NCBI RefSeq assembly: GCF_024006985.1
Contig: NZ_JAMXIB010000010.1
Location: forward strand, 1-64,000
DNA from: Robiginitalea marina
Lineage (GTDB): Bacteria > Bacteroidota > Bacteroidia > Flavobacteriales > Flavobacteriaceae
Direction: 5' to 3'
DNA: 64,000 bases
Each line of letters starts with the position of its first letter. The first letter of the stretch is position 1. The position numbers were made by a program, and so were the translations under genes. The notes under the pieces were generated by a model. That model did no database searches. It saw only the letters and a program-made list of their open reading frames with translations, and was not told the DNA's origin. Positions 1 through 64,000 of the stretch are shown piece after piece.

Positions 1-73
1 TAACCTGTCAAATATCCTGAGCTTGGTGAAAAGCTTTTAAAAAAGTATTCATAAATTCGCAGACTCGTTTTCC
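1..73. other. left window edge, unresolved
   Basis: AT-rich leader in front of the first tRNA gene. One forward frame reads through from the edge to a TAA at 38-40, so the 3' end of a gene lying to the left is possible. Too little is visible to call it, and no tRNA promoter could be placed with confidence. Confidence 0.2.
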
Positions 74-145
74 GGCCCCGTAGTTCAATGGATAGAATAG
101 AAGTTTCCTAAACTTTAGATCCAAGTTCGATTCTTGGCGGGGCTA
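74..145 (+). tRNA. tRNA-Arg (anticodon CCT)
   Basis: A full cloverleaf can be folded over 72 nt. The acceptor stem GGCCCCG pairs with CGGGGCT (one G.T pair), and the D stem is GTTC/GAAT. The anticodon stem GAAGT/ACTTT encloses the loop TTCCTAA with anticodon CCT. The T arm CCAAG-TTCGATT-CTTGG is intact and the discriminator is A. CCA is not encoded. A strong hairpin follows 17 nt downstream. It is the first of two tRNA-Arg genes, the second of which carries the genomic island. Confidence 0.93.
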
Positions 146-154
146 CAAATAAGC

Positions 155-276
155 ACCAAAACACCCCGGCGAATGCCGGGGTATTTTATTTCCGGAGGGC
201 CGCGTAGAAAGCTTGCTTTCTTAAGCGGGCCGAAGGAAATAAAACCCGGGCTGCGTCAGCAGAACGGAGTTTTGGT
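155..276. repeat. tRNA-linked palindromic spacer element, copy 1
   Basis: A long imperfect palindrome opens with ACCAAAACACC and closes with GTTTTGGT. Inner arms ATTTTATTTCC/GGAAATAAAA and GGCCGC/GCGGGCC surround a central AAAGCTTGCTTT. It sits in a spacer unit of about 200 bp that starts with the tRNA 3' end (GCGGGGCTAC at 137) and ends near a GCGGGG at 338. Two more copies lie at 37773-37894 and 37967-38089, beyond the far end of the island. No protein appears to be encoded. Confidence 0.75.
163..182 (+). terminator. terminator of tRNA-Arg(CCT)
   Basis: An eight-base-pair GC-rich stem, ACCCCGGC/GCCGGGGT, closes on the loop GAAT and is followed by ATTTTATTT. It lies shortly after the tRNA and forms part of the larger palindromic spacer element. 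Confidence 0.7.
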
Positions 277-435
277 ATTTTCAGACTGAGCCCCTTTCAA
301 GAACAACGAGGCGAAGCTCACTTTCGGATATCTCCTGGCGGGGTATTCGCGGAAGCAACGCTCCCCTGTAGCTGCCTCTCCAACCCAAAACTTCACACGG
401 AGTGCTTTTTAGCAGAAAAATCCCAGAAACCTTTT

Positions 436-443
436 TATCTTTG
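436..443 (+). promoter_or_regulatory. -7 box for tRNA-Arg(CCG)
   Basis: TATCTTTG matches the Bacteroidota -7 consensus TAnnTTTG and lies about 10 bp before the tRNA 5' end, as expected for a promoter starting at the mature end. No clear -33 TTG was found. Confidence 0.5.
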
Positions 444-453
444 CCACCCGATT

Positions 454-525
454 GGCTCCGTAGTACAATGGATAGTATGTGGGTTTCCGGTACCCAAGAT
501 CTAGGTTCGATTCCTAGCGGGGCTA
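454..525 (+). tRNA. tRNA-Arg (anticodon CCG), island integration target
   Basis: A 72-nt cloverleaf: acceptor GGCTCCG/CGGGGCT, D stem GTAC/GTAT, perfect anticodon stem TGGGT/ACCCA around TTCCGGT (anticodon CCG), and T arm CTAGG-TTCGATT-CCTAG. CCA is not encoded. Its last part is repeated at 37741-37764 beside the integrase gene, so the tRNA is the attachment gene and has been kept whole at the left junction. Confidence 0.94.
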
Positions 526-526
526 C
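503..526 (+). other. attL core (3' end of tRNA-Arg)
   Basis: This 24-bp end of the tRNA matches 37741-37764 at 21 of 24 positions, with the final 13 bp (CTAGCGGGGCTAC) identical. The integrase gene borders the other copy, which is the usual arrangement for tRNA-targeting elements. Confidence 0.75.
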
Positions 527-533
527 TAAATTT

Positions 534-574
534 AAAGCCATCTGATTGATATTCAATCAAATGGCTTTTTTTAT
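534..574 (+). terminator. terminator at the left end of the island
   Basis: The stem TGATTGA/TCAATCA with loop TAT is extended by AAAGCCAT/ATGGCTTT across one mismatch and followed by a T run. It ends transcription of tRNA-Arg(CCG) and is supplied by the inserted DNA. Confidence 0.8.
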
Positions 575-591
575 TCCCGATTCTTTCCCGA
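574..591 (+). other. putative integrase arm sites, left end
   Basis: Two direct copies of TCCCGA have their CCCGA cores 11 bp apart (576 and 587) and are followed by CTTTTAAA. The same pair with the same spacing and a nearly identical tail occurs inside the right end at 37606-37623. One helical turn of spacing and presence at both ends suggest arm-type recombinase binding sites. Confidence 0.5.
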
Positions 592-660
592 CTTTTAAAC
601 AGCACCGCTCTTCAGTAGGGATTTAAATCCTCTCCTGCCATTTAATTTCTACCGTCAAAA

Positions 661-733
661 TTAGGGGGTGCCAGGAAAATGAGAATTAGGTGGGTGGCCT
701 TCAATAGGGTAGAGCCGCAGTGTGTGACAGAAG
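661..733. repeat. decayed IS-end-like element A
   Basis: A G-rich non-coding stretch holds GGGTGCC, GGGTGGCC and a terminal GCAGTGTGTGAC. It aligns with 8891-8958. The style (repeated GGGTGG-C units) recalls the multi-repeat ends of IS21-family elements. No transposase is present, so this is at most a remnant. Confidence 0.35.
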
Positions 734-860
734 TGTTATTGGAGCTTCTGAACTCAGCTAAAAATTCTGGCGTGAATATTCTGTCTTGAGCGTGATGAAA
801 AATTCTTAGATTTAAGCAACATTCTAAATGCATTGCCCCAATTCAACACTTAATTTGAAG

Positions 861-1415
861 ATGAATTTTAAGAGTTTCTTTTTGCCGTCTTTTTTAGCTT
901 TTGCCTTTCTTTTAGCCTGCAAGGATAATAAGGATCAAAGAGACCATACTCCAGCAGTGACATCCAATGGAAACAACTTTGTTACTAATGTTAATTGGGG
1001 TCATTATTACGACAATCGGCCTGGGTCAAAAAAAAATGCTGTTCTAACTATGTTAGTACCATTGAAAAATGTTTCGGGTCAAAAGTTTGACGATGTTAGC
1101 ATAAGGGCAGAAATAGACATAGAATTTGAACATAAAACATTCAATTTAAATCTTAGACAGGAAATTACAGGGGGTTCATTAAACAGGCTGAATGGAGACG
1201 ACCAACTTCCTGCTGATAATCCTTTGCAAGATTTTTATTTGGTCCCGTTTATAATTGAAAAAACAGTACTACCCCCGGAAACTTTTAAACATAAACCAAA
1301 AAACATACAAATGAAAATGACTGTTTATGCAAGAAATGCTGTTGGGTACTCAAATTTTCCTGGCGATGTCATTTTCTCGAATTATGACGGTAAAATAAAT
1401 TTACCTTCTTGGTAA
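861..1415 (+). CDS. predicted lipoprotein, unknown function
   Basis: About 184 residues from the Met at 861. That start was chosen because it is followed at once by a lipoprotein signal ending in the lipobox LLAC, whereas the longer frame from 828 adds 11 residues ahead of the signal. The Cys is followed by charged residues (KDNKD), the Bacteroidota surface-export style. The body is rich in beta-type sequence and I recognise no family. It is the first cargo gene of the island, with no co-directional neighbour closer than 790 bp. Confidence 0.65.
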   Translation: MNFKSFFLPSFLAFAFLLACKDNKDQRDHTPAVTSNGNNFVTNVNWGHYYDNRPGSKKNAVLTMLVPLKNVSGQKFDDVSIRAEIDIEFEHKTFNLNLRQEITGGSLNRLNGDDQLPADNPLQDFYLVPFIIEKTVLPPETFKHKPKNIQMKMTVYARNAVGYSNFPGDVIFSNYDGKINLPSW

Positions 1416-1757
1416 CTATTCCAAATATCATTTGGAAGTAATAAGACTCACGCATTGTACTGTTATCAACTTGTCATAATAAGAATGAAAACCTTTGTCT
1501 TTTCCTTAGTTCTCCGAAATAGCCGTGTTATTTGAGACAAAATCCCATGGCTATTTAATCAGGTTTTAACATTTCAAGAAACAACGCTATTTACCCCATA
1601 GCCATACCTTAATTAAAAAAATTCTTAGATAATTTAAATCCAGCAATCTCTCATTAATAGGTCCCAACAGGAAAAGGCTCGTGGGCACCCCAAAAAACAA
1701 TATCGACCCCGGGGGGATATCACAAGGATAGGTCGAGAGTGTCGGGGACATATAGCT
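1416..1757. other. intergenic, no gene seen
   Basis: AT-rich with scattered stops in every frame. A short GC-rich patch near 1705-1750 (CCCCGGGGGG) stands out from its surroundings and may be another decayed insertion end. I see no convincing promoter or gene. Confidence 0.4.
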
Positions 1758-1787
1758 TCAAAAATACCCAACCGTCTTACTCATACT
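1758..1787 (-). pseudogene. C-terminal remnant of the gene family at 2590
   Basis: On the minus strand this reads SMSKTVGYF then stop. The intact gene at 2590-2811 ends SMEKAVGYF then stop. An in-frame stop immediately precedes the remnant. It therefore appears to be the leftover tail of a second copy whose body has been lost. Confidence 0.4.
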
Positions 1788-1812
1788 TTAGTCCTATAAA
1801 ATCGTGATTGGT

Positions 1813-2007
1813 TCAGGAGCGATAATAGAAAAACAGTAGACCTAATCCCAGAGCAATAAAGCCCAATAAAATTAATAGTCCCCACCCCAAAGACTCGTAA
1901 AATGAGTTCTTAAAATTCTCTTGCCTTTGTGGGAAACCACAATGCGGGCACTCAAACGCCTTGTCTGATATTTCTTTACCGCACTCTGCACATTTAGTTA
2001 GCGCCAA
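1813..2007 (-). CDS. zinc-ribbon membrane protein
   Basis: A small protein of about 64 residues when read from TTG at 2007. That start gives MALTKCAECGKEIS, the normal beginning of this family, and has AGAGGA upstream; the ATG-started frame adds 21 unlikely residues. Two CxxC knuckles (CAEC and CPHC) form a zinc ribbon in the first 30 residues, and one hydrophobic helix (GLLILLGFIALGLGLLFF) ends the protein. Such proteins are common and uncharacterised; a cytoplasmic zinc ribbon on a membrane anchor is expected. Confidence 0.6.
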   Translation of the reverse strand: MALTKCAECGKEISDKAFECPHCGFPQRQENFKNSFYESLGWGLLILLGFIALGLGLLFFYYRS

Positions 2008-2205
2008 ACCCCAATTTTCCTCTATGATAACAAAGCCAAAAAAGAAAACCCCTGCCGCCTCAATTGCCAAGGGGTTCTATGAAAACAATCAAACGATTCA
2101 AAGGAACCGTTTCAGACTGGAATTTCATTTCATCAAGTTTCGTCCTTTTTCTCTTTTTAGGATTATGTTATACCTTTAAATCAAATACAAATTAAAACTC
2201 ACGGT

Positions 2206-2502
2206 ATGAGAGCTATTCTGGCAGTTATTTTTATTGTCTTTATCACAAGTTGTAAAGAGGAAAAATCAGCTAATATTTTACCAACAGAGCAAAGTACTGA
2301 GGAAGTAGTCATAAGCTTAAAGGACTCTATTCAGAAAATAAATGATAAGATTACTGAAATATCCGAACAACAGGAGCGCATAACTGAAAATATTAGTCCT
2401 GAAAATCCGATTATAAAAAATATTGAGAAGGAATACATAAAACTATTACTCCTGAGAGAGGAGCTACAAATTCAAGTAGCGACTTTAGAGGCAGGTATTT
2501 AA
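2206..2502 (+). CDS. small coiled-coil lipoprotein
   Basis: 98 residues. A short signal ends in the lipobox FITSC at about residue 16, followed by KEEK. Residues about 35-98 are charged and heptad-like (IQKINDKITEISEQQERI; EKEYIKLLLLREELQIQV), so an extended coiled coil is likely. No domain is recognised. It stands alone on the plus strand. Confidence 0.6.
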   Translation: MRAILAVIFIVFITSCKEEKSANILPTEQSTEEVVISLKDSIQKINDKITEISEQQERITENISPENPIIKNIEKEYIKLLLLREELQIQVATLEAGI

Positions 2503-2589
2503 TCAGGTTCTAATCAAACTTTACGGTTAACTCAGGTTAATGACGATTTCCTAATCAAATGAACATTAATTACTGGTTATAATCTCCTT

Positions 2590-2811
2590 TCAAAAATACC
2601 CAACAGCCTTTTCCATGCTGTAAAGATTGTGGGGAGTCATTTTTTCAGGAGAGTAGATGTGAATCTGTTGTAGCTGAAACCGCTTCACACACCAGGCGAA
2701 GAATGCTTTGTCTTTAAGCCTTGGATTAGTGGCACTCTTCCATATTTGTTTGTAGCGTTGGCATTTGCATAATTCCTGGTCGGCATACTTTCTAAATTCG
2801 GCTTCGTTCAT
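2590..2811 (-). CDS. small hypothetical protein, basic and Cys-containing
   Basis: 73 residues with no signal or membrane segment. Features are CKCQRYKQIWK near residue 15 and an aromatic FFAWCVKRF near residue 40. I do not recognise the family. A tail of a second copy survives at 1758-1787, and the frame at 6958 also ends NGYF-stop, so members or fragments seem scattered through this part of the island. The gene opposes its neighbours. Confidence 0.45.
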   Translation of the reverse strand: MNEAEFRKYADQELCKCQRYKQIWKSATNPRLKDKAFFAWCVKRFQLQQIHIYSPEKMTPHNLYSMEKAVGYF

Positions 2812-3139
2812 CTTGGTTTTTCCTTTAAAGTTATTGAAGACTGGAACAGGTTTGAGACTATTTTCATCCTTATACTAATATGATGAGGTAGCCAATCTAA
2901 TTTCTCAATTCTCTCCAACAATTCTTGAGTTCAATAATTCTATGCCTCAATTAAGTTGTCACCTCTGATTACACTTAATCTATAAAGTGTGTTATTCGTC
3001 GTATGCTACAGTATATCAACATATTAAAAGATGTTAAATATGATAATTGTCACCTCTCAGATTACCGTTTTATTTTATGTTTGCCAGCTGATATTCTAAG
3101 TTATTATTAAAAGAATTGGCTAATTAAGACTAAAAGGAA
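2812..3139. other. intergenic with a direct repeat
   Basis: No gene is visible. The motif TTGTCACCTCT occurs at 2956 and 3047, each time followed within two bases by GATTAC, 91 bp apart. TATGTTTG at 3076-3083 fits a Bacteroidota -7 box for the gene starting at 3140. The repeat could be an operator pair or a duplication scar. Confidence 0.4.
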
Positions 3140-3823
3140 ATGGATAAATATTTAAGACAAATTGTGTGGATTTTAATGTTACTAATCTTTCCAGTAGCCT
3201 CATTTGCCCAAAAAGATGTAACACAATTTCTTGATATTCCCGTTGATGGATATAAGCTCGAAATGATAGAAAAATTGAAATCGAGAGGATTTACAATTAT
3301 GGAGGGTAATGAAGATATTTTGGAAGGTGAATTTAACGGACGAGACGTTAATTTGTTTATTGGAACGAACAATAATAAGGTTTGGCGAATTGTTGTTCGA
3401 GATAAATATCCCTCAGATGAAATAAATATTAAAATCAGGTTTAATACTTTAATTCAACAATTTGCAAATAGTAGTAGATATAGTATCCAATCCGACTCAT
3501 TAATATCGAAATTCATTATTCCTGAAGATGAAGACATTACATATGAAATGAAAGTGAATAATAAGCGATATGATGCAATGTTTTACCAAAAAGCAATAAA
3601 ATCTGATTCTTTAACTTTTGAAATTGAAAAGCTTGTTGCGCAAGAAGAAAGAAATGACGAGGATTTTGAAAAAGTTAATGATTTAATATTGGAAAGGGCG
3701 CAAGTTCAAATGAATGCCTTGAATAAGCAAGTTTGGTTTATGATTAAAGAAAATTATGGTGAATATCGCATAATGATATTCTATGAAAATGCTTTTAACG
3801 AGGCAAATGGAAAAGATTTGTAG
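3140..3823 (+). CDS. secreted protein, unknown function
   Basis: 227 residues with a classical signal peptide (hydrophobic IVWILMLLIFPVASF, then AQ at about 23-24). The mature part begins with a motif common to exported Bacteroidota hypotheticals (FLDIPVDG, then a helix and GFTI, then LEGEFNG), suggesting a small alpha/beta exported domain. The C-terminal half is charged and helical. No catalytic motif is visible. The truncated nuclease gene follows 12 bp later. Confidence 0.6.
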   Translation: MDKYLRQIVWILMLLIFPVASFAQKDVTQFLDIPVDGYKLEMIEKLKSRGFTIMEGNEDILEGEFNGRDVNLFIGTNNNKVWRIVVRDKYPSDEINIKIRFNTLIQQFANSSRYSIQSDSLISKFIIPEDEDITYEMKVNNKRYDAMFYQKAIKSDSLTFEIEKLVAQEERNDEDFEKVNDLILERAQVQMNALNKQVWFMIKENYGEYRIMIFYENAFNEANGKDL

Positions 3824-3835
3824 TAGTGTTAAACA

Positions 3836-4060
3836 ATGACGCTCCGAATCTGCATCCTTTTTCTCCTGCTAAGCTCTTCGGCCTGTCGCTCGACAACAAC
3901 AAATGAACAGGACACAGTATATGGCAAAGTCATAAGCATAGCAGACGGAGACACTTTCACGCTCCTCCAGGGTCAATTTGGAGGGGGTAATTATCAAGTG
4001 TGCAGCAGAACCTGTTCTGGCATTAACCGGATTCAATCTAATGTCAAAGAATTGGAATAG
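3836..4060 (+). pseudogene. truncated secreted thermonuclease-like gene
   Basis: The first 44 codons match the intact nuclease at 12636: lipoprotein-type leader, then DTVYGKVISIADGDTFTLL, against DTIQGKVVGIADGDTFTML there. Homology ends abruptly inside the DGDT active-site segment and unrelated sequence runs to a stop. The breakpoint is exactly where a G-rich motif (3970-3987), shared with 6818-6835, begins. The product would lack all arginine and glutamate catalytic residues. Confidence 0.7.
3970..3987. repeat. IS-end-like motif B at a gene breakpoint
   Basis: GGGTCAATTTGGAGGGGG differs by one base from 6818-6835. It marks the point where the nuclease gene loses homology. GGGTCAATTTG-type units are reminiscent of IS21-family ends, which is the only hint of its origin. 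Confidence 0.4.
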
Positions 4061-4232
4061 CATATGGATTAAGGAATTAGCATGGCTCAAATGAGCCAAA
4101 AATACCCGCCTAAGTATACACTTTTGAATCGCAAGATATCCGAGTTAGTATTATCCAGCTTTTTAACTTGCCGTATAAAGGTTAACTTTAAGTTCATAAA
4201 GTAAGTTAGGTTTCATATTTGATAAACCTTCA

Positions 4233-4571
4233 TTGAAAGAGACAATAGATTTAAATACCGCCTTCTCGATCGAATTGGAAACCTCAAACAATTGGCGGTT
4301 AGAACCAAGAGGGAAATATCAAGGACTTCCACTTTACGAATCTTTAGGTGGTAAGGTTTCCGCAATAGCTATTGTTGAAAATCCGGCAATCGGAGAAAAA
4401 GCGGTTGGCATTGGTAATGATAGGATTATGGGACTGGTTATGATACCTGATCTAAAAATCTTTAGAAATTTGGGCCCGAATGGTCCAGAAAGATGCTATT
4501 GGTATTTTTCAGCGGAAACTATTAAAGAACTCCAAAGAACATATGAAGGTGAGGCCAAACTTGGTCATTAA
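4233..4571 (+). pseudogene. fragment resembling XkdF-type phage prohead protease
   Basis: The frame of 112 codons opens on TTG. It contains VSAIAIVENPAIG, then GLVMIPDLKIFR and CYWYFSAETIKEL. This order (a xxNPAIG segment, a V(G)P.MIPD.xIyR segment, and YfSxETI) is typical of the N-terminal part of the XkdF-like putative phage serine protease. No capsid, portal or terminase gene is nearby and the C-terminal part is missing. It is most likely a stranded prophage fragment; a small domesticated protein cannot be excluded. Confidence 0.5.
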
Positions 4572-4961
4572 ATACGAAAACCTAAAATGGGGTCTTCCTC
4601 ATTCCGTCCTCTTCCCTACCTTTAACTTTATTCCCTAAATTTACTTTTAATCAAACCCGGAAACTGCCCGTTTCCAAGCTGGTTTTGCTCGCCGTATTTT
4701 GGGGCGCCATACTGAAGCTTAATTGATCTTCTTTGAGGTAACACAAGGCTCCCAAAGAATGCAGGCGCAGTCCGTGGCGCAAAACATGCCCTCAGAACAG
4801 ATGCATACCCATAGCCGTTATCAATAATTAAAAACAAGAATTAGTAAATGGCAGAACTTTCATTTTTTGTCAGCAAGATTCACCATCTTCATCTTCTCAT
4901 TACATCCAGGAAATGACAGATGAAATAAATAGAAAGTCTAATGATTGCATTTTAAATTTTA
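4572..4961. other. intergenic, includes a GC-richer patch
   Basis: No supported gene. The stretch 4650-4830 is visibly GC-richer than its surroundings and has an open minus-strand frame of 69 codons without any recognisable motif. It may be a fragment of foreign or repeat DNA. Confidence 0.3.
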
Positions 4962-5444
4962 ATGCCGAAGAATGAAAAAAAAATGGGAGATAGAGAGATC
5001 ATCTTTAAAAAGATAAGTGTCATTTCTTATAGTAAAAAATACGGGGCTACTAAAGCAAGTCAAGTGTACAAAGTTTCAACGTCAACAATATATAGGTGGC
5101 GAAAAGAAATGAAGACGGAGATGGAAACTTATGAGGCGAAATTCAATAATGTCATTATTGTCGACACTTGTAATACGTTTGATAGGATAAACAAAAAATC
5201 TTTAAGTGCTGATAATCATGGTATTGAACATGAAAGAAAATTGATTAATGAGGATAGTAGCGAAGAAAACAAAAGGCCTATAAAGCCAATAAATAATACA
5301 GATATTAGTATGGGCTCTACTAATTTAAAAGAGAAAATCAACACCTTTTTTCTCTATATAATTATTGCTTTGGTTGTAATTATAGGCTTGTACTTAGCCT
5401 TAAGCACTGGAGGATATGATGCTTCGATGCCAAGAGGAAGGTGA
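4962..5444 (+). CDS. HTH protein with C-terminal membrane helix
   Basis: 160 residues. Residues about 12-50 form a transposase-type helix-turn-helix (KKYGATKASQVYKVSTSTIYRWRKEM), with the recognition helix STIYRWRKEM. The middle is polar, and residues about 127-148 are a strong transmembrane helix (FFLYIIIALVVIIGLYLALS) with a short tail. A DNA-binding domain tethered to the membrane is unusual. The SRA-HNH nuclease starts 36 bp downstream in the same direction, so a role with it (regulator or sensor) is possible but not shown. Confidence 0.6.
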   Translation: MPKNEKKMGDREIIFKKISVISYSKKYGATKASQVYKVSTSTIYRWRKEMKTEMETYEAKFNNVIIVDTCNTFDRINKKSLSADNHGIEHERKLINEDSSEENKRPIKPINNTDISMGSTNLKEKINTFFLYIIIALVVIIGLYLALSTGGYDASMPRGR

Positions 5445-5480
5445 AAAGAAAATAATTTTGATTATTACTTTTTAATTAAC

Positions 5481-6359
5481 ATGCCACGACAAATAATCTT
5501 TGGAGAAATACCAGGCATTGAGGAGGGCCACTGGTTCCAAGGGCGAAAGGAGATGATGCCCACCAGCTTTCACAGAAATTGGGCCGCAGGTATTGATGGA
5601 AACGGAAGGGAAGGTGCTGCAGCTATTGTGCTTTCTGGCGGTTATGAAGACGACAAAGACTTAGGAGAAGAAATTATCTATACTGGTGCCGGGGGAAATG
5701 ATCCCACAACTGGGAAGCAAACTGAAGACCAATCCTGGCACAATAGAGGTAACGCAGGACTGCTTAAAAGCATGAATGAAGGATTGCCAGTTCGTGTAAT
5801 TCGAGGATCTTCGCATAACTCAAAATTCTCACCCAAAATAGGATACCAATACGCCGGTTTATTTAGCGTAATTGATGCCTGGGAAGAAGTAGGAAAGAGC
5901 GGTTATAAGATTTGTCGTTTTAAGCTTGTTTACAGCGGCGATAATGAATCGAGAGGGTCTGCAGAGGAAATAGAGTTAGATCATGGCATAAGAGCTAAAA
6001 AACGGCAAATAGGGACTATTTTAAGGATCATTCGAGACACCAAAATAGCCAGAGACGTAAAGCTGCTTTATAACTTCAAATGCCAAGTTTGCGGGACGGC
6101 CATAGAAATAAAAAACGGCCTGTATGCAGAAGGTGCTCACATTAGACCTTTAGGAGAACCTCACAATGGTGACGACAGCCTCGCCAATATCCTATGCCTA
6201 TGTCCTAACCACCATGTAATGTTTGACAGAGGATCTTTCTCTATAGCAGATGACCTTCAGCTATTAGGAAAGGCGGCGGGAACACTTCATGTTGACAACA
6301 AACACAAGCTTGATAAAAGCAATCTAAAGTACCACAGAGACTCCCATGGATACGATTAA
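5481..6359 (+). CDS. SRA (YDG)-HNH modification-dependent endonuclease
   Basis: 292 residues. Residues about 1-155 are an SRA domain, the fold that flips out 5-methyl- or 5-hydroxymethyl-cytosine. Landmarks include SGGYEDDKDLGEEI, YTGAGGND, LPVRVIRG and YAGLFSVIDAWEE, remarkably close to the eukaryotic UHRF1 pattern. Residues about 199-265 are an HNH nuclease with zinc-binding CQVC, the catalytic AHIRPLG (H220), N236 and CPNHH near 241-245. The expected role is type IV-like restriction of DNA with modified cytosine. The last 14 bp overlap the Nudix gene, so the two are translationally coupled. A truncated second copy lies at 10778. Confidence 0.88.
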   Translation: MPRQIIFGEIPGIEEGHWFQGRKEMMPTSFHRNWAAGIDGNGREGAAAIVLSGGYEDDKDLGEEIIYTGAGGNDPTTGKQTEDQSWHNRGNAGLLKSMNEGLPVRVIRGSSHNSKFSPKIGYQYAGLFSVIDAWEEVGKSGYKICRFKLVYSGDNESRGSAEEIELDHGIRAKKRQIGTILRIIRDTKIARDVKLLYNFKCQVCGTAIEIKNGLYAEGAHIRPLGEPHNGDDSLANILCLCPNHHVMFDRGSFSIADDLQLLGKAAGTLHVDNKHKLDKSNLKYHRDSHGYD

Positions 6360-6732
6360 GGTTGTATGTGGGATCATCTACCAGGATGGCAAGGTTTTTA
6401 TCTGTAGAAGAAGACCTGGAAAGCATCTCGAGGGTTACTGGGAATTTCCTGGAGGTAAGGTAGAGTCTAACGAAGATGAAAAAGACTCCCTGTCCCGAGA
6501 GCTACATGAGGAATTAGAAATGGAGGTGGAGATCAAAGACTACTACGCTACCTCCAATTACTCTTATGAATCTATATCCATAAAGCTCATAGCCTACCAT
6601 TGTGAGTTGATCCAATATTCTTCCAAACTGACTGATCATGATAAATTTGAGTGGGTTTCTCCGGAGGACTTATTGGATTGGAAGCTTGCGCCAGCGGATA
6701 TTCCACTGGCAAAAAAGCTGCTAAATATTTAA
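6346..6732 (+). CDS. Nudix (MutT-like) NTP pyrophosphohydrolase
   Basis: 128 residues, the usual size for MutT. The Nudix box spans about residues 37-59: G37 then five residues and E43, followed by RELHEEL at 51-57; the usual late Gly is Glu here. The N-terminus (VVCGIIYQDGKVFICRR) and the WEFPGGK loop are typical of 8-oxo-dGTP or modified-dNTP sanitising enzymes. It overlaps the SRA-HNH gene by 14 bp, so they are co-expressed. A pool-cleansing hydrolase paired with a modified-base nuclease suggests a shared substrate, perhaps keeping modified nucleotides out of self DNA; that link is inference. Confidence 0.85.
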   Translation: MDTIKVVCGIIYQDGKVFICRRRPGKHLEGYWEFPGGKVESNEDEKDSLSRELHEELEMEVEIKDYYATSNYSYESISIKLIAYHCELIQYSSKLTDHDKFEWVSPEDLLDWKLAPADIPLAKKLLNI

Positions 6733-7074
6733 GATTTGACATATTCAGTCTATCTGTACCGTAGAAATTGATTCTTGTGTTAAAAGATGGGGGTGCAACC
6801 AAAAAATGCCTGCTTCGGGGTCAATTTGAAGGGGGGGTACCTTTTGGGATGGAATAGACTCAATTTTTGAATTACCGGATCTATCATTTTCCCCAAAAAC
6901 GTAATTCGCCTTTATGGTGGATGTGATTTCTTCTCTTTTTAGATCCAAAACATACCCTCAGAAATACCCATTGGAGTGTGTAAGACAGAGCTTCGGTTTA
7001 AAACACATACAAGTTGGCAGATATATGATAACTTTATGTAAATAAAATATAGTTACAAAAGCCGAAATATAAAA
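6733..7074. other. intergenic with decayed repeat C and promoter region
   Basis: GGGTCAATTTGAAGGGGG (6818-6835) is a one-mismatch copy of the motif at 3970. GAGTGTGTAA at 6975-6984 recurs at 9085-9094, and in both places a TTGGC...ATATA sequence follows about 35-50 bp later, ahead of a cargo gene. No gene is supported; a minus-strand frame ending NGYF-stop at 6958 may be a remnant like that at 1758. Confidence 0.4.
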
Positions 7075-7872
7075 ATGGGGTTTGACAGGCCTTTTCATAG
7101 AAATTATAGACCAGTAAAAAAGGGGCACAATTCTGGATACAGTGATTGGGCATATATTGTCGACCATCTTTATTCTGACCATCCTGAACATTACACAAGA
7201 GCATTTGAAATTCTACAAAAGGACATCATTGGACTATTTGAATATGTAGAACCTTCGGACATAAATCTCGTGACCTATTCATTTAGAATACACGAGTTGT
7301 TAATTAGAACCTGCATTGAAGTAGAAGCAAATTTCAAAGCTATATTAAGAGAAAACACTTTTAATCCAATTTTTCGAAATGGGCCAAAAAAGGGACAACC
7401 AAGACCTGAAAAAAATTGGAATATAAATGATTTTCGAATAGTTAATAAAACTCATCATTTAGATGACTATTCAATAATATTCCCTCATTGGCACGGAGTT
7501 AAAAACGAACGATTTCCTTTTAGACAATGGAAAAAGAACGAACCTTTAACTTGGTATCAAGCTTTCAATAAATGTAAGCACGATAGACTCCATAATTTTG
7601 AGCAGGCGAGTTTAGGAAATCTTTTAGATGCCTTTTCTGGTCTTTGTGTCCTTTTATCATCTCAATTCAGAACTGAAAGCTTTAGTACTGGAAGTGATAG
7701 TCTCGTCGTGAATACAGACAATTACTATGGTGGGGGATTTGGAATTGGAGGTTTTTTAATTGTAGACTTTCCTTCAGACTGGACAGAAGATGAAATGTAT
7801 GAATTTGATTGGGCTAAACTTAAAAAAGAAGAAAATCGGTTTAGCAAAATTGATTTTAATAAATACTCATAA
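7075..7872 (+). CDS. conserved hypothetical protein, HEPN-like C-terminal helices
   Basis: 265 residues, cytoplasmic, with no signal or membrane segment. The N-terminal half is helical (RIHELLIRTCIEVEANFKAIL). The C-terminal half carries WYQAFNKCKHDR and a following helix NLLDAFSGLCVLL, a pattern seen in large uncharacterised families whose KHxR helix recalls HEPN-type folds. The canonical RxxxxH motif is not clearly present, so RNase activity is not claimed. It sits as a lone plus-strand module between two nuclease-type modules in a defence-like neighbourhood. Confidence 0.5.
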   Translation: MGFDRPFHRNYRPVKKGHNSGYSDWAYIVDHLYSDHPEHYTRAFEILQKDIIGLFEYVEPSDINLVTYSFRIHELLIRTCIEVEANFKAILRENTFNPIFRNGPKKGQPRPEKNWNINDFRIVNKTHHLDDYSIIFPHWHGVKNERFPFRQWKKNEPLTWYQAFNKCKHDRLHNFEQASLGNLLDAFSGLCVLLSSQFRTESFSTGSDSLVVNTDNYYGGGFGIGGFLIVDFPSDWTEDEMYEFDWAKLKKEENRFSKIDFNKYS

Positions 7873-7912
7873 ACTCAGTTGTAACATACAATTTATATTC
7901 GCCATTACGGGC

Positions 7913-7932
7913 GATTCGACTAAGGTCGAATC
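7913..7932. other. perfect hairpin
   Basis: GATTCGAC and GTCGAATC form an eight-base-pair stem with loop TAAG. No T run follows, so it is a weak candidate terminator, operator or recombination structure. Confidence 0.35.
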
Positions 7933-8037
7933 CACTTGGGATTGCGAGGGATTGTAATAAAACGCATAACAATCCTTAAAAATCCTAAACTGACGATTAT
8001 AGAAGGCCGTTAGCGGTCAGGTATAACCAACTCTTTT

Positions 8038-8508
8038 ATGGAAGAACGCCTTGAACAATCATTAGAACAGATAATCTTCATTCTGCAAGAACGGCAGACT
8101 CCTGTAGAGTTTGGGCGATTAATAAAAACATTGCATAATAGAAATGCAGATAAATTTTACGACATCAATTTTAAGTTGAATTGGTTGAAAGAATTGGGAT
8201 ATATCCATGATAATAGTGCGATTGTTCAATTAACAAAAAAAGGATTTGAATTTAAGGGGTTTGGAGAAATCAACTACCAAAAATACCTTGAAGAACAGGA
8301 GAAGAGCTTAAATCTAAGTAATCTCGAACTCCAAAATGAAAATCTAGGAAGGCAGGCAGAAATTGATCAGCTTACGATTGAGAATCTCAGATTGCAAAAC
8401 AGACAACTCAAGCGATATGTAATATTCTCTATCATAGCATTTCTCGCAGGTGCTTTGCTAACCAACCTGAAGGATATAATTGAATATTTTCGTCAACTGA
8501 TAGAATAA
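8038..8508 (+). CDS. winged-helix/coiled-coil/membrane-anchored protein
   Basis: 156 residues in three parts. Residues about 1-75 form a winged-helix-like domain (FGRLIKTLHNR, then LNWLKELGYI and a beta wing ending LTKKGFEF). Residues about 85-125 are a Leu/Gln/Asn-rich coiled coil (LELQNENLGRQAEIDQLTIENL). Residues about 126-142 are a transmembrane helix (YVIFSIIAFLAGALL). The design matches the gene at 24458, which is unrelated in detail. Its stop codon lies one base before the truncated Nudix remnant, so its insertion probably caused that truncation. Confidence 0.55.
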   Translation: MEERLEQSLEQIIFILQERQTPVEFGRLIKTLHNRNADKFYDINFKLNWLKELGYIHDNSAIVQLTKKGFEFKGFGEINYQKYLEEQEKSLNLSNLELQNENLGRQAEIDQLTIENLRLQNRQLKRYVIFSIIAFLAGALLTNLKDIIEYFRQLIE

Positions 8509-8509
8509 A

Positions 8510-8839
8510 AGAAAGCCCGAAAAACACTTAGGTGGCTACTGTGAATTTCCTGGAGGAAAGATAGAACCCAATGAAGACGTAAAAGACTCCTTAGCTCGAG
8601 AACTGAAGGAGGAATTAGATATGGAGGTCCAAATAAGAGACTACTTCGCAACTTCCAATTACTCCTACGAATCCCTTACGATAGAGCTCATAGCTTTCCA
8701 TTGTGATTTAATCCACTACACTTCTAAGCTCACTGATCACGACAAATTTGAGTGGATTTATCCATGTGAACTTTTGAGGTGGAAGTTGGCTCCTGCAGAT
8801 ATTCCACTGGCAAAAAAACTGGCAAAAATTCATTCTTAG
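8510..8839 (+). pseudogene. Nudix gene remnant lacking the N-terminus
   Basis: The frame continues upstream of the first Met and reads RKPEKHLGGYCEFPGGK, then the Nudix box with RELKEEL, and ends like the intact gene at 6346 (shared TSNYSYES, LTDHDKFEW, LAPADIPLAKKL). The first 21 codons are missing and no start is available except an internal ATG at 8621 beyond the Nudix box. Homology begins immediately after the stop of the preceding gene, so this is a clean replacement of the 5' end. Confidence 0.8.
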
Positions 8840-9131
8840 TAAAGCCACATCAATCAGCCTCACAGAAATCCTTTCTGGTGTATGAAGACCGGGGTGTGGG
8901 GGAAAAATGAGTGAATGGGTGGGGATGACCTGGGGATACCGTTTGCAGTGTGTGACTGACAAAATTTCAGAACAACAAAAATGTTAAAGAATTGCAATAT
9001 GGAAATGGCCCCTTTTTGGCTCTTTTTTAGTGTTTTTCATTGACCCAATTACCCCAAAAACACCCCTTTTGGCCCTACCTTTTGAGTGTGTAATGCAAAA
9101 AGCATAAAAATTCCAACATGAAATTCTTATA
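8840..9131. other. intergenic with decayed repeat D
   Basis: 8891-8958 aligns with 661-733: G-rich units followed by GCAGTGTGTGAC. GAGTGTGTAA at 9085-9094 repeats 6975-6984. No gene is seen. The accumulation of such pieces suggests old insertion-sequence ends or recombination boundaries. Confidence 0.4.
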
Positions 9132-9173
9132 AATTGGCGTATATACCATCTATAGTTGTTATATATGCCAATT
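9132..9173. promoter_or_regulatory. inverted-repeat operator before the XRE gene
   Basis: AATTGGCGTATATA (9132-9145) and TATATATGCCAATT (9160-9173) are inverted copies with one mismatch over 14 bp and a 14-bp spacer. The pair sits upstream of the -7 box at 9188 and of a gene encoding an XRE-type HTH protein, so an autoregulatory operator is likely. Confidence 0.55.
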
Positions 9174-9187
9174 ATCATTTATTTCTT

Positions 9188-9195
9188 TATATTTG
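9188..9195 (+). promoter_or_regulatory. -7 box and GGCGGCAA direct repeats
   Basis: TATATTTG is a perfect match to the Bacteroidota -7 consensus. Downstream in the leader, GGCGGCAA occurs at 9213 and 9233, 20 bp apart, the second ending five bases before the ATG at 9245. The repeats could bind protein or affect translation. Confidence 0.5.
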
Positions 9196-9244
9196 CTTTA
9201 TAACCTAAAAGTGGCGGCAACACATTAAATACGGCGGCAAGGAT

Positions 9245-9760
9245 ATGAAACAAGAACACAAAGAGTATTTCGCAAGCGAAGAAGAATTTTTAGCATTTGA
9301 ATTTAAGTCAAAAGCAAGAATTATTGATGACAAAATGGTCGAGGTTATCGCACCAGATGGAGAAGTTTTTGACGTACTGGCTTCGATTGGGATTTATACC
9401 AATGAAGAAACTCTTCATTATCAACTGCATGTAATAGAATATGTTTTTGACCTAAATTTCTCCGATGACAAGGAATTAATGACCAACAATATTTGGAAAG
9501 ACTTGTTCCGAAATGGTGTGACATTTATGGGTATGAGTTCAGGAGACAAACAAGCAGAAAGAACTCGAATTGGAAATAAAATACGTCAAATCCGGAAAGA
9601 AAAGGGAATTGAAGCAAAAGACTTGGCAAGGCTAGCAAAAATAGACGCAGCAAATCTTAGTAGAATTGAACAAGGCAAATACTCCGTTGGACTTGATATT
9701 CTTTCAAGGCTAGCATCTGCTTTAGGACACCATATTGATATTGTACCTAAACATTTGTAG
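9245..9760 (+). CDS. XRE-family HTH regulator/antitoxin-like protein
   Basis: 171 residues. The N-terminal 100 residues are an acidic alpha/beta domain I do not recognise. Residues about 105-168 are a standard XRE helix-turn-helix (IGNKIRQIRKEKGIEAKDLA, then LARIDAANLSRIEQGK-type recognition helix, and a closing ASALGHHIDIV). The stop codon TAG overlaps the GTG of the next gene, so the HNH protein is translationally coupled. With the inverted repeat upstream, the simplest model is a self-repressing regulator controlling a nuclease. Confidence 0.75.
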   Translation: MKQEHKEYFASEEEFLAFEFKSKARIIDDKMVEVIAPDGEVFDVLASIGIYTNEETLHYQLHVIEYVFDLNFSDDKELMTNNIWKDLFRNGVTFMGMSSGDKQAERTRIGNKIRQIRKEKGIEAKDLARLAKIDAANLSRIEQGKYSVGLDILSRLASALGHHIDIVPKHL

Positions 9761-10761
9761 TGAATATGGAGAATCTACTTGAAACTTATAGTGGTGTTCA
9801 AGAATGCCATTATAAAAATGAGCATTACTCTGTTCGAGATAATGGTGCTGTATTAAGACATCCTCGCAACAATAGAAGAACTCGACCAACAGACAATAAA
9901 TGGACCTTTGGAAGAGCAAACCCAAGAACTGGTTATCTAGATATAGCTTCAGTTCGAGTTCATAGAATAGTTGCAACAGCATTCCACGGAGAACCACCTA
10001 CAAAACAACATGTTGTAGACCATATCGACACAAATAAACAAAACAATCGACCTGACAATCTACGTTGGGTCACAAGATTAGAAAACGTATTACTCAACCC
10101 AATCACGTCAAGACGCATTGAAATTGTTTGTGGAAGTGTTGAAGCCTTTCTAGCAGACCCTTCAAAATTTCGGGACAAATTCCAAAACCCAAACCATGAA
10201 TGGATGTTTAGAGTTAGCAAAGAAGAAGCACTGACAAGCAAAGAAAGATTATTGGCTTGGGCAAAAAGCGATAAGCCATTACAAGGCGGAACTTTAGGTG
10301 ATTGGATATATAATAGAAGTTTGTCAAATGAATTTGACGAACCTTTAATAGAGAAATTAGAGTATGTAAATTCTCTATCTCCAAATGCTGTCCAAAAGGC
10401 GCAAAACTGGAAAACACCTAGTGAATTTCCACTTTGTCCTAATGAAAACTCATCTAATCCTATTATCAGGTATTTTGAAAATCTAAGTGTAGGTGAAGTT
10501 TTTTCTAAAAACCAATTTACGAGCTCAATTGTTGAAGATTTTGCAATGTCAAAAGACAAGGACATATTATGGATTTTGTGCAAAAGTGGTGATGAGCATT
10601 CAATTAAACCTTATTCTTTCGCAGAGATAACTTACCAAAGCAATGTTTTTGTTCATGAAAGTCTCGGAACGTTTTTCGAAAAAGTAGGCGCTGAGAAACA
10701 ATTTGCTCTAAAGCAAGGGCTTAAATGGTCTGGTGGTGACTCTATCGATGATTATTGTTAA
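9760..10761 (+). CDS. HNH endonuclease-domain protein
   Basis: About 333 residues from GTG at 9760 (overlapping the upstream stop by one base) or 331 from ATG at 9766. Residues about 15-105 resemble phage and intron HNH_3 nucleases: VHRIVATAFHG, then VVDHIDTNKQNNRPDNLRWVT, supplying the His, the HID and the N-x-x-D/N-L-R-W elements. The remaining 220 residues match nothing I know and may give target choice. Paired with an XRE protein, it could be a regulated defensive or toxic nuclease; a homing-type role is less likely because no intron or intein is present. Confidence 0.7.
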   Translation: MNMENLLETYSGVQECHYKNEHYSVRDNGAVLRHPRNNRRTRPTDNKWTFGRANPRTGYLDIASVRVHRIVATAFHGEPPTKQHVVDHIDTNKQNNRPDNLRWVTRLENVLLNPITSRRIEIVCGSVEAFLADPSKFRDKFQNPNHEWMFRVSKEEALTSKERLLAWAKSDKPLQGGTLGDWIYNRSLSNEFDEPLIEKLEYVNSLSPNAVQKAQNWKTPSEFPLCPNENSSNPIIRYFENLSVGEVFSKNQFTSSIVEDFAMSKDKDILWILCKSGDEHSIKPYSFAEITYQSNVFVHESLGTFFEKVGAEKQFALKQGLKWSGGDSIDDYC

Positions 10762-10777
10762 AAATAATTAATAAAGA

Positions 10778-11002
10778 ATGCCACGACCAATCATTTTTGG
10801 TGAAATAACAGGAATAAAAATAGGCCATTGGTTCCAAGGGCGCAAAGAGATGATGCCCACAAGCTTTCACAGAAACTGGGCAGCAGATATAGATGGAAAT
10901 GGAAGAGAAGGCGCAGCCGCCATTGTACTATCTGGCGGGTATGAAGATGACAAGGATTTAGGTGATGAAATTGTTTCTGATAATTATCATCATTTAATCT
11001 AG
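10778..11002 (+). pseudogene. truncated second copy of the SRA-HNH gene
   Basis: The first about 65 codons are nearly identical to the intact SRA-HNH protein (HWFQGRKEMMPTSFHRNWAA; IVLSGGYEDDKDLG). The frame then switches to unrelated sequence and stops after 74 codons. Half of the SRA domain and the entire nuclease are missing. Together with the Nudix remnant at 8510 it shows that the SRA-HNH/Nudix unit was once present more than once. Confidence 0.8.
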
Positions 11003-11194
11003 TTTACTTTAAAATCTTTGACTGTGGCAAAACCTAAAAAACTCAAAGTCATTTGTAAAAGGAATTTCAGAAAACTCAGAATTAGTAATCGATAACAAAT
11101 ACTGAGATTGACAATGGTGATTTATTATAGAAGAACTTAAAAGTCAATTTAGAAATAACACAAACGGGAAAATTGAACTCTGTAAATCTGAAAA

Positions 11195-12151
11195 ATGAAT
11201 AAATACCTTACTTTTTTGCTAGTATTAACATTGGCGCTTCAAACTGCTTATAGTAATAGTCTTAACAACCATTATAAAGAAATTTTTGAATGGAATGTAT
11301 TCATTCCCGATGGAAATGGTTATGTAAAGACAGATATAAATACGGACGGCATTTCAATTAATAATATTGGCGAACTGTTGGGATATAACACCTCCCAATT
11401 TTCAGCACATTTTAAATTTGATGACCATTCCATACAAGGAATCCTTTTTAAGGTTTTTACCACTGAGATTATTTGCGTTATTACAGATGATGGTGTTAAT
11501 AAACTCACTCAAAGTTTGGTAGATGACTATTTAAAAGACTTTGAATTTAACGAGTATTATGATGGTTATAAAATTGAATCTGAATTGGAAGAGGCAGTAG
11601 AAAAGAAGCTTTTGAGTCTTGAATATTTGAATGAGATATTTGATAAAAACCTTACCGATATAAATGGGTCTTTTGTAGCAGAAAAAATAGGATATAGGTT
11701 GTTTTTTAAAGATGGGTGGTTAAATGACTTTGCTACTTCAGATGGGTTAAATAAGTGGGCTAAATCTTGGAAAAATAATCAGCAAGAACTATATGGAAAG
11801 TATTTGGTTAGTGCTTCAATTAGATTTGGTGGAGATCAAGAATTAGTAAATTATTATATAAATACGCAAGCGAAGGCATTTACTCAGTTGCCCAATGGAT
11901 TTAGAAATGAATATGTTCAGTTATATAAGAACCAAGAATATGGAACATACAATTTTAAAATGATTGCTGTAGCTCATTACAATGAAAAAATGACGTTAAA
12001 TGAGTTCAAAATTCTCAATAAAGATGAATATGAAATCGATTCTGAATTTAATAGTCCTGATGGTTATAGGCGTACTACATATCGACTATTAAATACACTT
12101 TACACATTTGATCAGGATGGAAACTTAATCAATTCGTATCTGTCCAATTAA
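11195..12151 (+). CDS. secreted hypothetical protein
   Basis: 318 residues with a signal peptide (KYLTFLLVLTLALQTAYS). The mature protein has beta-rich N-terminal and mixed C-terminal halves. A segment around residues 85-115 (TTEIICVITDDGVNKLTQ) is echoed in the pseudogene just downstream (KPETILIITDDLVVKFLTQ), so the two are paralogues. No function is recognised. The following 160 bp to the pseudogene look non-coding. Confidence 0.6.
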   Translation: MNKYLTFLLVLTLALQTAYSNSLNNHYKEIFEWNVFIPDGNGYVKTDINTDGISINNIGELLGYNTSQFSAHFKFDDHSIQGILFKVFTTEIICVITDDGVNKLTQSLVDDYLKDFEFNEYYDGYKIESELEEAVEKKLLSLEYLNEIFDKNLTDINGSFVAEKIGYRLFFKDGWLNDFATSDGLNKWAKSWKNNQQELYGKYLVSASIRFGGDQELVNYYINTQAKAFTQLPNGFRNEYVQLYKNQEYGTYNFKMIAVAHYNEKMTLNEFKILNKDEYEIDSEFNSPDGYRRTTYRLLNTLYTFDQDGNLINSYLSN

Positions 12152-12314
12152 TTCAATAATAGAAGCATTCAGCATAAATTGATTAACTAAAGGTTTCCCT
12201 TGTCTAACTGACTGTTTATTAGCCTTCTGACAAAACACATCCCAAGACCTTTATTTAGTTCAATCTCAATTCAATTAGGCTATAATTCCTTTAATAAAAT
12301 CAAATTATCCTTCA

Positions 12315-12620
12315 ATGAGAATTAAACGTCTATTAATTACAATTCTAATGATCCCCATTCTTGGTTATGTTCAATAGAAAACCAAAATAGGAGAAAACAA
12401 ATTTGACGGTTCATTTAGCGTTTATAACAAATGGCTAGATGGCTATCTTTTGGTTTCAATTAAAATGTATGGTAAGAAGGTTGCCTTTTATTTAAAACCA
12501 GAAACCATATTAATTATAACAGATGATTTAGTAGTTAAATTCTTAACTCAGAATTATAATGAAATTATGATTGATCGTACCGAAATTACTACTCAAGAAT
12601 ATCATTCATTGAAAGAATAA
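12315..12620 (+). pseudogene. nonsense-mutated paralogue of the gene at 11195
   Basis: From ATG 12315 the frame encodes a signal-like leader (MRIKRLLITILMIPILGYVQ), hits TAG at 12375, then stays open for 80 codons to TAA at 12618. The part after the stop contains an ETILIITDDLVVKFLTQ segment homologous to the neighbouring secreted protein. A single point change therefore seems to have silenced a short exported protein. Reinitiation is possible but would lack the signal. Confidence 0.6.
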
Positions 12621-12635
12621 TAGCATCATCATTTT

Positions 12636-13133
12636 ATGCAGCCAAAAATTCGCCTTCTTTTTCTTTTAATTCTTATTGGTCAAACTACGTTCTCCTGTGA
12701 AGCATTCACTTCAGCAAAGGACACAATTCAAGGCAAAGTTGTAGGGATAGCAGATGGAGACACTTTTACAATGCTTCTGGACAACAAGACCACAGTCAAA
12801 GTAAGGTTAGCCAGCATAGATTGTCCAGAACGCAGACAACCATATTCAGCAGTAGCCACAAAGTTTACTTCCGATGCGATATTCAGTCGAAAGGTAACCG
12901 TTGTAGTGGATTCTAAAGACCGATATGGCCGTTCTCTTGGCTGGGTGTACTATGATGGTAAAAACCTCAACGAAGAGCTTCTAAATGCTGGGTTAGCCTG
13001 GCATTTCAGAAGGTATTCCAAGGATGAGAAACTGCAAGCCTTGGAGGATCAAGCTAGAGCAAATAAGGTTGGACTTTGGCAGGACAAGAATCCTGTTCCT
13101 CCATGGGATTGGAGGAGAGGTGTAAGGGATTAA
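12636..13133 (+). CDS. secreted staphylococcal-nuclease-like thermonuclease
   Basis: 165 residues. A hydrophobic leader with a possible lipobox (TTFSC) precedes the SNase domain at about residues 30-150. The calcium and catalytic elements are visible: DGDTF, the VRLASIDCPE strand with Arg and Asp/Glu, YGRSLGWVY with the second catalytic Arg, and a closing AxxxxxGLW helix. It is expected to degrade DNA or RNA outside the cytoplasm. It is the intact paralogue of the truncated gene at 3836. The minus-strand ATPase gene converges on it 24 bp away. Confidence 0.85.
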   Translation: MQPKIRLLFLLILIGQTTFSCEAFTSAKDTIQGKVVGIADGDTFTMLLDNKTTVKVRLASIDCPERRQPYSAVATKFTSDAIFSRKVTVVVDSKDRYGRSLGWVYYDGKNLNEELLNAGLAWHFRRYSKDEKLQALEDQARANKVGLWQDKNPVPPWDWRRGVRD

Positions 13134-13157
13134 ATTCACCTCTAGCAAATAAACAAT

Positions 13158-15560
13158 TTAGTTATATATTGACTCATATTCTGGTATGTCCTCTGACTCA
13201 ATTGTTATAAGAATTTGTTTGGTTAAATGTTTTGATCCAGCTATCCTGTTTGACTGGTTCTCGATTGTTTGTTCAAAAATATTTCTAGAAACTCTCCCAT
13301 TGCCAAAATTATAATCCTTTTCTTCAATTAACTTTTGAAAAAGAATGTGAAGTTTTTTTCTGGCCATATCAGAAACAGAATATTCTGAGTTTTTACTGAT
13401 TAATTCAAAAATTCTGAATAGTTCTTCGGGAGAATAATCTTGGAAGTGCAGATATCTATTGAATCTTGACTCCAACCCAGGATTACTTTCGATAAAGGAT
13501 CCCATTTCGTTGGGGTAACCGGCCACAATAACGGCTAACCTATCCCTTTCATCCTCCATTCTTTTTAACAAGGTTGCAACAGCTTCGGCCCCATAATCAT
13601 TTTGGCCATCTTTCTTTGTCAGCGAATATGCTTCATCAATAAATAACACACCATCCAAGGCCTTATCAACCACCCTATTTACTTTTGAGGATGTTTGTCC
13701 GACAAATCCCGCAATTAAGCCAGATCTATCAGTTTCGATAAGATGACCTTTTTTCAGAATCCCCAAGTGCTTATAAACTTTTCCTACAATTCGAGCCACT
13801 GTTGTTTTACCAGTCCCAGGAGAGCCAGTGAAAACCATGTGATAAGAAATATTTGGAACCTTCAGTCCTTTTTTAGATCGGGCTTTCTGTACCTCAATAA
13901 AATTTATGAGGGTCTTAATTTCACCTTTTATTTCATCAAGACCGATTAGTTTGTCCAATTCTCTAACAACATCATCGAGGGTTTCATCTTCTTTTGTCTC
14001 GGAAATCTTATATGTAGTATCTCTATCCTCTCCAAGAGGGTAATGAAGGGTTTGATATATCTGCTTCAGTTTATTTTCTTCCTCTTTTTCAATTATTCCA
14101 TCTGACTTTGCAATGATTGTAGCGAATCTATATATCACTGTTACGTATTCATCGAAAGATGAATGATTTAATATCTTCAGAATACCAGGAAGCGCAAAAT
14201 TTTTATCAATATTTTGGTCATCAATTTCACCTTCTGGACCGCTAATGGATGCCTTTATCGGGTTTTCTAATCTGGCTGTATTAGCGATACTTTTCAGAAC
14301 AGGTTCAAACATTTCGTTTTTAAATAAATTCACTATAAATTCATAATCCTTCTCCAAGTATTCATTGCCTTCCATTACAATATGACTCATAAGTAAGAGT
14401 CCTAACATTTCTACTCCCGTTTCATTAAAATTATTTGAATACAAGAGTTTAATCGTTTGAGCCAAATCAAAATAGACACATATAGGTATCAATTTCGATC
14501 TGTCATCGCCCTCTGGAGTACTAATATTATCAAGAAGACTTTTGTCCCTATTAAGCTTGAGAATTAGGCTTTCGATATCTTTTGAAACACTTTTTAGCAG
14601 ATTATGATACTCCCTAGTAAAGACTTCATCTGATGAACTTAATTTATTTGAAAAGAGTAGAGGAGTTTCTTTGCGTTCTGCGATGTCTTCTATAACAGAA
14701 ATTAATTCATCCATAGCTCCTGCTTTAGAAGTCATAATTGTAAGATTCAGATTATCCTTGGCCTGAAAAGTATATTCAGAATAAAGACAAATAGGGATTC
14801 TGGGATTATGATTAAATCTTCTATCTGGACCGCCAGACTTATTCACATATAAGTAGGTATAATCTAAGATTTCAGCGTCCTTAGGAACATTATCTGATTC
14901 ACGAAAATTGCTATTAAATGAGTCGGCATATAAACTATTATAAGAGAGGGCAGCAAAACGATTATTTCTCTTTAAAAGCAATCTATCCGGTAAAAAGAAT
15001 ATTTCTACATGAGAAAAAGAAATAGCTGGAATGTATACATTGGTTTGTAAGTAGTCATATGGAGAGGCTTTCAAAAACACTCCAGAAATGGCTTTTCTAT
15101 CAACAAGTGTGGCGGCGCCTGCGTGATACTTTGTATTATTAACAACCTCGCTTAACACCACCTGCCACTTTTTATTGGACTTTTTAAGGGGTATAATAGC
15201 TTCTCCTAATTTTTTTGAAGTTCTTTTCAAGTCCTCATCATCATACCATAGCCTTACAGTCTTTCGTATTCTATCCTTTTTAGATAACCATTTGTTCCAG
15301 AAGTAAATAGGCACTAAAAGAATGATAGAGACAGCTATTATTATTGGTATGTGATCCTGACCATAAAGCAGTGCATTAATCAGAATTGCAGTATAAATAA
15401 GGATTGAAAGTATTAGGCCTAAACTCGTTTGGAGTTTAGATCTGCTTACCTTTTCATTTAAATCTTTAATGAAGTCCCTATATTCAGAATCATTTAAAGC
15501 ATTAAAATTCTTAATTGTCATTACTCTAAATACCAGTTGAAAAGGGTTAACACTCTTCAC
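13158..15560 (-). CDS. membrane-anchored CbbX/SpoVK-type AAA+ ATPase with TerB-like segment
   Basis: 800 residues. Two transmembrane helices lie at about residues 42-88. A long middle region follows, with a TerB-like stretch near 480-500 (AKSDGIIEKEEENKL). The AAA+ module begins near 530: GLDEIKGEI, Walker A GSPGTGKTTVA at about 576-586, the pore-loop region, Walker B VLFIDEAYSL near 640, and the arginine-finger segment GLESRFNRY. This belongs to the CbbX/SpoVK subgroup of protein remodellers. It is the last gene of the leftward HXS gene set, 111 bp after hxsC, so a role in remodelling or export of the HXS product is plausible but unproven. Confidence 0.8.
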   Translation of the reverse strand: MKSVNPFQLVFRVMTIKNFNALNDSEYRDFIKDLNEKVSRSKLQTSLGLILSILIYTAILINALLYGQDHIPIIIAVSIILLVPIYFWNKWLSKKDRIRKTVRLWYDDEDLKRTSKKLGEAIIPLKKSNKKWQVVLSEVVNNTKYHAGAATLVDRKAISGVFLKASPYDYLQTNVYIPAISFSHVEIFFLPDRLLLKRNNRFAALSYNSLYADSFNSNFRESDNVPKDAEILDYTYLYVNKSGGPDRRFNHNPRIPICLYSEYTFQAKDNLNLTIMTSKAGAMDELISVIEDIAERKETPLLFSNKLSSSDEVFTREYHNLLKSVSKDIESLILKLNRDKSLLDNISTPEGDDRSKLIPICVYFDLAQTIKLLYSNNFNETGVEMLGLLLMSHIVMEGNEYLEKDYEFIVNLFKNEMFEPVLKSIANTARLENPIKASISGPEGEIDDQNIDKNFALPGILKILNHSSFDEYVTVIYRFATIIAKSDGIIEKEEENKLKQIYQTLHYPLGEDRDTTYKISETKEDETLDDVVRELDKLIGLDEIKGEIKTLINFIEVQKARSKKGLKVPNISYHMVFTGSPGTGKTTVARIVGKVYKHLGILKKGHLIETDRSGLIAGFVGQTSSKVNRVVDKALDGVLFIDEAYSLTKKDGQNDYGAEAVATLLKRMEDERDRLAVIVAGYPNEMGSFIESNPGLESRFNRYLHFQDYSPEELFRIFELISKNSEYSVSDMARKKLHILFQKLIEEKDYNFGNGRVSRNIFEQTIENQSNRIAGSKHLTKQILITIESEDIPEYESIYN

Positions 15561-15608
15561 CCAAAATCCAATGATTTCTCTATTTTGATTAGGCTCAGGA
15601 GTTTAGAT

Positions 15609-15630
15609 TTTTATCGAAATTTTGATAAAA
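15609..15630. other. inverted repeat between hxsC and the ATPase gene
   Basis: TTTTATC and GATAAAA flank an eight-base loop. It is AT-rich and weak as a terminator, and may instead be a regulatory site separating expression of the ATPase from hxsDBC. Confidence 0.3.
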
Positions 15631-15671
15631 TATTTGAGTGAAACTATCGAGAATAGAGAAAGACAACCGGG

Positions 15672-16847
15672 CTATTCTGCCAATGTATTTTCCTCAATAG
15701 GGTTTACTTTGAAAGCTTTAATATATTCACTATGCTTTCTTGTAGAAGATTCAAACAATCCTCCACATTTATCTAATACGGCACAATGCTGACATTCGTC
15801 TAAAAAGATATTTTTCCAATCGGATATAGAGTTTTTATTGTAGCACCATAAATTTTCCGGCAATAGGCAGAGTGGCGTATTATATATCCATGCATTAACT
15901 CCTCTATCATTCAAAAAATGTACTGATTTTTCCAGTTCATCCATATAATTGATAGGATCAATCCAGAGTTCAGATAAGTTGGCAATAGTAAATCCTGTAA
16001 TCTCCAATCCCATAAAAACAACCTGATCAACAAATGTTAGATTTCTATAAATAAACTTTGATAGTTTATATAATCGTGGGGTAGTGATTTTGTGTAAGAC
16101 AACCCTAATTTCAACCCTTATGCCATATCTCTTCAAATTATAGATTCCCATCAAAGTTTGATAGTAAGCATCTTTACTTTGTACTACATAATCATGGATT
16201 TGATAAAAATCACTGTATAGAGGTACCCCTAGCATTATTCTAGGGTTATTTATCTTAGAAAGTCTCTCAGCAAGATGATTGAACGCAAATAATCGTCCAT
16301 TCGTTAATATATGAATCTCAGTATTGGGTAATTCCTTTTTTATTAACTCAAGTAATTCAAAAAATAACAATCCCAAAAGCATGGGTTCACCTCCCGTTAA
16401 TATTAACTCGTGGCAATTTTTAGGGATGAGTGGTATTAATTTTTTATGTATTTCATGTAAAGCAGCAATGTCCTCCCTATCCTTCGGAGGTTGTGAACAC
16501 ATTAAACAATTGCTATTACATCTCTCTGTTAGCAATAGATAATTATGGCTAGAATTTATCCTGTATAGAGTTTTTATGTTTCCATTTTGACCTATTAAAA
16601 GAATATCATCTTCTGAAATATGGGACAAGTCTTTAATCTTGTAAACCCCAGTTCCAGAATAAATATTAGTATTTAAATCATGAGATGTGGTCAAAATAAC
16701 ATCCGAGTCATATTTACTATTAACCGGATAATCATCATCCAATATCAAACAATAATTAGGGTTATTAAGTTTGTATTTATACCGAGTGGCCTTAAGTACT
16801 AACGGTTCATTAATATTTATGGGAGTACCCTTCGTTCTTAGTTTCAT
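15672..16847 (-). CDS. hxsC: HXS-system radical SAM protein HxsC
   Basis: 391 residues. The radical SAM cluster motif is C-NSN-C-LM-C (CxxxCxxC) near residue 112, preceded by a beta-rich N-terminal domain of about 105 residues. ILTGGEPMLLG gives the SAM-binding GGE motif. Cysteines near the C-terminus (CQHCAVLDKCGG) can bind an extra cluster. HxsC proteins always accompany HxsB and are thought to modify the His-Xaa-Ser peptide, the chemistry being unknown to me. The start lies 2 bp after the hxsB stop. Confidence 0.85.
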   Translation of the reverse strand: MKLRTKGTPININEPLVLKATRYKYKLNNPNYCLILDDDYPVNSKYDSDVILTTSHDLNTNIYSGTGVYKIKDLSHISEDDILLIGQNGNIKTLYRINSSHNYLLLTERCNSNCLMCSQPPKDREDIAALHEIHKKLIPLIPKNCHELILTGGEPMLLGLLFFELLELIKKELPNTEIHILTNGRLFAFNHLAERLSKINNPRIMLGVPLYSDFYQIHDYVVQSKDAYYQTLMGIYNLKRYGIRVEIRVVLHKITTPRLYKLSKFIYRNLTFVDQVVFMGLEITGFTIANLSELWIDPINYMDELEKSVHFLNDRGVNAWIYNTPLCLLPENLWCYNKNSISDWKNIFLDECQHCAVLDKCGGLFESSTRKHSEYIKAFKVNPIEENTLAE

Positions 16848-16849
16848 GA

Positions 16850-18343
16850 TTATTTAATCCAGCTTTCTAGTATATCACTAGCCTCTATGTCCCTATCCAA
16901 TAATTCCAGCAAATAGCGAATTACTTCCATGTTTTTATTGCAAAATGCACTATTTGGTCTGAAACCGTAGATATCACCCTGAGTTGCCCAATTGTGAACT
17001 GGATCCGCTCCACAATACACTTTAAAGGCGCATTCTGAGCATCCGGCTAATGTCTCATTTGCCCATACCTGAGATATTCTATGGGTCTTCTCTCCATATA
17101 TAATCTCTTCATAAGTGTTTTCTAGCAAATGACCAAGCCTAAATGAATAGTCCTTTTGTTCAGCTAGCATTCGACTCTCATCAGTTGCATATACTGCGCC
17201 ATCATAATTAAAAACAATTACCCCATTAATTAATCCAGCTGGAGATTGCAGGTCTACATATGGAATATTGAAGGGAGTTAATATTTTGGTTAGAATAATT
17301 TTGCTGAAATCCTCGGTGAAAAAATGACCTTCTTTATTTATTTCAATAATTCTTTTTAATGCTTTTTTATAAAAATGGAGGAACTCCTCTGTTTTATACC
17401 TGTTTTTCTCTGTCCTTAAGGCAAATCCATATGGGCTTATATTTCTCAAAAATATTCCAGAAAACCCTTGTTGAAAGTATTCATTTACAATCTCTACAGG
17501 ATATTTAAGAGAATGGGAACTGGTTGTCATCAAAGCAGAAACTTGATCATGCCCTAGAATTTCTCTCGATAATTCAATCCCTTTTATAGTCAAGTCATAG
17601 CTACTACAATTAGGTTTATTCCTATTCTTATCATGGACAAATTTAGGTCCATCTAAAGAGGTTGAGATTAAGACTTGATTTGTTTTACAATACTCTAGTA
17701 TTTCTTCATTTATTAAAGCCAGGTTTGTGCAAATAACATAATTAATGTTCTTACCATAAATAGGAGCAAGTTCCTGAGCCTTTTTTATTGCATATTTAAT
17801 GTTCTCAAAAGCCAAAAGAGCTTCGCCTCCTTGAAACTCCATAGTAACATTCGGATTCGGCGATTTCATCATAAACTCAATTCCCTTATCTATGGAATTT
17901 AAGCTCATGTCATATTTCTCCTTGTTTTGAGTTACTCTTGAAACCTGACAGTAAGCGCATGTGTGCTCACACCTTAGTGATATGACGAAAATATGTAGGG
18001 AGGTCAACCGATCAAGAAAAAGCTTCTTTGTTCTGTATCTTGTTGCGATTAAATCGATATTTGGAGAATATATCTCTTCAGAGATAAAATGATTGGAAAT
18101 TAAATCCTGGTATAATTCAGGATTCTCATCTTGAGATAATTCCTTTTTTACGATTGATTCGTATGTACCAGAAGGAACAAAGAGATAATCTCCTATCTCA
18201 TTTATTAGCACCTCTCTATTTTTATTTATTCTATGAAAATTAAAGGGCATTAAGAAGTAATTGCCCTTAGACTGATTGTAGTGATCTAAGTCCCTAAACT
18301 GCCTGAAATCTTTCCTCTTCTTTTCAAAAAGTTGCTTATTCAT
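16850..18343 (-). CDS. hxsB: HXS-system radical SAM/SPASM maturase HxsB
   Basis: 497 residues. An N-terminal region of about 100 residues (probably the peptide-recognition part) precedes the radical SAM core with CEHTCAYC near residue 125, EFQGGEALLAF as the GGE motif, and a SPASM-type C-terminal cluster region (GCSECAFKVYCGADP, later FC). It should use a 5'-deoxyadenosyl radical to modify the HxsA precursor. The gene overlaps hxsD by 4 bp and touches hxsC, so the three are one transcription unit. Confidence 0.87.
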   Translation of the reverse strand: MNKQLFEKKRKDFRQFRDLDHYNQSKGNYFLMPFNFHRINKNREVLINEIGDYLFVPSGTYESIVKKELSQDENPELYQDLISNHFISEEIYSPNIDLIATRYRTKKLFLDRLTSLHIFVISLRCEHTCAYCQVSRVTQNKEKYDMSLNSIDKGIEFMMKSPNPNVTMEFQGGEALLAFENIKYAIKKAQELAPIYGKNINYVICTNLALINEEILEYCKTNQVLISTSLDGPKFVHDKNRNKPNCSSYDLTIKGIELSREILGHDQVSALMTTSSHSLKYPVEIVNEYFQQGFSGIFLRNISPYGFALRTEKNRYKTEEFLHFYKKALKRIIEINKEGHFFTEDFSKIILTKILTPFNIPYVDLQSPAGLINGVIVFNYDGAVYATDESRMLAEQKDYSFRLGHLLENTYEEIIYGEKTHRISQVWANETLAGCSECAFKVYCGADPVHNWATQGDIYGFRPNSAFCNKNMEVIRYLLELLDRDIEASDILESWIK

Positions 18344-18696
18344 GGCATTTTTATACCTAGTGGATCATCAAAATCCCCCTTCGGTTCTTCATCATATTCA
18401 CCATGAGAAAAGGCTTTAGCGATTATCAACTCTCTTATTGTTTTGGTTTCATTACTAACAATATCCCGTAAGTTAAAATCGATAAAATCTTGATTCAATT
18501 TTGTTCTTATTTCTTCAAAGTCTTTATCGTTCAAAGGCTCTTTAGCTATCAATTCAATTATGAAATAATGATCATCATTAATATTGATAGTGATTTCAAA
18601 ATCATCAGAATACCAATAAAGGCATTTTATGATCGAATTTTTTGAATATACCCTTGAATCAAGCTTAAATTGAAGAGAGGAGAGTTTATCCGACAT
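18340..18696 (-). CDS. hxsD: HXS-system protein HxsD
   Basis: 118 residues, soluble. The C-terminal half has the family signature FNLRDIVSNETKTIRELII followed by AKAFS. HxsD proteins are small partners found only with the two HXS radical SAM enzymes; by analogy with other radical SAM peptide systems it may deliver the precursor, but that is inference. It starts 4 bp after hxsA and overlaps hxsB by 4 bp. Confidence 0.82.
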   Translation of the reverse strand: MSDKLSSLQFKLDSRVYSKNSIIKCLYWYSDDFEITININDDHYFIIELIAKEPLNDKDFEEIRTKLNQDFIDFNLRDIVSNETKTIRELIIAKAFSHGEYDEEPKGDFDDPLGIKMP

Positions 18697-18700
18697 TTAA

Positions 18701-18985
18701 CTAAATTGAACTAGAAGCATGCGAAGCATGTGAAGCGTGAGATCCATGTGAAGAGTGAGAACTATGGGAAGCGTGGCTCGCCTGAGTGCTCTCCAGCGAA
18801 TAATTATTGGTCTCGGAAGTTGATAGAATCAACTGTGGTTTTGATTGTTTATTAGATATAACCTCTTCGGATTTAGGCTGATCAATTTCATTGTGGTTTG
18901 AAGCAAAACCAACTGAACCCAAAACTGCTAATGAGGTGGCAACGACTGAGGCAACTTTTTTTGATAAATTCGACTCCTTTTTCAT
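18701..18985 (-). CDS. hxsA: His-Xaa-Ser repeat precursor HxsA
   Basis: 94 residues from the Met at 18985, chosen because MKKESNLSKK starts a signal-like leader; a frame from 19018 adds 11 residues. Residues about 9-29 are hydrophobic (VASVVATSLAVLGSVGFA), a probable signal peptide. The C-terminus is seven consecutive His-Xaa-Ser triplets (Xaa is Ala, Ser, Ser, Gly, Ala, Ala, Ala) at about residues 71-91, ending SSI. This is the substrate type after which the HXS system is named. The repeat offers imidazoles for crosslinking or metal binding and serines for glycosylation. Confidence 0.88.
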   Translation of the reverse strand: MKKESNLSKKVASVVATSLAVLGSVGFASNHNEIDQPKSEEVISNKQSKPQLILSTSETNNYSLESTQASHASHSSHSSHGSHASHASHASSSI

Positions 18986-19102
18986 CTTGAAAAGATTAAA
19001 TGATTGGAAAAAGTACAAATATTAGCTCACCTTAACAATGATAAATATCATCTTAACTTCTAACTTACACTCTTTAAAACGCAAACATTTAAGGCTTTAT
19101 TA

Positions 19103-20767
19103 CTATTCTAAAGATTGCTTAATAACTTTTTTAATAGCGAATCCATTGCCCTCTTTAATTGTGATCATATTTAAATCATTTACAATACTAAAAGCCTTCT
19201 TATATCTTTCTTGGAATATCTTCTCATTAAAATAATCCTTCCACAAGAAATAAACACTCTTTTTATCCGTCAGTTTTCTAATGTCTTCTGAGACCAAATA
19301 GTTGCTCACGATATTGAAATCTATAATAGGCAACTTTTCATCACAATAATTTTGTAAAAGAATTGTCTGATCTGTTATGACTACCGCCTCATTAGGTTCA
19401 GTCAATTCAATAAGTTCCATAATAGGGGTAATTCTTTCTTTAAATTCTATGTTAATTAAATCCTGTCTTGACTCTTGAGTTAAATAGAAAAGAAAAGATA
19501 GAATAATTAATCCAACAGAATAAATAGATATAACCGTATGAATCTTATTTAATCGGGTTCTTATGAAAAGAAATGTCTTATAAAGCACATAACCTACAAT
19601 AATGGAGAAAAAGGGAGATAATAAATTAATATGCCTTAAGGATTCAAAAGGATTTACGACTTCACTCCTTACAAAATAATAACTTCTATGATGGATAGTG
19701 TTTATAAAGAGAAGAGATATGAAAACCAATAGTGGATATAATAGTAATGGGTTTTTTTTAGAATCATTTAGTAATAAAATGATTCCCAAAATGGCCAGCG
19801 GAGAAAAAACAAAAAACCAACTGAAATTGGAAAATCCTCTTATAAACATAAAAAACAACGGCTTAAAGAATTTAAATTGAAATGGATTTCCCAAAGCATA
19901 TTCACTTTCCATCTCTAAACTAGCACCAATATTTAAAGCATAGAAATAATAAACAATTAAGCCACAACAGAATACCAAAAAAGGCAGTAATCCCTGGGGT
20001 TTTTTATTTTCCTTTTGTCTTCTTTGAAAAAATCTTATCAGAATAAATAAAACAGGGAATGATATAATAATAATACTTTCCCTTTTAAAGTGAATGGCTA
20101 GCATGTAAACAGCTACTAATGACAGGAAAAGCAATGTGCTTTTTTTAGAATTGTTTTTCTCAAAATACATGAGAAATAGTAATAGAGATAAAACAATAAG
20201 AGCACTTGCACTTGTCTCAAATAGTGAAGAGGAATGGAAGCTATTAAAAGCTGGTGTTGTAATGAAAACCACCGAAGAAAAAAGTCCCAAAATAGAACTA
20301 CTAAATATCTTGGAGCAAATAAAGTAGATGCCAATTAAGGACATAAATGCAAACACAAGGTTAAGTAATGAAATGTTCATTGGGCTATAACCGGACACCT
20401 CATTAATTAACCATAAAATCGAAGGCAATCCCATAAGATTACTGGGATAAACAGAACGTATTTCGCATTGCGAAAGTGAACCAATTCCGCATGAGGTGAC
20501 AGAAAATGTGAAATCCAGATTTTGAAAATTATAAACTAGAAATCGTGATGATGCGTTGATCAAATAGGAATCTTCATATTCCAAACCTTTAAAGAAGGTA
20601 AAATCAAAAGGGATCTTAAAGAGAATAAATAATATTAATAGAAATAATAATTGAAGAATATTACCATATTGAATGCCATTTAGTTTTAATTCCTGTCTCA
20701 GACTAAGGAAAAGAAGTGCTAATGTTGAGCCGAAAAGGAGATTAAGGAAAATTAAGGCGATTGTCAT
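19103..20767 (-). CDS. GT-C-like integral membrane glycosyltransferase candidate
   Basis: 554 residues with about eleven hydrophobic helices in the first 430 and a soluble C-terminal part. The first large external loop has GLEYEDSYL, the acidic Asp/Glu motif position used for catalysis in GT-C enzymes of the PMT/ArnT type. Such enzymes move a sugar from a polyprenyl carrier to protein or lipid on the outer face of the membrane. It lies directly upstream of hxsA on the same strand (117 bp to the chosen start), so the Ser-rich HxsA peptide is an attractive acceptor; no direct evidence supports that. Confidence 0.6.
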   Translation of the reverse strand: MTIALIFLNLLFGSTLALLFLSLRQELKLNGIQYGNILQLLFLLILFILFKIPFDFTFFKGLEYEDSYLINASSRFLVYNFQNLDFTFSVTSCGIGSLSQCEIRSVYPSNLMGLPSILWLINEVSGYSPMNISLLNLVFAFMSLIGIYFICSKIFSSSILGLFSSVVFITTPAFNSFHSSSLFETSASALIVLSLLLFLMYFEKNNSKKSTLLFLSLVAVYMLAIHFKRESIIIISFPVLFILIRFFQRRQKENKKPQGLLPFLVFCCGLIVYYFYALNIGASLEMESEYALGNPFQFKFFKPLFFMFIRGFSNFSWFFVFSPLAILGIILLLNDSKKNPLLLYPLLVFISLLFINTIHHRSYYFVRSEVVNPFESLRHINLLSPFFSIIVGYVLYKTFLFIRTRLNKIHTVISIYSVGLIILSFLFYLTQESRQDLINIEFKERITPIMELIELTEPNEAVVITDQTILLQNYCDEKLPIIDFNIVSNYLVSEDIRKLTDKKSVYFLWKDYFNEKIFQERYKKAFSIVNDLNMITIKEGNGFAIKKVIKQSLE

Positions 20768-20815
20768 CTAATTAAAACATAATATTTAATGGAGGATTTT
20801 ATTTAAAATAAAGAA

Positions 20816-21646
20816 ATGTCACTTACAGGAAAAAATATATTAACGATAGACTGCGAAGATTTTTTAGAATTACCCGCATTCAAAGATCTCAAGCACAATG
20901 CTGACTTAAATAAGATGATCGATAATCAAGTAAGTGCTATCCTCAAAGAACTTCATGATGCTAATGACACAAAGGCTACCTTTTTTATTGTAGGCGAAAT
21001 TGCAAAACGAAATCCCGATTTGGTAAAACGTATTAAGGAGAAAGGCCATCAATTAGGATCTCATAGTCTAAAACATAAAAAGGCTTACAAACTAACCAAA
21101 TCTGAATTTGAATCAGATCTTAAAGAATCATTGCAGCAAATTTCTAAAGCCAGTGGCGAAGTTGTTGAATGCTATCGAGCTCCAATGTGGTCTTACAAAC
21201 CAAAGATGAAATGGTTTTGGGATGTTTTATCTAAAAATAAAATAAAATATGATTCCAGTATTTTTCCTATTAGTAGTATGATGTATGGCAATCCTAAAGC
21301 TCTAAGAATTATTCACCGAATCAATGGCATAGTTGAAATACCTCCTTCAACATTCCGGATACTTGGTATAAATATACCATTTAGCGGAGGGATATATTTT
21401 AGAATATTACCTTATGGGATTATTAAATATTTCATTAGAAGATTACGGAAGAAATGTAATCAACCAATAATAATGTATTTTCATCCATGGGAGTTGGACC
21501 CAAAACTTGTGAAAATTCGAAAAATCAGCCCTTTGTACAAATTTGTCTTATATCATAATACTAAAAATTCAATGAAAAAATTTCGAAAGCTTATCAATGA
21601 TTTCGATTTCACCTCTATTGAAGAATATTCCGAAATCAGTGTTTAA
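20816..21646 (+). CDS. polysaccharide deacetylase (NodB, exosortase-locus type)
   Basis: 276 residues. The NodB fold elements are clear: TIDCEDF near residue 12 (catalytic and metal Asp), ATFFIVGEIA, HSLKHKKAY as the H-S-xx-H metal motif near residue 84, YRAPMWSYKP, and the C-terminal YFHPWELDP. This HPWE ending is characteristic of the deacetylases found in exopolysaccharide and exosortase loci. There is no signal peptide, so action on a cytoplasmic or lipid-linked N-acetylated sugar is likely. It is divergent from the GT-C gene (48 bp between starts) and followed by the FAD gene 8 bp later. Confidence 0.82.
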   Translation: MSLTGKNILTIDCEDFLELPAFKDLKHNADLNKMIDNQVSAILKELHDANDTKATFFIVGEIAKRNPDLVKRIKEKGHQLGSHSLKHKKAYKLTKSEFESDLKESLQQISKASGEVVECYRAPMWSYKPKMKWFWDVLSKNKIKYDSSIFPISSMMYGNPKALRIIHRINGIVEIPPSTFRILGINIPFSGGIYFRILPYGIIKYFIRRLRKKCNQPIIMYFHPWELDPKLVKIRKISPLYKFVLYHNTKNSMKKFRKLINDFDFTSIEEYSEISV

Positions 21647-21654
21647 AGATTCTG

Positions 21655-23073
21655 ATGGAAAAATTTAAGCACGTAATTATTGGCGCTGGAGTTACCGGAT
21701 TAGTAACTGCAATTGAACTTGGCAAAACCTATCCGGGTGAAGTTTTACTAATAGAAAAGGAAAACGAGGTTGGAGGTCTTTTAAGAACAATCGAAAGAAA
21801 CGGATTCAGATATGATATAGGATCGCATATAATTCATGATGAAGTCGAGCCGGAAATTCTTAAGTATGTAGACCAAGTATCCGGTGGCCTTTTAATAAGA
21901 AAGAAGCGCATTGGTAAATTAGTTTTTCGCAAATCATACATTAGATATCCATTAAAGTCTATAAACTTTCTATCTGGACTGGGTTTAAGGGAATCAATTT
22001 CCTGTACTTTTTCCTTAATATATAGTAGAGTTAGAAAGATTTTTACTCCTCGAAATAAAAACATCGATCTTGGATACGAAAAAGAGTTAAAAGGAAATGT
22101 AGGTGATAGGGCTTACAAAATATTCTATCGCCCTTATGCAATAAAACTCTGGAATTGCAACCCAAATCTTATCTCGAGTTCTGCTATTAAGAGACAATCT
22201 GCAATGGTGGGCCCTTTAACTCTTATCAAGCAATTCTTTCGTTCCTTAATTACAAAAAACACGGATAGATACTATTATTATTTGGAGGGAGGAGTAGGTA
22301 AGTTTCCAGAAGGTCTTGAGAAAATTGCAAATCAAAATGGGGTTAAGATTTTAAAATCAATTAAAGATTTCCGCTTAGACCAAAATAAATTGATATTGAA
22401 CATAAATGACAGTGATAATGTAATTGAATACGACTATTTAGTATCCACAGTTCCAATTTCCGCCATTATTAATAAGCTTCATTTTAAGGAGAAGGAAATA
22501 GACCTAGTAAACTCTGTAAAATTTAGAGGCCTTAAGCTTGTTTTTATTCATACAGATGAGGAGGTTTTAATTCCGGGTGAATGCTTTTACCTACCCGAAA
22601 CAAAATATGCCCTCGGGCGTGTTTCTATTCCCAAAAGGTTTTCAAACTCAATGAATCCAAGTGAGAAAATCACAGGAATTATTTGTGAAATACCCTGCTC
22701 TCCAAATGATAATATTTGGGATTTAACAACTAAAGAGGCTGTAAAGTTATGTTATCAAGACCTAATTGAAGCTGGTCTATTAAGGAAGAAGAATTATAAA
22801 CAATCTGAATATGATTTTCACCTTAATGTGAAGGATATTTATCCAATGTATTACATAAACTGGAGGCAAAATGTGAAGTCAATACTGAAATTAATGGCAG
22901 AGAAGTATCCTAACATTTACATTGCGGGAAAGTCAGGCTTTTTCATGCAATCAAATATGGACAGATCTATAAGAATTGGCAGGATGCTTGCATCGAACCT
23001 ACAAGAAGGAAAATCTGTTAATGATTGGTATCAAAATCTAGATTATTTTCATGACTTAATACTAAGAGATTAA
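21655..23073 (+). CDS. FAD-dependent oxidoreductase (amine oxidase/UDP-galactopyranose mutase-like)
   Basis: 472 residues. The N-terminal Rossmann motif is IIGAGVTGLVTAIEL, followed by LLIEKENEVGGLLRT, the second FAD-contact segment. YDIGSHIIHD follows, as in protoporphyrinogen-oxidase-like and mutase-like enzymes of sugar-lipid pathways. A C-terminal IYIAGKSGFFMQSNMDRSI completes the FAD site. The substrate is unknown. Placed 8 bp behind the deacetylase and divergent from the GT-C gene, it probably helps make the sugar or lipid donor used by that enzyme. Confidence 0.7.
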   Translation: MEKFKHVIIGAGVTGLVTAIELGKTYPGEVLLIEKENEVGGLLRTIERNGFRYDIGSHIIHDEVEPEILKYVDQVSGGLLIRKKRIGKLVFRKSYIRYPLKSINFLSGLGLRESISCTFSLIYSRVRKIFTPRNKNIDLGYEKELKGNVGDRAYKIFYRPYAIKLWNCNPNLISSSAIKRQSAMVGPLTLIKQFFRSLITKNTDRYYYYLEGGVGKFPEGLEKIANQNGVKILKSIKDFRLDQNKLILNINDSDNVIEYDYLVSTVPISAIINKLHFKEKEIDLVNSVKFRGLKLVFIHTDEEVLIPGECFYLPETKYALGRVSIPKRFSNSMNPSEKITGIICEIPCSPNDNIWDLTTKEAVKLCYQDLIEAGLLRKKNYKQSEYDFHLNVKDIYPMYYINWRQNVKSILKLMAEKYPNIYIAGKSGFFMQSNMDRSIRIGRMLASNLQEGKSVNDWYQNLDYFHDLILRD

Positions 23074-23476
23074 AATTATCATTTGCAAATAAGATATAGT
23101 CTCGATGAAATATTATCTTCAAGACAGATAATTTTGGAGTTTCCTTTAGTTAGCATTTGATCAAATATTCTTTTTGATTACCATACCTTAGTTTGTTCTT
23201 TGGATAAAATATTATTAAGACTCTAAGGATGTCAATGTTCATTTTATTTTAGGTTTTTTTAAAATGATGGTTTGTAAAGAATCAAAACAATCTGAAGGAT
23301 GTAGCTTCAAATCAAGCCAAAAAAGTATGATTATTATTAGACAGTTGGATACGGAAAACCGTATTTGCCGCATTATTAGCAATCTAAATGCCCAACTAAA
23401 CCTATTATTGAAGCCTGCTCTAATTTTGCCGGGCGAATTTTTTAATCGGCAATTCAAATCCAATCTTATTCTTCAC
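23074..23476. other. intergenic, no gene seen
   Basis: AT-rich region between the convergent FAD oxidoreductase gene and the secreted-protein gene. The only sizeable forward frame (23264) runs into the antisense of the next gene and lacks coding character. I see no strong terminator. Confidence 0.4.
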
Positions 23477-24418
23477 TTATTCAATGCATCTGAGTTTTCT
23501 CTGAAATATGTCCCGAAGTACAATGTCATCAAAGTCATATTGCCTATCGGTGCCTTGGATTCGAATAATTTCAATCGGGGATTTGACTAATCTTGCCATT
23601 TCCTCTTTTGTTAGCCTTCCAAATAATCTGAAACCATAACAATCTATATCTCCTCTATGGTAGAATGTAATGATGTCGCCATTTTCAAGCTTCACCTTTA
23701 CAAAGGATAGGTTATTGGAGTATGGGCTTGTGCAGCCAACATCATAGCGGGTCTCAAAAGACACCAAATATTCTTCTCCAACTTTTGACAGCCTGAGAAT
23801 TAGCCCAGAATTTCCCTGCCCAAATTCATTATGAAGATTATAAGCTGGCGATATTTTTACAATCTTTCCGTCGAATTTATCTATCTCATTAACTTCATAC
23901 TGGCAGTTATTTTTAAAATCAAGCTGTCGTTTTTTTTTTCGATCCAATTTAGCATCCTCAATAGCGAGCCTGTCCAAACTATCTTCCCTAACTACTCGAG
24001 CATTAATTTGCTCAATTTCATTATTTATGCCTGGAGTCTCATCAATAAAGATATATTTAAGGTAGCAGTTTTGGCAATCTTTAAAGTCCACTAAATATAA
24101 TCTGTAACTGTAGATAACTATTCCTTTTACTTCAACTATATCCCCCTTCTTAATGGAATCATATCTTGTGCTTTTATCGCCAATCACCCTTTCTAAATAG
24201 GGTTTTCCTTTCACTTTGACTCTCACAGGACTGTCAAATTTACGTATGGCCTGTGCTGATAATAGGAAAGGTGAAACGAATATTGATATTTGTATTAGAG
24301 CTGATAAAACAGCTTTAAAACTACTCCTAAAATTGGGTTGATAGGTGGTTCTTTGTAATAAGAAACTCCTATTATTTCTTTTACTATATCTCCTGAAAGG
24401 CAAAATGCAGGTCTGCAT
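23477..24418 (-). CDS. exported protein, unknown function
   Basis: 313 residues. A basic N-terminus of about 35 residues precedes a hydrophobic segment (ALIQISIFVSPFLLSAQA) that looks like a signal peptide with AQA cleavage. No later Met is available, so the long leader is either real or the start is non-ATG. The middle has an SH3-like stretch (KKGDIVEVKGIVIYSYRLYLVDF) and a Lys-rich helix. Four cysteines lie in the mature part (CQNC, CQYE, VGCTS). I recognise no family. Confidence 0.5.
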   Translation of the reverse strand: MQTCILPFRRYSKRNNRSFLLQRTTYQPNFRSSFKAVLSALIQISIFVSPFLLSAQAIRKFDSPVRVKVKGKPYLERVIGDKSTRYDSIKKGDIVEVKGIVIYSYRLYLVDFKDCQNCYLKYIFIDETPGINNEIEQINARVVREDSLDRLAIEDAKLDRKKKRQLDFKNNCQYEVNEIDKFDGKIVKISPAYNLHNEFGQGNSGLILRLSKVGEEYLVSFETRYDVGCTSPYSNNLSFVKVKLENGDIITFYHRGDIDCYGFRLFGRLTKEEMARLVKSPIEIIRIQGTDRQYDFDDIVLRDIFQRKLRCIE

Positions 24419-24457
24419 TAATTCAATTAATTTTGATAATTTCTATAAACTTCATAT

Positions 24458-24889
24458 TTATTCTTTCAAAAAATAGTGCCCATAAATCTGCCAACCAAGA
24501 CTGGCGAGTGAAATTACAATGGCAACTATAGAGAGCCACCAAGTATTGGCCTTTGCCCAGGAGGCCTTATAGTCCCAATTAGCTTTCTTTCGCTCTTTTT
24601 CAATCTTGACTTCGTGTTGTTTTAACCAAGTCTCAAAGCCCAATTCCTGAGCCCTATAAAACTCCTTTTCCTTTATAATGTATGACTGAGATTTGGGAGG
24701 GAAATCTACCCGAATTAAGCCTAAAGAAGAAAGCTTTACAATAGCTTTTTTAACATCCTCCTCAGTATGCAGCGCCTCCATTCCTTTGAGGCGAACATTA
24801 TAATACCTTCGCTTATCTTCTTCTACACTGTTAGCCAAGTAATCAAATACTATTCTTAAAACTGCCTCCATGCTTTTATAAATTACCAA
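24458..24889 (-). CDS. winged-helix protein with C-terminal membrane helix
   Basis: 143 residues. A winged-helix-like domain occupies about residues 1-75 (ILRIVFDYLA-type helix, VKKAIVKLSSLGLIRVDFP and a wing ending SYIIKEKEF). A charged helix follows, then a transmembrane helix at about 115-137 (WWLSIVAIVISLASLGWQIYG). It is the third DNA-binding-like protein of this island with a C-terminal membrane anchor. The first 7 bp overlap the end of the small gene upstream, so both are co-translated. Confidence 0.55.
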   Translation of the reverse strand: MVIYKSMEAVLRIVFDYLANSVEEDKRRYYNVRLKGMEALHTEEDVKKAIVKLSSLGLIRVDFPPKSQSYIIKEKEFYRAQELGFETWLKQHEVKIEKERKKANWDYKASWAKANTWWLSIVAIVISLASLGWQIYGHYFLKE

Positions 24890-25065
24890 AGAGCCTCTTC
24901 CAAAACCCTTGCTTTTCTGAAGCGTCCTTCTTCCTCTGCTTTATAAGTGATGTGCCATCCCCTCTTAAATGCGAAGTCTCCCATTTTATTTAGATGCAGG
25001 GAGTGGTCTATAGTATACTTTAGTCTTTGTTGCGTTAACCTTTCAACATGTTTGATTGTTTTCAC
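24883..25065 (-). CDS. small basic hypothetical protein
   Basis: 60 residues, rich in Arg, Lys and His, with no signal or membrane segment. The end overlaps the membrane-anchored winged-helix gene by 7 bp, supporting its reality and a shared role. I do not recognise it. An antitoxin-like or adaptor function is conceivable but only by size and position. Confidence 0.45.
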   Translation of the reverse strand: MKTIKHVERLTQQRLKYTIDHSLHLNKMGDFAFKRGWHITYKAEEEGRFRKARVLEEALW

Positions 25066-25094
25066 AATACACCCTCTGAAGTGATTTAGAGGGG

Positions 25095-25586
25095 TTATTT
25101 AGCGAAAACCCTATTCAGGGTTTTTTTAGTTAGTCGAAAGTAGCTTGAAGCTCCATCGTTATTTAGAACAAAACATGTAACAACACCCTTTTGCCTGTTT
25201 CTATCTGTTGTTATTTCGGTTATTATTTTAGCATCCCCAATCTCTAATTCTCTACGATTCGGATTGCTTAAACCTTCATAGAGAAAGTTGTACAAATACT
25301 CAAGTTCCTGCTCATTTGCATAAAAATAGATACTCCTGATATCTATTATTGAATCTGAATAATAACTACCCAAATACTCCTCATTTTGATAATATAGCCT
25401 ATACCTTCTGCCTTTTTCTGTATCAATATATTCAAGGGTCACAGGCTGCTGCCAACCATCGTTCTTAAATGCACTTCCTACAATAGTCGCCTCTTTAAGA
25501 ACAGTAGTTATACCCACTTGAGCTCTTAAAAGGGTTACACCGCTAAATAATGTTAAAACGATTAACAAAACTCTCAACATATCCAA
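25095..25586 (-). CDS. secreted protein, paralogue 1 of 3
   Basis: 163 residues with a signal peptide (VLLIVLTLFSGVTLLRAQ). Near residues 95-115 lies the shared core LEYLYNFLYEGLSNPNRRELEIGDAK-type segment found in the next two genes, followed by a C-terminal LTKKTLNRVFAK. All three end in a hydrophobic-Lys/Arg-hydrophobic turn (RVFAK, RLFGKK, KLFGK). The fold is unknown and no catalytic motif is seen. The upstream paralogue ends 3 bp before this start. Confidence 0.6.
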   Translation of the reverse strand: MDMLRVLLIVLTLFSGVTLLRAQVGITTVLKEATIVGSAFKNDGWQQPVTLEYIDTEKGRRYRLYYQNEEYLGSYYSDSIIDIRSIYFYANEQELEYLYNFLYEGLSNPNRRELEIGDAKIITEITTDRNRQKGVVTCFVLNNDGASSYFRLTKKTLNRVFAK

Positions 25587-25589
25587 TTT

Positions 25590-26039
25590 CTATTTCTTTC
25601 CAAATAGTCTATCAAGCCAATTTTGATTTAACAAGAAATAAGTATCTGGTTTCCCAACTTGAAACACATGAACTGCAACCTGTCTGGACAAAAATCTATT
25701 TGTCATAAGAGTTGATTCACCAACTTTAAGCGTCCTTCGTTCTTCGCTTTTTAATCCATCTCGAATGAAATTATACAAAAATTCTAATTCCTGTGGAGTA
25801 GCGTAAAATCCAAAACTCTGTAAATCGATAAATGTATTATACTCGGAGTTTCTATATGTAATAACATAGTAATCCTCACCATTAATCTTATACAAACGAA
25901 GTTCGGGGAGCCCATCTATTTTACCATTCCCTGTTCCAATTAAAGTTCCCTTTCTACCAGTCACCACCTCACCAATTTGGGCAGAACTTAAATAGGAGGA
26001 CAATAAAGCTAATAATAGCAATAGTATATTGGACCGCAT
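25590..26039 (-). CDS. secreted protein, paralogue 2 of 3
   Basis: 149 residues with a signal peptide (ILLLLLALLSSYLSSAQ). It shares YATPQELEFLYNFIRDGL and RRTLKVGES with its neighbours, and ends LDRLFGKK. Tandem arrangement and co-direction point to duplication of one ancestral gene. Function is unknown; an exported location is the only firm statement. Confidence 0.6.
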   Translation of the reverse strand: MRSNILLLLLALLSSYLSSAQIGEVVTGRKGTLIGTGNGKIDGLPELRLYKINGEDYYVITYRNSEYNTFIDLQSFGFYATPQELEFLYNFIRDGLKSEERRTLKVGESTLMTNRFLSRQVAVHVFQVGKPDTYFLLNQNWLDRLFGKK

Positions 26040-26047
26040 AAGTTCTA

Positions 26048-26482
26048 TTATTTGCCAAACAGTTTAGCCAACTGTCTTTTTGAGAAAATCAGTTTCCCCG
26101 TGGTTCCATCCTTGAAATTAACTCCTACATCCATATAACCGAGATTATCTGGATAGGTAACTAATTCAGCGTTCCCTACCTCCAATGACCTCACCTTATT
26201 AGCTTTATATCCTTCCAATAAGAAACTATAGAAATAATCGAAATCCTCTTGTGTCGCCTCAAAACTGAGCGTCTTTACGTCCTGAACATTGATATATTCC
26301 TCATTCCAAAATGAGAGGATATATTGTCTCCTTCCACCCCCTATATCGTGATAAGCCAAAACATGTTTACCCCCATAGAGTCTTCCAACTTCCGTGGGGT
26401 TTTCATATGATTTTGCTTTTCCTATTTGGCAGTGGGAAGAAAAAGAAACCGAGAGGAAGGCTATGACAAATAGGAATCTCAT
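26048..26482 (-). CDS. secreted protein, paralogue 3 of 3
   Basis: 144 residues with a signal peptide (FLFVIAFLSVSFSSHCQ). The shared core appears as EATQEDFDYFYSFLLEGY and RSLEVGNAELV, and the C-terminus is LAKLFGK. It is the first gene of the leftward set. The 369-bp region up to the divergent gene at 26852 should hold promoters for both directions. Confidence 0.6.
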   Translation of the reverse strand: MRFLFVIAFLSVSFSSHCQIGKAKSYENPTEVGRLYGGKHVLAYHDIGGGRRQYILSFWNEEYINVQDVKTLSFEATQEDFDYFYSFLLEGYKANKVRSLEVGNAELVTYPDNLGYMDVGVNFKDGTTGKLIFSKRQLAKLFGK

Positions 26483-26851
26483 GGATGCTTATATTTGACA
26501 GGGAATCGAAAGTGAATCTACTCAATGCACTTTTAAAAATCTATGACAATAATCACGGACATCAAAGAGGAAAACCGTAATTGACATAATCTAATAGCAA
26601 GTATGAATTGTCTTTCTTTAAAATAATTAGGACTTTCTTCAAATACTAATCGACAAAGTGACTGTATTTAGTTTCAAAGCCAGGAGCTCTGTCATACCCG
26701 TTACCTATTATAATTTGTCGGTTCATCCGGCTGGAAATTTGTCATAAGTAATAGATAAACTATCTATTAATCCAAGGATGCAATCCACTCATCGCATTTA
26801 CTGGGATTTTATCAGGGATTATCTAATATTTAAGGGGTTAAAGAATTTTTA
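26483..26851. other. divergent intergenic region
   Basis: AT-rich, with no gene. It separates leftward and rightward gene sets and should contain both promoters, but I could not place convincing -33/-7 pairs or operators. Confidence 0.35.
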
Positions 26852-27091
26852 ATGTCATCTGATCCTGAAAACTGCATTACTATTACCGTTTCGGGCAATC
26901 CTGACTTAGGAAAGCTGGCATTAATTTACCAGCTCAAATCCTATCTAAGAGGCTGCAATTTCGATGTGGAAACCCACTACCAGGAAGGACTAAATTTTGA
27001 GATTGCTGGTGGACGACGAGTCATTGAAACACTCCAAGGAATAGCCAGGAATACAAAGATTCAGATTATAGAGGCACCCAATAATGAATAA
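26852..27091 (+). CDS. small protein with degenerate P-loop-like N-terminus
   Basis: 79 residues. The beginning ITITVSGNPDLGKLALIYQLKSYL has the layout of a Walker A strand-loop-helix (GPxxSGKTTL in true P-loops), but the Gly-Lys-Thr/Ser core is replaced by LGKLA, so nucleotide binding is doubtful. A second strand-like VETH follows, as in phage P-loop accessory proteins. It opens a compact five-gene rightward operon; the next gene begins 11 bp later. Confidence 0.5.
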   Translation: MSSDPENCITITVSGNPDLGKLALIYQLKSYLRGCNFDVETHYQEGLNFEIAGGRRVIETLQGIARNTKIQIIEAPNNE

Positions 27092-27102
27092 ACTCTACCA
27101 TA

Positions 27103-27516
27103 ATGGAATCCTTAGTCGCTAAACTGAAAATTGCTCCCAACACTTCCCGCATAAAATCATCCAGGATAGAGTTCGAGTTCATGTACGCATGTAAGTATTT
27201 AAATGCCTCAATCTTTGAACCTTTCATAGAAGAGGATGATTGCTTTGATCAGCAAGATAAGTGGCGCTTCTTGGCCTCACTGAAGGAGAACTTTGACAAT
27301 GCTAAAAAACGAGGCGCACAGCAAACAGTAATTAAGAAGGGTAGATGCGAGCTTTGTTCCATTGGGGCACTAACGTATGAGTTTTGGGCCCACAGGAGCA
27401 CTCCTGAGTTCGCTTATGTCATTCGATGGGAAAATGACCAGTTAAAAGACATATACGCCTGTAATGCAAGCTCCGGCTGGAGTACCTCTAATTCCAGGAT
27501 AAAACGCTATTACTAA
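27103..27516 (+). CDS. hypothetical protein, Cys-motif paralogue a
   Basis: 137 residues. It shares with the next gene the string YLNAxIxEPxxEEDDxF followed by DKxRFLA and F-xx-AKK. A CELC pair (residues about 84-87) could bind metal with help from later residues. No signal or membrane segment is present. Function is unknown; tandem duplication is clear. Confidence 0.55.
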   Translation: MESLVAKLKIAPNTSRIKSSRIEFEFMYACKYLNASIFEPFIEEDDCFDQQDKWRFLASLKENFDNAKKRGAQQTVIKKGRCELCSIGALTYEFWAHRSTPEFAYVIRWENDQLKDIYACNASSGWSTSNSRIKRYY

Positions 27517-27519
27517 ATC

Positions 27520-28002
27520 ATGCAAAGAGTAAGGCAGCAGCAGGAGAGAGCAGAACTCCTTAGAGAAAAATTCATCGAGGCCTGTGAAAATCTAAACGCA
27601 AGGATCATTGAACCCCACCTTGAAGAGGAAGACGTATTTATGGGTCTTGATAAGTACAGGTTCCTGGCATTCATTCAAAAGCATTTTGAGCAAGCTAAGA
27701 AAGCAAATAGAGGGAAGTTGGTAATGGTCAAAAAGTATTGCGGAGCTTGCCACCCCAACAATTCAACCATGGAGTTCTACTTTCGGACTAAAGAGCCAAT
27801 CGACTATAAAATTATGCCCTACTCAAAGGAGCTTGTCGAATACAGAAAACATCCCAAGCCCGTTTTCGCCTTTGCCATTATAAAGGATACACCGGAGCAA
27901 TTTGATGTAGACTTTTGCCAGGGGAGTTGGGGATTCCAAGCCGGAGGTCGATTCAAGGACAGGTATGAGCTTAGACTGAAAATTTACGGGGAAGCAGACT
28001 AA
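27520..28002 (+). CDS. hypothetical protein, Cys-motif paralogue b
   Basis: 160 residues, 3 bp after its paralogue. Shared core: ENLNARIIEPHLEEEDVF, DKYRFLAFI and FEQAKKA; the metal-like motif is CGACHP near residue 74. The C-terminal 60 residues are beta-rich and longer than in the first copy. Unknown function. Co-transcription with an excisionase-like HTH gene suggests a part in element biology. Confidence 0.55.
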   Translation: MQRVRQQQERAELLREKFIEACENLNARIIEPHLEEEDVFMGLDKYRFLAFIQKHFEQAKKANRGKLVMVKKYCGACHPNNSTMEFYFRTKEPIDYKIMPYSKELVEYRKHPKPVFAFAIIKDTPEQFDVDFCQGSWGFQAGGRFKDRYELRLKIYGEAD

Positions 28003-28013
28003 CAAAATTTTAT

Positions 28014-28301
28014 ATGGTGAAGCTCCGAATTGAAGATATTCCTAAGGCTATCGAAGAAATTCTTGATAGGCTACAAAATATTGAACAAGAGCTCCAGACC
28101 ATTAAAACCAATCTTCAACCTAAAGAGCCAGACGAGCTAATGACTCGCAAGGAAGTAGCAGAGTATCTCAAAGTGGACCTATCAACGATCTGGAACTGGT
28201 CAAAGAAGGGCAAGCTTCCGTGCTATGGAATGGGCAGTAGAGTGTATTACAAGCGATCTGAGGTCGAAAAAGCGCTCTTAAGGATAAACACCCCAAACTG
28301 A
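28014..28301 (+). CDS. excisionase-like HTH_17 DNA-binding protein
   Basis: 95 residues. A short coiled-coil start (AIEEILDRLQNIEQELQTI) precedes a MerR-like winged helix: LMTRKEVAEYLKVDLSTIWNWSKKGKLP then a wing VYYKRSEVEKAL. This HTH_17 form is used by excisionases and by regulators of mobile elements. It resembles the protein encoded at 34916. It may control the small-ORF operon or excision. Confidence 0.75.
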   Translation: MVKLRIEDIPKAIEEILDRLQNIEQELQTIKTNLQPKEPDELMTRKEVAEYLKVDLSTIWNWSKKGKLPCYGMGSRVYYKRSEVEKALLRINTPN

Positions 28302-28336
28302 AATGATTTTGCAGTCTTAGGGCCTTATTTTGAGCC

Positions 28337-28528
28337 ATGACAAGAGATGACTTTTGGGCCTTAGATGCGAATGAGCGGTGGGAGATCCTGTGGGATCGTG
28401 GTCGCTATCTGTTCGACACGTCTGATGGTCGAGGTATGGTGTATGATGTGGACGGCCTGATGGTGATTGTGGAGTTTGATTCCCAAGATAGGGCACAGAG
28501 GATTACGGAGTTTTTCCAAGATAAGTAA
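28337..28528 (+). CDS. small hypothetical protein
   Basis: 63 residues, acidic and aromatic, with NERWEILWDRGRYLFDT at the start and a beta hairpin-like end. It lies 35 bp after the HTH_17 gene and is followed at once by a hairpin terminator, so it closes the operon. I do not recognise the family. Confidence 0.55.
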   Translation: MTRDDFWALDANERWEILWDRGRYLFDTSDGRGMVYDVDGLMVIVEFDSQDRAQRITEFFQDK

Positions 28529-28548
28529 CCCCCCATTTAAGGGGGGTT
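28527..28548 (+). terminator. operon terminator
   Basis: AACCCCCC and GGGGGGTT form an eight-base-pair stem with the loop ATTTAA. The following tract is only moderately T-rich (GTGTTATTT). It overlaps the stop codon region of the last gene. Confidence 0.65.
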
Positions 28549-28693
28549 GTGTTATTTGGATTTTGAGGTTTACGAGAAATTCAATTTTAGATACTTCATC
28601 TTTTTCGGGCACCTATTAATAAAATCTGTAATACTTCGCTTTGGGATTGCCTTCAAACCGCTCACGTATGCTTGCCATAGGTTATATAACATC

Positions 28694-29050
28694 TTATTCA
28701 TAAAATGTTCTTTCAATACAACTAATAACATACTTGTAAACCCTGTTATCGGTTCCTCTACTAGCAGCATCAATAACTCCTATTTCTGAAAAGTACACAA
28801 TGCCTTCATAAACATAAAATTCCGGAATATAACCCGATCCTTCTATGGGGCGGTTGTTATCACCGGGTACTCCACAATCTTCATAAACTACTTCTGGACC
28901 TGATGTATAATTCAAGCGATTAGGCACATAGGTATAAACGGTTTCAAACTTTGTACAGAACAGACAGGTTTCCTCTTCATATTGAGGTCCATCATCTTTA
29001 CTGCACCCCATAAGGGCAACTAATGCAAATGCAAGTACTACTTTTTTCAT
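28694..29050 (-). CDS. lipoprotein, unknown function
   Basis: 118 residues. The signal ends in the lipobox LMGC followed by SKDDGP, matching the Bacteroidota surface-export signal. CLFC near residue 33 and two later cysteines suggest disulfides. It starts 18 bp after the DUF285 lipoprotein gene, so the two are co-transcribed and probably both displayed on the surface. Confidence 0.65.
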   Translation of the reverse strand: MKKVVLAFALVALMGCSKDDGPQYEEETCLFCTKFETVYTYVPNRLNYTSGPEVVYEDCGVPGDNNRPIEGSGYIPEFYVYEGIVYFSEIGVIDAASRGTDNRVYKYVISCIERTFYE

Positions 29051-29068
29051 TTGGTTTAGATTTAATTT

Positions 29069-30472
29069 TTAGTATCCGGGTGAACAATTTGTAAAATTAG
29101 GCTTGGGAAGCACCCATTGAGGCGTAGTATCACTGAAACTGGAACATTCTATCACGTTGTCTACACTCCAAGAACTCAAATCTTGGTTAAAGGATATTGC
29201 TTCTTGGAACATGCCTTGCATATTATTTGCGGTGGTTACATCCCATAAACCTATATTTTGATTAAATGCTGGGTTAAGTAAGAACATAGCTTCCATTCGC
29301 TCCACTTTGCTTACATTCCAATTGCTCAAATCTTGGTTGAATTGAGAACGAGCGAATAAAAGACTCATATCAATAACTTTCGAAACATCCCAATTACTAA
29401 TATCTTGGTTGAAGGAGCTATTATAGAACATGGCATGCACCGTTACAACATTATTCACATTCCAATTACCAATTGGTTGATTGAATTGAGAACTGGTAAA
29501 CATATATTGCATAGTGGTCACTGAACTTACATCCCATGAGTTTATATTCTGATTAAACGAAGCTTCAGCAAACATCCCTTGCATATCGGTAACCTGACTT
29601 ACATTCCAATCACTTATGGGCTGATTAAATTTGGAAGAACCGAACATGTTACTCATATCAGTTACATTGCTTACATTCCAATTCCCTATGGGTTGATTAA
29701 ATTTAGAACCCTGGAACATCCTGCTCATATCTGTAACACTACTAACATTCCATGGGCCTATATCTTGATTGAATGCCAATGCTCCGGCAAACATTGCTTT
29801 CATGTTAGTAACACTACTAACATCCCAAAAACTGATATCCTGATTAAATTGACGTTCAGGATTTTGAGGGGCATATGCAAACATTTCTTCCATATTCGTT
29901 ACATTAGAAACATCCCAGCCTCTAATATCAGTATGGGACGAAGTGAAATCTCGAACAGCATTTCTGAACAACCCTTCCATGTTAGTAATCTTAGATGTAC
30001 AGACTGTTGTGATGTTCAGAAAATTTCCGACAGCATCTATCAACATTTGCTTGTCCACAACCGTATAGGTAACTCCATTTATGTCACCTGTATCACCAGT
30101 TTCAGCCCAGTCATAAGCTTTAATAGTAACGCCGTTATCATCCAAGTAAACCGCTCCATCTGTTTCGGGAAGCTTTTCAAAAATCCCAATGATATTTTTG
30201 TTTGAATCCATAGAGATATCCAAAGGATTTTGAGCGCTTTGAATACTTCCTGTCCACTCGATAAAGGAATATCCCATTGAAGGGGTGGCTTGAATCCTAA
30301 CAACGGTGCCGTCATTATAAGTTCTACTTGAAGGAGTAACGGTTCCACCTTCGGCAGGGGAAACCGATATAGTTAAGGAGAATGTTATTGAATCTGTATT
30401 AGTATCGGAATCATTTGTACAACCGACAATAAAAATGAATATTATAAGGAGTATTGATTGGTGTGATTTCAT
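29069..30472 (-). CDS. surface lipoprotein with DUF285 (BspA-like) repeats
   Basis: 467 residues. The lipobox IVGC is followed by TNDSD. Residues about 35-95 are an InlB-B-like repeat domain ([12 protein letters not shown], then [10 protein letters not shown]). Residues about 150-440 are roughly eleven copies of a 24-residue DUF285 repeat of the form FNQxIxxWDVSxVTxMxxMF. These repeats form leucine-rich-repeat-like solenoids, known from surface proteins of bacteria and mycoplasmas that bind other cells or matrices. A conserved 12-bp motif lies 70 bp upstream. Confidence 0.85.
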
Positions 30473-30541
30473 AATAGGATGGTTAATTGAATTGGTGAAG
30501 ATATTATGATCATTTCTTCCTTTTCAAAGCAAGTGACAACA

Positions 30542-30553
30542 TGCAATGTATTG
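30542..30553 (-). promoter_or_regulatory. shared upstream motif of DUF285 genes, copy 1
   Basis: TGCAATGTATTG lies 70 bp upstream of the start at 30472. The identical 12-mer lies 69 bp upstream of the second DUF285 gene (32911). Read on the minus strand it holds TACATTGC, near a Bacteroidota -7 box. Common promoter or operator. Confidence 0.5.
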
Positions 30554-30688
30554 TTGACATTCCTTTTAGCGAGAATGGATTGGATAAGGAAAGAGAAAAA
30601 TAGCAAGCATATTGAAATGAATCTCTTCATCTAAAAAAGAGCTTAATTGAAAAGTCATATTCTATTGGGTATCGGGCGTTATGAAAAA

Positions 30689-32842
30689 TTAATCAAAACA
30701 GTATAAAAAGTTGGGTTTAGGTCGAGTCCATTGAGGTGTATCATAACTAAAATTTAAACAATACTGTACACCGAAAAATGGACCACGTATACTATTAACA
30801 TCCCAACCACTCAAGTCTTGATTAAAAAATTGTGATTCACGAAACATATCATTCATATTCAAAACGTTACTAACATCCCAACAACACATAGGTTGATTAA
30901 ATTGGGAAAATGAAAACATTCCCTCCATATGAATCACATTACCCACATTCCAATTATCAATGAGTTGATTGAATATTGAATTACTAAACATATTATTCAT
31001 GTTAGTCACATTACTGACATTCCAATTGCCTATGGGCTGGTTGAATTGGGAAAAGGAAAACATTCCCTCCATATAAATCACATTACTAACATTCCAATTG
31101 CCTATTGGCTGGTTAAATTGGGAATAGGAAAACATTCTATCCATAGTAGTAACATTACCCACATTCCAATTACCTATTGGTTGATTGAATACTGAAGATT
31201 CAAACATAAAAGTCATTCTATTGACATTGCTCACATTCCAGTTATCGATGGATTGATCAAATTGGGATGATATGAACATTCCTTGCATACTAGTAACCTG
31301 ACTTACATCCCAACTACCTATGGGTTGATTGAATTTTGAACCACTGAACATATAACCCATATCAGTCACATTACTCACATTCCAATTACCTATAGGTTGG
31401 TTGAACATCGAATTGTGAAACATAAAAGTCATTCTATTGACATTGCTCACATTCCAATCACCTATGGGTTGATTGAAAAGCGAATACTGGAAAACTCCCC
31501 ACATGTCAGTCACACTACTAACATTCCAATTACCTATTGGTTGGTTGAATTGGGAAAAAGAAAACATTCCAGCCATATAAATAACATTACTAACATCCCA
31601 TGAATCAATAGGTTGATTGAATTGTGAACCGGAAAACATACGATCCATATGGCTTACGTTACTAACATCCCATGAATTAATAGGTTGATTGAATGGTGTT
31701 TCATAAAACAAATCACTCATTAAAATAACATTACTAACATCCCATGAATCAACAGGTTGATTGAACATTGAGCCCCTAAACATTCGTGACATATTAGTGA
31801 CATTGCTAACATCCCAAGAACTTACATCCAGATTGAAAGTAGAATTTTCAAACATTCCTGACATATTGGTTACATTACTAACATCCCAAGAGCTTATGTC
31901 TTGATTAATCTGAAGATTAAGAAATAGATTTTCCATTGTAGACACCTTGGTAGTACAAACCCTACTAAAGTCTACTTCTTGACCGTTTCTTATATCGTTT
32001 ACCATTTGATTTAACATGTTACGATCAACAATAGTGTAAGCTACTCCATTAATCTCCCCTGTTTGACCAATCTGCCCCCAATCGTAGCACTTAATAGTTG
32101 TTCCGTTCGAATCCAAATAAATGGGACTAGTAACAGTACATCCGTTTTCATCTACTTGAACACCGTTTGGTGTATCCTTACATTGATCTATATCGTCAGT
32201 AACTCCATCGCCATCCGTATCTTTCTGTGAATCTGAACAACCATTTTCATCGACTGTTTCTCCGAATACGGTATCGGAACATTGGTCAATATCATCGGTT
32301 ACCCCATCTTCGTCCATATCTTTTTGAGATAGAGAACAACCATTTTCATCTACATCCTCTCCTTCAGGAGTATTGTCACACTGATCAACACTATCATATA
32401 CCCCATCACGATCGATATCGGTTTGAGACGATGAACAGCCATTTTCATCTACTTCTTCTCCTTCAGGGGTTTCAGGACAGTTATCTATGTCATCAGTTAC
32501 TCCATCATTATCTGAATCTAAAAGTTCAAAAACTCCTGTGATACTCTTGTTGGAATCCATTGTAATAGATACAGGGTTATTAGTACTCTGAACACTCCCT
32601 GTCCATTCTTTGAACTGATAGAACTCATTTTGAGTTCCTTGGAGGGAAAGGGTTTTACCTTCTTCAAAGGTTCCACTTGATGGGGTTACGGTTCCTCCTT
32701 CAGTTGGAGAAATGGAGACCGTCAGAGTATAGGTTTTTGGTGGAGTAGGTGTGGGGTTAGAATCCGTATCAGAATCTGAATCCTTAGTACAACCGAAAAA
32801 TAGAATGGGGATTAGAACGAGTAAGGGGAGGTATGATTTCAT
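30689..32842 (-). CDS. large surface lipoprotein: InlB-like, TSP3-like and DUF285 repeats
   Basis: 717 residues. The lipobox FFGC is followed by TKDSDSD. Residues about 38-107 form an InlB-B-like domain ([19 protein letters not shown]). Residues about 108-240 are four thrombospondin-3-like calcium-binding repeats (DNDGVTDDIDNCPETPEG type, each ending VDENGC). Residues about 315-690 are about sixteen 24-residue DUF285 repeats ([20 protein letters not shown]). At DNA level these are near-identical 72-bp units, prone to recombination. A large calcium-stabilised adhesin is the likely nature; the ligand is unknown. Confidence 0.87.
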   Translation of the reverse strand: MKSYLPLLVLIPILFFGCTKDSDSDTDSNPTPTPPKTYTLTVSISPTEGGTVTPSSGTFEEGKTLSLQGTQNEFYQFKEWTGSVQSTNNPVSITMDSNKSITGVFELLDSDNDGVTDDIDNCPETPEGEEVDENGCSSSQTDIDRDGVYDSVDQCDNTPEGEDVDENGCSLSQKDMDEDGVTDDIDQCSDTVFGETVDENGCSDSQKDTDGDGVTDDIDQCKDTPNGVQVDENGCTVTSPIYLDSNGTTIKCYDWGQIGQTGEINGVAYTIVDRNMLNQMVNDIRNGQEVDFSRVCTTKVSTMENLFLNLQINQDISSWDVSNVTNMSGMFENSTFNLDVSSWDVSNVTNMSRMFRGSMFNQPVDSWDVSNVILMSDLFYETPFNQPINSWDVSNVSHMDRMFSGSQFNQPIDSWDVSNVIYMAGMFSFSQFNQPIGNWNVSSVTDMWGVFQYSLFNQPIGDWNVSNVNRMTFMFHNSMFNQPIGNWNVSNVTDMGYMFSGSKFNQPIGSWDVSQVTSMQGMFISSQFDQSIDNWNVSNVNRMTFMFESSVFNQPIGNWNVGNVTTMDRMFSYSQFNQPIGNWNVSNVIYMEGMFSFSQFNQPIGNWNVSNVTNMNNMFSNSIFNQLIDNWNVGNVIHMEGMFSFSQFNQPMCCWDVSNVLNMNDMFRESQFFNQDLSGWDVNSIRGPFFGVQYCLNFSYDTPQWTRPKPNFLYCFD

Positions 32843-32906
32843 AAAGGGTTGGCGTATATAACCTTGGAAGGTATAACGAGCAATCCTCTAAAAACATGAT
32901 AAAAAT

Positions 32907-32928
32907 TACCTGCAATGTATTGCAGGTA
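32907..32928. promoter_or_regulatory. perfect 10-bp inverted repeat with the shared motif, copy 2
   Basis: TACCTGCAAT and ATTGCAGGTA face each other across GT. The palindrome includes TGCAATGTATTG (32911-32922), also present upstream of the gene at 29069. Lying about 69 bp before the start codon, it fits an operator or promoter shared by the two adhesin genes. Confidence 0.55.
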
Positions 32929-33165
32929 TTTTGCTGCCAACCTATTCGAGAAAAAATGGACCTCACAACTGCAGCATAAGAACAAATCCTTCTGGTGTTA
33001 GCCCCAAAGGAAGTTAAAGACCAAACAGGATTTAATTTATAGACCCAATCTCTGAGTTTTTCCAAGATTATTGAAGCTTGCAAAAACAGCAAAAGAGCTT
33101 ATGAAAAAGCTCTGCTGCTGACCGATAATATTTGTCGGTATTTCTAAACATATATTGAACTAATA
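32929..33165. other. intergenic, no gene seen
   Basis: It separates the adhesin gene from the polymerase-like gene, both leftward. No terminator of standard form was found, and an open frame here has no coding character. Confidence 0.35.
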
Positions 33166-34596
33166 TCAGGCTGCTACTTCGCAATCTTTACACCAGCTTT
33201 CAAGAGATAGCTGTGGCGAAAGGCTAAAATAATTCTGAAGGTGTTGGCGAAATTCCTGCTCAACCACAGCCAAATAGACTTCTGGCGTAATAACACTATC
33301 GTGGATAGTAAAAAGTGGAATTTCAGGATGCTTTTCCGCTATTATTCTCGTAGCATAATTAAGTATAAAGTCTGCTTCAATATTTTGTAGCAGTAATGAG
33401 AAGTAGTTTTTCTCATCTGGCTTTGACTCTTTAATCAACTGCATAACAGCGAAGGGTTCAGGATAGTGCTTTTCAAATACCCTTACGTAATTATGACGGT
33501 TTTCATAGTGCGAAAAGAATGTCCTCATGATTAAATTCTTACCGGCATCCCTCAGGGTCTTATAGTCCATCATCTCTTTTCCTTTATCGGTAGTCCCATG
33601 ATAGTAAAAGGATTGATCTACCTTCTTCATAAGAACTCCCTCCTCATATAGAATCTGACCATAGTTCTCATAAAACTTCCCGCACAAAACTTCATAGACA
33701 AAACCCTGCAAAGCCCCTAGATCATTGATCCGGTCATTTTGTTCTAACATAGTAGAGGGTATAGTAGGCTTATAAAAGTGTTTTGTTATTTTGTTCTTAG
33801 GTAATGTTGTTTTATTTATAATTTGATTTTGAATTATAGAAGAGAATATAAAGGGTTGACTACTTTTTAAATCTAAACTTTGTAGGGGGCCAAAATCCGA
33901 GTATGTGACAAACTTCTTCAGGTCCTTCGGCAGTCTTGTGATGAGGCTGTGTAAGCGATCATCTTTCCCCTCACGACTATAACCCCAATCTTTTGCCTTT
34001 AGACTCTCTATGGCTATTATTCGCTTATTCTTCTTACCCAAAAAGGCCTCTCCCTGGTACTCTTTTCTAATGTAGGCCATAGCTGCTTCATAATCCACGT
34101 CAAATTTGTTTGGGTCCAGCCATTTTGTGAGGTGTGGTGTTGATTCTTCGGCTCTTCGTTTTCGTTCTTCTAACTCCATATTTCTCGCCTTAACGAAGCT
34201 TTTGTGAGATTCGACAGGCACCCTCGTAATGACGTGGTTTCTGTAACGTTCAGCCAGGCGATACCTATAGCATTTCCTTGAAATTGTGCTGTAATTCTTC
34301 GGATGGCGTTCTAGAATCTCCCTTTCCACCAGAAAATCCATATAATCACTATAGTTACCAATACTATTCAAGATTTCAGAGCACAAGGACACCCAGCCGT
34401 ACTTATCCTCGTATTGGTCCTTCTTCGTAAAAGGAAGATAAACCACCAAATTTGCAAAATAGGCAGCTTGGGCTAGTTGTAACTTAGGCTCCTCTCCCCT
34501 GGTTTTTCGTTCTTCTATAGCTACTTTCAAATCCTTGAAAAGCTTGTTGGGGAGGTACACATTAATCGCTTCGTTATTCTTATTTATAGTTTTCAA
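33166..34596 (-). CDS. polymerase-like (family A palm-like) replication protein candidate
   Basis: 476 residues. The first 200 residues are basic and helical, with a winged-helix look around 65-110. The C-terminal half carries three segments in polymerase order: SLDLKSSQPFIF at about 237 (motif A-like Asp), a helix TLRDAGKNLIMRTFFSHY at about 347 (motif B-like Arg/Lys), and IPLFTIHDSVITPE at about 424 (motif C-like HD). The spacing and the HD turn resemble the palm of family A DNA polymerases and T7-type RNA polymerases. Function as replication enzyme of the element is inferred. Three 21-bp-spaced repeats lie just upstream. Confidence 0.6.
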   Translation of the reverse strand: MKTINKNNEAINVYLPNKLFKDLKVAIEERKTRGEEPKLQLAQAAYFANLVVYLPFTKKDQYEDKYGWVSLCSEILNSIGNYSDYMDFLVEREILERHPKNYSTISRKCYRYRLAERYRNHVITRVPVESHKSFVKARNMELEERKRRAEESTPHLTKWLDPNKFDVDYEAAMAYIRKEYQGEAFLGKKNKRIIAIESLKAKDWGYSREGKDDRLHSLITRLPKDLKKFVTYSDFGPLQSLDLKSSQPFIFSSIIQNQIINKTTLPKNKITKHFYKPTIPSTMLEQNDRINDLGALQGFVYEVLCGKFYENYGQILYEEGVLMKKVDQSFYYHGTTDKGKEMMDYKTLRDAGKNLIMRTFFSHYENRHNYVRVFEKHYPEPFAVMQLIKESKPDEKNYFSLLLQNIEADFILNYATRIIAEKHPEIPLFTIHDSVITPEVYLAVVEQEFRQHLQNYFSLSPQLSLESWCKDCEVAA

Positions 34597-34802
34597 TGCT
34601 ATTGATTTTTAATTAATAATTGATAAAAAAATGGGATTCATTTTGGGCAGAGAAATCCTGTTATGCTCATTGCTGACCATTGAGCATTTTGCTTTGATAT
34701 CTCCAAAAAAATCTAAAATGAAAGTGTTATGGGGGCGCTACTGCCGGCACGTACCTTGGGCTTGTAGCATGTTTGAAGTAGTTGAACATTGTTTTTTCCT
34801 TT
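34597..34802. other. intergenic upstream of the polymerase-like gene
   Basis: This stretch and the adjoining repeats make up the 319 bp between the polymerase-like gene and the HTH_17 gene. A forward frame of 86 codons at 34631 lacks motifs and crosses the repeat array, so it is not accepted as a gene. Confidence 0.4.
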
Positions 34803-34865
34803 TTGGCGTATCATTGGACCACCTTGGCGTGTTCAGCGCTAGGATTGGCGTCCTCCGAAGGAGGA
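34803..34865. repeat. iteron-like array TTGGCGT with 21-bp period
   Basis: TTGGCGT starts at 34803, 34824 and 34845, exactly 21 bp (two helical turns) apart. The last unit runs into the perfect inverted repeat TCCTCC-GAA-GGAGGA. A weaker TTG start precedes at 34782. Phased repeats between a replication-like gene and an excisionase-like gene could be an origin or a cooperative operator. Confidence 0.5.
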
Positions 34866-34915
34866 ACTCTATAGATACTGGTTATACTTAATTTAATTTG
34901 CAATTGTTCTGCTGA

Positions 34916-35206
34916 CTATGCAGCTTTCTTAGTCAAAAATTCAATCACATCTTCGTATTTGTAGAGGGGTTTCCTGCCAGCTTTGTAGTAGTGTTTTAAA
35001 AGCCCCTTCCGATTCCAGTCCCAAAGAGTGCTCATAGACTTAACACCACACATTTTTGCGACTTCCTGACGGGTTAAATACTCTTTTGTGAGCTTCTTGT
35101 TGTCCTTGGAGCTTTGCGCCTCTCTAAGGGCTTCGTTTAGCTTCTCTTTTAATATCTCGCCAAGCTCCATAACCGAGATCTGAGAAAGAATTAATTTGTT
35201 GTTCAT
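34916..35206 (-). CDS. excisionase-like HTH_17 DNA-binding protein
   Basis: About 96 residues from the Met at 35206; a frame from 35236 adds ten residues but begins before a less likely MLHKPLK. The N-terminal helix (MELGEILKEKLNEAL) precedes a MerR-like winged helix: LTRQEVAKMCGVKSMSTLWDWNRKGLL and a wing RKPLYKYEDVIEFL. It fits a recombination directionality factor for the nearby integrase or a repressor acting on the 21-bp repeats next to its 3' end. Confidence 0.75.
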   Translation of the reverse strand: MNNKLILSQISVMELGEILKEKLNEALREAQSSKDNKKLTKEYLTRQEVAKMCGVKSMSTLWDWNRKGLLKHYYKAGRKPLYKYEDVIEFLTKKAA

Positions 35207-35420
35207 AATCCTGATTTTTAAAGGTTTATGAAGCAAAGATTGGCAAAAAAGGACGGCGGGGGCAGGCTCTATTTTCGGTCTAAGAGAAGAGAGCGATTAG
35301 AGTAGTAATGACACAAATTATAACCCTCATTATCAAGAACATAATAAAGCCGCTTTGATAATACGTGGAGTAGTTACTTTGGGTCCCCCCCAAAAAAAAC
35401 TTTTTAGTAAGAGTGTGGAT

Positions 35421-36293
35421 TTACTGGATAAGATGACTAACGAAATATTCCAGTGCTTTTCGTTGTTCTTTATTCTGGGTTTCTTTCTGGTTGTGAAAAT
35501 CTTCTGGAGTTAGTGTTTCGCCCTTCAGTAAGAAGTACTCGGAGGTGATAATCCAGTGATTATTTTTAGGGTTCCGGATAACTTCCTTGTCCTTAAGCAG
35601 TCTAATAAAGTAATAGAGGGAGGATTTACTTCCAATCCAATTTACCTTATCCTCCAGCACTTTACCTTCAAATAAACCCTTGAAGGTTTGAAAGGACTTT
35701 TTATATGTCAAGCTTGGAGAACTAACAAATCCAGGTTTTATAAGATATTCTTCATACAACTTCCACAGCCTTTCATTATTTGGGAAGTGTTTCCAAACGA
35801 AGGAGCGAACGGGCTCCTTTAGAAAAAACCATTTTGATAATGTGGAATGATGACTATTACTAAGTTCCAGGTGGTACCCAATAAAGATATCTTTAAGGGT
35901 TGTTTTAATTAAGGTGAGAAGACAGAGCTTTAGTTCATTTGGAAAAAATCCAACGAAGCCATCTTTAAGATTGGATTCAATATCTTCAATATATTTCAGC
36001 AGGATACCCACAACCGCATTAAGGTATTTAGACCTGTGATCCTGGAGTAAGGAGATCTCAAATTGGAATCGATCCATTGAAGCCGCTAAATCCTGCTTTG
36101 CCTGCATGAAAACTTCAAATCCCTCATCAAAATTCTTGAATATGATCCCCTCGTGTTCTGATGTGAGATACTTATCTAAACATTGGAATGGATGCTCGGA
36201 TTCCATTCCTTGGCTCTTTCTTAATTCGCTTCTTTTGTGGCCAGCCGCATTGTTTATGAAGAGATTGCTGAATTTGTCTGTGTTATCGCTCAT
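35421..36293 (-). CDS. conserved mobile-element hypothetical protein
   Basis: 290 residues, cytoplasmic, mostly helical. Features: an N-terminal polar stretch, a long helical middle (NAVVGILLKYIEDIESNL; LTLIKTTLKDIF), and a C-terminal winged-helix-like part (YYFIRLLKDKEVIRNPKNNHWIITSEYFLLKG). It starts 12 bp after the integrase stop, so both are co-expressed. Proteins of this sort commonly follow integrases in Bacteroidota elements, without known function. Confidence 0.55.
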   Translation of the reverse strand: MSDNTDKFSNLFINNAAGHKRSELRKSQGMESEHPFQCLDKYLTSEHEGIIFKNFDEGFEVFMQAKQDLAASMDRFQFEISLLQDHRSKYLNAVVGILLKYIEDIESNLKDGFVGFFPNELKLCLLTLIKTTLKDIFIGYHLELSNSHHSTLSKWFFLKEPVRSFVWKHFPNNERLWKLYEEYLIKPGFVSSPSLTYKKSFQTFKGLFEGKVLEDKVNWIGSKSSLYYFIRLLKDKEVIRNPKNNHWIITSEYFLLKGETLTPEDFHNQKETQNKEQRKALEYFVSHLIQ

Positions 36294-36305
36294 GGTAATT
36301 AAAGA

Positions 36306-37574
36306 CTACTTATTCTTTCTATTGAAGTATTCCCGTACCCTCTCAACATGTTCCTCCTGGGTAGTCTTAACATAATTTATAAACTGCTGTTCAGATATAT
36401 GATTTGTAATAGCCATAATGGTCTGGTTAGGCAACTTTCCATAAAGATTGGTAGCGAAGCTTCGTCTACAAGTATGCGAAGTGACTAATTCATATTTTGG
36501 ATAATAGCCCTTCTCCTTTCGCTTTGTCTCCGGATTCATTTTCTTACCAATCACCTCCTCTTTGATACCGACTTCCTCGCATACCTCTTTTACATACTTG
36601 TTAAACTTTTGATCGGAAATAGTCTTCGGGAGTTCTCCATTATTTTCCAGTAGGACGGACTTTATTTGAGGGTGAATTGGTATAATGATATGACCACCGG
36701 TTTTTTTAGAATCTAAGATTTGGATTTCCTCATTTGTGATGTTATAAGTGTGAATATTTTTTAGATCAGAAATCCGCAAGCCCGTCCAAAGACCTATAAT
36801 CATAAGTTGGCGGGCATTATTTAGTCTTGGATTATCTGAAAAATCGTGTTTGAAGATAAGGTCGATCTCCTTCTCTTTGAGATATACGTCAATAGTCTTC
36901 TCAGCTCTTGCAGTAAAATTGCGGTGTTCAAATTCAGAACTTACTTTCAAGCCTAAAGTTTTTGCTTCCCGGCAAAAGGCCTTGATCTGAGTCAAGTATT
37001 TTGCGATAGTAGTATTACCATAATTACCTTCAAGCTTTAGGAATGATAAAAACGCCTTATGAAATTCGAGATCTATATCCCATAGTTTAATACGGATCTT
37101 GTGGAGCAATTCAAACTCCTTTAAACGCACTAAGGTAGTTTCGTACTTCTGTATAGTCCGTCTGCTAATAATCTTTCCCGTATTGGGATTTATCCTGGAT
37201 TTAGATTCGTCGATAAACTTTTCAATGAAGGGAATGAAAAAAACGTTTGGATCAGAGAGATTGTCTTTGGGACGGTTATTAAACTTTGCGACTGTTCTAT
37301 CTAGCCAATTCTTATCAAAGTTCCCTCCATCAGCGAATTGTTCATTGTATTCCGCAACTATGAAGTCCTTTAATTTTTTGAGCTTGGGATTTAAGACCTG
37401 GTCTAAGGTACTTCCAGCAGTATTGGTGACCTGTTGTAGCCTTTTCGACCATTGTTTGGGATTAACAATATAGCTTGTGTTAGAAGTAATATCGACTCCC
37501 CTACCCTGATAAAACCTAACATAGATAGCTGCAGGATTCTTTTTAGACTTAACCAAATATTTGATGTTTGCCAT
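36306..37574 (-). CDS. tyrosine recombinase (integrase) of the island
   Basis: 422 residues. Residues about 1-95 are an arm-binding and SAM-like region, 110-210 the core-binding domain, and the remainder the catalytic domain with WTGLRISDLK (first Arg), a Lys in a beta turn (SKKTGGHI), SHTCRRSFAT (H-xx-R), NHIS (His) and FINYVKT (nucleophile Tyr). All catalytic residues are present. Its start is 167 bp from the tRNA-derived attR core, as expected for a tRNA-Arg-specific integrase of a Bacteroidota element. Confidence 0.92.
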   Translation of the reverse strand: MANIKYLVKSKKNPAAIYVRFYQGRGVDITSNTSYIVNPKQWSKRLQQVTNTAGSTLDQVLNPKLKKLKDFIVAEYNEQFADGGNFDKNWLDRTVAKFNNRPKDNLSDPNVFFIPFIEKFIDESKSRINPNTGKIISRRTIQKYETTLVRLKEFELLHKIRIKLWDIDLEFHKAFLSFLKLEGNYGNTTIAKYLTQIKAFCREAKTLGLKVSSEFEHRNFTARAEKTIDVYLKEKEIDLIFKHDFSDNPRLNNARQLMIIGLWTGLRISDLKNIHTYNITNEEIQILDSKKTGGHIIIPIHPQIKSVLLENNGELPKTISDQKFNKYVKEVCEEVGIKEEVIGKKMNPETKRKEKGYYPKYELVTSHTCRRSFATNLYGKLPNQTIMAITNHISEQQFINYVKTTQEEHVERVREYFNRKNK

Positions 37575-37605
37575 AATGCGTAAGAAACTACCTCAAGATA
37601 AAACT

Positions 37606-37623
37606 TTCCCGATATTTTCCCGA
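37606..37623 (+). other. putative integrase arm sites, right end
   Basis: TTCCCGA and TTCCCGAC have their CCCGA cores at 37608 and 37619 (11 bp apart) and are followed by ATTTTAAAA. Identical spacing and a nearly identical tail occur at the left end (574-591). Confidence 0.5.
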
Positions 37624-37740
37624 CATTTTAAAAACAAAAATGCATCTCAATGAAAATAAATTCTAATGTAGGGCTTTATATTACTGTTTAACTGTCTTTT
37701 ACAATTCAACGAGGTATTGTTTAAATTCAGTATGATTCGA

Positions 37741-37764
37741 AGGTTCTAGTACTAGCGGGGCTAC
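37741..37764 (+). other. attR core (partial tRNA-Arg copy)
   Basis: 21 of 24 positions match the end of tRNA-Arg(CCG), and the last 13 bp are identical. What follows (ACAAATAAGCACC) is the chromosomal spacer that also follows tRNA-Arg(CCT) at 146. This marks the return to chromosome. Confidence 0.75.
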
Positions 37765-38143
37765 AAATAAGCACCAAAACACCCTGGCGAGAGCCGGGGT
37801 ATTTTATTTTGAGGCCCCGCGAAAAAAGCTTGCTTTTTAAAGCGGGGTTGAGAAATAAAATCCAGCACTGCGAAGCAGGGATGGCTGTTTTGGTATTTTC
37901 AGACTGAGCCCCTGTTAGGAACAGCAAGCGCAGCGCAGCTATCTCCTAGCGGGGCTACAAATAAGCACCAAAACACCCTGGCGAGAGCCGGGGTATTTTA
38001 TTTCCGGAGGGCCGCGTAGAAAGCTTGCTTTTTAAAGCGGGGTTGAGAAATAAAATCCAGCACTGCGAAGCAGGGCGGGGTGTTTTGGTATTTTCAGACT
38101 GAGCCCCTGTTAGGAACAGCAAGCGCAGCGCAGCTATCTCCTG
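37755..38143. repeat. two tandem tRNA-linked spacer units
   Basis: Units 37755-37948 and 37949-38143 (194 and 195 bp) are close copies of each other and of the spacer at 137-337. Each contains the CCAAAACACC...GGTGTTTTGG palindrome (37773-37894 and 37967-38089). A GCGGGGCTAC or GCGGGGCTTC tRNA 3'-like end begins each unit and follows the last. They look like relics of a tandem tRNA-Arg array in which the tRNA bodies were lost. Confidence 0.7.
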
Positions 38144-38280
38144 GCGGGGCTTCCAATAAGCACAACCCCTGCCAAGCCCACGGTGCACGATGGACTTTAG
38201 GTTCAGTCCCTGGTCTGCGATTGACTCAAATCATTGAATTCCCTTTTGTACTGGCGTACCTTGAATGAAAATCCAGAGTC

Positions 38281-38685
38281 ATGGAAACCGCCGAAATGCT
38301 TATACGATCTTTCAAATACCCTCTGCTGGTTCTTCTGGCAACCCTTTTATTCTCGGGCTGCAGTTCAGAAGACGACGATATTTCTGTTGACCCTACCTGT
38401 GGAAGGACTTTTGAACTCATTACTTCCGTTTCCCCTGAAGGGGCGGGAAGTATTGAAAGAACCGAATACGTTTCTTCAGAAGGACTGGGAGGCCTGCTGC
38501 CGACGAAGGTCATCCGCTTGTTTGCAATTCCCCGCGAAGGGTATGTTTTCGAAGAATGGAAATCGTCTTTGGTCACTTCTGTAACGAAAGACACAGAAAA
38601 CCCAAAACTAATAATCCCGTGCTATATCAGTGAATCGGTAAAATCCATTAAAATCACCGCCGTTTTTAAAGCTCTTGAAGAATAA
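38281..38685 (+). CDS. lipoprotein with InlB-B-like domain
   Basis: 134 residues (129 if started at Met 38296). The signal ends in the lipobox FSGC followed by SSEDDD. The mature part is a single InlB-B-like repeat (SPEGAGSIERTEY, then REGYVFEEWKSS), the same domain as in the two DUF285 adhesins inside the island. It lies just outside attR, which could mean an older insertion of related DNA. Confidence 0.65.
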   Translation: METAEMLIRSFKYPLLVLLATLLFSGCSSEDDDISVDPTCGRTFELITSVSPEGAGSIERTEYVSSEGLGGLLPTKVIRLFAIPREGYVFEEWKSSLVTSVTKDTENPKLIIPCYISESVKSIKITAVFKALEE

Positions 38686-38762
38686 CCTGCAGAATATCCA
38701 AAGTTAAAAAATCAAGATTTAGGAGGCTGTCCTCCAATAAATAGCAAGATCAGTCTCAGGGT

Positions 38763-39353
38763 TTACTCCCCATACACCTCCACCACCAGCTCGACCTCCA
38801 CGGCGATCCCCCTCGGGAGGGATGCCATACCCACGGCAGCCCTGGCGTGTTTGCCGCGTTCCCCGAAGACCTCAACCATCAGGTCGGAGAACCCGTTGAC
38901 CACCTCGGGCTGGTCCCCGAAACCAGGTGCGCAATTGACCATCCCAAGGACTTTGACGATACGTTTTACCCGGTTCAGGTTACCAAGTTCCGCCTTCAGG
39001 ACGGCCAGCTGGTTGATGGCTACCAGCCTTGCAGCTTCATAGCCTTCCTCCACCGTCAGGTCTTCTCCTACTTTACCGGTGATATACTCCCCGTCTTCTT
39101 TTTTCGGGCCTTTCCCCGCCAGGAACAACAGGTTGCCGGTTTGTACGGCATTGACATAATTGGCCACGGGGCTGGCCGGGACCGAAAGGGCAATGCCCAG
39201 CTCCGCCAAACGGGCTTCGGGGTTGTAGCCCGCTTCAGGGGCTTCTGCCATGGGCGCCGCAGGCGCCGGGGGGGCAGGCGGGGCATCCTGCCGGCCGCAG
39301 GAAGCAATCAGAAAAATCAGAAATAAGGCAAGAGGGTAGCGGATGTTTTTCAT
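38763..39353 (-). CDS. RidA-family lipoprotein
   Basis: 196 residues. A lipoprotein signal (FLIFLIASC) and a Pro/Ala-rich linker of about 25 residues precede a RidA (YjgF/UK114) domain at about residues 45-196. The domain shows the family end HARAAVGMASLPRGIAVEVE. RidA proteins hydrolyse reactive enamines and imines in the cytoplasm; a membrane-anchored, exported form is less usual and its substrate is unknown. It is the first GC-rich core gene after the island region. Confidence 0.85.
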   Translation of the reverse strand: MKNIRYPLALFLIFLIASCGRQDAPPAPPAPAAPMAEAPEAGYNPEARLAELGIALSVPASPVANYVNAVQTGNLLFLAGKGPKKEDGEYITGKVGEDLTVEEGYEAARLVAINQLAVLKAELGNLNRVKRIVKVLGMVNCAPGFGDQPEVVNGFSDLMVEVFGERGKHARAAVGMASLPRGIAVEVELVVEVYGE

Positions 39354-39447
39354 AATGCAAAGGGTTAGTATTGCCTAAAGATACAACGCCGCCAGTGAAA
39401 ACCGGTCGGTAAAATGCCCGGGGTTCGTGAAAAGGCAACTGGTGCCT

Positions 39448-41214
39448 TTACACCGCAGGGGAAATCCCCTCAGCAGGAAAGCCCATTGCCTTCAGCACCT
39501 CCCGGGCCGTGCCCGGCAAGACCCCATAGGTTTCCAGCCTGCCCAGGTCATCCCGGATGATTTCCCCGAAAGCCTTGTTGGACTCATTTTTCAGGGAGGC
39601 CACGGCAAGGTAGGTTTCCCGGGCACGGGCCGAATGCCCTTCGAGCAGGTCGCAATGTGCGAGGTTGCAGTCCAGGGCCGGCAGGACGACGCCAAGGGTG
39701 GAAGCCTGGTCCAGCAAAACCCGGGCTTCCCCAGGAGCCCCCTGGGCCAGGCGCAGCCAGGCCATGTTGTTATAGGCCAGCGCCAGCGGCCGGCGCAAAA
39801 CCCCATTCTCCGGGTAGTCCTTTTGAAAGGCCTGCAATTCTTTGAGGATCCTGGCCTGAAACGCTTCCTTTTCGGCAAGGTCTACCGTGCTGTCGATCTC
39901 CTCATCCCATTGCCGGATTTTCCGCAGCAAGTCCAGGGTCCTTATGGTTTCTTCGTCCACGGCCTCAAAATACTTCCGGAAATAGGCAAAATCGGTTTTC
40001 ATGTTTTCCACAGCAGGATGTCCTTGCAGGGATTCCAGGAATGCACCGGATTCCTCCAGCAGTTCAAGGCCCGCAGCTTTATACTGCAGTTCCTGCCGCT
40101 CTTCGATCATCCGCTGGTAAAACTCCAGCAGGTTCAGGGCCGAAGCACAAAAATCGGCCCCAAAAACCCCTGGCTGCTTTTCCTCCAGTTGCCGACGGGT
40201 GGCCAGGGCTTTGGAAAGGAAGGGTTTTGCCTGGGGCCAGGAAGGGGTCTCCAGGGTGTAGATCCCGGCATTGTGGTAGGCCGTAGCCAGGTAATGGGTA
40301 TATCGCTCGGGGCTCCGGGCTGCGAGGTCCGCATAAATCTCCAGGGCTTGTGCATTGGCCTGGTACGCATCGGAAAAGCGCTTCATCGGGTCGGCGTACA
40401 AAATGCCGAGGTTGGCATAAGTCGATGCCAGATACGGGCGGAAAACCCCGGGCTTTTGCCTGGCAAGTTCCCGGTAGGTTTCCAGGGTCTCTTCATAATA
40501 GGATGCCGCCTTCTCATATTCTTCGAGTTGGATATGCACGACCGCCAGGTTGTTGAGGCAGGCGGCAACCAGGGGCCGGTATTTCCCGGGGTCACCGGCA
40601 AGGCCTGCCCGATACAGGTCCAGGGCCTTGCGGTACTGGGTCCGGGCGTCGTAGGCATTGAATTCATCCGTGTAATTAGCCCCCAGCTGGTAATGGGCAA
40701 GCGCCCGCATATCGGGGTCCAGGGCGTGGTCGCTCCCGGACCGCAGGGCCAGGGCGGCCTTGTAGTCTTTTTTGGAAAACCAGTACTTTTTCCGCAGGAA
40801 GTACGCCTCGCCCCTGGCCATGAAGGAATGGGCAAGGTGTGGGTTGAACCGCGGGTCTTTGTCGGCCAGGTCCTGGTAGGTGTTTACAGCCTTCTCGAAG
40901 TATTCCAGGGCGGCTTTGGGGTCTGCCTGCAGGGACAAACGGCCCAGGTTGTTCAGGGCAATCCCCTTCTGGTGTTCCGTTTCCGGTTCCCGGTCATCCG
41001 GGGCGCCTCCAAGGGTTTGGAGGAATCGCTCCCGGGCTTCCCCGGGGTCCCCCTGCAACTCCTTCAGGCGGGCAAGGGTGTTGTTCAGGTGCATCCACAG
41101 CGGACCGGAAGATGCCTGCTGAAGGGACTTTTCATAGAGGGGGGCGGCCAGGTCTGGCCTGGAGGACCTCAGGTATGCTTCTGCGCGTTGAATATTTTCT
41201 TCCAGTGATTCCAT
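39448..41214 (-). CDS. TPR-repeat protein
   Basis: 588 residues without signal peptide. TPR-like helical pairs cover most of the length (AEAYLRSSRPDLAAPLYEKS; GIALNNLGRLSLQADPKAAL; LAACLNNLAVVHIQLEEYEKA). It is a cytoplasmic scaffold. It is the last gene of the leftward hypA-hypB-hypC-aat set, 12 bp after aat, so it may assist hydrogenase assembly; no specific motif supports this. Confidence 0.75.
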   Translation of the reverse strand: MESLEENIQRAEAYLRSSRPDLAAPLYEKSLQQASSGPLWMHLNNTLARLKELQGDPGEARERFLQTLGGAPDDREPETEHQKGIALNNLGRLSLQADPKAALEYFEKAVNTYQDLADKDPRFNPHLAHSFMARGEAYFLRKKYWFSKKDYKAALALRSGSDHALDPDMRALAHYQLGANYTDEFNAYDARTQYRKALDLYRAGLAGDPGKYRPLVAACLNNLAVVHIQLEEYEKAASYYEETLETYRELARQKPGVFRPYLASTYANLGILYADPMKRFSDAYQANAQALEIYADLAARSPERYTHYLATAYHNAGIYTLETPSWPQAKPFLSKALATRRQLEEKQPGVFGADFCASALNLLEFYQRMIEERQELQYKAAGLELLEESGAFLESLQGHPAVENMKTDFAYFRKYFEAVDEETIRTLDLLRKIRQWDEEIDSTVDLAEKEAFQARILKELQAFQKDYPENGVLRRPLALAYNNMAWLRLAQGAPGEARVLLDQASTLGVVLPALDCNLAHCDLLEGHSARARETYLAVASLKNESNKAFGEIIRDDLGRLETYGVLPGTAREVLKAMGFPAEGISPAV

Positions 41215-41226
41215 GATAGCGTGTTT

Positions 41227-41886
41227 TTAAACCCGTTTATGCCTGTCTGTGGCCTGCCTGCACAGGTCCACATAGGCCACCCGCGACAATTCCCGGTAAT
41301 CAAGGTCCCCGCAACGGGCAGTTTCTTTTTGCAGGTCCATCCACCTGATCCCTTTTCCGGCCAGCGAGCGGGCAGCCTCGCGGATGGCATATTCGGCCGC
41401 CCCATTGCTTTTTCCTGCACAATATTCCCCAAAACAAAGGTCCCCCAGGCAAATGCCGAAGAACCCCCCTATGAGTTCCCCATCCTCCCAGACCTCCTGG
41501 GAGTGTACCAGCCCCTGGCCTTCCAGTTCCGAAAAAATGCGGAACATCCGTTCCGACAACCAGGCAGGGCCCATGGCCCCGGGGTCGTTATTCTCCTGCT
41601 GGCAAAGGCGAAGCAGGGCCTCAAAAGCGGTGTTTACAGTCGATTGAAAGCCGGAAGGCGTGCTTTCGGTTTCCGTTCCGCCCCCGGATTCCAGCACGAT
41701 CCGCGGGTCAGGGGACCACCACCGGACGTGTTTCATGGGGTGGTGCCAATAGTAAATGCCATTCTGATAAGCAAGCAGGAGTCGGTCTGCGGTCATGTCG
41801 CCCCCGACGGCCAGCAACCCGTCGAGGTCGGCAAAATGGGCCGGGGGGAAGTTCAGGTCTCCTTTTTTCAGTTCAAAATAGGGCAT
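41227..41886 (-). CDS. aat: leucyl/phenylalanyl-tRNA--protein transferase
   Basis: 219 residues, normal family length. Typical motifs are LLAVGGDMTADRLLLAYQNGIYYW at the start (LaxGGdLxxerLlxAYxxGiFPW in the family), WWSPDPRI, the central GLVHSQEVWEDGELIGGFFGI region, and a conserved GIRWMDLQ. It attaches Leu or Phe to N-terminal basic residues in the N-degron pathway. It sits 11 bp after hypC; the link to hydrogenase is probably organisational. Confidence 0.93.
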   Translation of the reverse strand: MPYFELKKGDLNFPPAHFADLDGLLAVGGDMTADRLLLAYQNGIYYWHHPMKHVRWWSPDPRIVLESGGGTETESTPSGFQSTVNTAFEALLRLCQQENNDPGAMGPAWLSERMFRIFSELEGQGLVHSQEVWEDGELIGGFFGICLGDLCFGEYCAGKSNGAAEYAIREAARSLAGKGIRWMDLQKETARCGDLDYRELSRVAYVDLCRQATDRHKRV

Positions 41887-41897
41887 GTCGGGGTATC

Positions 41898-42155
41898 TCA
41901 GGTTTCACCGGCATGGAGGTCATCCAACTCCCCGAGCTGTCGCAAAATATCAAAGGTTTTCCTGGCTTCTTCCTCGTTCACAATGGCGATGGCAGCCCCC
42001 ACGTGGACCATTACATAATCGCCCGTCTTCGCCTCCGGCACCAAGGTCAGGTTCACCTCCTTGACCACCCCGTCGAACGAAACCCGGCCCAGCCGGAAGG
42101 TTTCGTCAAGGGTTTGGGTGACTTCGAGCAGTTTTCCGGGAATGGATAGACACAT
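41898..42155 (-). CDS. hypC: hydrogenase maturation factor HypC
   Basis: 85 residues. The start MCLSIPGKLLEV holds the essential Cys2. The protein carries the Fe(CN)2CO unit with HypD and chaperones the large subunit precursor. It starts 2 bp after the hypB stop in the hypABC order. Confidence 0.95.
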   Translation of the reverse strand: MCLSIPGKLLEVTQTLDETFRLGRVSFDGVVKEVNLTLVPEAKTGDYVMVHVGAAIAIVNEEEARKTFDILRQLGELDDLHAGET

Positions 42156-42157
42156 CG

Positions 42158-43120
42158 CTACTGATTTTTTTCAAGTTGTTTGCGGAGCCAGGCATACCAG
42201 GGTTCCATCCCTTCGCCCGTGGTGGCCGAAACCTCAAAGAATTGCAGGTGCGGGTTCACCTGCAGGGCATAGTCCTTAAGCCGTTGCAGGTCAAAATTCA
42301 GGTAGGGCATCAGGTCGATCTTGTTGATGATGCAGACATCGGAGGTGTGGAACATGTCCGGATACTTGATGGGTTTGTCCTCCCCTTCGGTGGTACTGAT
42401 GATCACCACCCGCTTTTGTTCCCCCAGGTCGAACATGGAAGGGCAGACCAGGTTCCCCACATTCTCGATCATCAGGATGGAATCGGGCTTCATCCCGAGC
42501 TTTTTAACGGCCTCAAAGACCATGTCGCTTTCCAGGTGGCAGCCTTTGCCTGTATTGATCTGCATTACGGGTACGTCCAGGGCGGCGATCCGGTTGGCGT
42601 CGTTGACGGTTTGCTGGTCCCCTTCGATCACATAGAAGTTCAGGGTTTCCTTCAGGTCGGCCAGGGTGCGTTCGAGCAGGGCTGTTTTGCCCGATCCGGG
42701 GGAACTCACCAGGTTGAGGGCGAAAATGTTCAGGGCCTCAAAATAGCCGCGGTTTCGCGCAGCCATGACCTGGTTGTGTTGCAACACGTCCTGTTCCACC
42801 TCAAGGATCCTTTTATTGGGGGCCAGGGTGGTCGTTCCCTCCCCGTGGTCGTGGTGATGGTGGTGGTCATGGGAGTGGCCGTGGTGGTGGTGCCCATGAT
42901 CATGGGCGTGTTGGTGGTGGTGTCCGTGGTCGTGATCATGATCGTGGGAATGACCGTGGAGGTGCCCGTGGTCGTGGTCATGGTGGTGGTGTCCGTGATC
43001 ATGGCCATGGGAATGCCCATGGAGGTGTTCATGGGAAGCTTCATGCCCTTCCCTCCCATGGGTGGGGGGGAGGATCCTCACGCCTCCTTCTTCGCTTCCG
43101 CATCCGCAAGTTCCGCACAT
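42158..43120 (-). CDS. hypB: hydrogenase nickel incorporation GTPase HypB, His-rich
   Basis: 320 residues. The N-terminal MCGTCGCGSEEG carries the high-affinity nickel motif type CxxCGC. Residues about 25-98 are an exceptional histidine-rich stretch with close to 40 His mixed with Asp and Gly, suited to nickel storage. The GTPase follows: SSPGSGKTALLE (P-loop), EGDQQTVND, and NKIDLMPYL (the NKxD base motif). It delivers nickel to the hydrogenase active site with HypA. The His-rich coding region gives a purine/pyrimidine-biased DNA tract that reads open in several frames. Confidence 0.95.
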   Translation of the reverse strand: MCGTCGCGSEEGGVRILPPTHGREGHEASHEHLHGHSHGHDHGHHHHDHDHGHLHGHSHDHDHDHGHHHQHAHDHGHHHHGHSHDHHHHHDHGEGTTTLAPNKRILEVEQDVLQHNQVMAARNRGYFEALNIFALNLVSSPGSGKTALLERTLADLKETLNFYVIEGDQQTVNDANRIAALDVPVMQINTGKGCHLESDMVFEAVKKLGMKPDSILMIENVGNLVCPSMFDLGEQKRVVIISTTEGEDKPIKYPDMFHTSDVCIINKIDLMPYLNFDLQRLKDYALQVNPHLQFFEVSATTGEGMEPWYAWLRKQLEKNQ

Positions 43121-43144
43121 AGTAAATACATTTAATGAATTCGA

Positions 43145-43486
43145 TTAAACAACTTCCAGGGCCCTGACCCGCAGTTCCTTCCCCTGCAAAATGGCTTTCA
43201 GGTTGCTGCTGCAATGGGGACAGGGGTCATAAAAATGTTCCATTTCATACTCGGTGTCGCAATCCATGCACCGGGCCCTGCCCTGAATGACCTGTACGCG
43301 CTTTTCCGCCTTTTCCAGGACCGTCTCCCTGACCGCCACCGGCCAGACGAACTCCAGGGATTCCAATTCGATCCCGGCCAGGGTGCCAATCTCAAGTTCA
43401 ATGACCTCCACAGTGCTGGCACCAGCCTTTCTGGCCTCTTCTTCTGCGATTTTGACGATGCCCATGGCTATGGATAATTCGTGCAT
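43145..43486 (-). CDS. hypA: hydrogenase nickel metallochaperone HypA
   Basis: 113 residues. MHELSI supplies the nickel-binding N-terminus and His2. The zinc site is CMDCDTEYEMEHFYDPCPHC. It is the first leftward gene, divergent from the hydrogenase small subunit by 149 bp, and is followed by hypB 24 bp later. Confidence 0.95.
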   Translation of the reverse strand: MHELSIAMGIVKIAEEEARKAGASTVEVIELEIGTLAGIELESLEFVWPVAVRETVLEKAEKRVQVIQGRARCMDCDTEYEMEHFYDPCPHCSSNLKAILQGKELRVRALEVV

Positions 43487-43503
43487 TGTTCCCGGGGGTC
43501 CTG

Positions 43504-43516
43504 GAGGTTAAACCTC
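43504..43516. promoter_or_regulatory. palindrome GAGGTT-A-AACCTC upstream of hypA
   Basis: A perfect six-base inverted repeat with one central base lies 18 bp upstream of the hypA start, where a repressor or activator could act. Unknown regulator. Confidence 0.35.
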
Positions 43517-43546
43517 AATATTAGCCGAAAAAAATTACCTCAACCC

Positions 43547-43558
43547 TGATAATTATCA
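43547..43558. promoter_or_regulatory. palindromic operator candidate TGATAATTATCA
   Basis: A perfect 12-bp palindrome sits midway in the only intergenic region between the divergent hyp and hydrogenase operons. Its look is compatible with metal or redox regulators (Fur-like or CRP/FNR-like half sites), but the factor cannot be named from the sequence. Confidence 0.4.
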
Positions 43559-43635
43559 TGTTATCCCTCCTTAAGGTAGTATACTTTTAATGATTAACAA
43601 CCCGAAACTGATTTTTTTAACTAACTGGCATTCAG

Positions 43636-44760
43636 ATGGCTTTTGAAAGAAACACTCAGGAAACCTATTATGAGAGCATCATAAGACAGGGGTACAGCCG
43701 GCGGGACTTCATGAAGTTCTCCACCTATATTGCGGCGTATATGGGGCTCGAAACCTCCGCCATTGGACAAGTTGCCAAATCCCTGGAAACCACCCACCGC
43801 ATCCCGGTTATCTGGGAGCACTACCAGGAATGCACCTGCTGCAGTGAATCCTTTATCCGTTCCGACCACCCGATTGTGGCCGACATCATCCTGGATAAGA
43901 TTTCCCTCGATTACACCCTTACCCTTATGGCCGCCTCCGGCCACCAGGCCGAAGCTGCCAAACACGCCACCATGGAGAAATACAAAGGGGAGTACATCCT
44001 CTGCGTGGAGGGTTCCGTGCCTATGGGCGATGACGGCAACTACTGCTGTATCGCGGGCAGGTCGGCCAAGGACCTGCTGATCGAGGCCGCCGAAGGCGCC
44101 AAAGCTATCATTGCATGGGGCAGTTGCGCCTGCAACGGATGCGTGCAGGCCGCCTATCCCAACCCGACCCAGGCTACCCCCATCGACAAGATCATCAAGA
44201 ACAAGCCGATCATCAAGGTCCCCGGGTGTCCGCCCATCGGAGAAGTGATGGCGGGTATCATCGTCCACCTGATCACGTTTGACCGCCTGCCAGAACTGGA
44301 CAATATCGGACGGCCCAAGGCCTTCTATGCCAAACGCGTACACGACAGCTGCTACCGCAGGCCGTATTACGATGCCGGGCTTTTCGCCGAAACCTTCGAC
44401 GACCAGAACGCCAAGGAAGGATATTGCCTTTATAAGGTAGGGTGCAAGGGGCCTATGACCTACAACTCCTGCGGAACCATCCGCTGGAACAACGGGGTGA
44501 GTTTCCCCATCCAGTCGGGCCATGGGTGCATCGGCTGCAGCGAAGAAGACTTCTGGGACAATGGCCCGTTCTATGAAAGGATGACCGGCCTGGCCGGCTT
44601 CGGCATAGAAAGTTCTGCAGACACCATAGGAAAAGTTGCTGCAGGGGTCCTCGCCGGAGGCCTGGCGGCCCATGCAATCGCAGCAAACATTTCCAAGCGG
44701 AAGGAGCTCAGGGACAGCATCCGTACTGCCAGGGAAAACGAGAAAAAATTCGAATCATAG
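43636..44760 (+). CDS. hupS: [NiFe] hydrogenase small subunit, oxygen-tolerant type
   Basis: 374 residues. The twin-arginine motif RRDFMK lies at 22-27. All six proximal-cluster cysteines of the [4Fe-3S] type are present: C66, C68, C69, C164, C169 and C198, matching positions 17, 19, 20, 115, 120 and 149 of E. coli Hyd-1 by constant offset of 49. C68 and C169 are the two extra cysteines that give oxygen tolerance. Distal and medial cluster ligands follow ([26 protein letters not shown]). A C-terminal hydrophobic helix at about 328-350 anchors it to the membrane. Group 1d-like uptake hydrogenase. Confidence 0.96.
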
Positions 44761-44781
44761 CTTCCTATTAAACTGACAATC

Positions 44782-46515
44782 ATGGCTAACAGAATAGTTG
44801 TAGACCCTATCACCCGTATTGAAGGGCACCTGCGCATAGAAGTAGAGGTAAAGGATGGCAAGATTACCGACGCCTACAGCTCCTCCCCCATGGTCCGGGG
44901 GCTGGAGACCATTGTCAAAGGCCGGGACCCCAGGGACGTTTGGGCATTTGTCCAACGCGCCTGCGGGGTATGTACTACCGTGCACGCCCTGGCCTCGGTA
45001 AGGTCTGTGGAAGATGCCCTGGGCATAAAAATCCCCCCCAATGCGGAGTTGGTCAGGAATATCATGGAGGGAGCGCTATACATGCACGACCACGTGGTGC
45101 ACTTCTACCACCTGCACGCCCTTGACTGGGTGGATGTAGTGAATGCCCTGAAAGCCGACCCGGCGGAAACCTCCGCCCTCGCCCAGAGCATATCGAGCTG
45201 GCCCAAAAGCTCGCCGGGATATTTCTCCGACATCAAGAAGCGGATTACGCGCTTTGTGGAAAGCGGGCAACTCGGGATTTTCGCCAACGGGTACTGGGGC
45301 CATCCCCAGATGAAACTCCCCCCTGCCGTCAACCTGCTGGCCGTTGCCCACTACCTCGAAGCCCTCGAATGGCAAAAGGAAATCGTGAAGGTCCATACCA
45401 TATTCGGCGGAAAAAACCCGCACCCGAACTATCTGGTGGGCGGTATGGCATGTGCCATCAATGAAGACAGCCCGGGAGGGCTCAATGCGGAACGGCTGGC
45501 TTATGTGGGCCGCCTGATCAAGGAAGGCCAGCAATTCGTCGAGCAGGTTTACCTGCCCGACCTGATGGCCATCGCATCGTTCTACAAAGACTGGGGCGGC
45601 ATCGGAAAAGGCTTTGGCAACTATATGTGCTACGGCGATTTCCCCACCAACGGGTATTCCGATGTTTCCAGTTTCAAATTCCCACAGGGGATCATCCTCG
45701 ACCGCGACCTGTCGACGGTCTACGATGTGGACCACCGGAACAACGACATAGAGGAATTCGTGAACAATTCGTGGTACGACGAATATTCCGAAGGCCCCGA
45801 CACTGGCAGGCACCCCTGGGATGGGGAAACCAATATCAAGTACAGCGGGCCCAAACCCCCGTATGATTCCCTCGATGTCAGCCAGAAATACAGCTTTATC
45901 AAGACCCCGCGCTGGAAGGGGAAACCCATGGAAGTAGGTCCGCTTGCGCGGCTGCTGGTGGGTTATGCCCGCGGCAACCAGGAAATCCAGGAACTGGTGA
46001 ACGGTGCCCTGGCACAACTGGAGGTCCCGGTGGATGCCCTGTTCTCGACCCTTGGGCGCACCGCCGCAAGGGGGCTGGAAACCAGGCTGGTGGCGCAGTG
46101 GACGCAGGATTTCTACGCCGACTTGCTCAACAACATCAAAAACGGCGATTCCCGGATGGCCAACATGGAAAAATGGGAGCCTGCCTCCTGGCCGGCAGAA
46201 GCCAAAGGGGTGGGCTTCAGCGAGGCACCCCGTGGTGCCCTGGCCCACTGGATCCGCATCGCGGACGGAAAGACTGCCAACTACCAACTGGTGGTCCCCT
46301 CTACGTGGAATGCTTCCCCCAGGGATCCGAAGGGACAACGATCCGCCTACGAATCGACCCTGCTGGATACCCCTGTGGCCGACCCGGAACTCCCGCTGGA
46401 GATCATCCGTACCATCCATTCCTTTGATCCCTGCATTGCCTGTGCCGTACACCTGTACGACGAGCATGGAAAACACCTTTCCCAGGTGCAGAACATTTCG
46501 AGTTGTGATATCTAA
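44782..46515 (+). CDS. hupL: [NiFe] hydrogenase large subunit
   Basis: 577 residues. The active-site cysteines are in RACGVCTTVH (C61, C64) and DPCIACAVH (C551, C554); RIEGHLRIEVEV is the L0 motif. H557 is the expected cleavage point, leaving a 20-residue C-terminal peptide for HupD to remove after nickel insertion. It carries out hydrogen oxidation and travels with the small subunit through Tat. It lies 21 bp after the small subunit gene. Confidence 0.96.
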   Translation: MANRIVVDPITRIEGHLRIEVEVKDGKITDAYSSSPMVRGLETIVKGRDPRDVWAFVQRACGVCTTVHALASVRSVEDALGIKIPPNAELVRNIMEGALYMHDHVVHFYHLHALDWVDVVNALKADPAETSALAQSISSWPKSSPGYFSDIKKRITRFVESGQLGIFANGYWGHPQMKLPPAVNLLAVAHYLEALEWQKEIVKVHTIFGGKNPHPNYLVGGMACAINEDSPGGLNAERLAYVGRLIKEGQQFVEQVYLPDLMAIASFYKDWGGIGKGFGNYMCYGDFPTNGYSDVSSFKFPQGIILDRDLSTVYDVDHRNNDIEEFVNNSWYDEYSEGPDTGRHPWDGETNIKYSGPKPPYDSLDVSQKYSFIKTPRWKGKPMEVGPLARLLVGYARGNQEIQELVNGALAQLEVPVDALFSTLGRTAARGLETRLVAQWTQDFYADLLNNIKNGDSRMANMEKWEPASWPAEAKGVGFSEAPRGALAHWIRIADGKTANYQLVVPSTWNASPRDPKGQRSAYESTLLDTPVADPELPLEIIRTIHSFDPCIACAVHLYDEHGKHLSQVQNISSCDI

Positions 46516-46526
46516 AACCAGAAGCC

Positions 46527-47291
46527 ATGTCTTCCAAGAATTATAAACGTGTCTATGTCTGGGAACTCCCGGTCCGGATTTTTCACTGGATCAATGTCCT
46601 GTGCATCACGGTCCTGGCCGTGACCGGGTTTATCATCGCCGATCCGCCTGCCATCCTTTCGGGTGCGGAAGCGAGTGAATCGTACTGGTTCGGCACGGTG
46701 CGCGTTATCCATTTTGGTGCGGCCTATATTTTCTTCTTCAACATGATCCTCAGGATATACTGGTCCTTTGTGGGAAACCGGTTTGCCCATTGGAAATCCT
46801 TTTTGCCCTTCAGCCGGGAAATGCGGAAGAATATCAAGCACGTCCTCAAAGTGGACATCATGTTGCAGCACGACAAGACCCACGACGTGCGGAACATCAG
46901 TGTGGGGCACAATTCTGTGGCGGCCCTCTCCTACGTGGCCCTTTTCGTGGTGGCCCTGGTACAGGTGTTTACCGGGTTTGGCCTGTACTCCGATATGTCG
47001 GGGTGGTGGCTGCCTGACCTGTTTGCCTGGGTAGTGCCCCTGCTTGGCGGCGATTTCATGGTGCGCACCATCCACCATGTGGCCACCTGGGTATTTATTT
47101 TCTTTACCCTGGTCCACGTATACCTGGTCTTCTACCACGACTGGCTGGAAGGACGGGGGGAGGTTTCCTCCATGTTCGGCGGGTATAAATTTGTAAGCGA
47201 GGAGCGGTTCCGGAAGGAAGGCCTTGCAGACATGCCTCAGAAAACACCTCCTGCTGAAGCTCCTAAAGCCGAAACCAACCCGGCCACCTGA
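46527..47291 (+). CDS. hupC: hydrogenase b-type cytochrome subunit
   Basis: 254 residues with four transmembrane helices. Haem-ligand histidines are in RIFHWINVLCITVLAVTGF, RVIHFGAAYIF and TIHHVATWVFIFFTLVHVY. The end HDWLEGRGEVSSMFGGYKF is typical of the family. It passes electrons from the small subunit to menaquinone. The last 25 residues are a Pro/Ala-rich tail. Confidence 0.94.
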   Translation: MSSKNYKRVYVWELPVRIFHWINVLCITVLAVTGFIIADPPAILSGAEASESYWFGTVRVIHFGAAYIFFFNMILRIYWSFVGNRFAHWKSFLPFSREMRKNIKHVLKVDIMLQHDKTHDVRNISVGHNSVAALSYVALFVVALVQVFTGFGLYSDMSGWWLPDLFAWVVPLLGGDFMVRTIHHVATWVFIFFTLVHVYLVFYHDWLEGRGEVSSMFGGYKFVSEERFRKEGLADMPQKTPPAEAPKAETNPAT

Positions 47292-47320
47292 ACTGAAGAT
47301 TTACCCGGAATCCATTCCCC

Positions 47321-47872
47321 ATGAATAAAACCTCCCATACCCCCAAGGCCATCAGCAGCGATGCCTACTATTTTGAAAAAGATAAGGCCGGTGCCATCCT
47401 GGTCATGGGGGTGGGGAATTACCTCATGGGCGATGAAGGCATCGGGGTTCGCCTCATAGAGGAGATGGCCCGGGAAGCATTGCCGGAATACCTCGAACTC
47501 CTGGATGGGGGTACCGGGGGGTTCCTGTTGCTGGATCGCTTCCAGGCCTACAGGACAGTTATTTTCGTGGATGCCACCATGGACGGGAAGCCGGCAGGAA
47601 GCATCAGCCTGTTGCGCCCCAAATTCGCCTCCGATTTTCCTTCCGCCCTCAGCGTCCACGACCTGGGGCTGAAGGATATGATCGAAGCCGTATACCTGCT
47701 GGAACACGAGCCAGAGCTATACCTGCTGACGATTTCCATTGACCACATCGACCCCATGAGCCTCGACCTGTCGAAGCCGGTGGAAGATGCCATTCCAGAA
47801 GCCATCCAAAAAATCCTTACTTTAAGCCGGGAACTGCATTTGCAAAAGCTTTCCGTTGGAGACCACCATTAG
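47321..47872 (+). CDS. hupD: hydrogenase maturation endopeptidase
   Basis: 183 residues. The nickel-sensing ligands are E39 (GDEGIG), D84 (FVDAT) and H113 (SVHDLGL), matching E16, D62 and H93 of HybD. It trims the large subunit after nickel is inserted. About 20 extra N-terminal residues precede the usual ILVMGVGN start. The hypF start overlaps its end by 17 bp. Confidence 0.94.
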   Translation: MNKTSHTPKAISSDAYYFEKDKAGAILVMGVGNYLMGDEGIGVRLIEEMAREALPEYLELLDGGTGGFLLLDRFQAYRTVIFVDATMDGKPAGSISLLRPKFASDFPSALSVHDLGLKDMIEAVYLLEHEPELYLLTISIDHIDPMSLDLSKPVEDAIPEAIQKILTLSRELHLQKLSVGDHH

Positions 47873-50117
47873 AATTATCATCCAGGGAAGGGTACAGGGC
47901 GTGGGCTTCCGGCCTTTTGTATACCGGAAAGCCCGGGCTTTGGGGATTCGCGGTTCGGTGACCAATACCGGGGAAGGCGTCCTGATCCTGGCCACCGGAC
48001 CCCCAAATATTCTCGATGAATTTTACACTGCGGTAACCCGATATCCCCCACCCGTAGCACAGGTCGTCCGGCATTCCCGGGAGGAAATCGCCCCGGAGCA
48101 CCCGGAGGGGTTTAGTATTGTACCCACTGCAGCCGAAGGCGGGCTGAACCTCCAACTAACCCCCGATTTTGCCCTGTGTGAGTCCTGCGCCACCGAACTG
48201 AAAGAGGTAGGGAACCACCGAAAGGGCTACCCCTTCATAAGTTGTGTTGCCTGCGGGCCGCGGTGGGCCCTGACTGAGACGTTCCCCTTCGAACGGGAAC
48301 ACACCAGCATGTCGGCCTTTACCCAGTGCCCTGCCTGCCTGGCTGAGTACGGGGACCCCGAAGATCGCCGGTTCCACTCCCAAACCAACAGTTGCCCGCA
48401 GTGCGGGATCGCCTGCTGGCTGGCTGACCCCAAAGGAAACAAGATCGCGCAGGATGCTGGCTCTGCCTTCCGGGAACTTGCCATAAAACTGGCCGAAGGC
48501 AGCATCATCGCCCTGAAGAATACCTCCGGATACCTGCTTTGTTGCGATGCCAGGCAGGGGCCTGTAGTAAGTCGGCTTCGCAACAGGAAACAACGCCCTT
48601 CTAAGCCCTTTGCGGTCCTGTACCCTTCCATGGAGCAGTTACGGGAAGATCTGGAGGTCTCCCCGGCAGAGGCCGAAGCCCTGCATTCGCCGGAGCGTCC
48701 GATCGTGTTGCTCTCTTCCGCCGGGTACCGTGGGGAGGCCAGCCTGGAAGCGATAGCGCCCGGACTCAACCAACTGGGCGTGATGTTGCCCTATACCGGT
48801 GTCCTGGCCATGCTCGCAACGGCCTTTCCCCACCCCCTCGTGGCCACCAGCGGGAACCTCCACGGTTCCCCCATCTGTTTCAGCGAAGCCGAAGCCATGG
48901 AAAAACTTTCAGGGGTCGCGGACTTCTTTTTCGGGCATAACCTGGCCATCCTCCATCCCCAGGACGACTCGGTGGTCCGGATGAGCGCATCGCCGCCGGG
49001 CCGCATCGTACTGAGGCGGTCACGGGGTATGGCCCCGAACTACAGCAAGCCTGTGGATTCCAGGCCCGGGGCTGCGAGTATGGCCCTTGGCGCCCACCTC
49101 AAGAGCAGTGTAGCGTGTATCCCCAACGATTTCCTCTATGTGAGCCAGTACCTGGGCAACCTCGACAATTTTGAAGTCTACCAGCGGTTTACCCAAACGG
49201 TGGACTCCTTTGTGGAGCTGTTCGGGCAAAGGCCGAAAACCCTGCTCGTGGATGGGCACCCGTCTTACCTCAGCCACCGGTACGGCAGGGAACTCTCCGG
49301 AAAATGGGAGGTCACGGTCAGGGAAATCCAGCACCACAAGGCCCATTTTGCCGCCGTGCTGGCCGAGCACGGGTTGTTTGTCCAGCGGGAGCCCGTCCTT
49401 GGGGTCATCTGGGATGGTACCGGTTATGGGGAGGATGGACAGGTATGGGGCGGGGAATTTTTCCGGTATCAGGAAGGGGTGATAGCCCGGACCGGACAAC
49501 TCGATTATTTCGACTGGCTGGCCGGGGACAAAATGGCGCGGGAACCCCGGCTGTCCCTGCTTTCCCTGCTCGGGCCCGGGGCGGAGGCCCCCGGGTCAAA
49601 GTTTTCGGAAGGGGAACGGCAGCTCTACGCGAAGCTATTACACTCCAACACCCTTAAAACCTCTTCCATGGGCAGGGTATTTGATGCCGTCTCTTCCCTG
49701 CTGGGCTATTGCGACCTGAACACCTTTGAAGGGGAAGCCGCCATGCGACTCGAAACAGCCTGCAGGGATTTTTCGCTGGAAGGAGCCTCCCCTTTTGTCC
49801 ACCTCAATGCGGAGGGGAACATCCCCGCGAAACTCCTGGTTCAGGAAGTGGCCCGCGCAAAAAAGTCTGGCCGGCCCGGTGGATGGATCGCCGGAAATTT
49901 CATTTTCACCCTGGCAAACCTTATCTTAGAGAAGGCGGAAAGGGAGTCGGTGCGCAAGGTCGCCTGCAGCGGGGGGGTCTTCCAAAATGCATTGCTTCTG
50001 GACATGCTGCACCGGATCAGCCCGCGACACCTTGAATGGTATTTTCACAGGGAATTCAGCCCCAATGACGAAAACGTTTCTTTTGGCCAGCTCATGTTCC
50101 ACCTTAATTGCACCTGA
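47856..50117 (+). CDS. hypF: carbamoyltransferase HypF
   Basis: 753 residues, full length. The acylphosphatase domain begins IQGRVQGVGFRPFVYR. Two zinc fingers follow (CESCATEL...CVACG and CPACLAEY...CPQCG), then a YrdC-like domain (IIALKNTSGYLLCCDA) and a Kae1-like C-terminal domain with HHKAHFAAVLAEH and WDGTGYGEDG. It makes the cyanide ligands of the active-site iron from carbamoyl phosphate with HypE. It ends directly against the hypD start (TGAATG). Confidence 0.96.
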   Translation: METTIRIIIQGRVQGVGFRPFVYRKARALGIRGSVTNTGEGVLILATGPPNILDEFYTAVTRYPPPVAQVVRHSREEIAPEHPEGFSIVPTAAEGGLNLQLTPDFALCESCATELKEVGNHRKGYPFISCVACGPRWALTETFPFEREHTSMSAFTQCPACLAEYGDPEDRRFHSQTNSCPQCGIACWLADPKGNKIAQDAGSAFRELAIKLAEGSIIALKNTSGYLLCCDARQGPVVSRLRNRKQRPSKPFAVLYPSMEQLREDLEVSPAEAEALHSPERPIVLLSSAGYRGEASLEAIAPGLNQLGVMLPYTGVLAMLATAFPHPLVATSGNLHGSPICFSEAEAMEKLSGVADFFFGHNLAILHPQDDSVVRMSASPPGRIVLRRSRGMAPNYSKPVDSRPGAASMALGAHLKSSVACIPNDFLYVSQYLGNLDNFEVYQRFTQTVDSFVELFGQRPKTLLVDGHPSYLSHRYGRELSGKWEVTVREIQHHKAHFAAVLAEHGLFVQREPVLGVIWDGTGYGEDGQVWGGEFFRYQEGVIARTGQLDYFDWLAGDKMAREPRLSLLSLLGPGAEAPGSKFSEGERQLYAKLLHSNTLKTSSMGRVFDAVSSLLGYCDLNTFEGEAAMRLETACRDFSLEGASPFVHLNAEGNIPAKLLVQEVARAKKSGRPGGWIAGNFIFTLANLILEKAERESVRKVACSGGVFQNALLLDMLHRISPRHLEWYFHREFSPNDENVSFGQLMFHLNCT

Positions 50118-51203
50118 ATGAAATTCCTCACCGAATACCGAAACCTGGAAGCCACCCAACAGGTGATCCGCCAAATAGAAAAGGCCATAACCCGGCCCTG
50201 GAAGATCATGGAGATTTGCGGGGGGCAGACCCATAGCCTGGTGCGCAACGGCCTGCTGGAACTGCTGCCGGAGGAGGTGCAGATGATCCACGGGCCCGGA
50301 TGCCCGGTGTGCGTAACCCCTATGCAACTGATCGACCAGGCGGTGGAGCTGATGGAAAAAGGGGTTATCCTCTGCTCCTTCGGCGACATGGTCCGGGTTC
50401 CGGGAAGCACCATCAGCCTGCTGGAGGCCAAGGCCAGGGGTGGAGAACTTCGGATCCTTTACTCGCCCCTGGAAGCGGTACGCATCGCCAGGGAAAACCC
50501 GGGGCGGGAGGTTGTGTTTTTTGCCGTGGGCTTTGAAACCACGGCGCCAGCCAACGCCCTGTCGGTCTTGCAGGCGGAAAAGGAAGGGCTCTCCAATTAC
50601 TCCCTGTTGGTTTCCCATGTGCTGGTACCCCCGGCTATGGAAGGGATCCTGGACGATCCCTTCTGCGCCATCGACGCCTTCCTGGGGGCAGGCCATGTCT
50701 GCGCCATCATGGGGTATCGTGAATACCACCCGATTGCCGCCAAATACCAAATCCCCATAGTGGTTACCGGTTTTGAGCCGCTCGACCTGGTCCAGGGGAT
50801 CCACAGGGCGGTGGTGCAATTGGAGAAAGGGGAATACAGGGTCGAAAACCAGTATGCGCGGGCCGTTTCAGAAGCCGGCAACCTCCAGGCCCAAAAAGTC
50901 ATCCACCAGGTCTTCGAAATTGCCGACCGGCAGTGGAGGGGAATAGGTACGATCCCCAGGAGCGGGTACGCCCTGAGGGAAGCTTACCGCCCTTTTGACG
51001 CCTCGCATAAGTTTGGCCTGGCGGAAGAAACAAACACCGAATCAGGGGAATGCATGGCCGGTGATATCCTGAAAGGGTTGAAAAAACCGCATCAATGCCC
51101 GCACTTCGGCAAAAAATGTACCCCCAGGACACCCATGGGGGCACCTATGGTTTCCTCGGAGGGCGCCTGTGCCGCATATTACCATTTTGCACCCAACCCC
51201 TAA
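50118..51203 (+). CDS. hypD: hydrogenase maturation protein HypD
   Basis: 361 residues. Conserved motifs are MEICGGQTHS (redox Cys), GPGCPVCVTP, and ETTAPANA; the [4Fe-4S] cysteines lie in the C-terminal segment GECMAGDILKG...CPHFGKKC and GACAAYY. It builds the Fe(CN)2CO group with HypC and HypE. No gap separates it from hypF, and hypE starts 9 bp later. Confidence 0.96.
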   Translation: MKFLTEYRNLEATQQVIRQIEKAITRPWKIMEICGGQTHSLVRNGLLELLPEEVQMIHGPGCPVCVTPMQLIDQAVELMEKGVILCSFGDMVRVPGSTISLLEAKARGGELRILYSPLEAVRIARENPGREVVFFAVGFETTAPANALSVLQAEKEGLSNYSLLVSHVLVPPAMEGILDDPFCAIDAFLGAGHVCAIMGYREYHPIAAKYQIPIVVTGFEPLDLVQGIHRAVVQLEKGEYRVENQYARAVSEAGNLQAQKVIHQVFEIADRQWRGIGTIPRSGYALREAYRPFDASHKFGLAEETNTESGECMAGDILKGLKKPHQCPHFGKKCTPRTPMGAPMVSSEGACAAYYHFAPNP

Positions 51204-51212
51204 AAACCCCCT

Positions 51213-52238
51213 ATGGATTCCCAGACACCCATGTCTTCGAGTATTCAACTGGCCCACGGCAGCGGTGGCCTCATGACGCGCGAGCTCCTCGACCAGATCA
51301 TCTTCAGTACCTTCAAAAACCCCTTCCTGGAACAAAAGCACGATGGGGCCATCGTTCCCCTCAAGGGTCCTGTGGTTATTTCCACGGACAGTTTCGTGGT
51401 TTCGCCCATCTTCTTTGCCGGGGGCAATATCGGGGACCTGGCTATCAATGGCACGGTAAACGACGTGGCCATGTGCGGGGGGGTACCCGAATTCATCAGC
51501 CTGGGGTTCATTATTGAAGAAGGCCTGGATACTTCAGATTTCGTTAAAATCGTGCAAACGATCAAAGCTGCCGCAGAAGAGGCAGGGGTCCTAATTGTTA
51601 CCGGGGATACCAAGGTGGTGGAAAGCGGCAAGGGCGATAAGATTTTCATCAATACCACGGGGATCGGAAGCCCCCATCCCCGGGCACACATCTCCATGGA
51701 CCGGATCCGCCCTGGCGACCAACTCCTGGTCAGCGGCCCGATAGCCGCCCACGGGATGGCCATCCTTTCTCAGCGGGAGGGGCTGCAGTTCGAGTCCGAA
51801 ATCAGGAGCGATACCACCTGCCTGAACCACCTGGTTAGCGACTTACTCGATGAATTCGGCGATCAGGTCCACTTGCTGCGGGACCCTACCCGGGGGGGGA
51901 TCTCCAGTGTTTGTTCGGAAATTGCGCAGGACAGTGCCCTGGGGGTTTTACTGCGGGAAACCGCCCTTCCCCTCGACCCGCAGGTTGCGGCGGCCTGCGA
52001 AATGCTGGGGCTCGACCCCCTGTATGTGGCCAATGAGGGCATCTTTTGCGCCATTGTGGATGCAGAGGCCGCCCCGAAAATCCTGGAACGCATGAAAAGC
52101 CACCCAAAAGGAGGCCGGGCAGCACTGATCGGGGAAATCCGCAGCGAATACCCGGGCAAGGTGGTGATGGAAAGCGCTGTGGGGGGCAGCCGGATCGTGA
52201 CCCCGCTGATCGGCGAACAATTGCCCCGGATCTGTTAA
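51213..52238 (+). CDS. hypE: carbamoyl dehydratase HypE
   Basis: 341 residues with a PurM-like ATP-binding fold: AHGSGGLMTREL, AINGTVNDVAMCG, TGDTKVVE and DPTRGGISSV. The C-terminus LPRIC ends in the Cys that receives the carbamoyl group and is dehydrated to thiocyanate. The stop overlaps the end of the convergent permease gene by 4 bp. Confidence 0.96.
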   Translation: MDSQTPMSSSIQLAHGSGGLMTRELLDQIIFSTFKNPFLEQKHDGAIVPLKGPVVISTDSFVVSPIFFAGGNIGDLAINGTVNDVAMCGGVPEFISLGFIIEEGLDTSDFVKIVQTIKAAAEEAGVLIVTGDTKVVESGKGDKIFINTTGIGSPHPRAHISMDRIRPGDQLLVSGPIAAHGMAILSQREGLQFESEIRSDTTCLNHLVSDLLDEFGDQVHLLRDPTRGGISSVCSEIAQDSALGVLLRETALPLDPQVAAACEMLGLDPLYVANEGIFCAIVDAEAAPKILERMKSHPKGGRAALIGEIRSEYPGKVVMESAVGGSRIVTPLIGEQLPRIC

Positions 52239-52957
52239 TTGGCCACCATCCAGTAGACCCCAATCACTACGGCAAACAGGCCTCCCGCCACGCGAATGCC
52301 CTTGAAAAAAATGGGGTTATGCCAGTTCTTAGCCAATTCCGCCACCTGCCCCAGCACCAGGGTAAAAACCGTCATGGCAAGTACGGTACCCGCCCCGAAG
52401 CCGCCGATGTACGAACTGGCCTCTGCCTGGGAATCAAAACCCAGGACAGGGAGGAACAACAGGAAATGGGCAACCCCGGCCAGCCCGTGTAAGAACCCTA
52501 TGGAGAAAGCGGCCGTGCCATGCCTTTTGGGCGGGGCGGGGTGGGAATGGCTATGCGCGGGGGAACTGCCGTGGGAATGCGGATGCTTGTGCAGGTAGGG
52601 CTTGCCGTTTTCGTGGATATGGGTGTGCGAATGCACTGCCTTTTTCCGGAAGACCGAAAACAGCGCCCAAAAACCCACCCCCAACAGCACGAGGCCCACC
52701 AGCTGTTCACTGTAGGCCGAAATCGCATCCACCGGTATCATTTCACGGAACATCAGGAACAGGAGCCCTATCAAAAGCATCCCCGCAAGGTGCGCCAGGC
52801 CCCAGATCGCGCCGATCTTCCAGGCCTTCCTTTTTTGCTCGATGGCAAAGGGGGTCACCGCCGCCAGGTGGTCGGGGCCAGAAATAACATGTAACATGGC
52901 TGCCAGGAGGCCTGAGGTAAATGCAAACCACATAGTCCGATACGATTGCGCAACCAC
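52235..52957 (-). CDS. NicO/UreH-type nickel permease
   Basis: 240 residues with about six transmembrane helices. HVISGPDHLAAVTPFAI in helix 1 is the metal-contact signature (H-x4-DH) of the NicO/UreH family. A His-rich cytoplasmic loop lies at about residues 108-145 (HSHTHIHENG, HKHPHSHG, HSHSH). Position at the end of the hyp/hup cluster indicates nickel supply for the hydrogenase. It is convergent with hypE. Confidence 0.85.
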   Translation of the reverse strand: MVAQSYRTMWFAFTSGLLAAMLHVISGPDHLAAVTPFAIEQKRKAWKIGAIWGLAHLAGMLLIGLLFLMFREMIPVDAISAYSEQLVGLVLLGVGFWALFSVFRKKAVHSHTHIHENGKPYLHKHPHSHGSSPAHSHSHPAPPKRHGTAAFSIGFLHGLAGVAHFLLFLPVLGFDSQAEASSYIGGFGAGTVLAMTVFTLVLGQVAELAKNWHNPIFFKGIRVAGGLFAVVIGVYWMVAN

Positions 52958-53066
52958 TAAGATAGGCTTTTAGCCCGGGATTTTCACCGCCTAAATAGGC
53001 TGAGCACAAGGGTTCCGCAAAGCCGGGTCGGAAACCGGACGGGGCGGCCTCCTAAGGGATAGCGCC

Positions 53067-53261
53067 TTAATCCCCATACAGGAAAACGGCTTCTATGGGC
53101 TGCCCAAAAAGGCGGGCAATACGGAAGGCGGTGGGCAGGCTCGGGTCGAATTTTCCCTTCTCAATGGCGTTTATGGTCTGCCTGGAAACGCCCACAGCCC
53201 CGGCCAGGTCTTCCTGGGTCCAGTTTTTTTCCGCCCTTAAAACACGAATTTTGTTTTCCAT
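53067..53261 (-). CDS. small XRE-family regulator
   Basis: 64 residues forming a single HTH: IRVLRAEKNWTQEDLAGAVG, VSRQTINAIEKGKFDPSL, then FRIARLFGQPIEAVF. This minimal YozG-like form is usually found beside a small membrane protein gene, as here (12 bp after 53274). It probably represses its own operon through the palindrome at 53710. Confidence 0.85.
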   Translation of the reverse strand: MENKIRVLRAEKNWTQEDLAGAVGVSRQTINAIEKGKFDPSLPTAFRIARLFGQPIEAVFLYGD

Positions 53262-53273
53262 TTTTAAACGGGT

Positions 53274-53687
53274 TTACCGGTACCGCTTTTGATTGACCAC
53301 GGTGGCGGTCAGGTAACACAATCCCATAAAGATCACCAGAAAGCTGATTTCAGCATCCCAGGGAATGACGTTGGCCGTATCGAGGAGGCTGTAGGCAATC
53401 CCCACCACAAGGGTTAAACCGAGGGTCAGGGCCATGGATTCGAGCTGGATCTTTTTTTCGAGTTCATCCGATCCTTCGAGGAGCCGCCGGTTGGCCAGGA
53501 CCATCCCTATCCCGATCGCCAGGTTGAGCAGGATGGCCAGGGCAGATAAGGTCTGGTTGCCATCCCAAAGGAATTTGGTCCCGAAGGCAGCCAGGGCAGT
53601 GGAAACCGTCCAGGCAAGGGTCCAGCCTGCAAGTCGGCCCAGGTTTTTCTTTTTTAAAACTTTTTGGTTCATAACATCTGTTTTCAT
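53274..53687 (-). CDS. small membrane protein paired with the XRE regulator
   Basis: 137 residues with four hydrophobic helices (LAGWTLAWTVSTALAAF; LSALAILLNLAIGIGMVL; MALTLGLTLVVGIAYSLL; ISFLVIFMGLCYLTA). It has the layout of the membrane partners common in HTH/membrane-protein operons; function unknown. It is the first gene of the operon. Confidence 0.7.
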   Translation of the reverse strand: MKTDVMNQKVLKKKNLGRLAGWTLAWTVSTALAAFGTKFLWDGNQTLSALAILLNLAIGIGMVLANRRLLEGSDELEKKIQLESMALTLGLTLVVGIAYSLLDTANVIPWDAEISFLVIFMGLCYLTATVVNQKRYR

Positions 53688-53709
53688 AGTAAAGTTATAA
53701 TTACTTTTA

Positions 53710-53725
53710 GTAAAGTTTACTTTAC
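53710..53725. promoter_or_regulatory. operator palindrome GTAAAGT-TT-ACTTTAC
   Basis: A perfect seven-base inverted repeat lies 23 bp upstream of the start at 53687. A degenerate second copy (TAAAGT...ACTTTTA, 53689-53709) lies between it and the start. These flank the expected promoter of the XRE operon and suit autoregulation. Confidence 0.6.
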
Positions 53726-53885
53726 AAATATAATCGAATTATTTACATGTCAAGTTTTATTAACATTAGAATTTGTGTTCAGGGTACGCCCTCCCGCAAA
53801 ATTGTCCGCAAACAGCCCTTTTCGACAGGGTTGAAGCAATGGCATCCACTCCCATAAGGGCCCTTTAGGCCAGTGCAATATCGGA

Positions 53886-54542
53886 TTATCTGGTCAATTC
53901 GAAAAAGAAGTCGTCCGGGGCGAGGCCTCCGTGCTGCCTGTGGTACAGGTCGGCCAACCCCCGCATCAGGTGGTCGATAATTTTATCTTGCCTGACCCCC
54001 CTTTGGAACATTTCATAGGAAGCCGGCAATTGTTCCTGCATAAAAAAATCGAGGTCATCGGAACCGTACTCATTAAAGGCCTTCCAGGAACGCAGCCCTT
54101 CCAGCATTTCCCGGTGGGCCTCAAAGCGGCGCTTAGCCGTATCAAATTCCGCCTGAAGGGCCGGGTTTTCCGGGTCTTTTGAAAGTTGGGCCTTTCGGAA
54201 GAGGTCCTGGTAGGTTTTGGCAACCCGGCGGTCGGCATCCAGGGCTTCCCCGATCAGCCTGAAGTAGGCCCTGCTGACCATAGCCGGATATTGGTCGATA
54301 AACTCAGGGGTGGCCAGGGCCGAGTCCAGTGGACTGTAAGAAGGGATGGCATAATAACGTTCCCGGTCCTCCGCCGGCACGACAGGTGCAGCCTGCAGGG
54401 AAGACGCCCACTGCCCTGAGCGCACCACCTCTTCCCATGCATCGTTATAGGGGTCCCGGGCCGGTTGCAGGGCGCTGCAGGCCGTCAGAAAAGCGGTTGC
54501 GATCCCAATCGGGACCAGGATGGGGATCCTCGGAAAAGCCAT
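53886..54542 (-). CDS. lipoprotein, unknown function
   Basis: 218 residues. The signal ends in the lipobox FLTAC. The mature protein is helical and charged, with no recognised domain; a long helix (ALDADRRVAKTYQDLFRKAQ) and a Phe-rich C-terminus (DDFFFELTR) are visible. It stands alone between the XRE operon and the BNR gene, both also leftward. Confidence 0.65.
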   Translation of the reverse strand: MAFPRIPILVPIGIATAFLTACSALQPARDPYNDAWEEVVRSGQWASSLQAAPVVPAEDRERYYAIPSYSPLDSALATPEFIDQYPAMVSRAYFRLIGEALDADRRVAKTYQDLFRKAQLSKDPENPALQAEFDTAKRRFEAHREMLEGLRSWKAFNEYGSDDLDFFMQEQLPASYEMFQRGVRQDKIIDHLMRGLADLYHRQHGGLAPDDFFFELTR

Positions 54543-54657
54543 TTCATTGTGGGTGTTCCCTCAAAAGTAAAGGGAATCCGCTGAACCTGTAAAAACAAAG
54601 GGCCCAAGTGCCTTATATATCCGACAAAACACGGTGCGGGCCAGGGTACCCCCCCGG

Positions 54658-57600
54658 TTAATCCCCGAGGTAGAGGGCTCCAATTCCCTGGGCGTACAAC
54701 TTCTCGTTCAGGTTTTTCACATCTTCCGAAATTATGGCCCCGGCCCGGGCTTTAAGGGAATTCCACCGGACATTCAGCTCCTGTATCTTGTCGCGGGTAC
54801 CCTGGTTGATCCGCGGGATCCCGCTATCCCCATGGTTCAGTGCGGTGAGGTATTCCGCTGTAAACCCATTTACATAATTTTCCACATCGTCGTAAGCCTT
54901 GGAAAGCCTCTGTACCATTGCCTTGTCCCATTGGTCCAGTTTTTCGAGCAGGGCATCGGCTTCCCCTTTAAGGCTTTCATTTCCCTTCTCTTCAAGGTGG
55001 GCAATCACTTCCTTCAGGCTACCCTGGAGGGCGTATAGCCGGTTGGTCATCCGCGTCATTTCGGTATAGGTGGCCTCCGCTTTCCCCATGAAGTCATGGT
55101 AGTCGCTGAACTCCTCCCCGGTAGTTGGGATCAGGGGGTTTGGCAGCAGGGAGGCTTTCGTTTCCCGGCTCACGTCCCCGTAGCGCAATTGCAGGGTGTA
55201 GGTGCCGGGTATCGCCCGGTGCCCCCGGAAACTTCCCTCTATATAGACTTCCGGGGCACCTGGCAGCAGTGGATGCCTCAGGTCCCAAACAAAGCGGTTG
55301 AGCCCTGCCATTTTGGGCAGTACCGGTGCCTGTGGCGGGGCCCCTTCATAGTCCTGGTATTCAGGGTCCGGCTCGGAACTGAAGCTGCGGACCAACTGCC
55401 CCCCGGCATCCCGGACCTCCAGGACTACCTCTGCGGATTCCTCCAGGGCGGGGAGTTCATAATAGATGACCATGCCCGATGCCGGGTTCACCCCGTCGAA
55501 CGGATGGGTCCCCATCGGTTTCACCCGGTCCATACTGCTCCACCAGTTCGGGAAAACGGCGTCTTCAGGCTGGTAGAGCTTCGCCTCTTTGGCCGGCCCC
55601 TCATATTGCCTGAGCAGGGGAAGGTCATCAAAAATCCAGAAGGACCGCCCCTGGGTGGCCAGCTGGATGTCGTCGTGCTGCAAAAGCAGGTCGGTTATGG
55701 GGACAACCGGCAGGTTCAACGGCATGGGCGCCCATTGTTTTCCCCCGTTGAACGAGACATAGAGCCCGGTTTCCGTACCGGCCACCAGCAGGTCCCTGCG
55801 AACCGGGTCTTCGCGAACGACCCGGGTGTAGGCCCCAACCGGGATACCGGCAGTGATGTTCTCCCACGACTTGCCGTAATTGGTGCTCTTGTACAGGGCC
55901 GGGGTAAAATCGTTGAATTTATAGCGAGTGGTGGCGATATATACCGTAGCAGGGTCATGGGGGGAAACCTCGATGGCATTTACCAGGGTTTCCGGCATGC
56001 CTTTGGGGGTGATATTTTCCCAGGTCTGCCCGTTGTCGCGGGTGATATGGACCAGCCCGTCGTCGCTGCCGGTGTAGATGACCCCGGCCTGGTGGGGGGA
56101 TTCCGCCACATAGCTCAGCGTCCCATAGTTTTCGGCCCCCACGGCCTCATTGGTATAGGGGGCGCCGCCGTTGCCCTGTTTGTCATCCTGGTTGCGCGTC
56201 AGGTCAGGGGATACCACTTCCCAGGTTTGCCCTTCGTCCCGGGTCCTGAGCAGGTACTGCGCCCCGTGGTAGTAGGTATTCGGCTCGTGTACCGATTTGA
56301 TGATGGGGGCGTTCCAGTTAAAGAGGTATTTCATTTCCCGGGCAGGGAGGCCCAGGTACAGGTTGGGCTCTATCATAATGTTGGTCCCTACCTGTGCTTT
56401 AACATCCAGCAGGTCGATAGTGCCCAGGTAGCTGCCGCCCATCACTTTCACCGGGTTATCGGGGTCAAATGCCAGGAAGGCGCTTTCCCCCCCGGCAGAA
56501 GGCTCCCAGTGTTCCCTTCCGATCCCGTAGGCCCCAAGGCCTATACTGGAGATTTTCACCGAGGAATTGTCCTGTTGTCCCCCGTACAGGTTATAGGGGA
56601 AGAGGTTGTCTACGGCTACCCGGTAAAACTGGGCCGTGGGCATATTGTCCTGGCGGGACCAGGTTTCCCCCCCGTCGAAGGTGATCTCTGCCCCCCCGTC
56701 ATCGGAAATCACCATGTTGCGCGAATTATCAGGGTTGATCCAAAGGTCGTGGTAATCGCCGTGGTGGGTATCGATCCCCTCCCAGGTCGTGCCCCCGTCT
56801 ATGGAGCGGTAAGGGGTTGCACTGAGCACATATACCGTATGTTCGTCGTTCGGGTCCGGTGCCAGTTCGATGTAGTACCAGGCCCGCTGCAAGAGGCGAT
56901 GATCGCCACTGACCCGGCTCCAGTGCCCCCCGGCGTCCTCAGAAACAAAGAGGCCGCCTTTTTCCTCATACGTGTCGCTCTCTACCAGGGCATATACCTT
57001 CCTCGGGTTGGCCCGGGATACTGCGATGGCCATTTTGCCCTTCTCCTCAGGCAGGCCTTCGTGGATCTGCGACCAGGTTTCCCCCCCGTCGGTCGACTTG
57101 TAAAGTCCGCTGCCCGGCCCGCCGCTGATAACCTGCCAGGGCTTTCGAAGGTGTTCCCACATGGCGGCGTAAAGTACCTGGGGGTTGTGCACGTCTATCG
57201 ACAGGTCGCTACAGCCCGTGAGGTCGTTTACATAGAGGACCTGCTTCCAGGTCTTCCCCCCGTCCGTTGATTTATAGATGCCCCGTTCCTTCGCGGGGCC
57301 ATGCAGGGCCCCCTGGGCAGCTACCCAAACAAGGTCCGGGTTTTCCGGGTGTACGATGATCCGGGCAATATGGCGTGTCAGCTCCAGGCCCATATGCTTC
57401 CAGGTCGTTCCTCCGTCAGTGGATTTATAGACCCCGTCACCATAGGAGGTCATCACCCCCCTGGGGGCATGCTCCCCCATACCTACGTAAACGACATTCG
57501 GATGGCTCTCCGAAACGGTGACCGCCCCGACCGAGCCTGTTTTAAAGAACCCGTCGGAGATATTCTTCCAGGTCTGGCCGGCATCTGAGGTCTTCCAAAG

Positions 57601-57798
57601 CCCTCCCCCGGTAGTGCCCATGTAATACGTTAGCGGATCGCCAACCACCCCCGAGGAGCCAGTAGAGCGCCCCCCGCGGAAAGGGCCGATATTGCGGAAC
57701 GCAGCGGGTTCGAGGTACGAGTTCAGGTCCTGTGCCAGGCTACTGAGGGCAAAGGCAAAGGCCAGTGCAAAAAGGGAAGTTCTTTTCATGGGGTTCAT
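54658..57798 (-). CDS. exported sortilin-like BNR/propeller protein
   Basis: About 1046 residues from the Met at 57798 (MNPMKR), chosen because the signal peptide ([17 protein letters not shown]) follows at once; the longer open frame to 58104 runs across the neighbouring gene's promoter. At least ten BNR or VPS10-type blades appear ([46 protein letters not shown]). About 300 C-terminal residues add helical parts. Related Bacteroidota proteins are annotated as glycosyl-hydrolase-like or sortilin-like; the substrate is unknown. Confidence 0.87.
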
Positions 57799-57958
57799 TG
57801 ATTTTTGGATCAGACCTCTAAAAATACACCTTTGGCCGCACATAGAAAACCCCAAATCCGGCCCGGTGGGCGGAAATGCTATTTTTTGTACCTTTTCACG
57901 GGGCGCCCCCGGGTTACTATCAGGGCGGAGGCCTTGCGCACACTCAAAATCCACTGAC

Positions 57959-59461
57959 ATGAAACCAGCAACCCTGGCCTGCCTTTCCCTCTTCCTTTTC
58001 CTCCTGCTCCCGGCCCCGGTCCGCGCCCAGGAAAACACCGAACGCCTCGACGCCATGATCCGCCAGGGGATGGAAGACTGGCATATCCCGGGCCTGGCGG
58101 CCATCGTGGTAAAGGACGGGGAGGTGGTCTTCAGTCAGGTGTATGGGGTAAAGGACCTGGGCACCGGGGCTGTTGTGGACCGGGAAACCCTTTTCAATAT
58201 GGGCTCGACCACCAAAGCCGTCGTCTCCATGGCCCTGGGCATCCTGGTAGACCAGGGAAAACTGAAGTGGGAAGATAAGGTGCGCGACCACCTGCCCTCA
58301 TTCAGGCTTTCGGACCCCTACATCACCGAAGAAGCCAGGGTACAGGACCTGCTCACCCACAACCTGGGAATTGCAGGGGCCGACGGCCTTTGGGCTATGG
58401 ACAGCGTTTCGACGGAAGCTACCCTTCGCCGTTTTGCCCTGTCCCGGAAAGCCTACCCGGTGCGGGGAGGGTTCCAGTACAACAACCTGATGTATGCCGT
58501 GGCCGGGGAAGTAATCGGGGCGGTTTCTGGCCAACACTGGACGGTTTTCGTAAAGGAACACCTCTTTGAGCCCCTTGAAATGGCCCGCACGGTGGCCAGG
58601 GCTACAGATATTTTCAGTGCCGGGAACTATGTAACCCCCTATTTTTACGAGAATGGGGCCGGCCATATTGCGGCGTCCCACGACTTATCGGACCAAATCG
58701 GGGCGGCCGGGATGATCTGGACCTGTGCTGCCGATATGGAACATTACCTCCAGATGCTGGAAGCTGGCGGGGAATACAAGGGAAAAACGCTCCTGAAACC
58801 GGAAACCTTTGCCTACCTGTTCCAACCCCACACCCTGATCCCGGAATCGGATTTTTACCCAACCCGCCAGCTGACCCGACCCCATTGGATGTCTTATGGC
58901 CTGGGCTGGTTCCAGCACGACTACCGGGGACACAAACTGGATTTCCATACAGGGAGCATCAGTGGGCTGGTAGCCATCGCAGGCATCATGCACGACAAGA
59001 ATACGGCCGTCTATGTCCTGGCCAACCGGGACCACGCAGAGCTCCGGCATGCCATTTTGTACCAGGCGCTCGACCTGTGGGCTTTTGGGGAGGCCAGCCG
59101 CGACTGGCATCAGGAAGTGTTTGAACTCTATGAAGGAATCCGCAAAGCCTCCGAAAACCGGGAACTGGAATTCTCAAAGCAACGGGTAAAGGATACGCGG
59201 CCCACTCTGCCCCTCGCGGCCTATGAAGGCACCTACCACCACCCCATGCTGGGGGATGTGTTCGTACGCCAATCTCCGGACGGCCTGCAATTCGACTTCA
59301 ACCATTTTACGGCCTTTGAAGCCGGGCACTGGCACTACAACAGCTTCCGCTCCACCCGGGAAAACCGATACCGGGCGGAGGTGCTTTTTACCTTCCACCT
59401 GGGCCCCGCCGGAACCGTATCGGAATTGGAAGCCATGGGAGAACGGTTTAAAAAACAGTGA
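57959..59461 (+). CDS. exported serine hydrolase, class C beta-lactamase family
   Basis: 500 residues from ATG 57959, where a signal peptide begins ([21 protein letters not shown]); the open frame extends upstream without coding character. Active-site motifs: STTK (S-xx-K) in [14 protein letters not shown], the YNN tyrosine motif in [14 protein letters not shown], and HTG in [10 protein letters not shown]. About 110 C-terminal residues resemble the DUF3471 extension. Such enzymes act as esterases or D-amino-peptidases rather than true beta-lactamases. Divergent from the BNR gene. Confidence 0.9.
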
Positions 59462-59467
59462 CCAAAA

Positions 59468-59499
59468 AAACCCTGCGAAAGGTCAGGCTCGCAGGGTTT
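59468..59499. terminator. bidirectional terminator
   Basis: AAACCCTGCGA and TCGCAGGGTTT form a perfect 11-base-pair stem with a 10-base loop. It lies between the convergent serine hydrolase and DUF1080 genes, with A-rich sequence on one side and T-rich on the other. Confidence 0.8.
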
Positions 59500-59525
59500 C
59501 GTTCAGTTTGCGGGGAATTGCCCGC

Positions 59526-60482
59526 CTAATTTTCCGGTTCTGAAATGGTGATGTTGCGGTATTCCACAGGGCCGTGGTCGCCCTGCAGGTAAATGGGCCC
59601 CGGCTCCCCTTCGCGGCTGTCGAGCGCCCCCCCGGTAATCCCCGGGATAATCTGGTTGTGGATGATGGTTTCCCCATTGGCCACAACAGTGACGCGACGG
59701 CCTATCAGGGTAATGTCGTAACTCTGCCACTCCCCGGGCTTTTTGGCAACATTGGCACTTGGGGTCAGGAACCCGTAGACCCCCCCAAGGTAAATGGAAG
59801 CCGGTTCTTTCCCATAGCTGTCTTCAACCTGTACCTCATACCGCCCCCGCAGGTATACCCCTGAGTTGGAGTGTTCCGGGTAGCGGAATTCGATATGGAG
59901 TTTGAAATCCATAAATTTTTCTTCCGTCATGAGGTTCACCCCTGAAGCAGGGCTGGTCAGCACCCCGTCCTTCACGAACCACTGGTTTTCCATCCCGCGC
60001 GCCAGCTGCGGGACCCAGCCCTCCAGGCTGTTTTCGTTCAGCAAGGCCCTGGGTTCGGACCACGATACAGGGGCCGGGTATAACAGGGAAGGTGCCCGAG
60101 TGCCCCGGAAGGCCCTGCTATGGCCCATATGGTCGAGGAGGTTCCCTTCCATCCTGTCTTCGTTTACCGTGCCGGTAAGATGCATGTAATGGGTGCCGCT
60201 CCACTGGGGGGGAATGCTGAAGCTGATCAGCCCCCCTTTATCGAAGACTTCGGAAATCGGCCGGGCACTCCCGCCCGGGCCTACAAAGTAGCCTACCAGG
60301 GCCTTATTACCGGACAACTTCACCTCAAGCCAGGAGGGGACCCAGGCCTCGCCGTACTGTATCTCGAGGTCCCATCGGCCAATGGCCCCGGAAGCCCCGG
60401 GGTCCTGGGCGGCAAGGGGACAAACAAAAAGGAAAAACCCCGAAATCAGGGCTGCACTGAAATTTCTTTGGAATGAATTCAT
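59526..60482 (-). CDS. exported DUF1080 (3-keto-disaccharide hydrolase-like) protein
   Basis: 318 residues with a signal peptide (ALISGFFLFVCPLAAQ). Residues about 30-130 are a beta-rich domain. Residues about 145-318 are the DUF1080 concanavalin-like domain: YLRGRYEVQVEDSYG, KKPGEWQSYDITLIG, and PIYLQGDHGPVEYRNI at the end. Members include 3-keto-disaccharide hydrolases and other sugar-binding proteins of Bacteroidota. Confidence 0.85.
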   Translation of the reverse strand: MNSFQRNFSAALISGFFLFVCPLAAQDPGASGAIGRWDLEIQYGEAWVPSWLEVKLSGNKALVGYFVGPGGSARPISEVFDKGGLISFSIPPQWSGTHYMHLTGTVNEDRMEGNLLDHMGHSRAFRGTRAPSLLYPAPVSWSEPRALLNENSLEGWVPQLARGMENQWFVKDGVLTSPASGVNLMTEEKFMDFKLHIEFRYPEHSNSGVYLRGRYEVQVEDSYGKEPASIYLGGVYGFLTPSANVAKKPGEWQSYDITLIGRRVTVVANGETIIHNQIIPGITGGALDSREGEPGPIYLQGDHGPVEYRNITISEPEN

Positions 60483-60596
60483 GGGAACACAGGTTTATAA
60501 CACCCCATAAAAGTAAGGAATTTAAGTGGGGTTGCACAGCGGGAAAACACCTTCCAAAACCGGGAGTTTTGTACCTTGTCTTTTTTAAGCGCCCTT

Positions 60597-61097
60597 ATGG
60601 ATCCCATGGTTGAACTGCGACAGGCGACCCACCCGGAAGACGCCCGCGAAATAGCCGGCCTGGCCAGCACCATCTGGCGGGAACACTACACCCCCATCAT
60701 CGGAAAGGCCCAGGTGGAATACATGCTGGAACGCTTCCAGTCTGCCGCGGCCATAGCAGACCAGATAAAAGGCGGCATGCAGTACTACCTCATCCTATCC
60801 GGCGGCCATGCGGTAGGTTATCTCGCTTTTGAAAAACAGGGCGAGGGGCTTTTTCTCAGTAAAATCTACCTGTTGAACGAATTTCGGGGCAAAGGACTGG
60901 GGCGGGAAGCCATGGAATTCATTAGCCGGGAAGCCCGTGACAGGGGTTGCTCCACCATTTCGCTCACGGTGAACAAAAACAACACCCGTTCCATAGCCGC
61001 CTATGAGGGGATGGGTTTCAAAAAGAAAGAAGCCCTGGTGATGGATATCGGAGGCGGCTTTGTCATGGACGATTACCGTATGGAAAAGGCGCTTTAG
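60597..61097 (+). CDS. GNAT-family N-acetyltransferase
   Basis: 166 residues from ATG 60597; the longer reading starts on TTG at 60576. The acetyl-CoA motif A is in LNEFRGKGLGREAMEFI (xxxGxGxG-like), and motif B in NTRSIAAYEGMGFKKKE. The N-terminus is typical (VELRQATHPEDAREIAGLAS). Substrate unknown. Confidence 0.88.
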   Translation: MDPMVELRQATHPEDAREIAGLASTIWREHYTPIIGKAQVEYMLERFQSAAAIADQIKGGMQYYLILSGGHAVGYLAFEKQGEGLFLSKIYLLNEFRGKGLGREAMEFISREARDRGCSTISLTVNKNNTRSIAAYEGMGFKKKEALVMDIGGGFVMDDYRMEKAL

Positions 61098-61106
61098 AAA
61101 AGTGGA

Positions 61107-61805
61107 TTACCGGTCGATGCCGAAATTCTCCAGTTGGATGTCGTCCAACCCCACCTCATCGAAGGGGTATTCCATCTGGTCCTGGATGTTGTAGAGGGAA
61201 ATCAGGATAAACTCGGTCACCACCACGATGAAATAGATCACCAGGTCACTGTTGCTGACCCCGATGTTAAAGACGATGTTGGGGGCATAAATGAGCGGGA
61301 AAACAAAAATAAACACCAGGCAATACGCCTTCAGGGCTTTGGGCGTGCGGTGCGTATTGATTGCGTGCAAATTTTCAAACCCCTCCTGCAGGTCATTCAG
61401 GTATCGGAACATGCGGTCCCGGATCCGCCTTGGGATACCCTCTTCCGATTGCAGTATAAAATAATGCAACTCGTTGATGGCATCGTCCACGGCTTTGGCC
61501 TCCCCGGGGTTTTTCTTCAGGTGCAGAAGGGTGAGGTCGCTGATATTCCCAATTAGGGCTTCCGACTTTGCCTTGTCCTCCGGGGTAAGCTCAGTACCCA
61601 TCTGCACATAGAAATAAAGGGTTTTTAAACTGGAGCGGAACCGGCTCAGGTGTTCCAGCGCCTTTTCCCGCCTGCGGAAAGCCCCTCGGATATTAAAGAC
61701 CAAAGGGAAGACAATGGCAATGCTAAGTAGGGTCAGGTCTACATTATAGCCCAACTCATATGCCAGTGAGAAGTAGGTTACCCCCACTGAGATTCCCAAA
61801 ACCAT
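61107..61805 (-). CDS. bestrophin-like membrane protein
   Basis: 232 residues from ATG 61805. Two N-terminal and two C-terminal hydrophobic helices flank a cytoplasmic helical part. The end MEYPFDEVGLDDIQLE matches the conserved C-terminal stretch of bestrophin-type channels (NPF-x-DDxxL). The frame stays open upstream for 14 more codons of plausible sequence (KLYASIINSKTF) with no ATG, GTG or TTG, so a rare start such as ATT may be used. Anion channel activity is inferred only. Confidence 0.6.
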   Translation of the reverse strand: MVLGISVGVTYFSLAYELGYNVDLTLLSIAIVFPLVFNIRGAFRRREKALEHLSRFRSSLKTLYFYVQMGTELTPEDKAKSEALIGNISDLTLLHLKKNPGEAKAVDDAINELHYFILQSEEGIPRRIRDRMFRYLNDLQEGFENLHAINTHRTPKALKAYCLVFIFVFPLIYAPNIVFNIGVSNSDLVIYFIVVVTEFILISLYNIQDQMEYPFDEVGLDDIQLENFGIDR

Positions 61806-61889
61806 GAAGGTTTTGCTGTTAATTATTGAGGCGTAGAGTTTAATATACTAATTTTTAGTACCTTAAGACCAAATATAACCGCCAAGATA

Positions 61890-62954
61890 GTGAAAAAACC
61901 ATTCCTTGCAGGGCTTGCCCTGTTCTTTTTGTCCACAGGGCCCGCCGCATTTGCCCAGCCCCAAACCTCTGCTGCGGATCCGGAAACCGCAACATCCCTT
62001 TTCACGACTGAGGAGCCCCTGAATATCCACCTGCAATATTCAAACCGGGAACTCCGCAAAAACACCAACGACAGCACCTACCTGGAGTGCATGCTGTCGT
62101 ACCAGGATGCAGATGGCCAGTGGGACTCCCTGGAGGTGCGCGTGCGTGCCCGGGGAAACTGGCGAAAGGAAAATTGTTTCCTGGCTCCCGTTAAACTCAA
62201 AATCAAAAAAAAGGAGGCAGAAGGCACCCTTTTCGAGGGTAGCAAGGAGCTAAAGCTCGTACTCCCATGCCGCGATAATGAATACGGGCAGGACTATGTG
62301 ATCAAGGAATACCTGGCGTACAAGCTTTATGAGAAAGTGTCACCCTACCATTTCAAGACCAGGAGGTTGTCCGTTGCCTATACGGATGATTCCGGCAAGA
62401 AGGCTAAAGACTACGTGTTGGAGGGCTTCCTGATCGAGGACGTCGACCAGATGGCCGAACGCTGCAATGCCAAAAAACTCACCCGTTCCGTGCACCCGCT
62501 CCAACAGGATGACCTCTGTTCGGTACAAAATGATTTTTTCCAGTACATGATTGGCAACACAGATTTTTCGGTAGCCTACCAACACAACGAGAAACTGATT
62601 TTTGTGGAGGGCCGCAGCGCCATTCCGGTACCTTATGATTTTGATATGTGCGGCCTGGTCAATGCCAATTATGCCGTGGTTTCCCAGGTACAGGGGGAAA
62701 GCCTGGAAATCTCACACGTCACCCAGCGCCTGTATCGCGGATTTAAGCGAAGCCCGGCGATTTATGAACAGGTACGGCAGGAATTCCTTTCCAAAAAAGA
62801 TGTCTTCATGGAACAAGTGGATGCGCTGCAACCCAGCTTCCGCAAATCCGGGCAATTCGAGGGTGCCCGCGACTTTGTACTGGAATTTTTCGAAGTCCTG
62901 CAAAACGACAACCAGTACCGCCAAAAAATCCTGGCCATGGCCCGGGAAAAGTAA
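61890..62954 (+). CDS. exported CotH-like protein
   Basis: 354 residues starting on GTG at 61890, with a signal peptide (LAGLALFFLSTGPAAFAQ). The segment VRVRARGNWRKENC followed by LFEGSKELKLVLPCRD and EYLAYKLYEKV resembles the N-terminal half of the CotH kinase-like fold (G-x-RGR, then kinase-like helices). FDMCGLVN near residue 250 could hold the acidic metal ligand. Function in Bacteroidota unknown. Confidence 0.65.
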   Translation: MKKPFLAGLALFFLSTGPAAFAQPQTSAADPETATSLFTTEEPLNIHLQYSNRELRKNTNDSTYLECMLSYQDADGQWDSLEVRVRARGNWRKENCFLAPVKLKIKKKEAEGTLFEGSKELKLVLPCRDNEYGQDYVIKEYLAYKLYEKVSPYHFKTRRLSVAYTDDSGKKAKDYVLEGFLIEDVDQMAERCNAKKLTRSVHPLQQDDLCSVQNDFFQYMIGNTDFSVAYQHNEKLIFVEGRSAIPVPYDFDMCGLVNANYAVVSQVQGESLEISHVTQRLYRGFKRSPAIYEQVRQEFLSKKDVFMEQVDALQPSFRKSGQFEGARDFVLEFFEVLQNDNQYRQKILAMAREK

Positions 62955-62981
62955 GGGGCAGAAAATCAGCGGCAGTTCAGG

Positions 62982-64000
62982 TTAACGCTCCCAAAGTTCA
63001 TATAGCGTGGTCCCCCCGACAGCCCCATTCGGCATCTGCAGGTTCAGGATCAGCGCAAGGGTCGGGGCAATATCGGTAGGGTTGACCCTGCGTACCGAGC
63101 TTCCCTGCCGGATACCTTTCCCAAACCAAATCAGGGGAACCTGCGTATCATAGGGATACCCCGTACTGTGACTGGTCCCCTGATACTGCGACAGGGGGGT
63201 CCGGAAATTCCCTGTGGGCAGGTATGCCGGTTCGTAATTGAGCAGCACATCGCCCGAACGCCCCGGATGGAAACCCCGTTGCAAAAGGGCCCTTATCCCT
63301 TCCGTATATTCGACCTGCTGCAGGGAGGTAGCCGTAAGGGCATCCCTGACCCCGGGCTGCTTCCGCATAAAATCGGCCACTGTCTGTTGTACCTCGGGCA
63401 GCGACAAACCACGCTGGGCAATCAGGTCGCGGTCGAGGTAAATCTGCTCATTCCCGAAATAGGAAATCCATTCAAAAGCGCCGTACGTCTGGCTCAGGTA
63501 AAAGGAAAGGTCCTGCCTGTATTTTGGCAGCACGGCCAGGCCGGCAGACACCTTCTTGTCGTGCAGGTAAGAAACCACCGGTACTACCCCGTGGTCGGAA
63601 GTAAGGAATAGCAGGTAGTTCCCCGAACCGACTTCCCTGTCCAGGGTGCTGAGAAGGTCCTCCAGGTCCCGGTCGAGGCGCAGGTAGATGTCCTGCAGCT
63701 CCACGGAATGGGGTCCAAAGGTGTGGCCCACGATATCGGGGGCTGAGAAACTAATCAATAGCATGTCTGTAGCCCTGCCCTGCCCGAGTTTTTCCTGCCT
63801 CCGGGCCTCCAGGGCAAAATCTTTCAGGAGGGTGTTGCCGAAAGGGGTCCCCCAAAGGAGGTGGTAAAATTCCGTGTCCCCTTCGAACAACTTACGTATT
63901 TCTTCATAATCATACGGAAAGGTCGGGGTTTCCTTGCCCCTGAGCCTGACCTCAAAAGGATTGTCATCGGGGGCGCTTTCGTCGTATTCCGACAGGGGCA
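62982..64000 (-). CDS. alkaline-phosphatase-superfamily phosphodiesterase (5' end cut by window)
   Basis: At least 339 residues; the frame is open to the window edge, so the N-terminus with the nucleophile is not seen. Visible metal-site motifs: LLISFSAPDIVGHTFGPHS (Asp and His) and FLTSDHGVVPV (DH). The C-terminus PNGAVGGTTLYELW is usual for the PglZ/type I phosphodiesterase-nucleotide pyrophosphatase group. An exported enzyme releasing phosphate is likely. Confidence 0.85.
   Translation of the reverse strand, partial: PLSEYDESAPDDNPFEVRLRGKETPTFPYDYEEIRKLFEGDTEFYHLLWGTPFGNTLLKDFALEARRQEKLGQGRATDMLLISFSAPDIVGHTFGPHSVELQDIYLRLDRDLEDLLSTLDREVGSGNYLLFLTSDHGVVPVVSYLHDKKVSAGLAVLPKYRQDLSFYLSQTYGAFEWISYFGNEQIYLDRDLIAQRGLSLPEVQQTVADFMRKQPGVRDALTATSLQQVEYTEGIRALLQRGFHPGRSGDVLLNYEPAYLPTGNFRTPLSQYQGTSHSTGYPYDTQVPLIWFGKGIRQGSSVRRVNPTDIAPTLALILNLQMPNGAVGGTTLYELWER

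Follow-up and report, generated by a model that had tools for sequence, protein, structure and literature searches.

The His-Xaa-Ser (HXS) system (HxsA/HxsA2, HxsB, HxsC and HxsD in NCBIfam) was reportedly described by Haft and Basu. In the literature searched, which did not include that founding paper, HXS is mentioned only as a predicted system, and no description of its product chemistry was found, either for the known form or for the form presented here. A second point of comparison is the modification of lipid A by ArnD/ArnT and NaxD/FlmK, whose layout combines a TM-less deacetylase with a GT-C enzyme. GT-C enzymes partnered by a deacetylase act more often on glycolipids, as in ArnD/ArnT, and the acceptor in ArnD/ArnT lipid-A tailoring is not a peptide.

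Layout of the locus

The window analysed is a stretch of 64,000 nucleotides from Robiginitalea marina (NZ_JAMXIB010000010.1, assembly GCF_024006985.1, positions 1-64,000 of the forward strand). It carries hxsA, hxsD, hxsB and hxsC in this order on the minus strand, neighbouring genes overlapping or abutting (Table 1). As in the His-Xaa-Ser system, all four components are contiguous and HxsB, HxsC and HxsD score above the curated NCBIfam cut-offs; the locus differs in that its HxsA scores below the cut-off and in that the operon is joined by three glycan-type genes. An earlier note on this DNA had named the contiguous hxsADBC genes, a GT-C-like membrane protein directly upstream of hxsA on the same strand, a deacetylase and an FAD oxidoreductase diverging from the GT-C gene, and a CbbX/SpoVK-like AAA+ gene downstream; each was found where the note had placed it, on the same strand. 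The note had also guessed that these partners were novel, and no HXS description with GT-C, NodB and FAD partners was found in the literature (the founding paper lying outside the search), so that they are likely new. A known defence system was rejected, as PADLOC gave weak, generic matches only.

Table 1. Features of the HXS locus and of the element that carries it (positions in the window).
Feature	Position	Strand	Evidence
tRNA-Arg(CCG)	454..526	+	3' end 514-526 = attL
Integrated mobile element carrying the cassette	527..37764	.	13-bp attL/attR repeat, recombinase, GC, empty site
Exported staphylococcal-nuclease-like protein (SNase)	12636..13133	+	PF00565 94.6 bits
SpoVK/EccA/CbbX-like AAA+ ATPase	13158..15560	-	PF00004 + PF17866 (AAA, AAA_lid_6)
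hxsC, radical SAM maturase	15672..16847	-	NCBIfam TIGR03977 362.5 bits (cut-off 267.9)
hxsB, radical SAM/SPASM maturase	16850..18343	-	NCBIfam TIGR03978 574.5 bits (cut-off 370)
hxsD	18340..18696	-	NCBIfam TIGR03976 79.5 bits (cut-off 50)
hxsA precursor	18701..18985	-	seven His-Xaa-Ser triplets after a signal-like leader and a KPQLILS motif; PG-binding domain absent
Putative hxsA promoter/operator	19038..19051	-	inverted repeat ATGATATTTATCAT, then 12 nt, then TAATATTTG (-7-like box)
GT-C-like polytopic membrane glycosyltransferase	19103..20767	-	PMT_2 sub-threshold, topology, conserved EYEDSY
NodB-family deacetylase with DUF3473 (XrtA-type)	20816..21646	+	PF11959 125 bits, PF01522 70 bits, both over cut-off
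FAD protein, UDP-galactopyranose mutase / PRK07208-like	21655..23073	+	PF01593 + PF13450 over cut-off
Tyrosine recombinase (integrase)	36306..37574	-	PF13102 + PF00589 over cut-off
attR copy of the tRNA 3' end, CTAGCGGGGCTAC	37752..37764	+	last 13 bases of tRNA repeated

The precursor, its maturases and its upstream region

HxsA is a short, Ser-rich protein of 94 residues, the start of which is likely the ATG at 18985 rather than the TTG at 19018. It has the signal-like leader (MKKESNLSKKVASVVATSLAVLGSVGFA) and the seven C-terminal triplets (HAS HSS HSS HGS HAS HAS HAS) that the earlier note had described, with a Ser/Thr-rich stretch preceding the repeat, though it reaches only 33 bits against the HxsA2 family (cut-off 48). 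We therefore count it as an HXS repeat protein by its anatomy, namely the seven triplets and the adjoining hxsD, rather than by the family model. HxsC contains a CxxxCxxC motif (CNSNCLMC) and a C-terminal Cys cluster.

Across loci, the repeats of HxsA are preceded by a short hydrophobic-basic motif (KPxLVLKLN in Bacteroidota), which itself follows a signal-like leader. A PG_binding-like C-terminus, a label read from the sequence and, for three loci, taken from the record's own annotation, is found in about ten of the other HxsA proteins, including seven from Bacteroidota that cluster together. Because of the signal-like leader and of these C-termini, the HxsA product is probably exported. The PG-binding domain is present in neighbouring Bacteroidota clades and absent from HxsA of R. 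marina and of L003, the closest related locus (see below). This anatomy would put the product in the envelope, where a sugar could conceivably stand in for the PG-binding domain.

The interval between the GT-C gene and hxsA aligns poorly between R. marina and L003, the exception being 15 identical bases that include ATGATATTTATCAT, and the spacing from this palindrome to the TTTG-ending -7-like box is identical in L003. A shared stretch of at least 14 was obtained in 0 of 300 shuffles, and the 3.25-Mb genome holds two copies of the full 14-bp palindrome. The conserved palindrome and -7-like box argue that hxsA probably has its own promoter; the promoter region of the GT-C gene appears to be distinct from that of hxsA. 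The palindrome presumably resembles half-sites of the CRP/FNR family (TGAT-N4-ATCA), and regulation by oxygen would be in keeping with radical SAM enzymes. It was rejected as a general HXS operator, since it is not found upstream of hxs genes at other loci.

Three glycan-type genes adjoin hxsA

The features sought for a GT-C enzyme (GT39/83-like) were about 11 TM helices, an acidic motif in the first external loop and a C-terminal soluble domain. The protein encoded next to hxsA has 554 residues and 11 hydrophobic segments, with a conserved acidic EYEDSY motif after the second (EYED at 63-66). It scores 23 bits against Pfam PMT_2 (cut-off 26.1) and does not reach the curated family score, so that we infer its GT-C identity at the level of the fold only, from topology and motif. 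A search of its profile against solved structures gave no match, and a structure prediction from a two-sequence alignment had a pLDDT of 39.

The NodB protein has neither a signal nor a TM segment. It passes Pfam Polysacc_deac_1 and DUF3473, an architecture shared with the XrtA (exosortase A) polysaccharide deacetylase, but scores 237 bits against TIGR03006, below the equivalog cut-off of 276, and no exosortase was seen in the cassette. Amino_oxidase and NAD_binding_8 both exceed their cut-offs in the FAD protein, the N-terminal half of which (residues 5-272) aligns to the UDP-galactopyranose mutase 4dsg (E 1.2e-14). It shares the FAD-binding fold with UDP-galactopyranose mutase and PRK07208 flavoproteins, but is distant from them in sequence and lies under all equivalog cut-offs.

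Together, a TM-less deacetylase and an integral-membrane transferase predicted to be of GT-C type recall ArnD/ArnT and NaxD/FlmK. The present cassette differs from these by an additional UDP-galactopyranose-mutase-like flavoprotein and by its linkage to a RiPP-like operon, and it lacks an ArnC/FlmF2-type polyprenyl-phosphate sugar transferase: within the seven-gene block, no ArnC-like protein was found.

Distribution of HXS loci and of the glycan-type genes

Close relatives of HxsB were sought in 84,980 species genomes, which yielded six loci; L003 is the closest of these. About 28 further HxsB loci were collected from chromosomes, from Bacteroidota, Proteobacteria, Cyanobacteria and Spirochaetes plasmids, from a Leptospira phage and from a Patescibacteria contig. 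L005, L030, L035 and L038 are short or truncated, and L037 and L038 were compared by clustering with other loci only. HXS is rare in Flavobacteriaceae and Bacteroidota (1-2 matches per 150-400 genomes); its occurrences on plasmids include 304 Klebsiella plasmid records, and a Leptospira phage carries it as well.

No GT-C, NodB or FAD homologue was found near the approximately 28 other HXS loci, which span several phyla. The count of partner genes across hxsB/hxsC loci that the earlier note had proposed thus spoke against a general association, the partners being present at two loci out of about 30, and these two fall within a single HxsB clade. A general HXS-glycan link was rejected (0 of about 28 other loci with the module). 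In the HxsB tree, R. marina and L003 form one clade with a support of 100/100; taken with the other loci, this identifies the glycan-linked form as a variant of a single clade. The GT-C homologue was absent from 149 relatives, 296 genomes of the order and 72,556 plasmids, and among the relatives searched GT-C occurs only with HXS. The FAD protein had a match at E 1e-40 in no other of 99 relatives, hxsB, the GT-C gene and the AAA gene are all missing from the nine genus relatives searched, and a search of viral contigs for GT-C and HxsB found none.

A seven-gene block is conserved between two genomes

L003 belongs to a Winogradskyella MAG whose HxsB is 89% identical to that of R. marina. Gene order and orientation are identical at the two loci (FAD, NodB, GT-C, hxsA, hxsD, hxsB, hxsC), and nucleotide similarity forms a single block (15698-23071, 73.6% identity) that stops at both cassette ends, at hxsC on one side and at the FAD gene on the other. 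The association proposed by the earlier note therefore stands in part: the GT-C, NodB and FAD genes recur with hxsADBC as one block, and the AAA+ ATPase gene lies outside it.

The seven proteins are 57-89% identical (GT-C, 57%). Estimates of dS are about 2-3 for FAD, NodB and HxsC and 1.9 for GT-C, lower for the short genes hxsA and hxsD, and not computable for HxsB; dN over the seven genes is 0.06-0.31. By these estimates synonymous sites are near saturation and the proteins are under purifying selection, and the three glycan genes thus look co-maintained with HXS. Unchanged gene content inside the block and a complete change outside it argue that selection keeps the seven genes together. A recent joint transfer is thereby made less likely than retention of the genes together under purifying selection, although, with two genomes compared, selfish co-travel on a cassette may also account for the pattern.

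The cassette is cargo of an element integrated at a tRNA gene

The cassette lies within a 37.2-kb element of low GC (0.31-0.40, compared with 0.53-0.60 outside) integrated at tRNA-Arg(CCG), a setting missing from the earlier note. In three genus relatives the site is empty, the tRNA joining directly to the sequence found here after 37764. With the recombinase, the att duplication and the empty site all found, the seven-gene cassette is cargo of a tRNA-integrated element. A second copy of the tRNA end (15 bases at 37944) belongs to a host tandem repeat. A recombinase is also found near the L003 cassette.

Genes flanking the cassette

The AAA+ ATPase encoded downstream of hxsC has N-terminal hydrophobic segments and AAA and AAA_lid_6 domains. 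Its inclusion in the system by the earlier note was not borne out: no full-length counterpart was found at the approximately 28 other HXS loci, in 149 relatives or on plasmids, where the HXS loci gave generic AAA matches at most; it is absent from L003. As it also lies outside the conserved block, it was dropped as an HXS component and is probably a neighbour that is not part of the system.

The SNase gene that follows the AAA gene is missing from the earlier note. Transposition and generic mobile-element genes aside, SNase is the commonest extra family at HXS loci: it lies directly after hxsC in L004 and L020, near hxsC in L018, upstream of hxsA in L008, and farther from the hxs genes in L021 and L023. 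Relatives carry about 15 SNase genes per 60 genomes, which makes chance adjacency in chromosomes small; SNases are common on plasmids, which weakens the plasmid cases. The R. marina SNase was rejected as a cassette part, being similar to the ordinary SNases of its genus and having no counterpart in L003.

Proposed role of the cassette and alternatives

We propose that the locus is a mobile HXS RiPP-like cassette in which an ArnD/ArnT-like three-gene glycan module is a fixed partner of hxsADBC and acts at the envelope, a reading that we hold with about as much doubt as confidence. Gene content, conservation and element borders are established; peptide modification, export and sugar transfer we infer, as follows. 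hxsA would be transcribed from a promoter of its own. The His/Ser repeats of its product would be modified in the cytoplasm by HxsB and HxsC, assisted by HxsD, and HxsA would cross the inner membrane by virtue of its signal-like leader. NodB would deacetylate, and the flavoprotein tailor, a polyprenyl-linked sugar, which the GT-C enzyme would transfer onto the product after export or onto the surrounding envelope. This arrangement suggests that the peptide or the surrounding cell surface is sugar-decorated. Against the proposal are the restriction of the block to two genomes, including one MAG, the approximately 28 HXS loci that lack the module, the GT-C score below the Pfam cut-off, the low-confidence GT-C structure model, the seemingly separate promoter regions of the GT-C gene and hxsA, and the lack of a polyprenyl-phosphate sugar synthase in the cassette; in addition, none of the observations connects the sugar with HxsA.

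The glycan genes and HXS might instead be independent cargo sharing one mobile cassette, as could be expected from their location within a mobile element, from the recombinase near the L003 copy and from the occurrence of HXS on plasmids and a phage amid unrelated neighbours. However, synonymous sites are near saturation while the surroundings of the seven genes have been exchanged completely, orientation is conserved, and the GT-C gene is absent from all the relatives, order genomes and plasmids searched; we consider this explanation somewhat unlikely.

If the cassette is instead a functional unit, the GT-C enzyme could glycosylate HxsA itself after export, on Ser of the repeat or in the preceding Ser/Thr-rich stretch; this is the model of the earlier note and a narrower version of our proposal. 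hxsA and the GT-C gene are tightly co-conserved, the candidate acceptor is short, Ser-rich and probably exported, and in this clade, where HxsA has no PG-binding domain, a sugar could replace that domain as an anchor. However, HxsA proteins of L008, L013, L015, L018 and L020 also lack the domain, at loci without a GT-C gene, and, given the glycolipid preference of deacetylase-partnered GT-C enzymes, glycosylation of HxsA is a tentative and somewhat unlikely outcome.

Modification of lipid A or another envelope glycolipid, which would protect the producer from its own modified peptide or alter the surface bound by the peptide, appears to fit about as well. The ArnD/ArnT and NaxD/FlmK layout and the NodB protein lacking signal and TM segments favour it, and joint inheritance fits a role in immunity; but there is no evidence for toxic HXS products, most HXS loci lack the module, an ArnC-like gene is absent from the cassette, and we regard it as unlikely. 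The most specific version, in which exported radical-SAM-modified peptides receive a deacetylated, mutase-tailored sugar from a dedicated GT-C enzyme in replacement of the PG-binding domain of neighbouring clades, is distinctly doubtful.

HXS is a widespread mobile system, for the product and purpose of which no account was found. On our proposal of a cassette acting at the envelope, the fixed tie of this clade to an envelope-glycan module, together with an HxsA that has no PG-binding domain, suggests a site of action for the modified peptide at the cell surface or beyond it. The cassette also offers a small set of seven genes with testable chemistry.

The HXS cassette and its carrier element

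The cassette lies within an integrated low-GC element (Table). Relatives carry other extra DNA at the same tRNA region (surroundings of their loci L057 and L058), and the tRNA-Arg(CCG) region may therefore be an integration hot spot. Within the element, partial and apparently decayed copies of the SRA-HNH and NUDIX genes were observed at 10778-10972 and 8506-8805. The lipoprotein pair of the element (29069-32842) consists of many repeats, presumably of DUF285/BspA-like type. Two genes of the element close to the integrase, at 33166-34596 and 35421-36293, had no Pfam match; they possibly encode replication or mobilisation functions. In the plasmid collection, 304 of the 328 HxsB-bearing plasmid records were Klebsiella plasmids, and the majority of HXS plasmid records (262) were of conjugative type.

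Neighbours of HXS genes in other genomes

A second copy of the ATGATAWWTATCAT palindrome was found just past the FAD gene in L003, the Winogradskyella locus with the same seven-gene cassette. As read from the sequence, the L003 cassette is adjoined at 13715-21306 by an apparently separate peptide-export set, composed of a vitamin-K-epoxide-reductase/thioredoxin-like protein, a small GG-leader-like peptide, an ABC transporter of C39-peptidase type and the start only of a HlyD-like gene.

Coordinates of features in the window and in HXS loci of other genomes
Feature	Location	Remark
Low-GC integrated element, 37.2 kb	window 527-37764	site tRNA-Arg(CCG); 13-bp att repeat at 37752-37764
SRA-HNH gene, type IV restriction-like	window 5481-6359	overlaps NUDIX gene
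NUDIX gene	window 6346-6732	overlaps SRA-HNH gene
Palindrome ATGATAWWTATCAT	window 19038-19051; L003 9106-9119 and 5063-5076	precedes hxsA in the window and, at the first L003 position, in L003; the other L003 copy lies past the FAD gene
Exported SNase gene	L004 12754-13413	directly adjoins hxs operon
Exported SNase gene	L020 11636-12352	directly adjoins hxs operon
Exported SNase gene	L018 12030-12566	directly adjoins hxs operon
Exported SNase gene	L008 4180-4911	directly adjoins hxs operon

The genes for exported staphylococcal-nuclease-like proteins (SNase) that adjoin hxs operons span several phyla, and the SNase C-terminus is Cys-rich and excalibur-like in L004 and L020. It is possible that SNase is a general partner of HXS.
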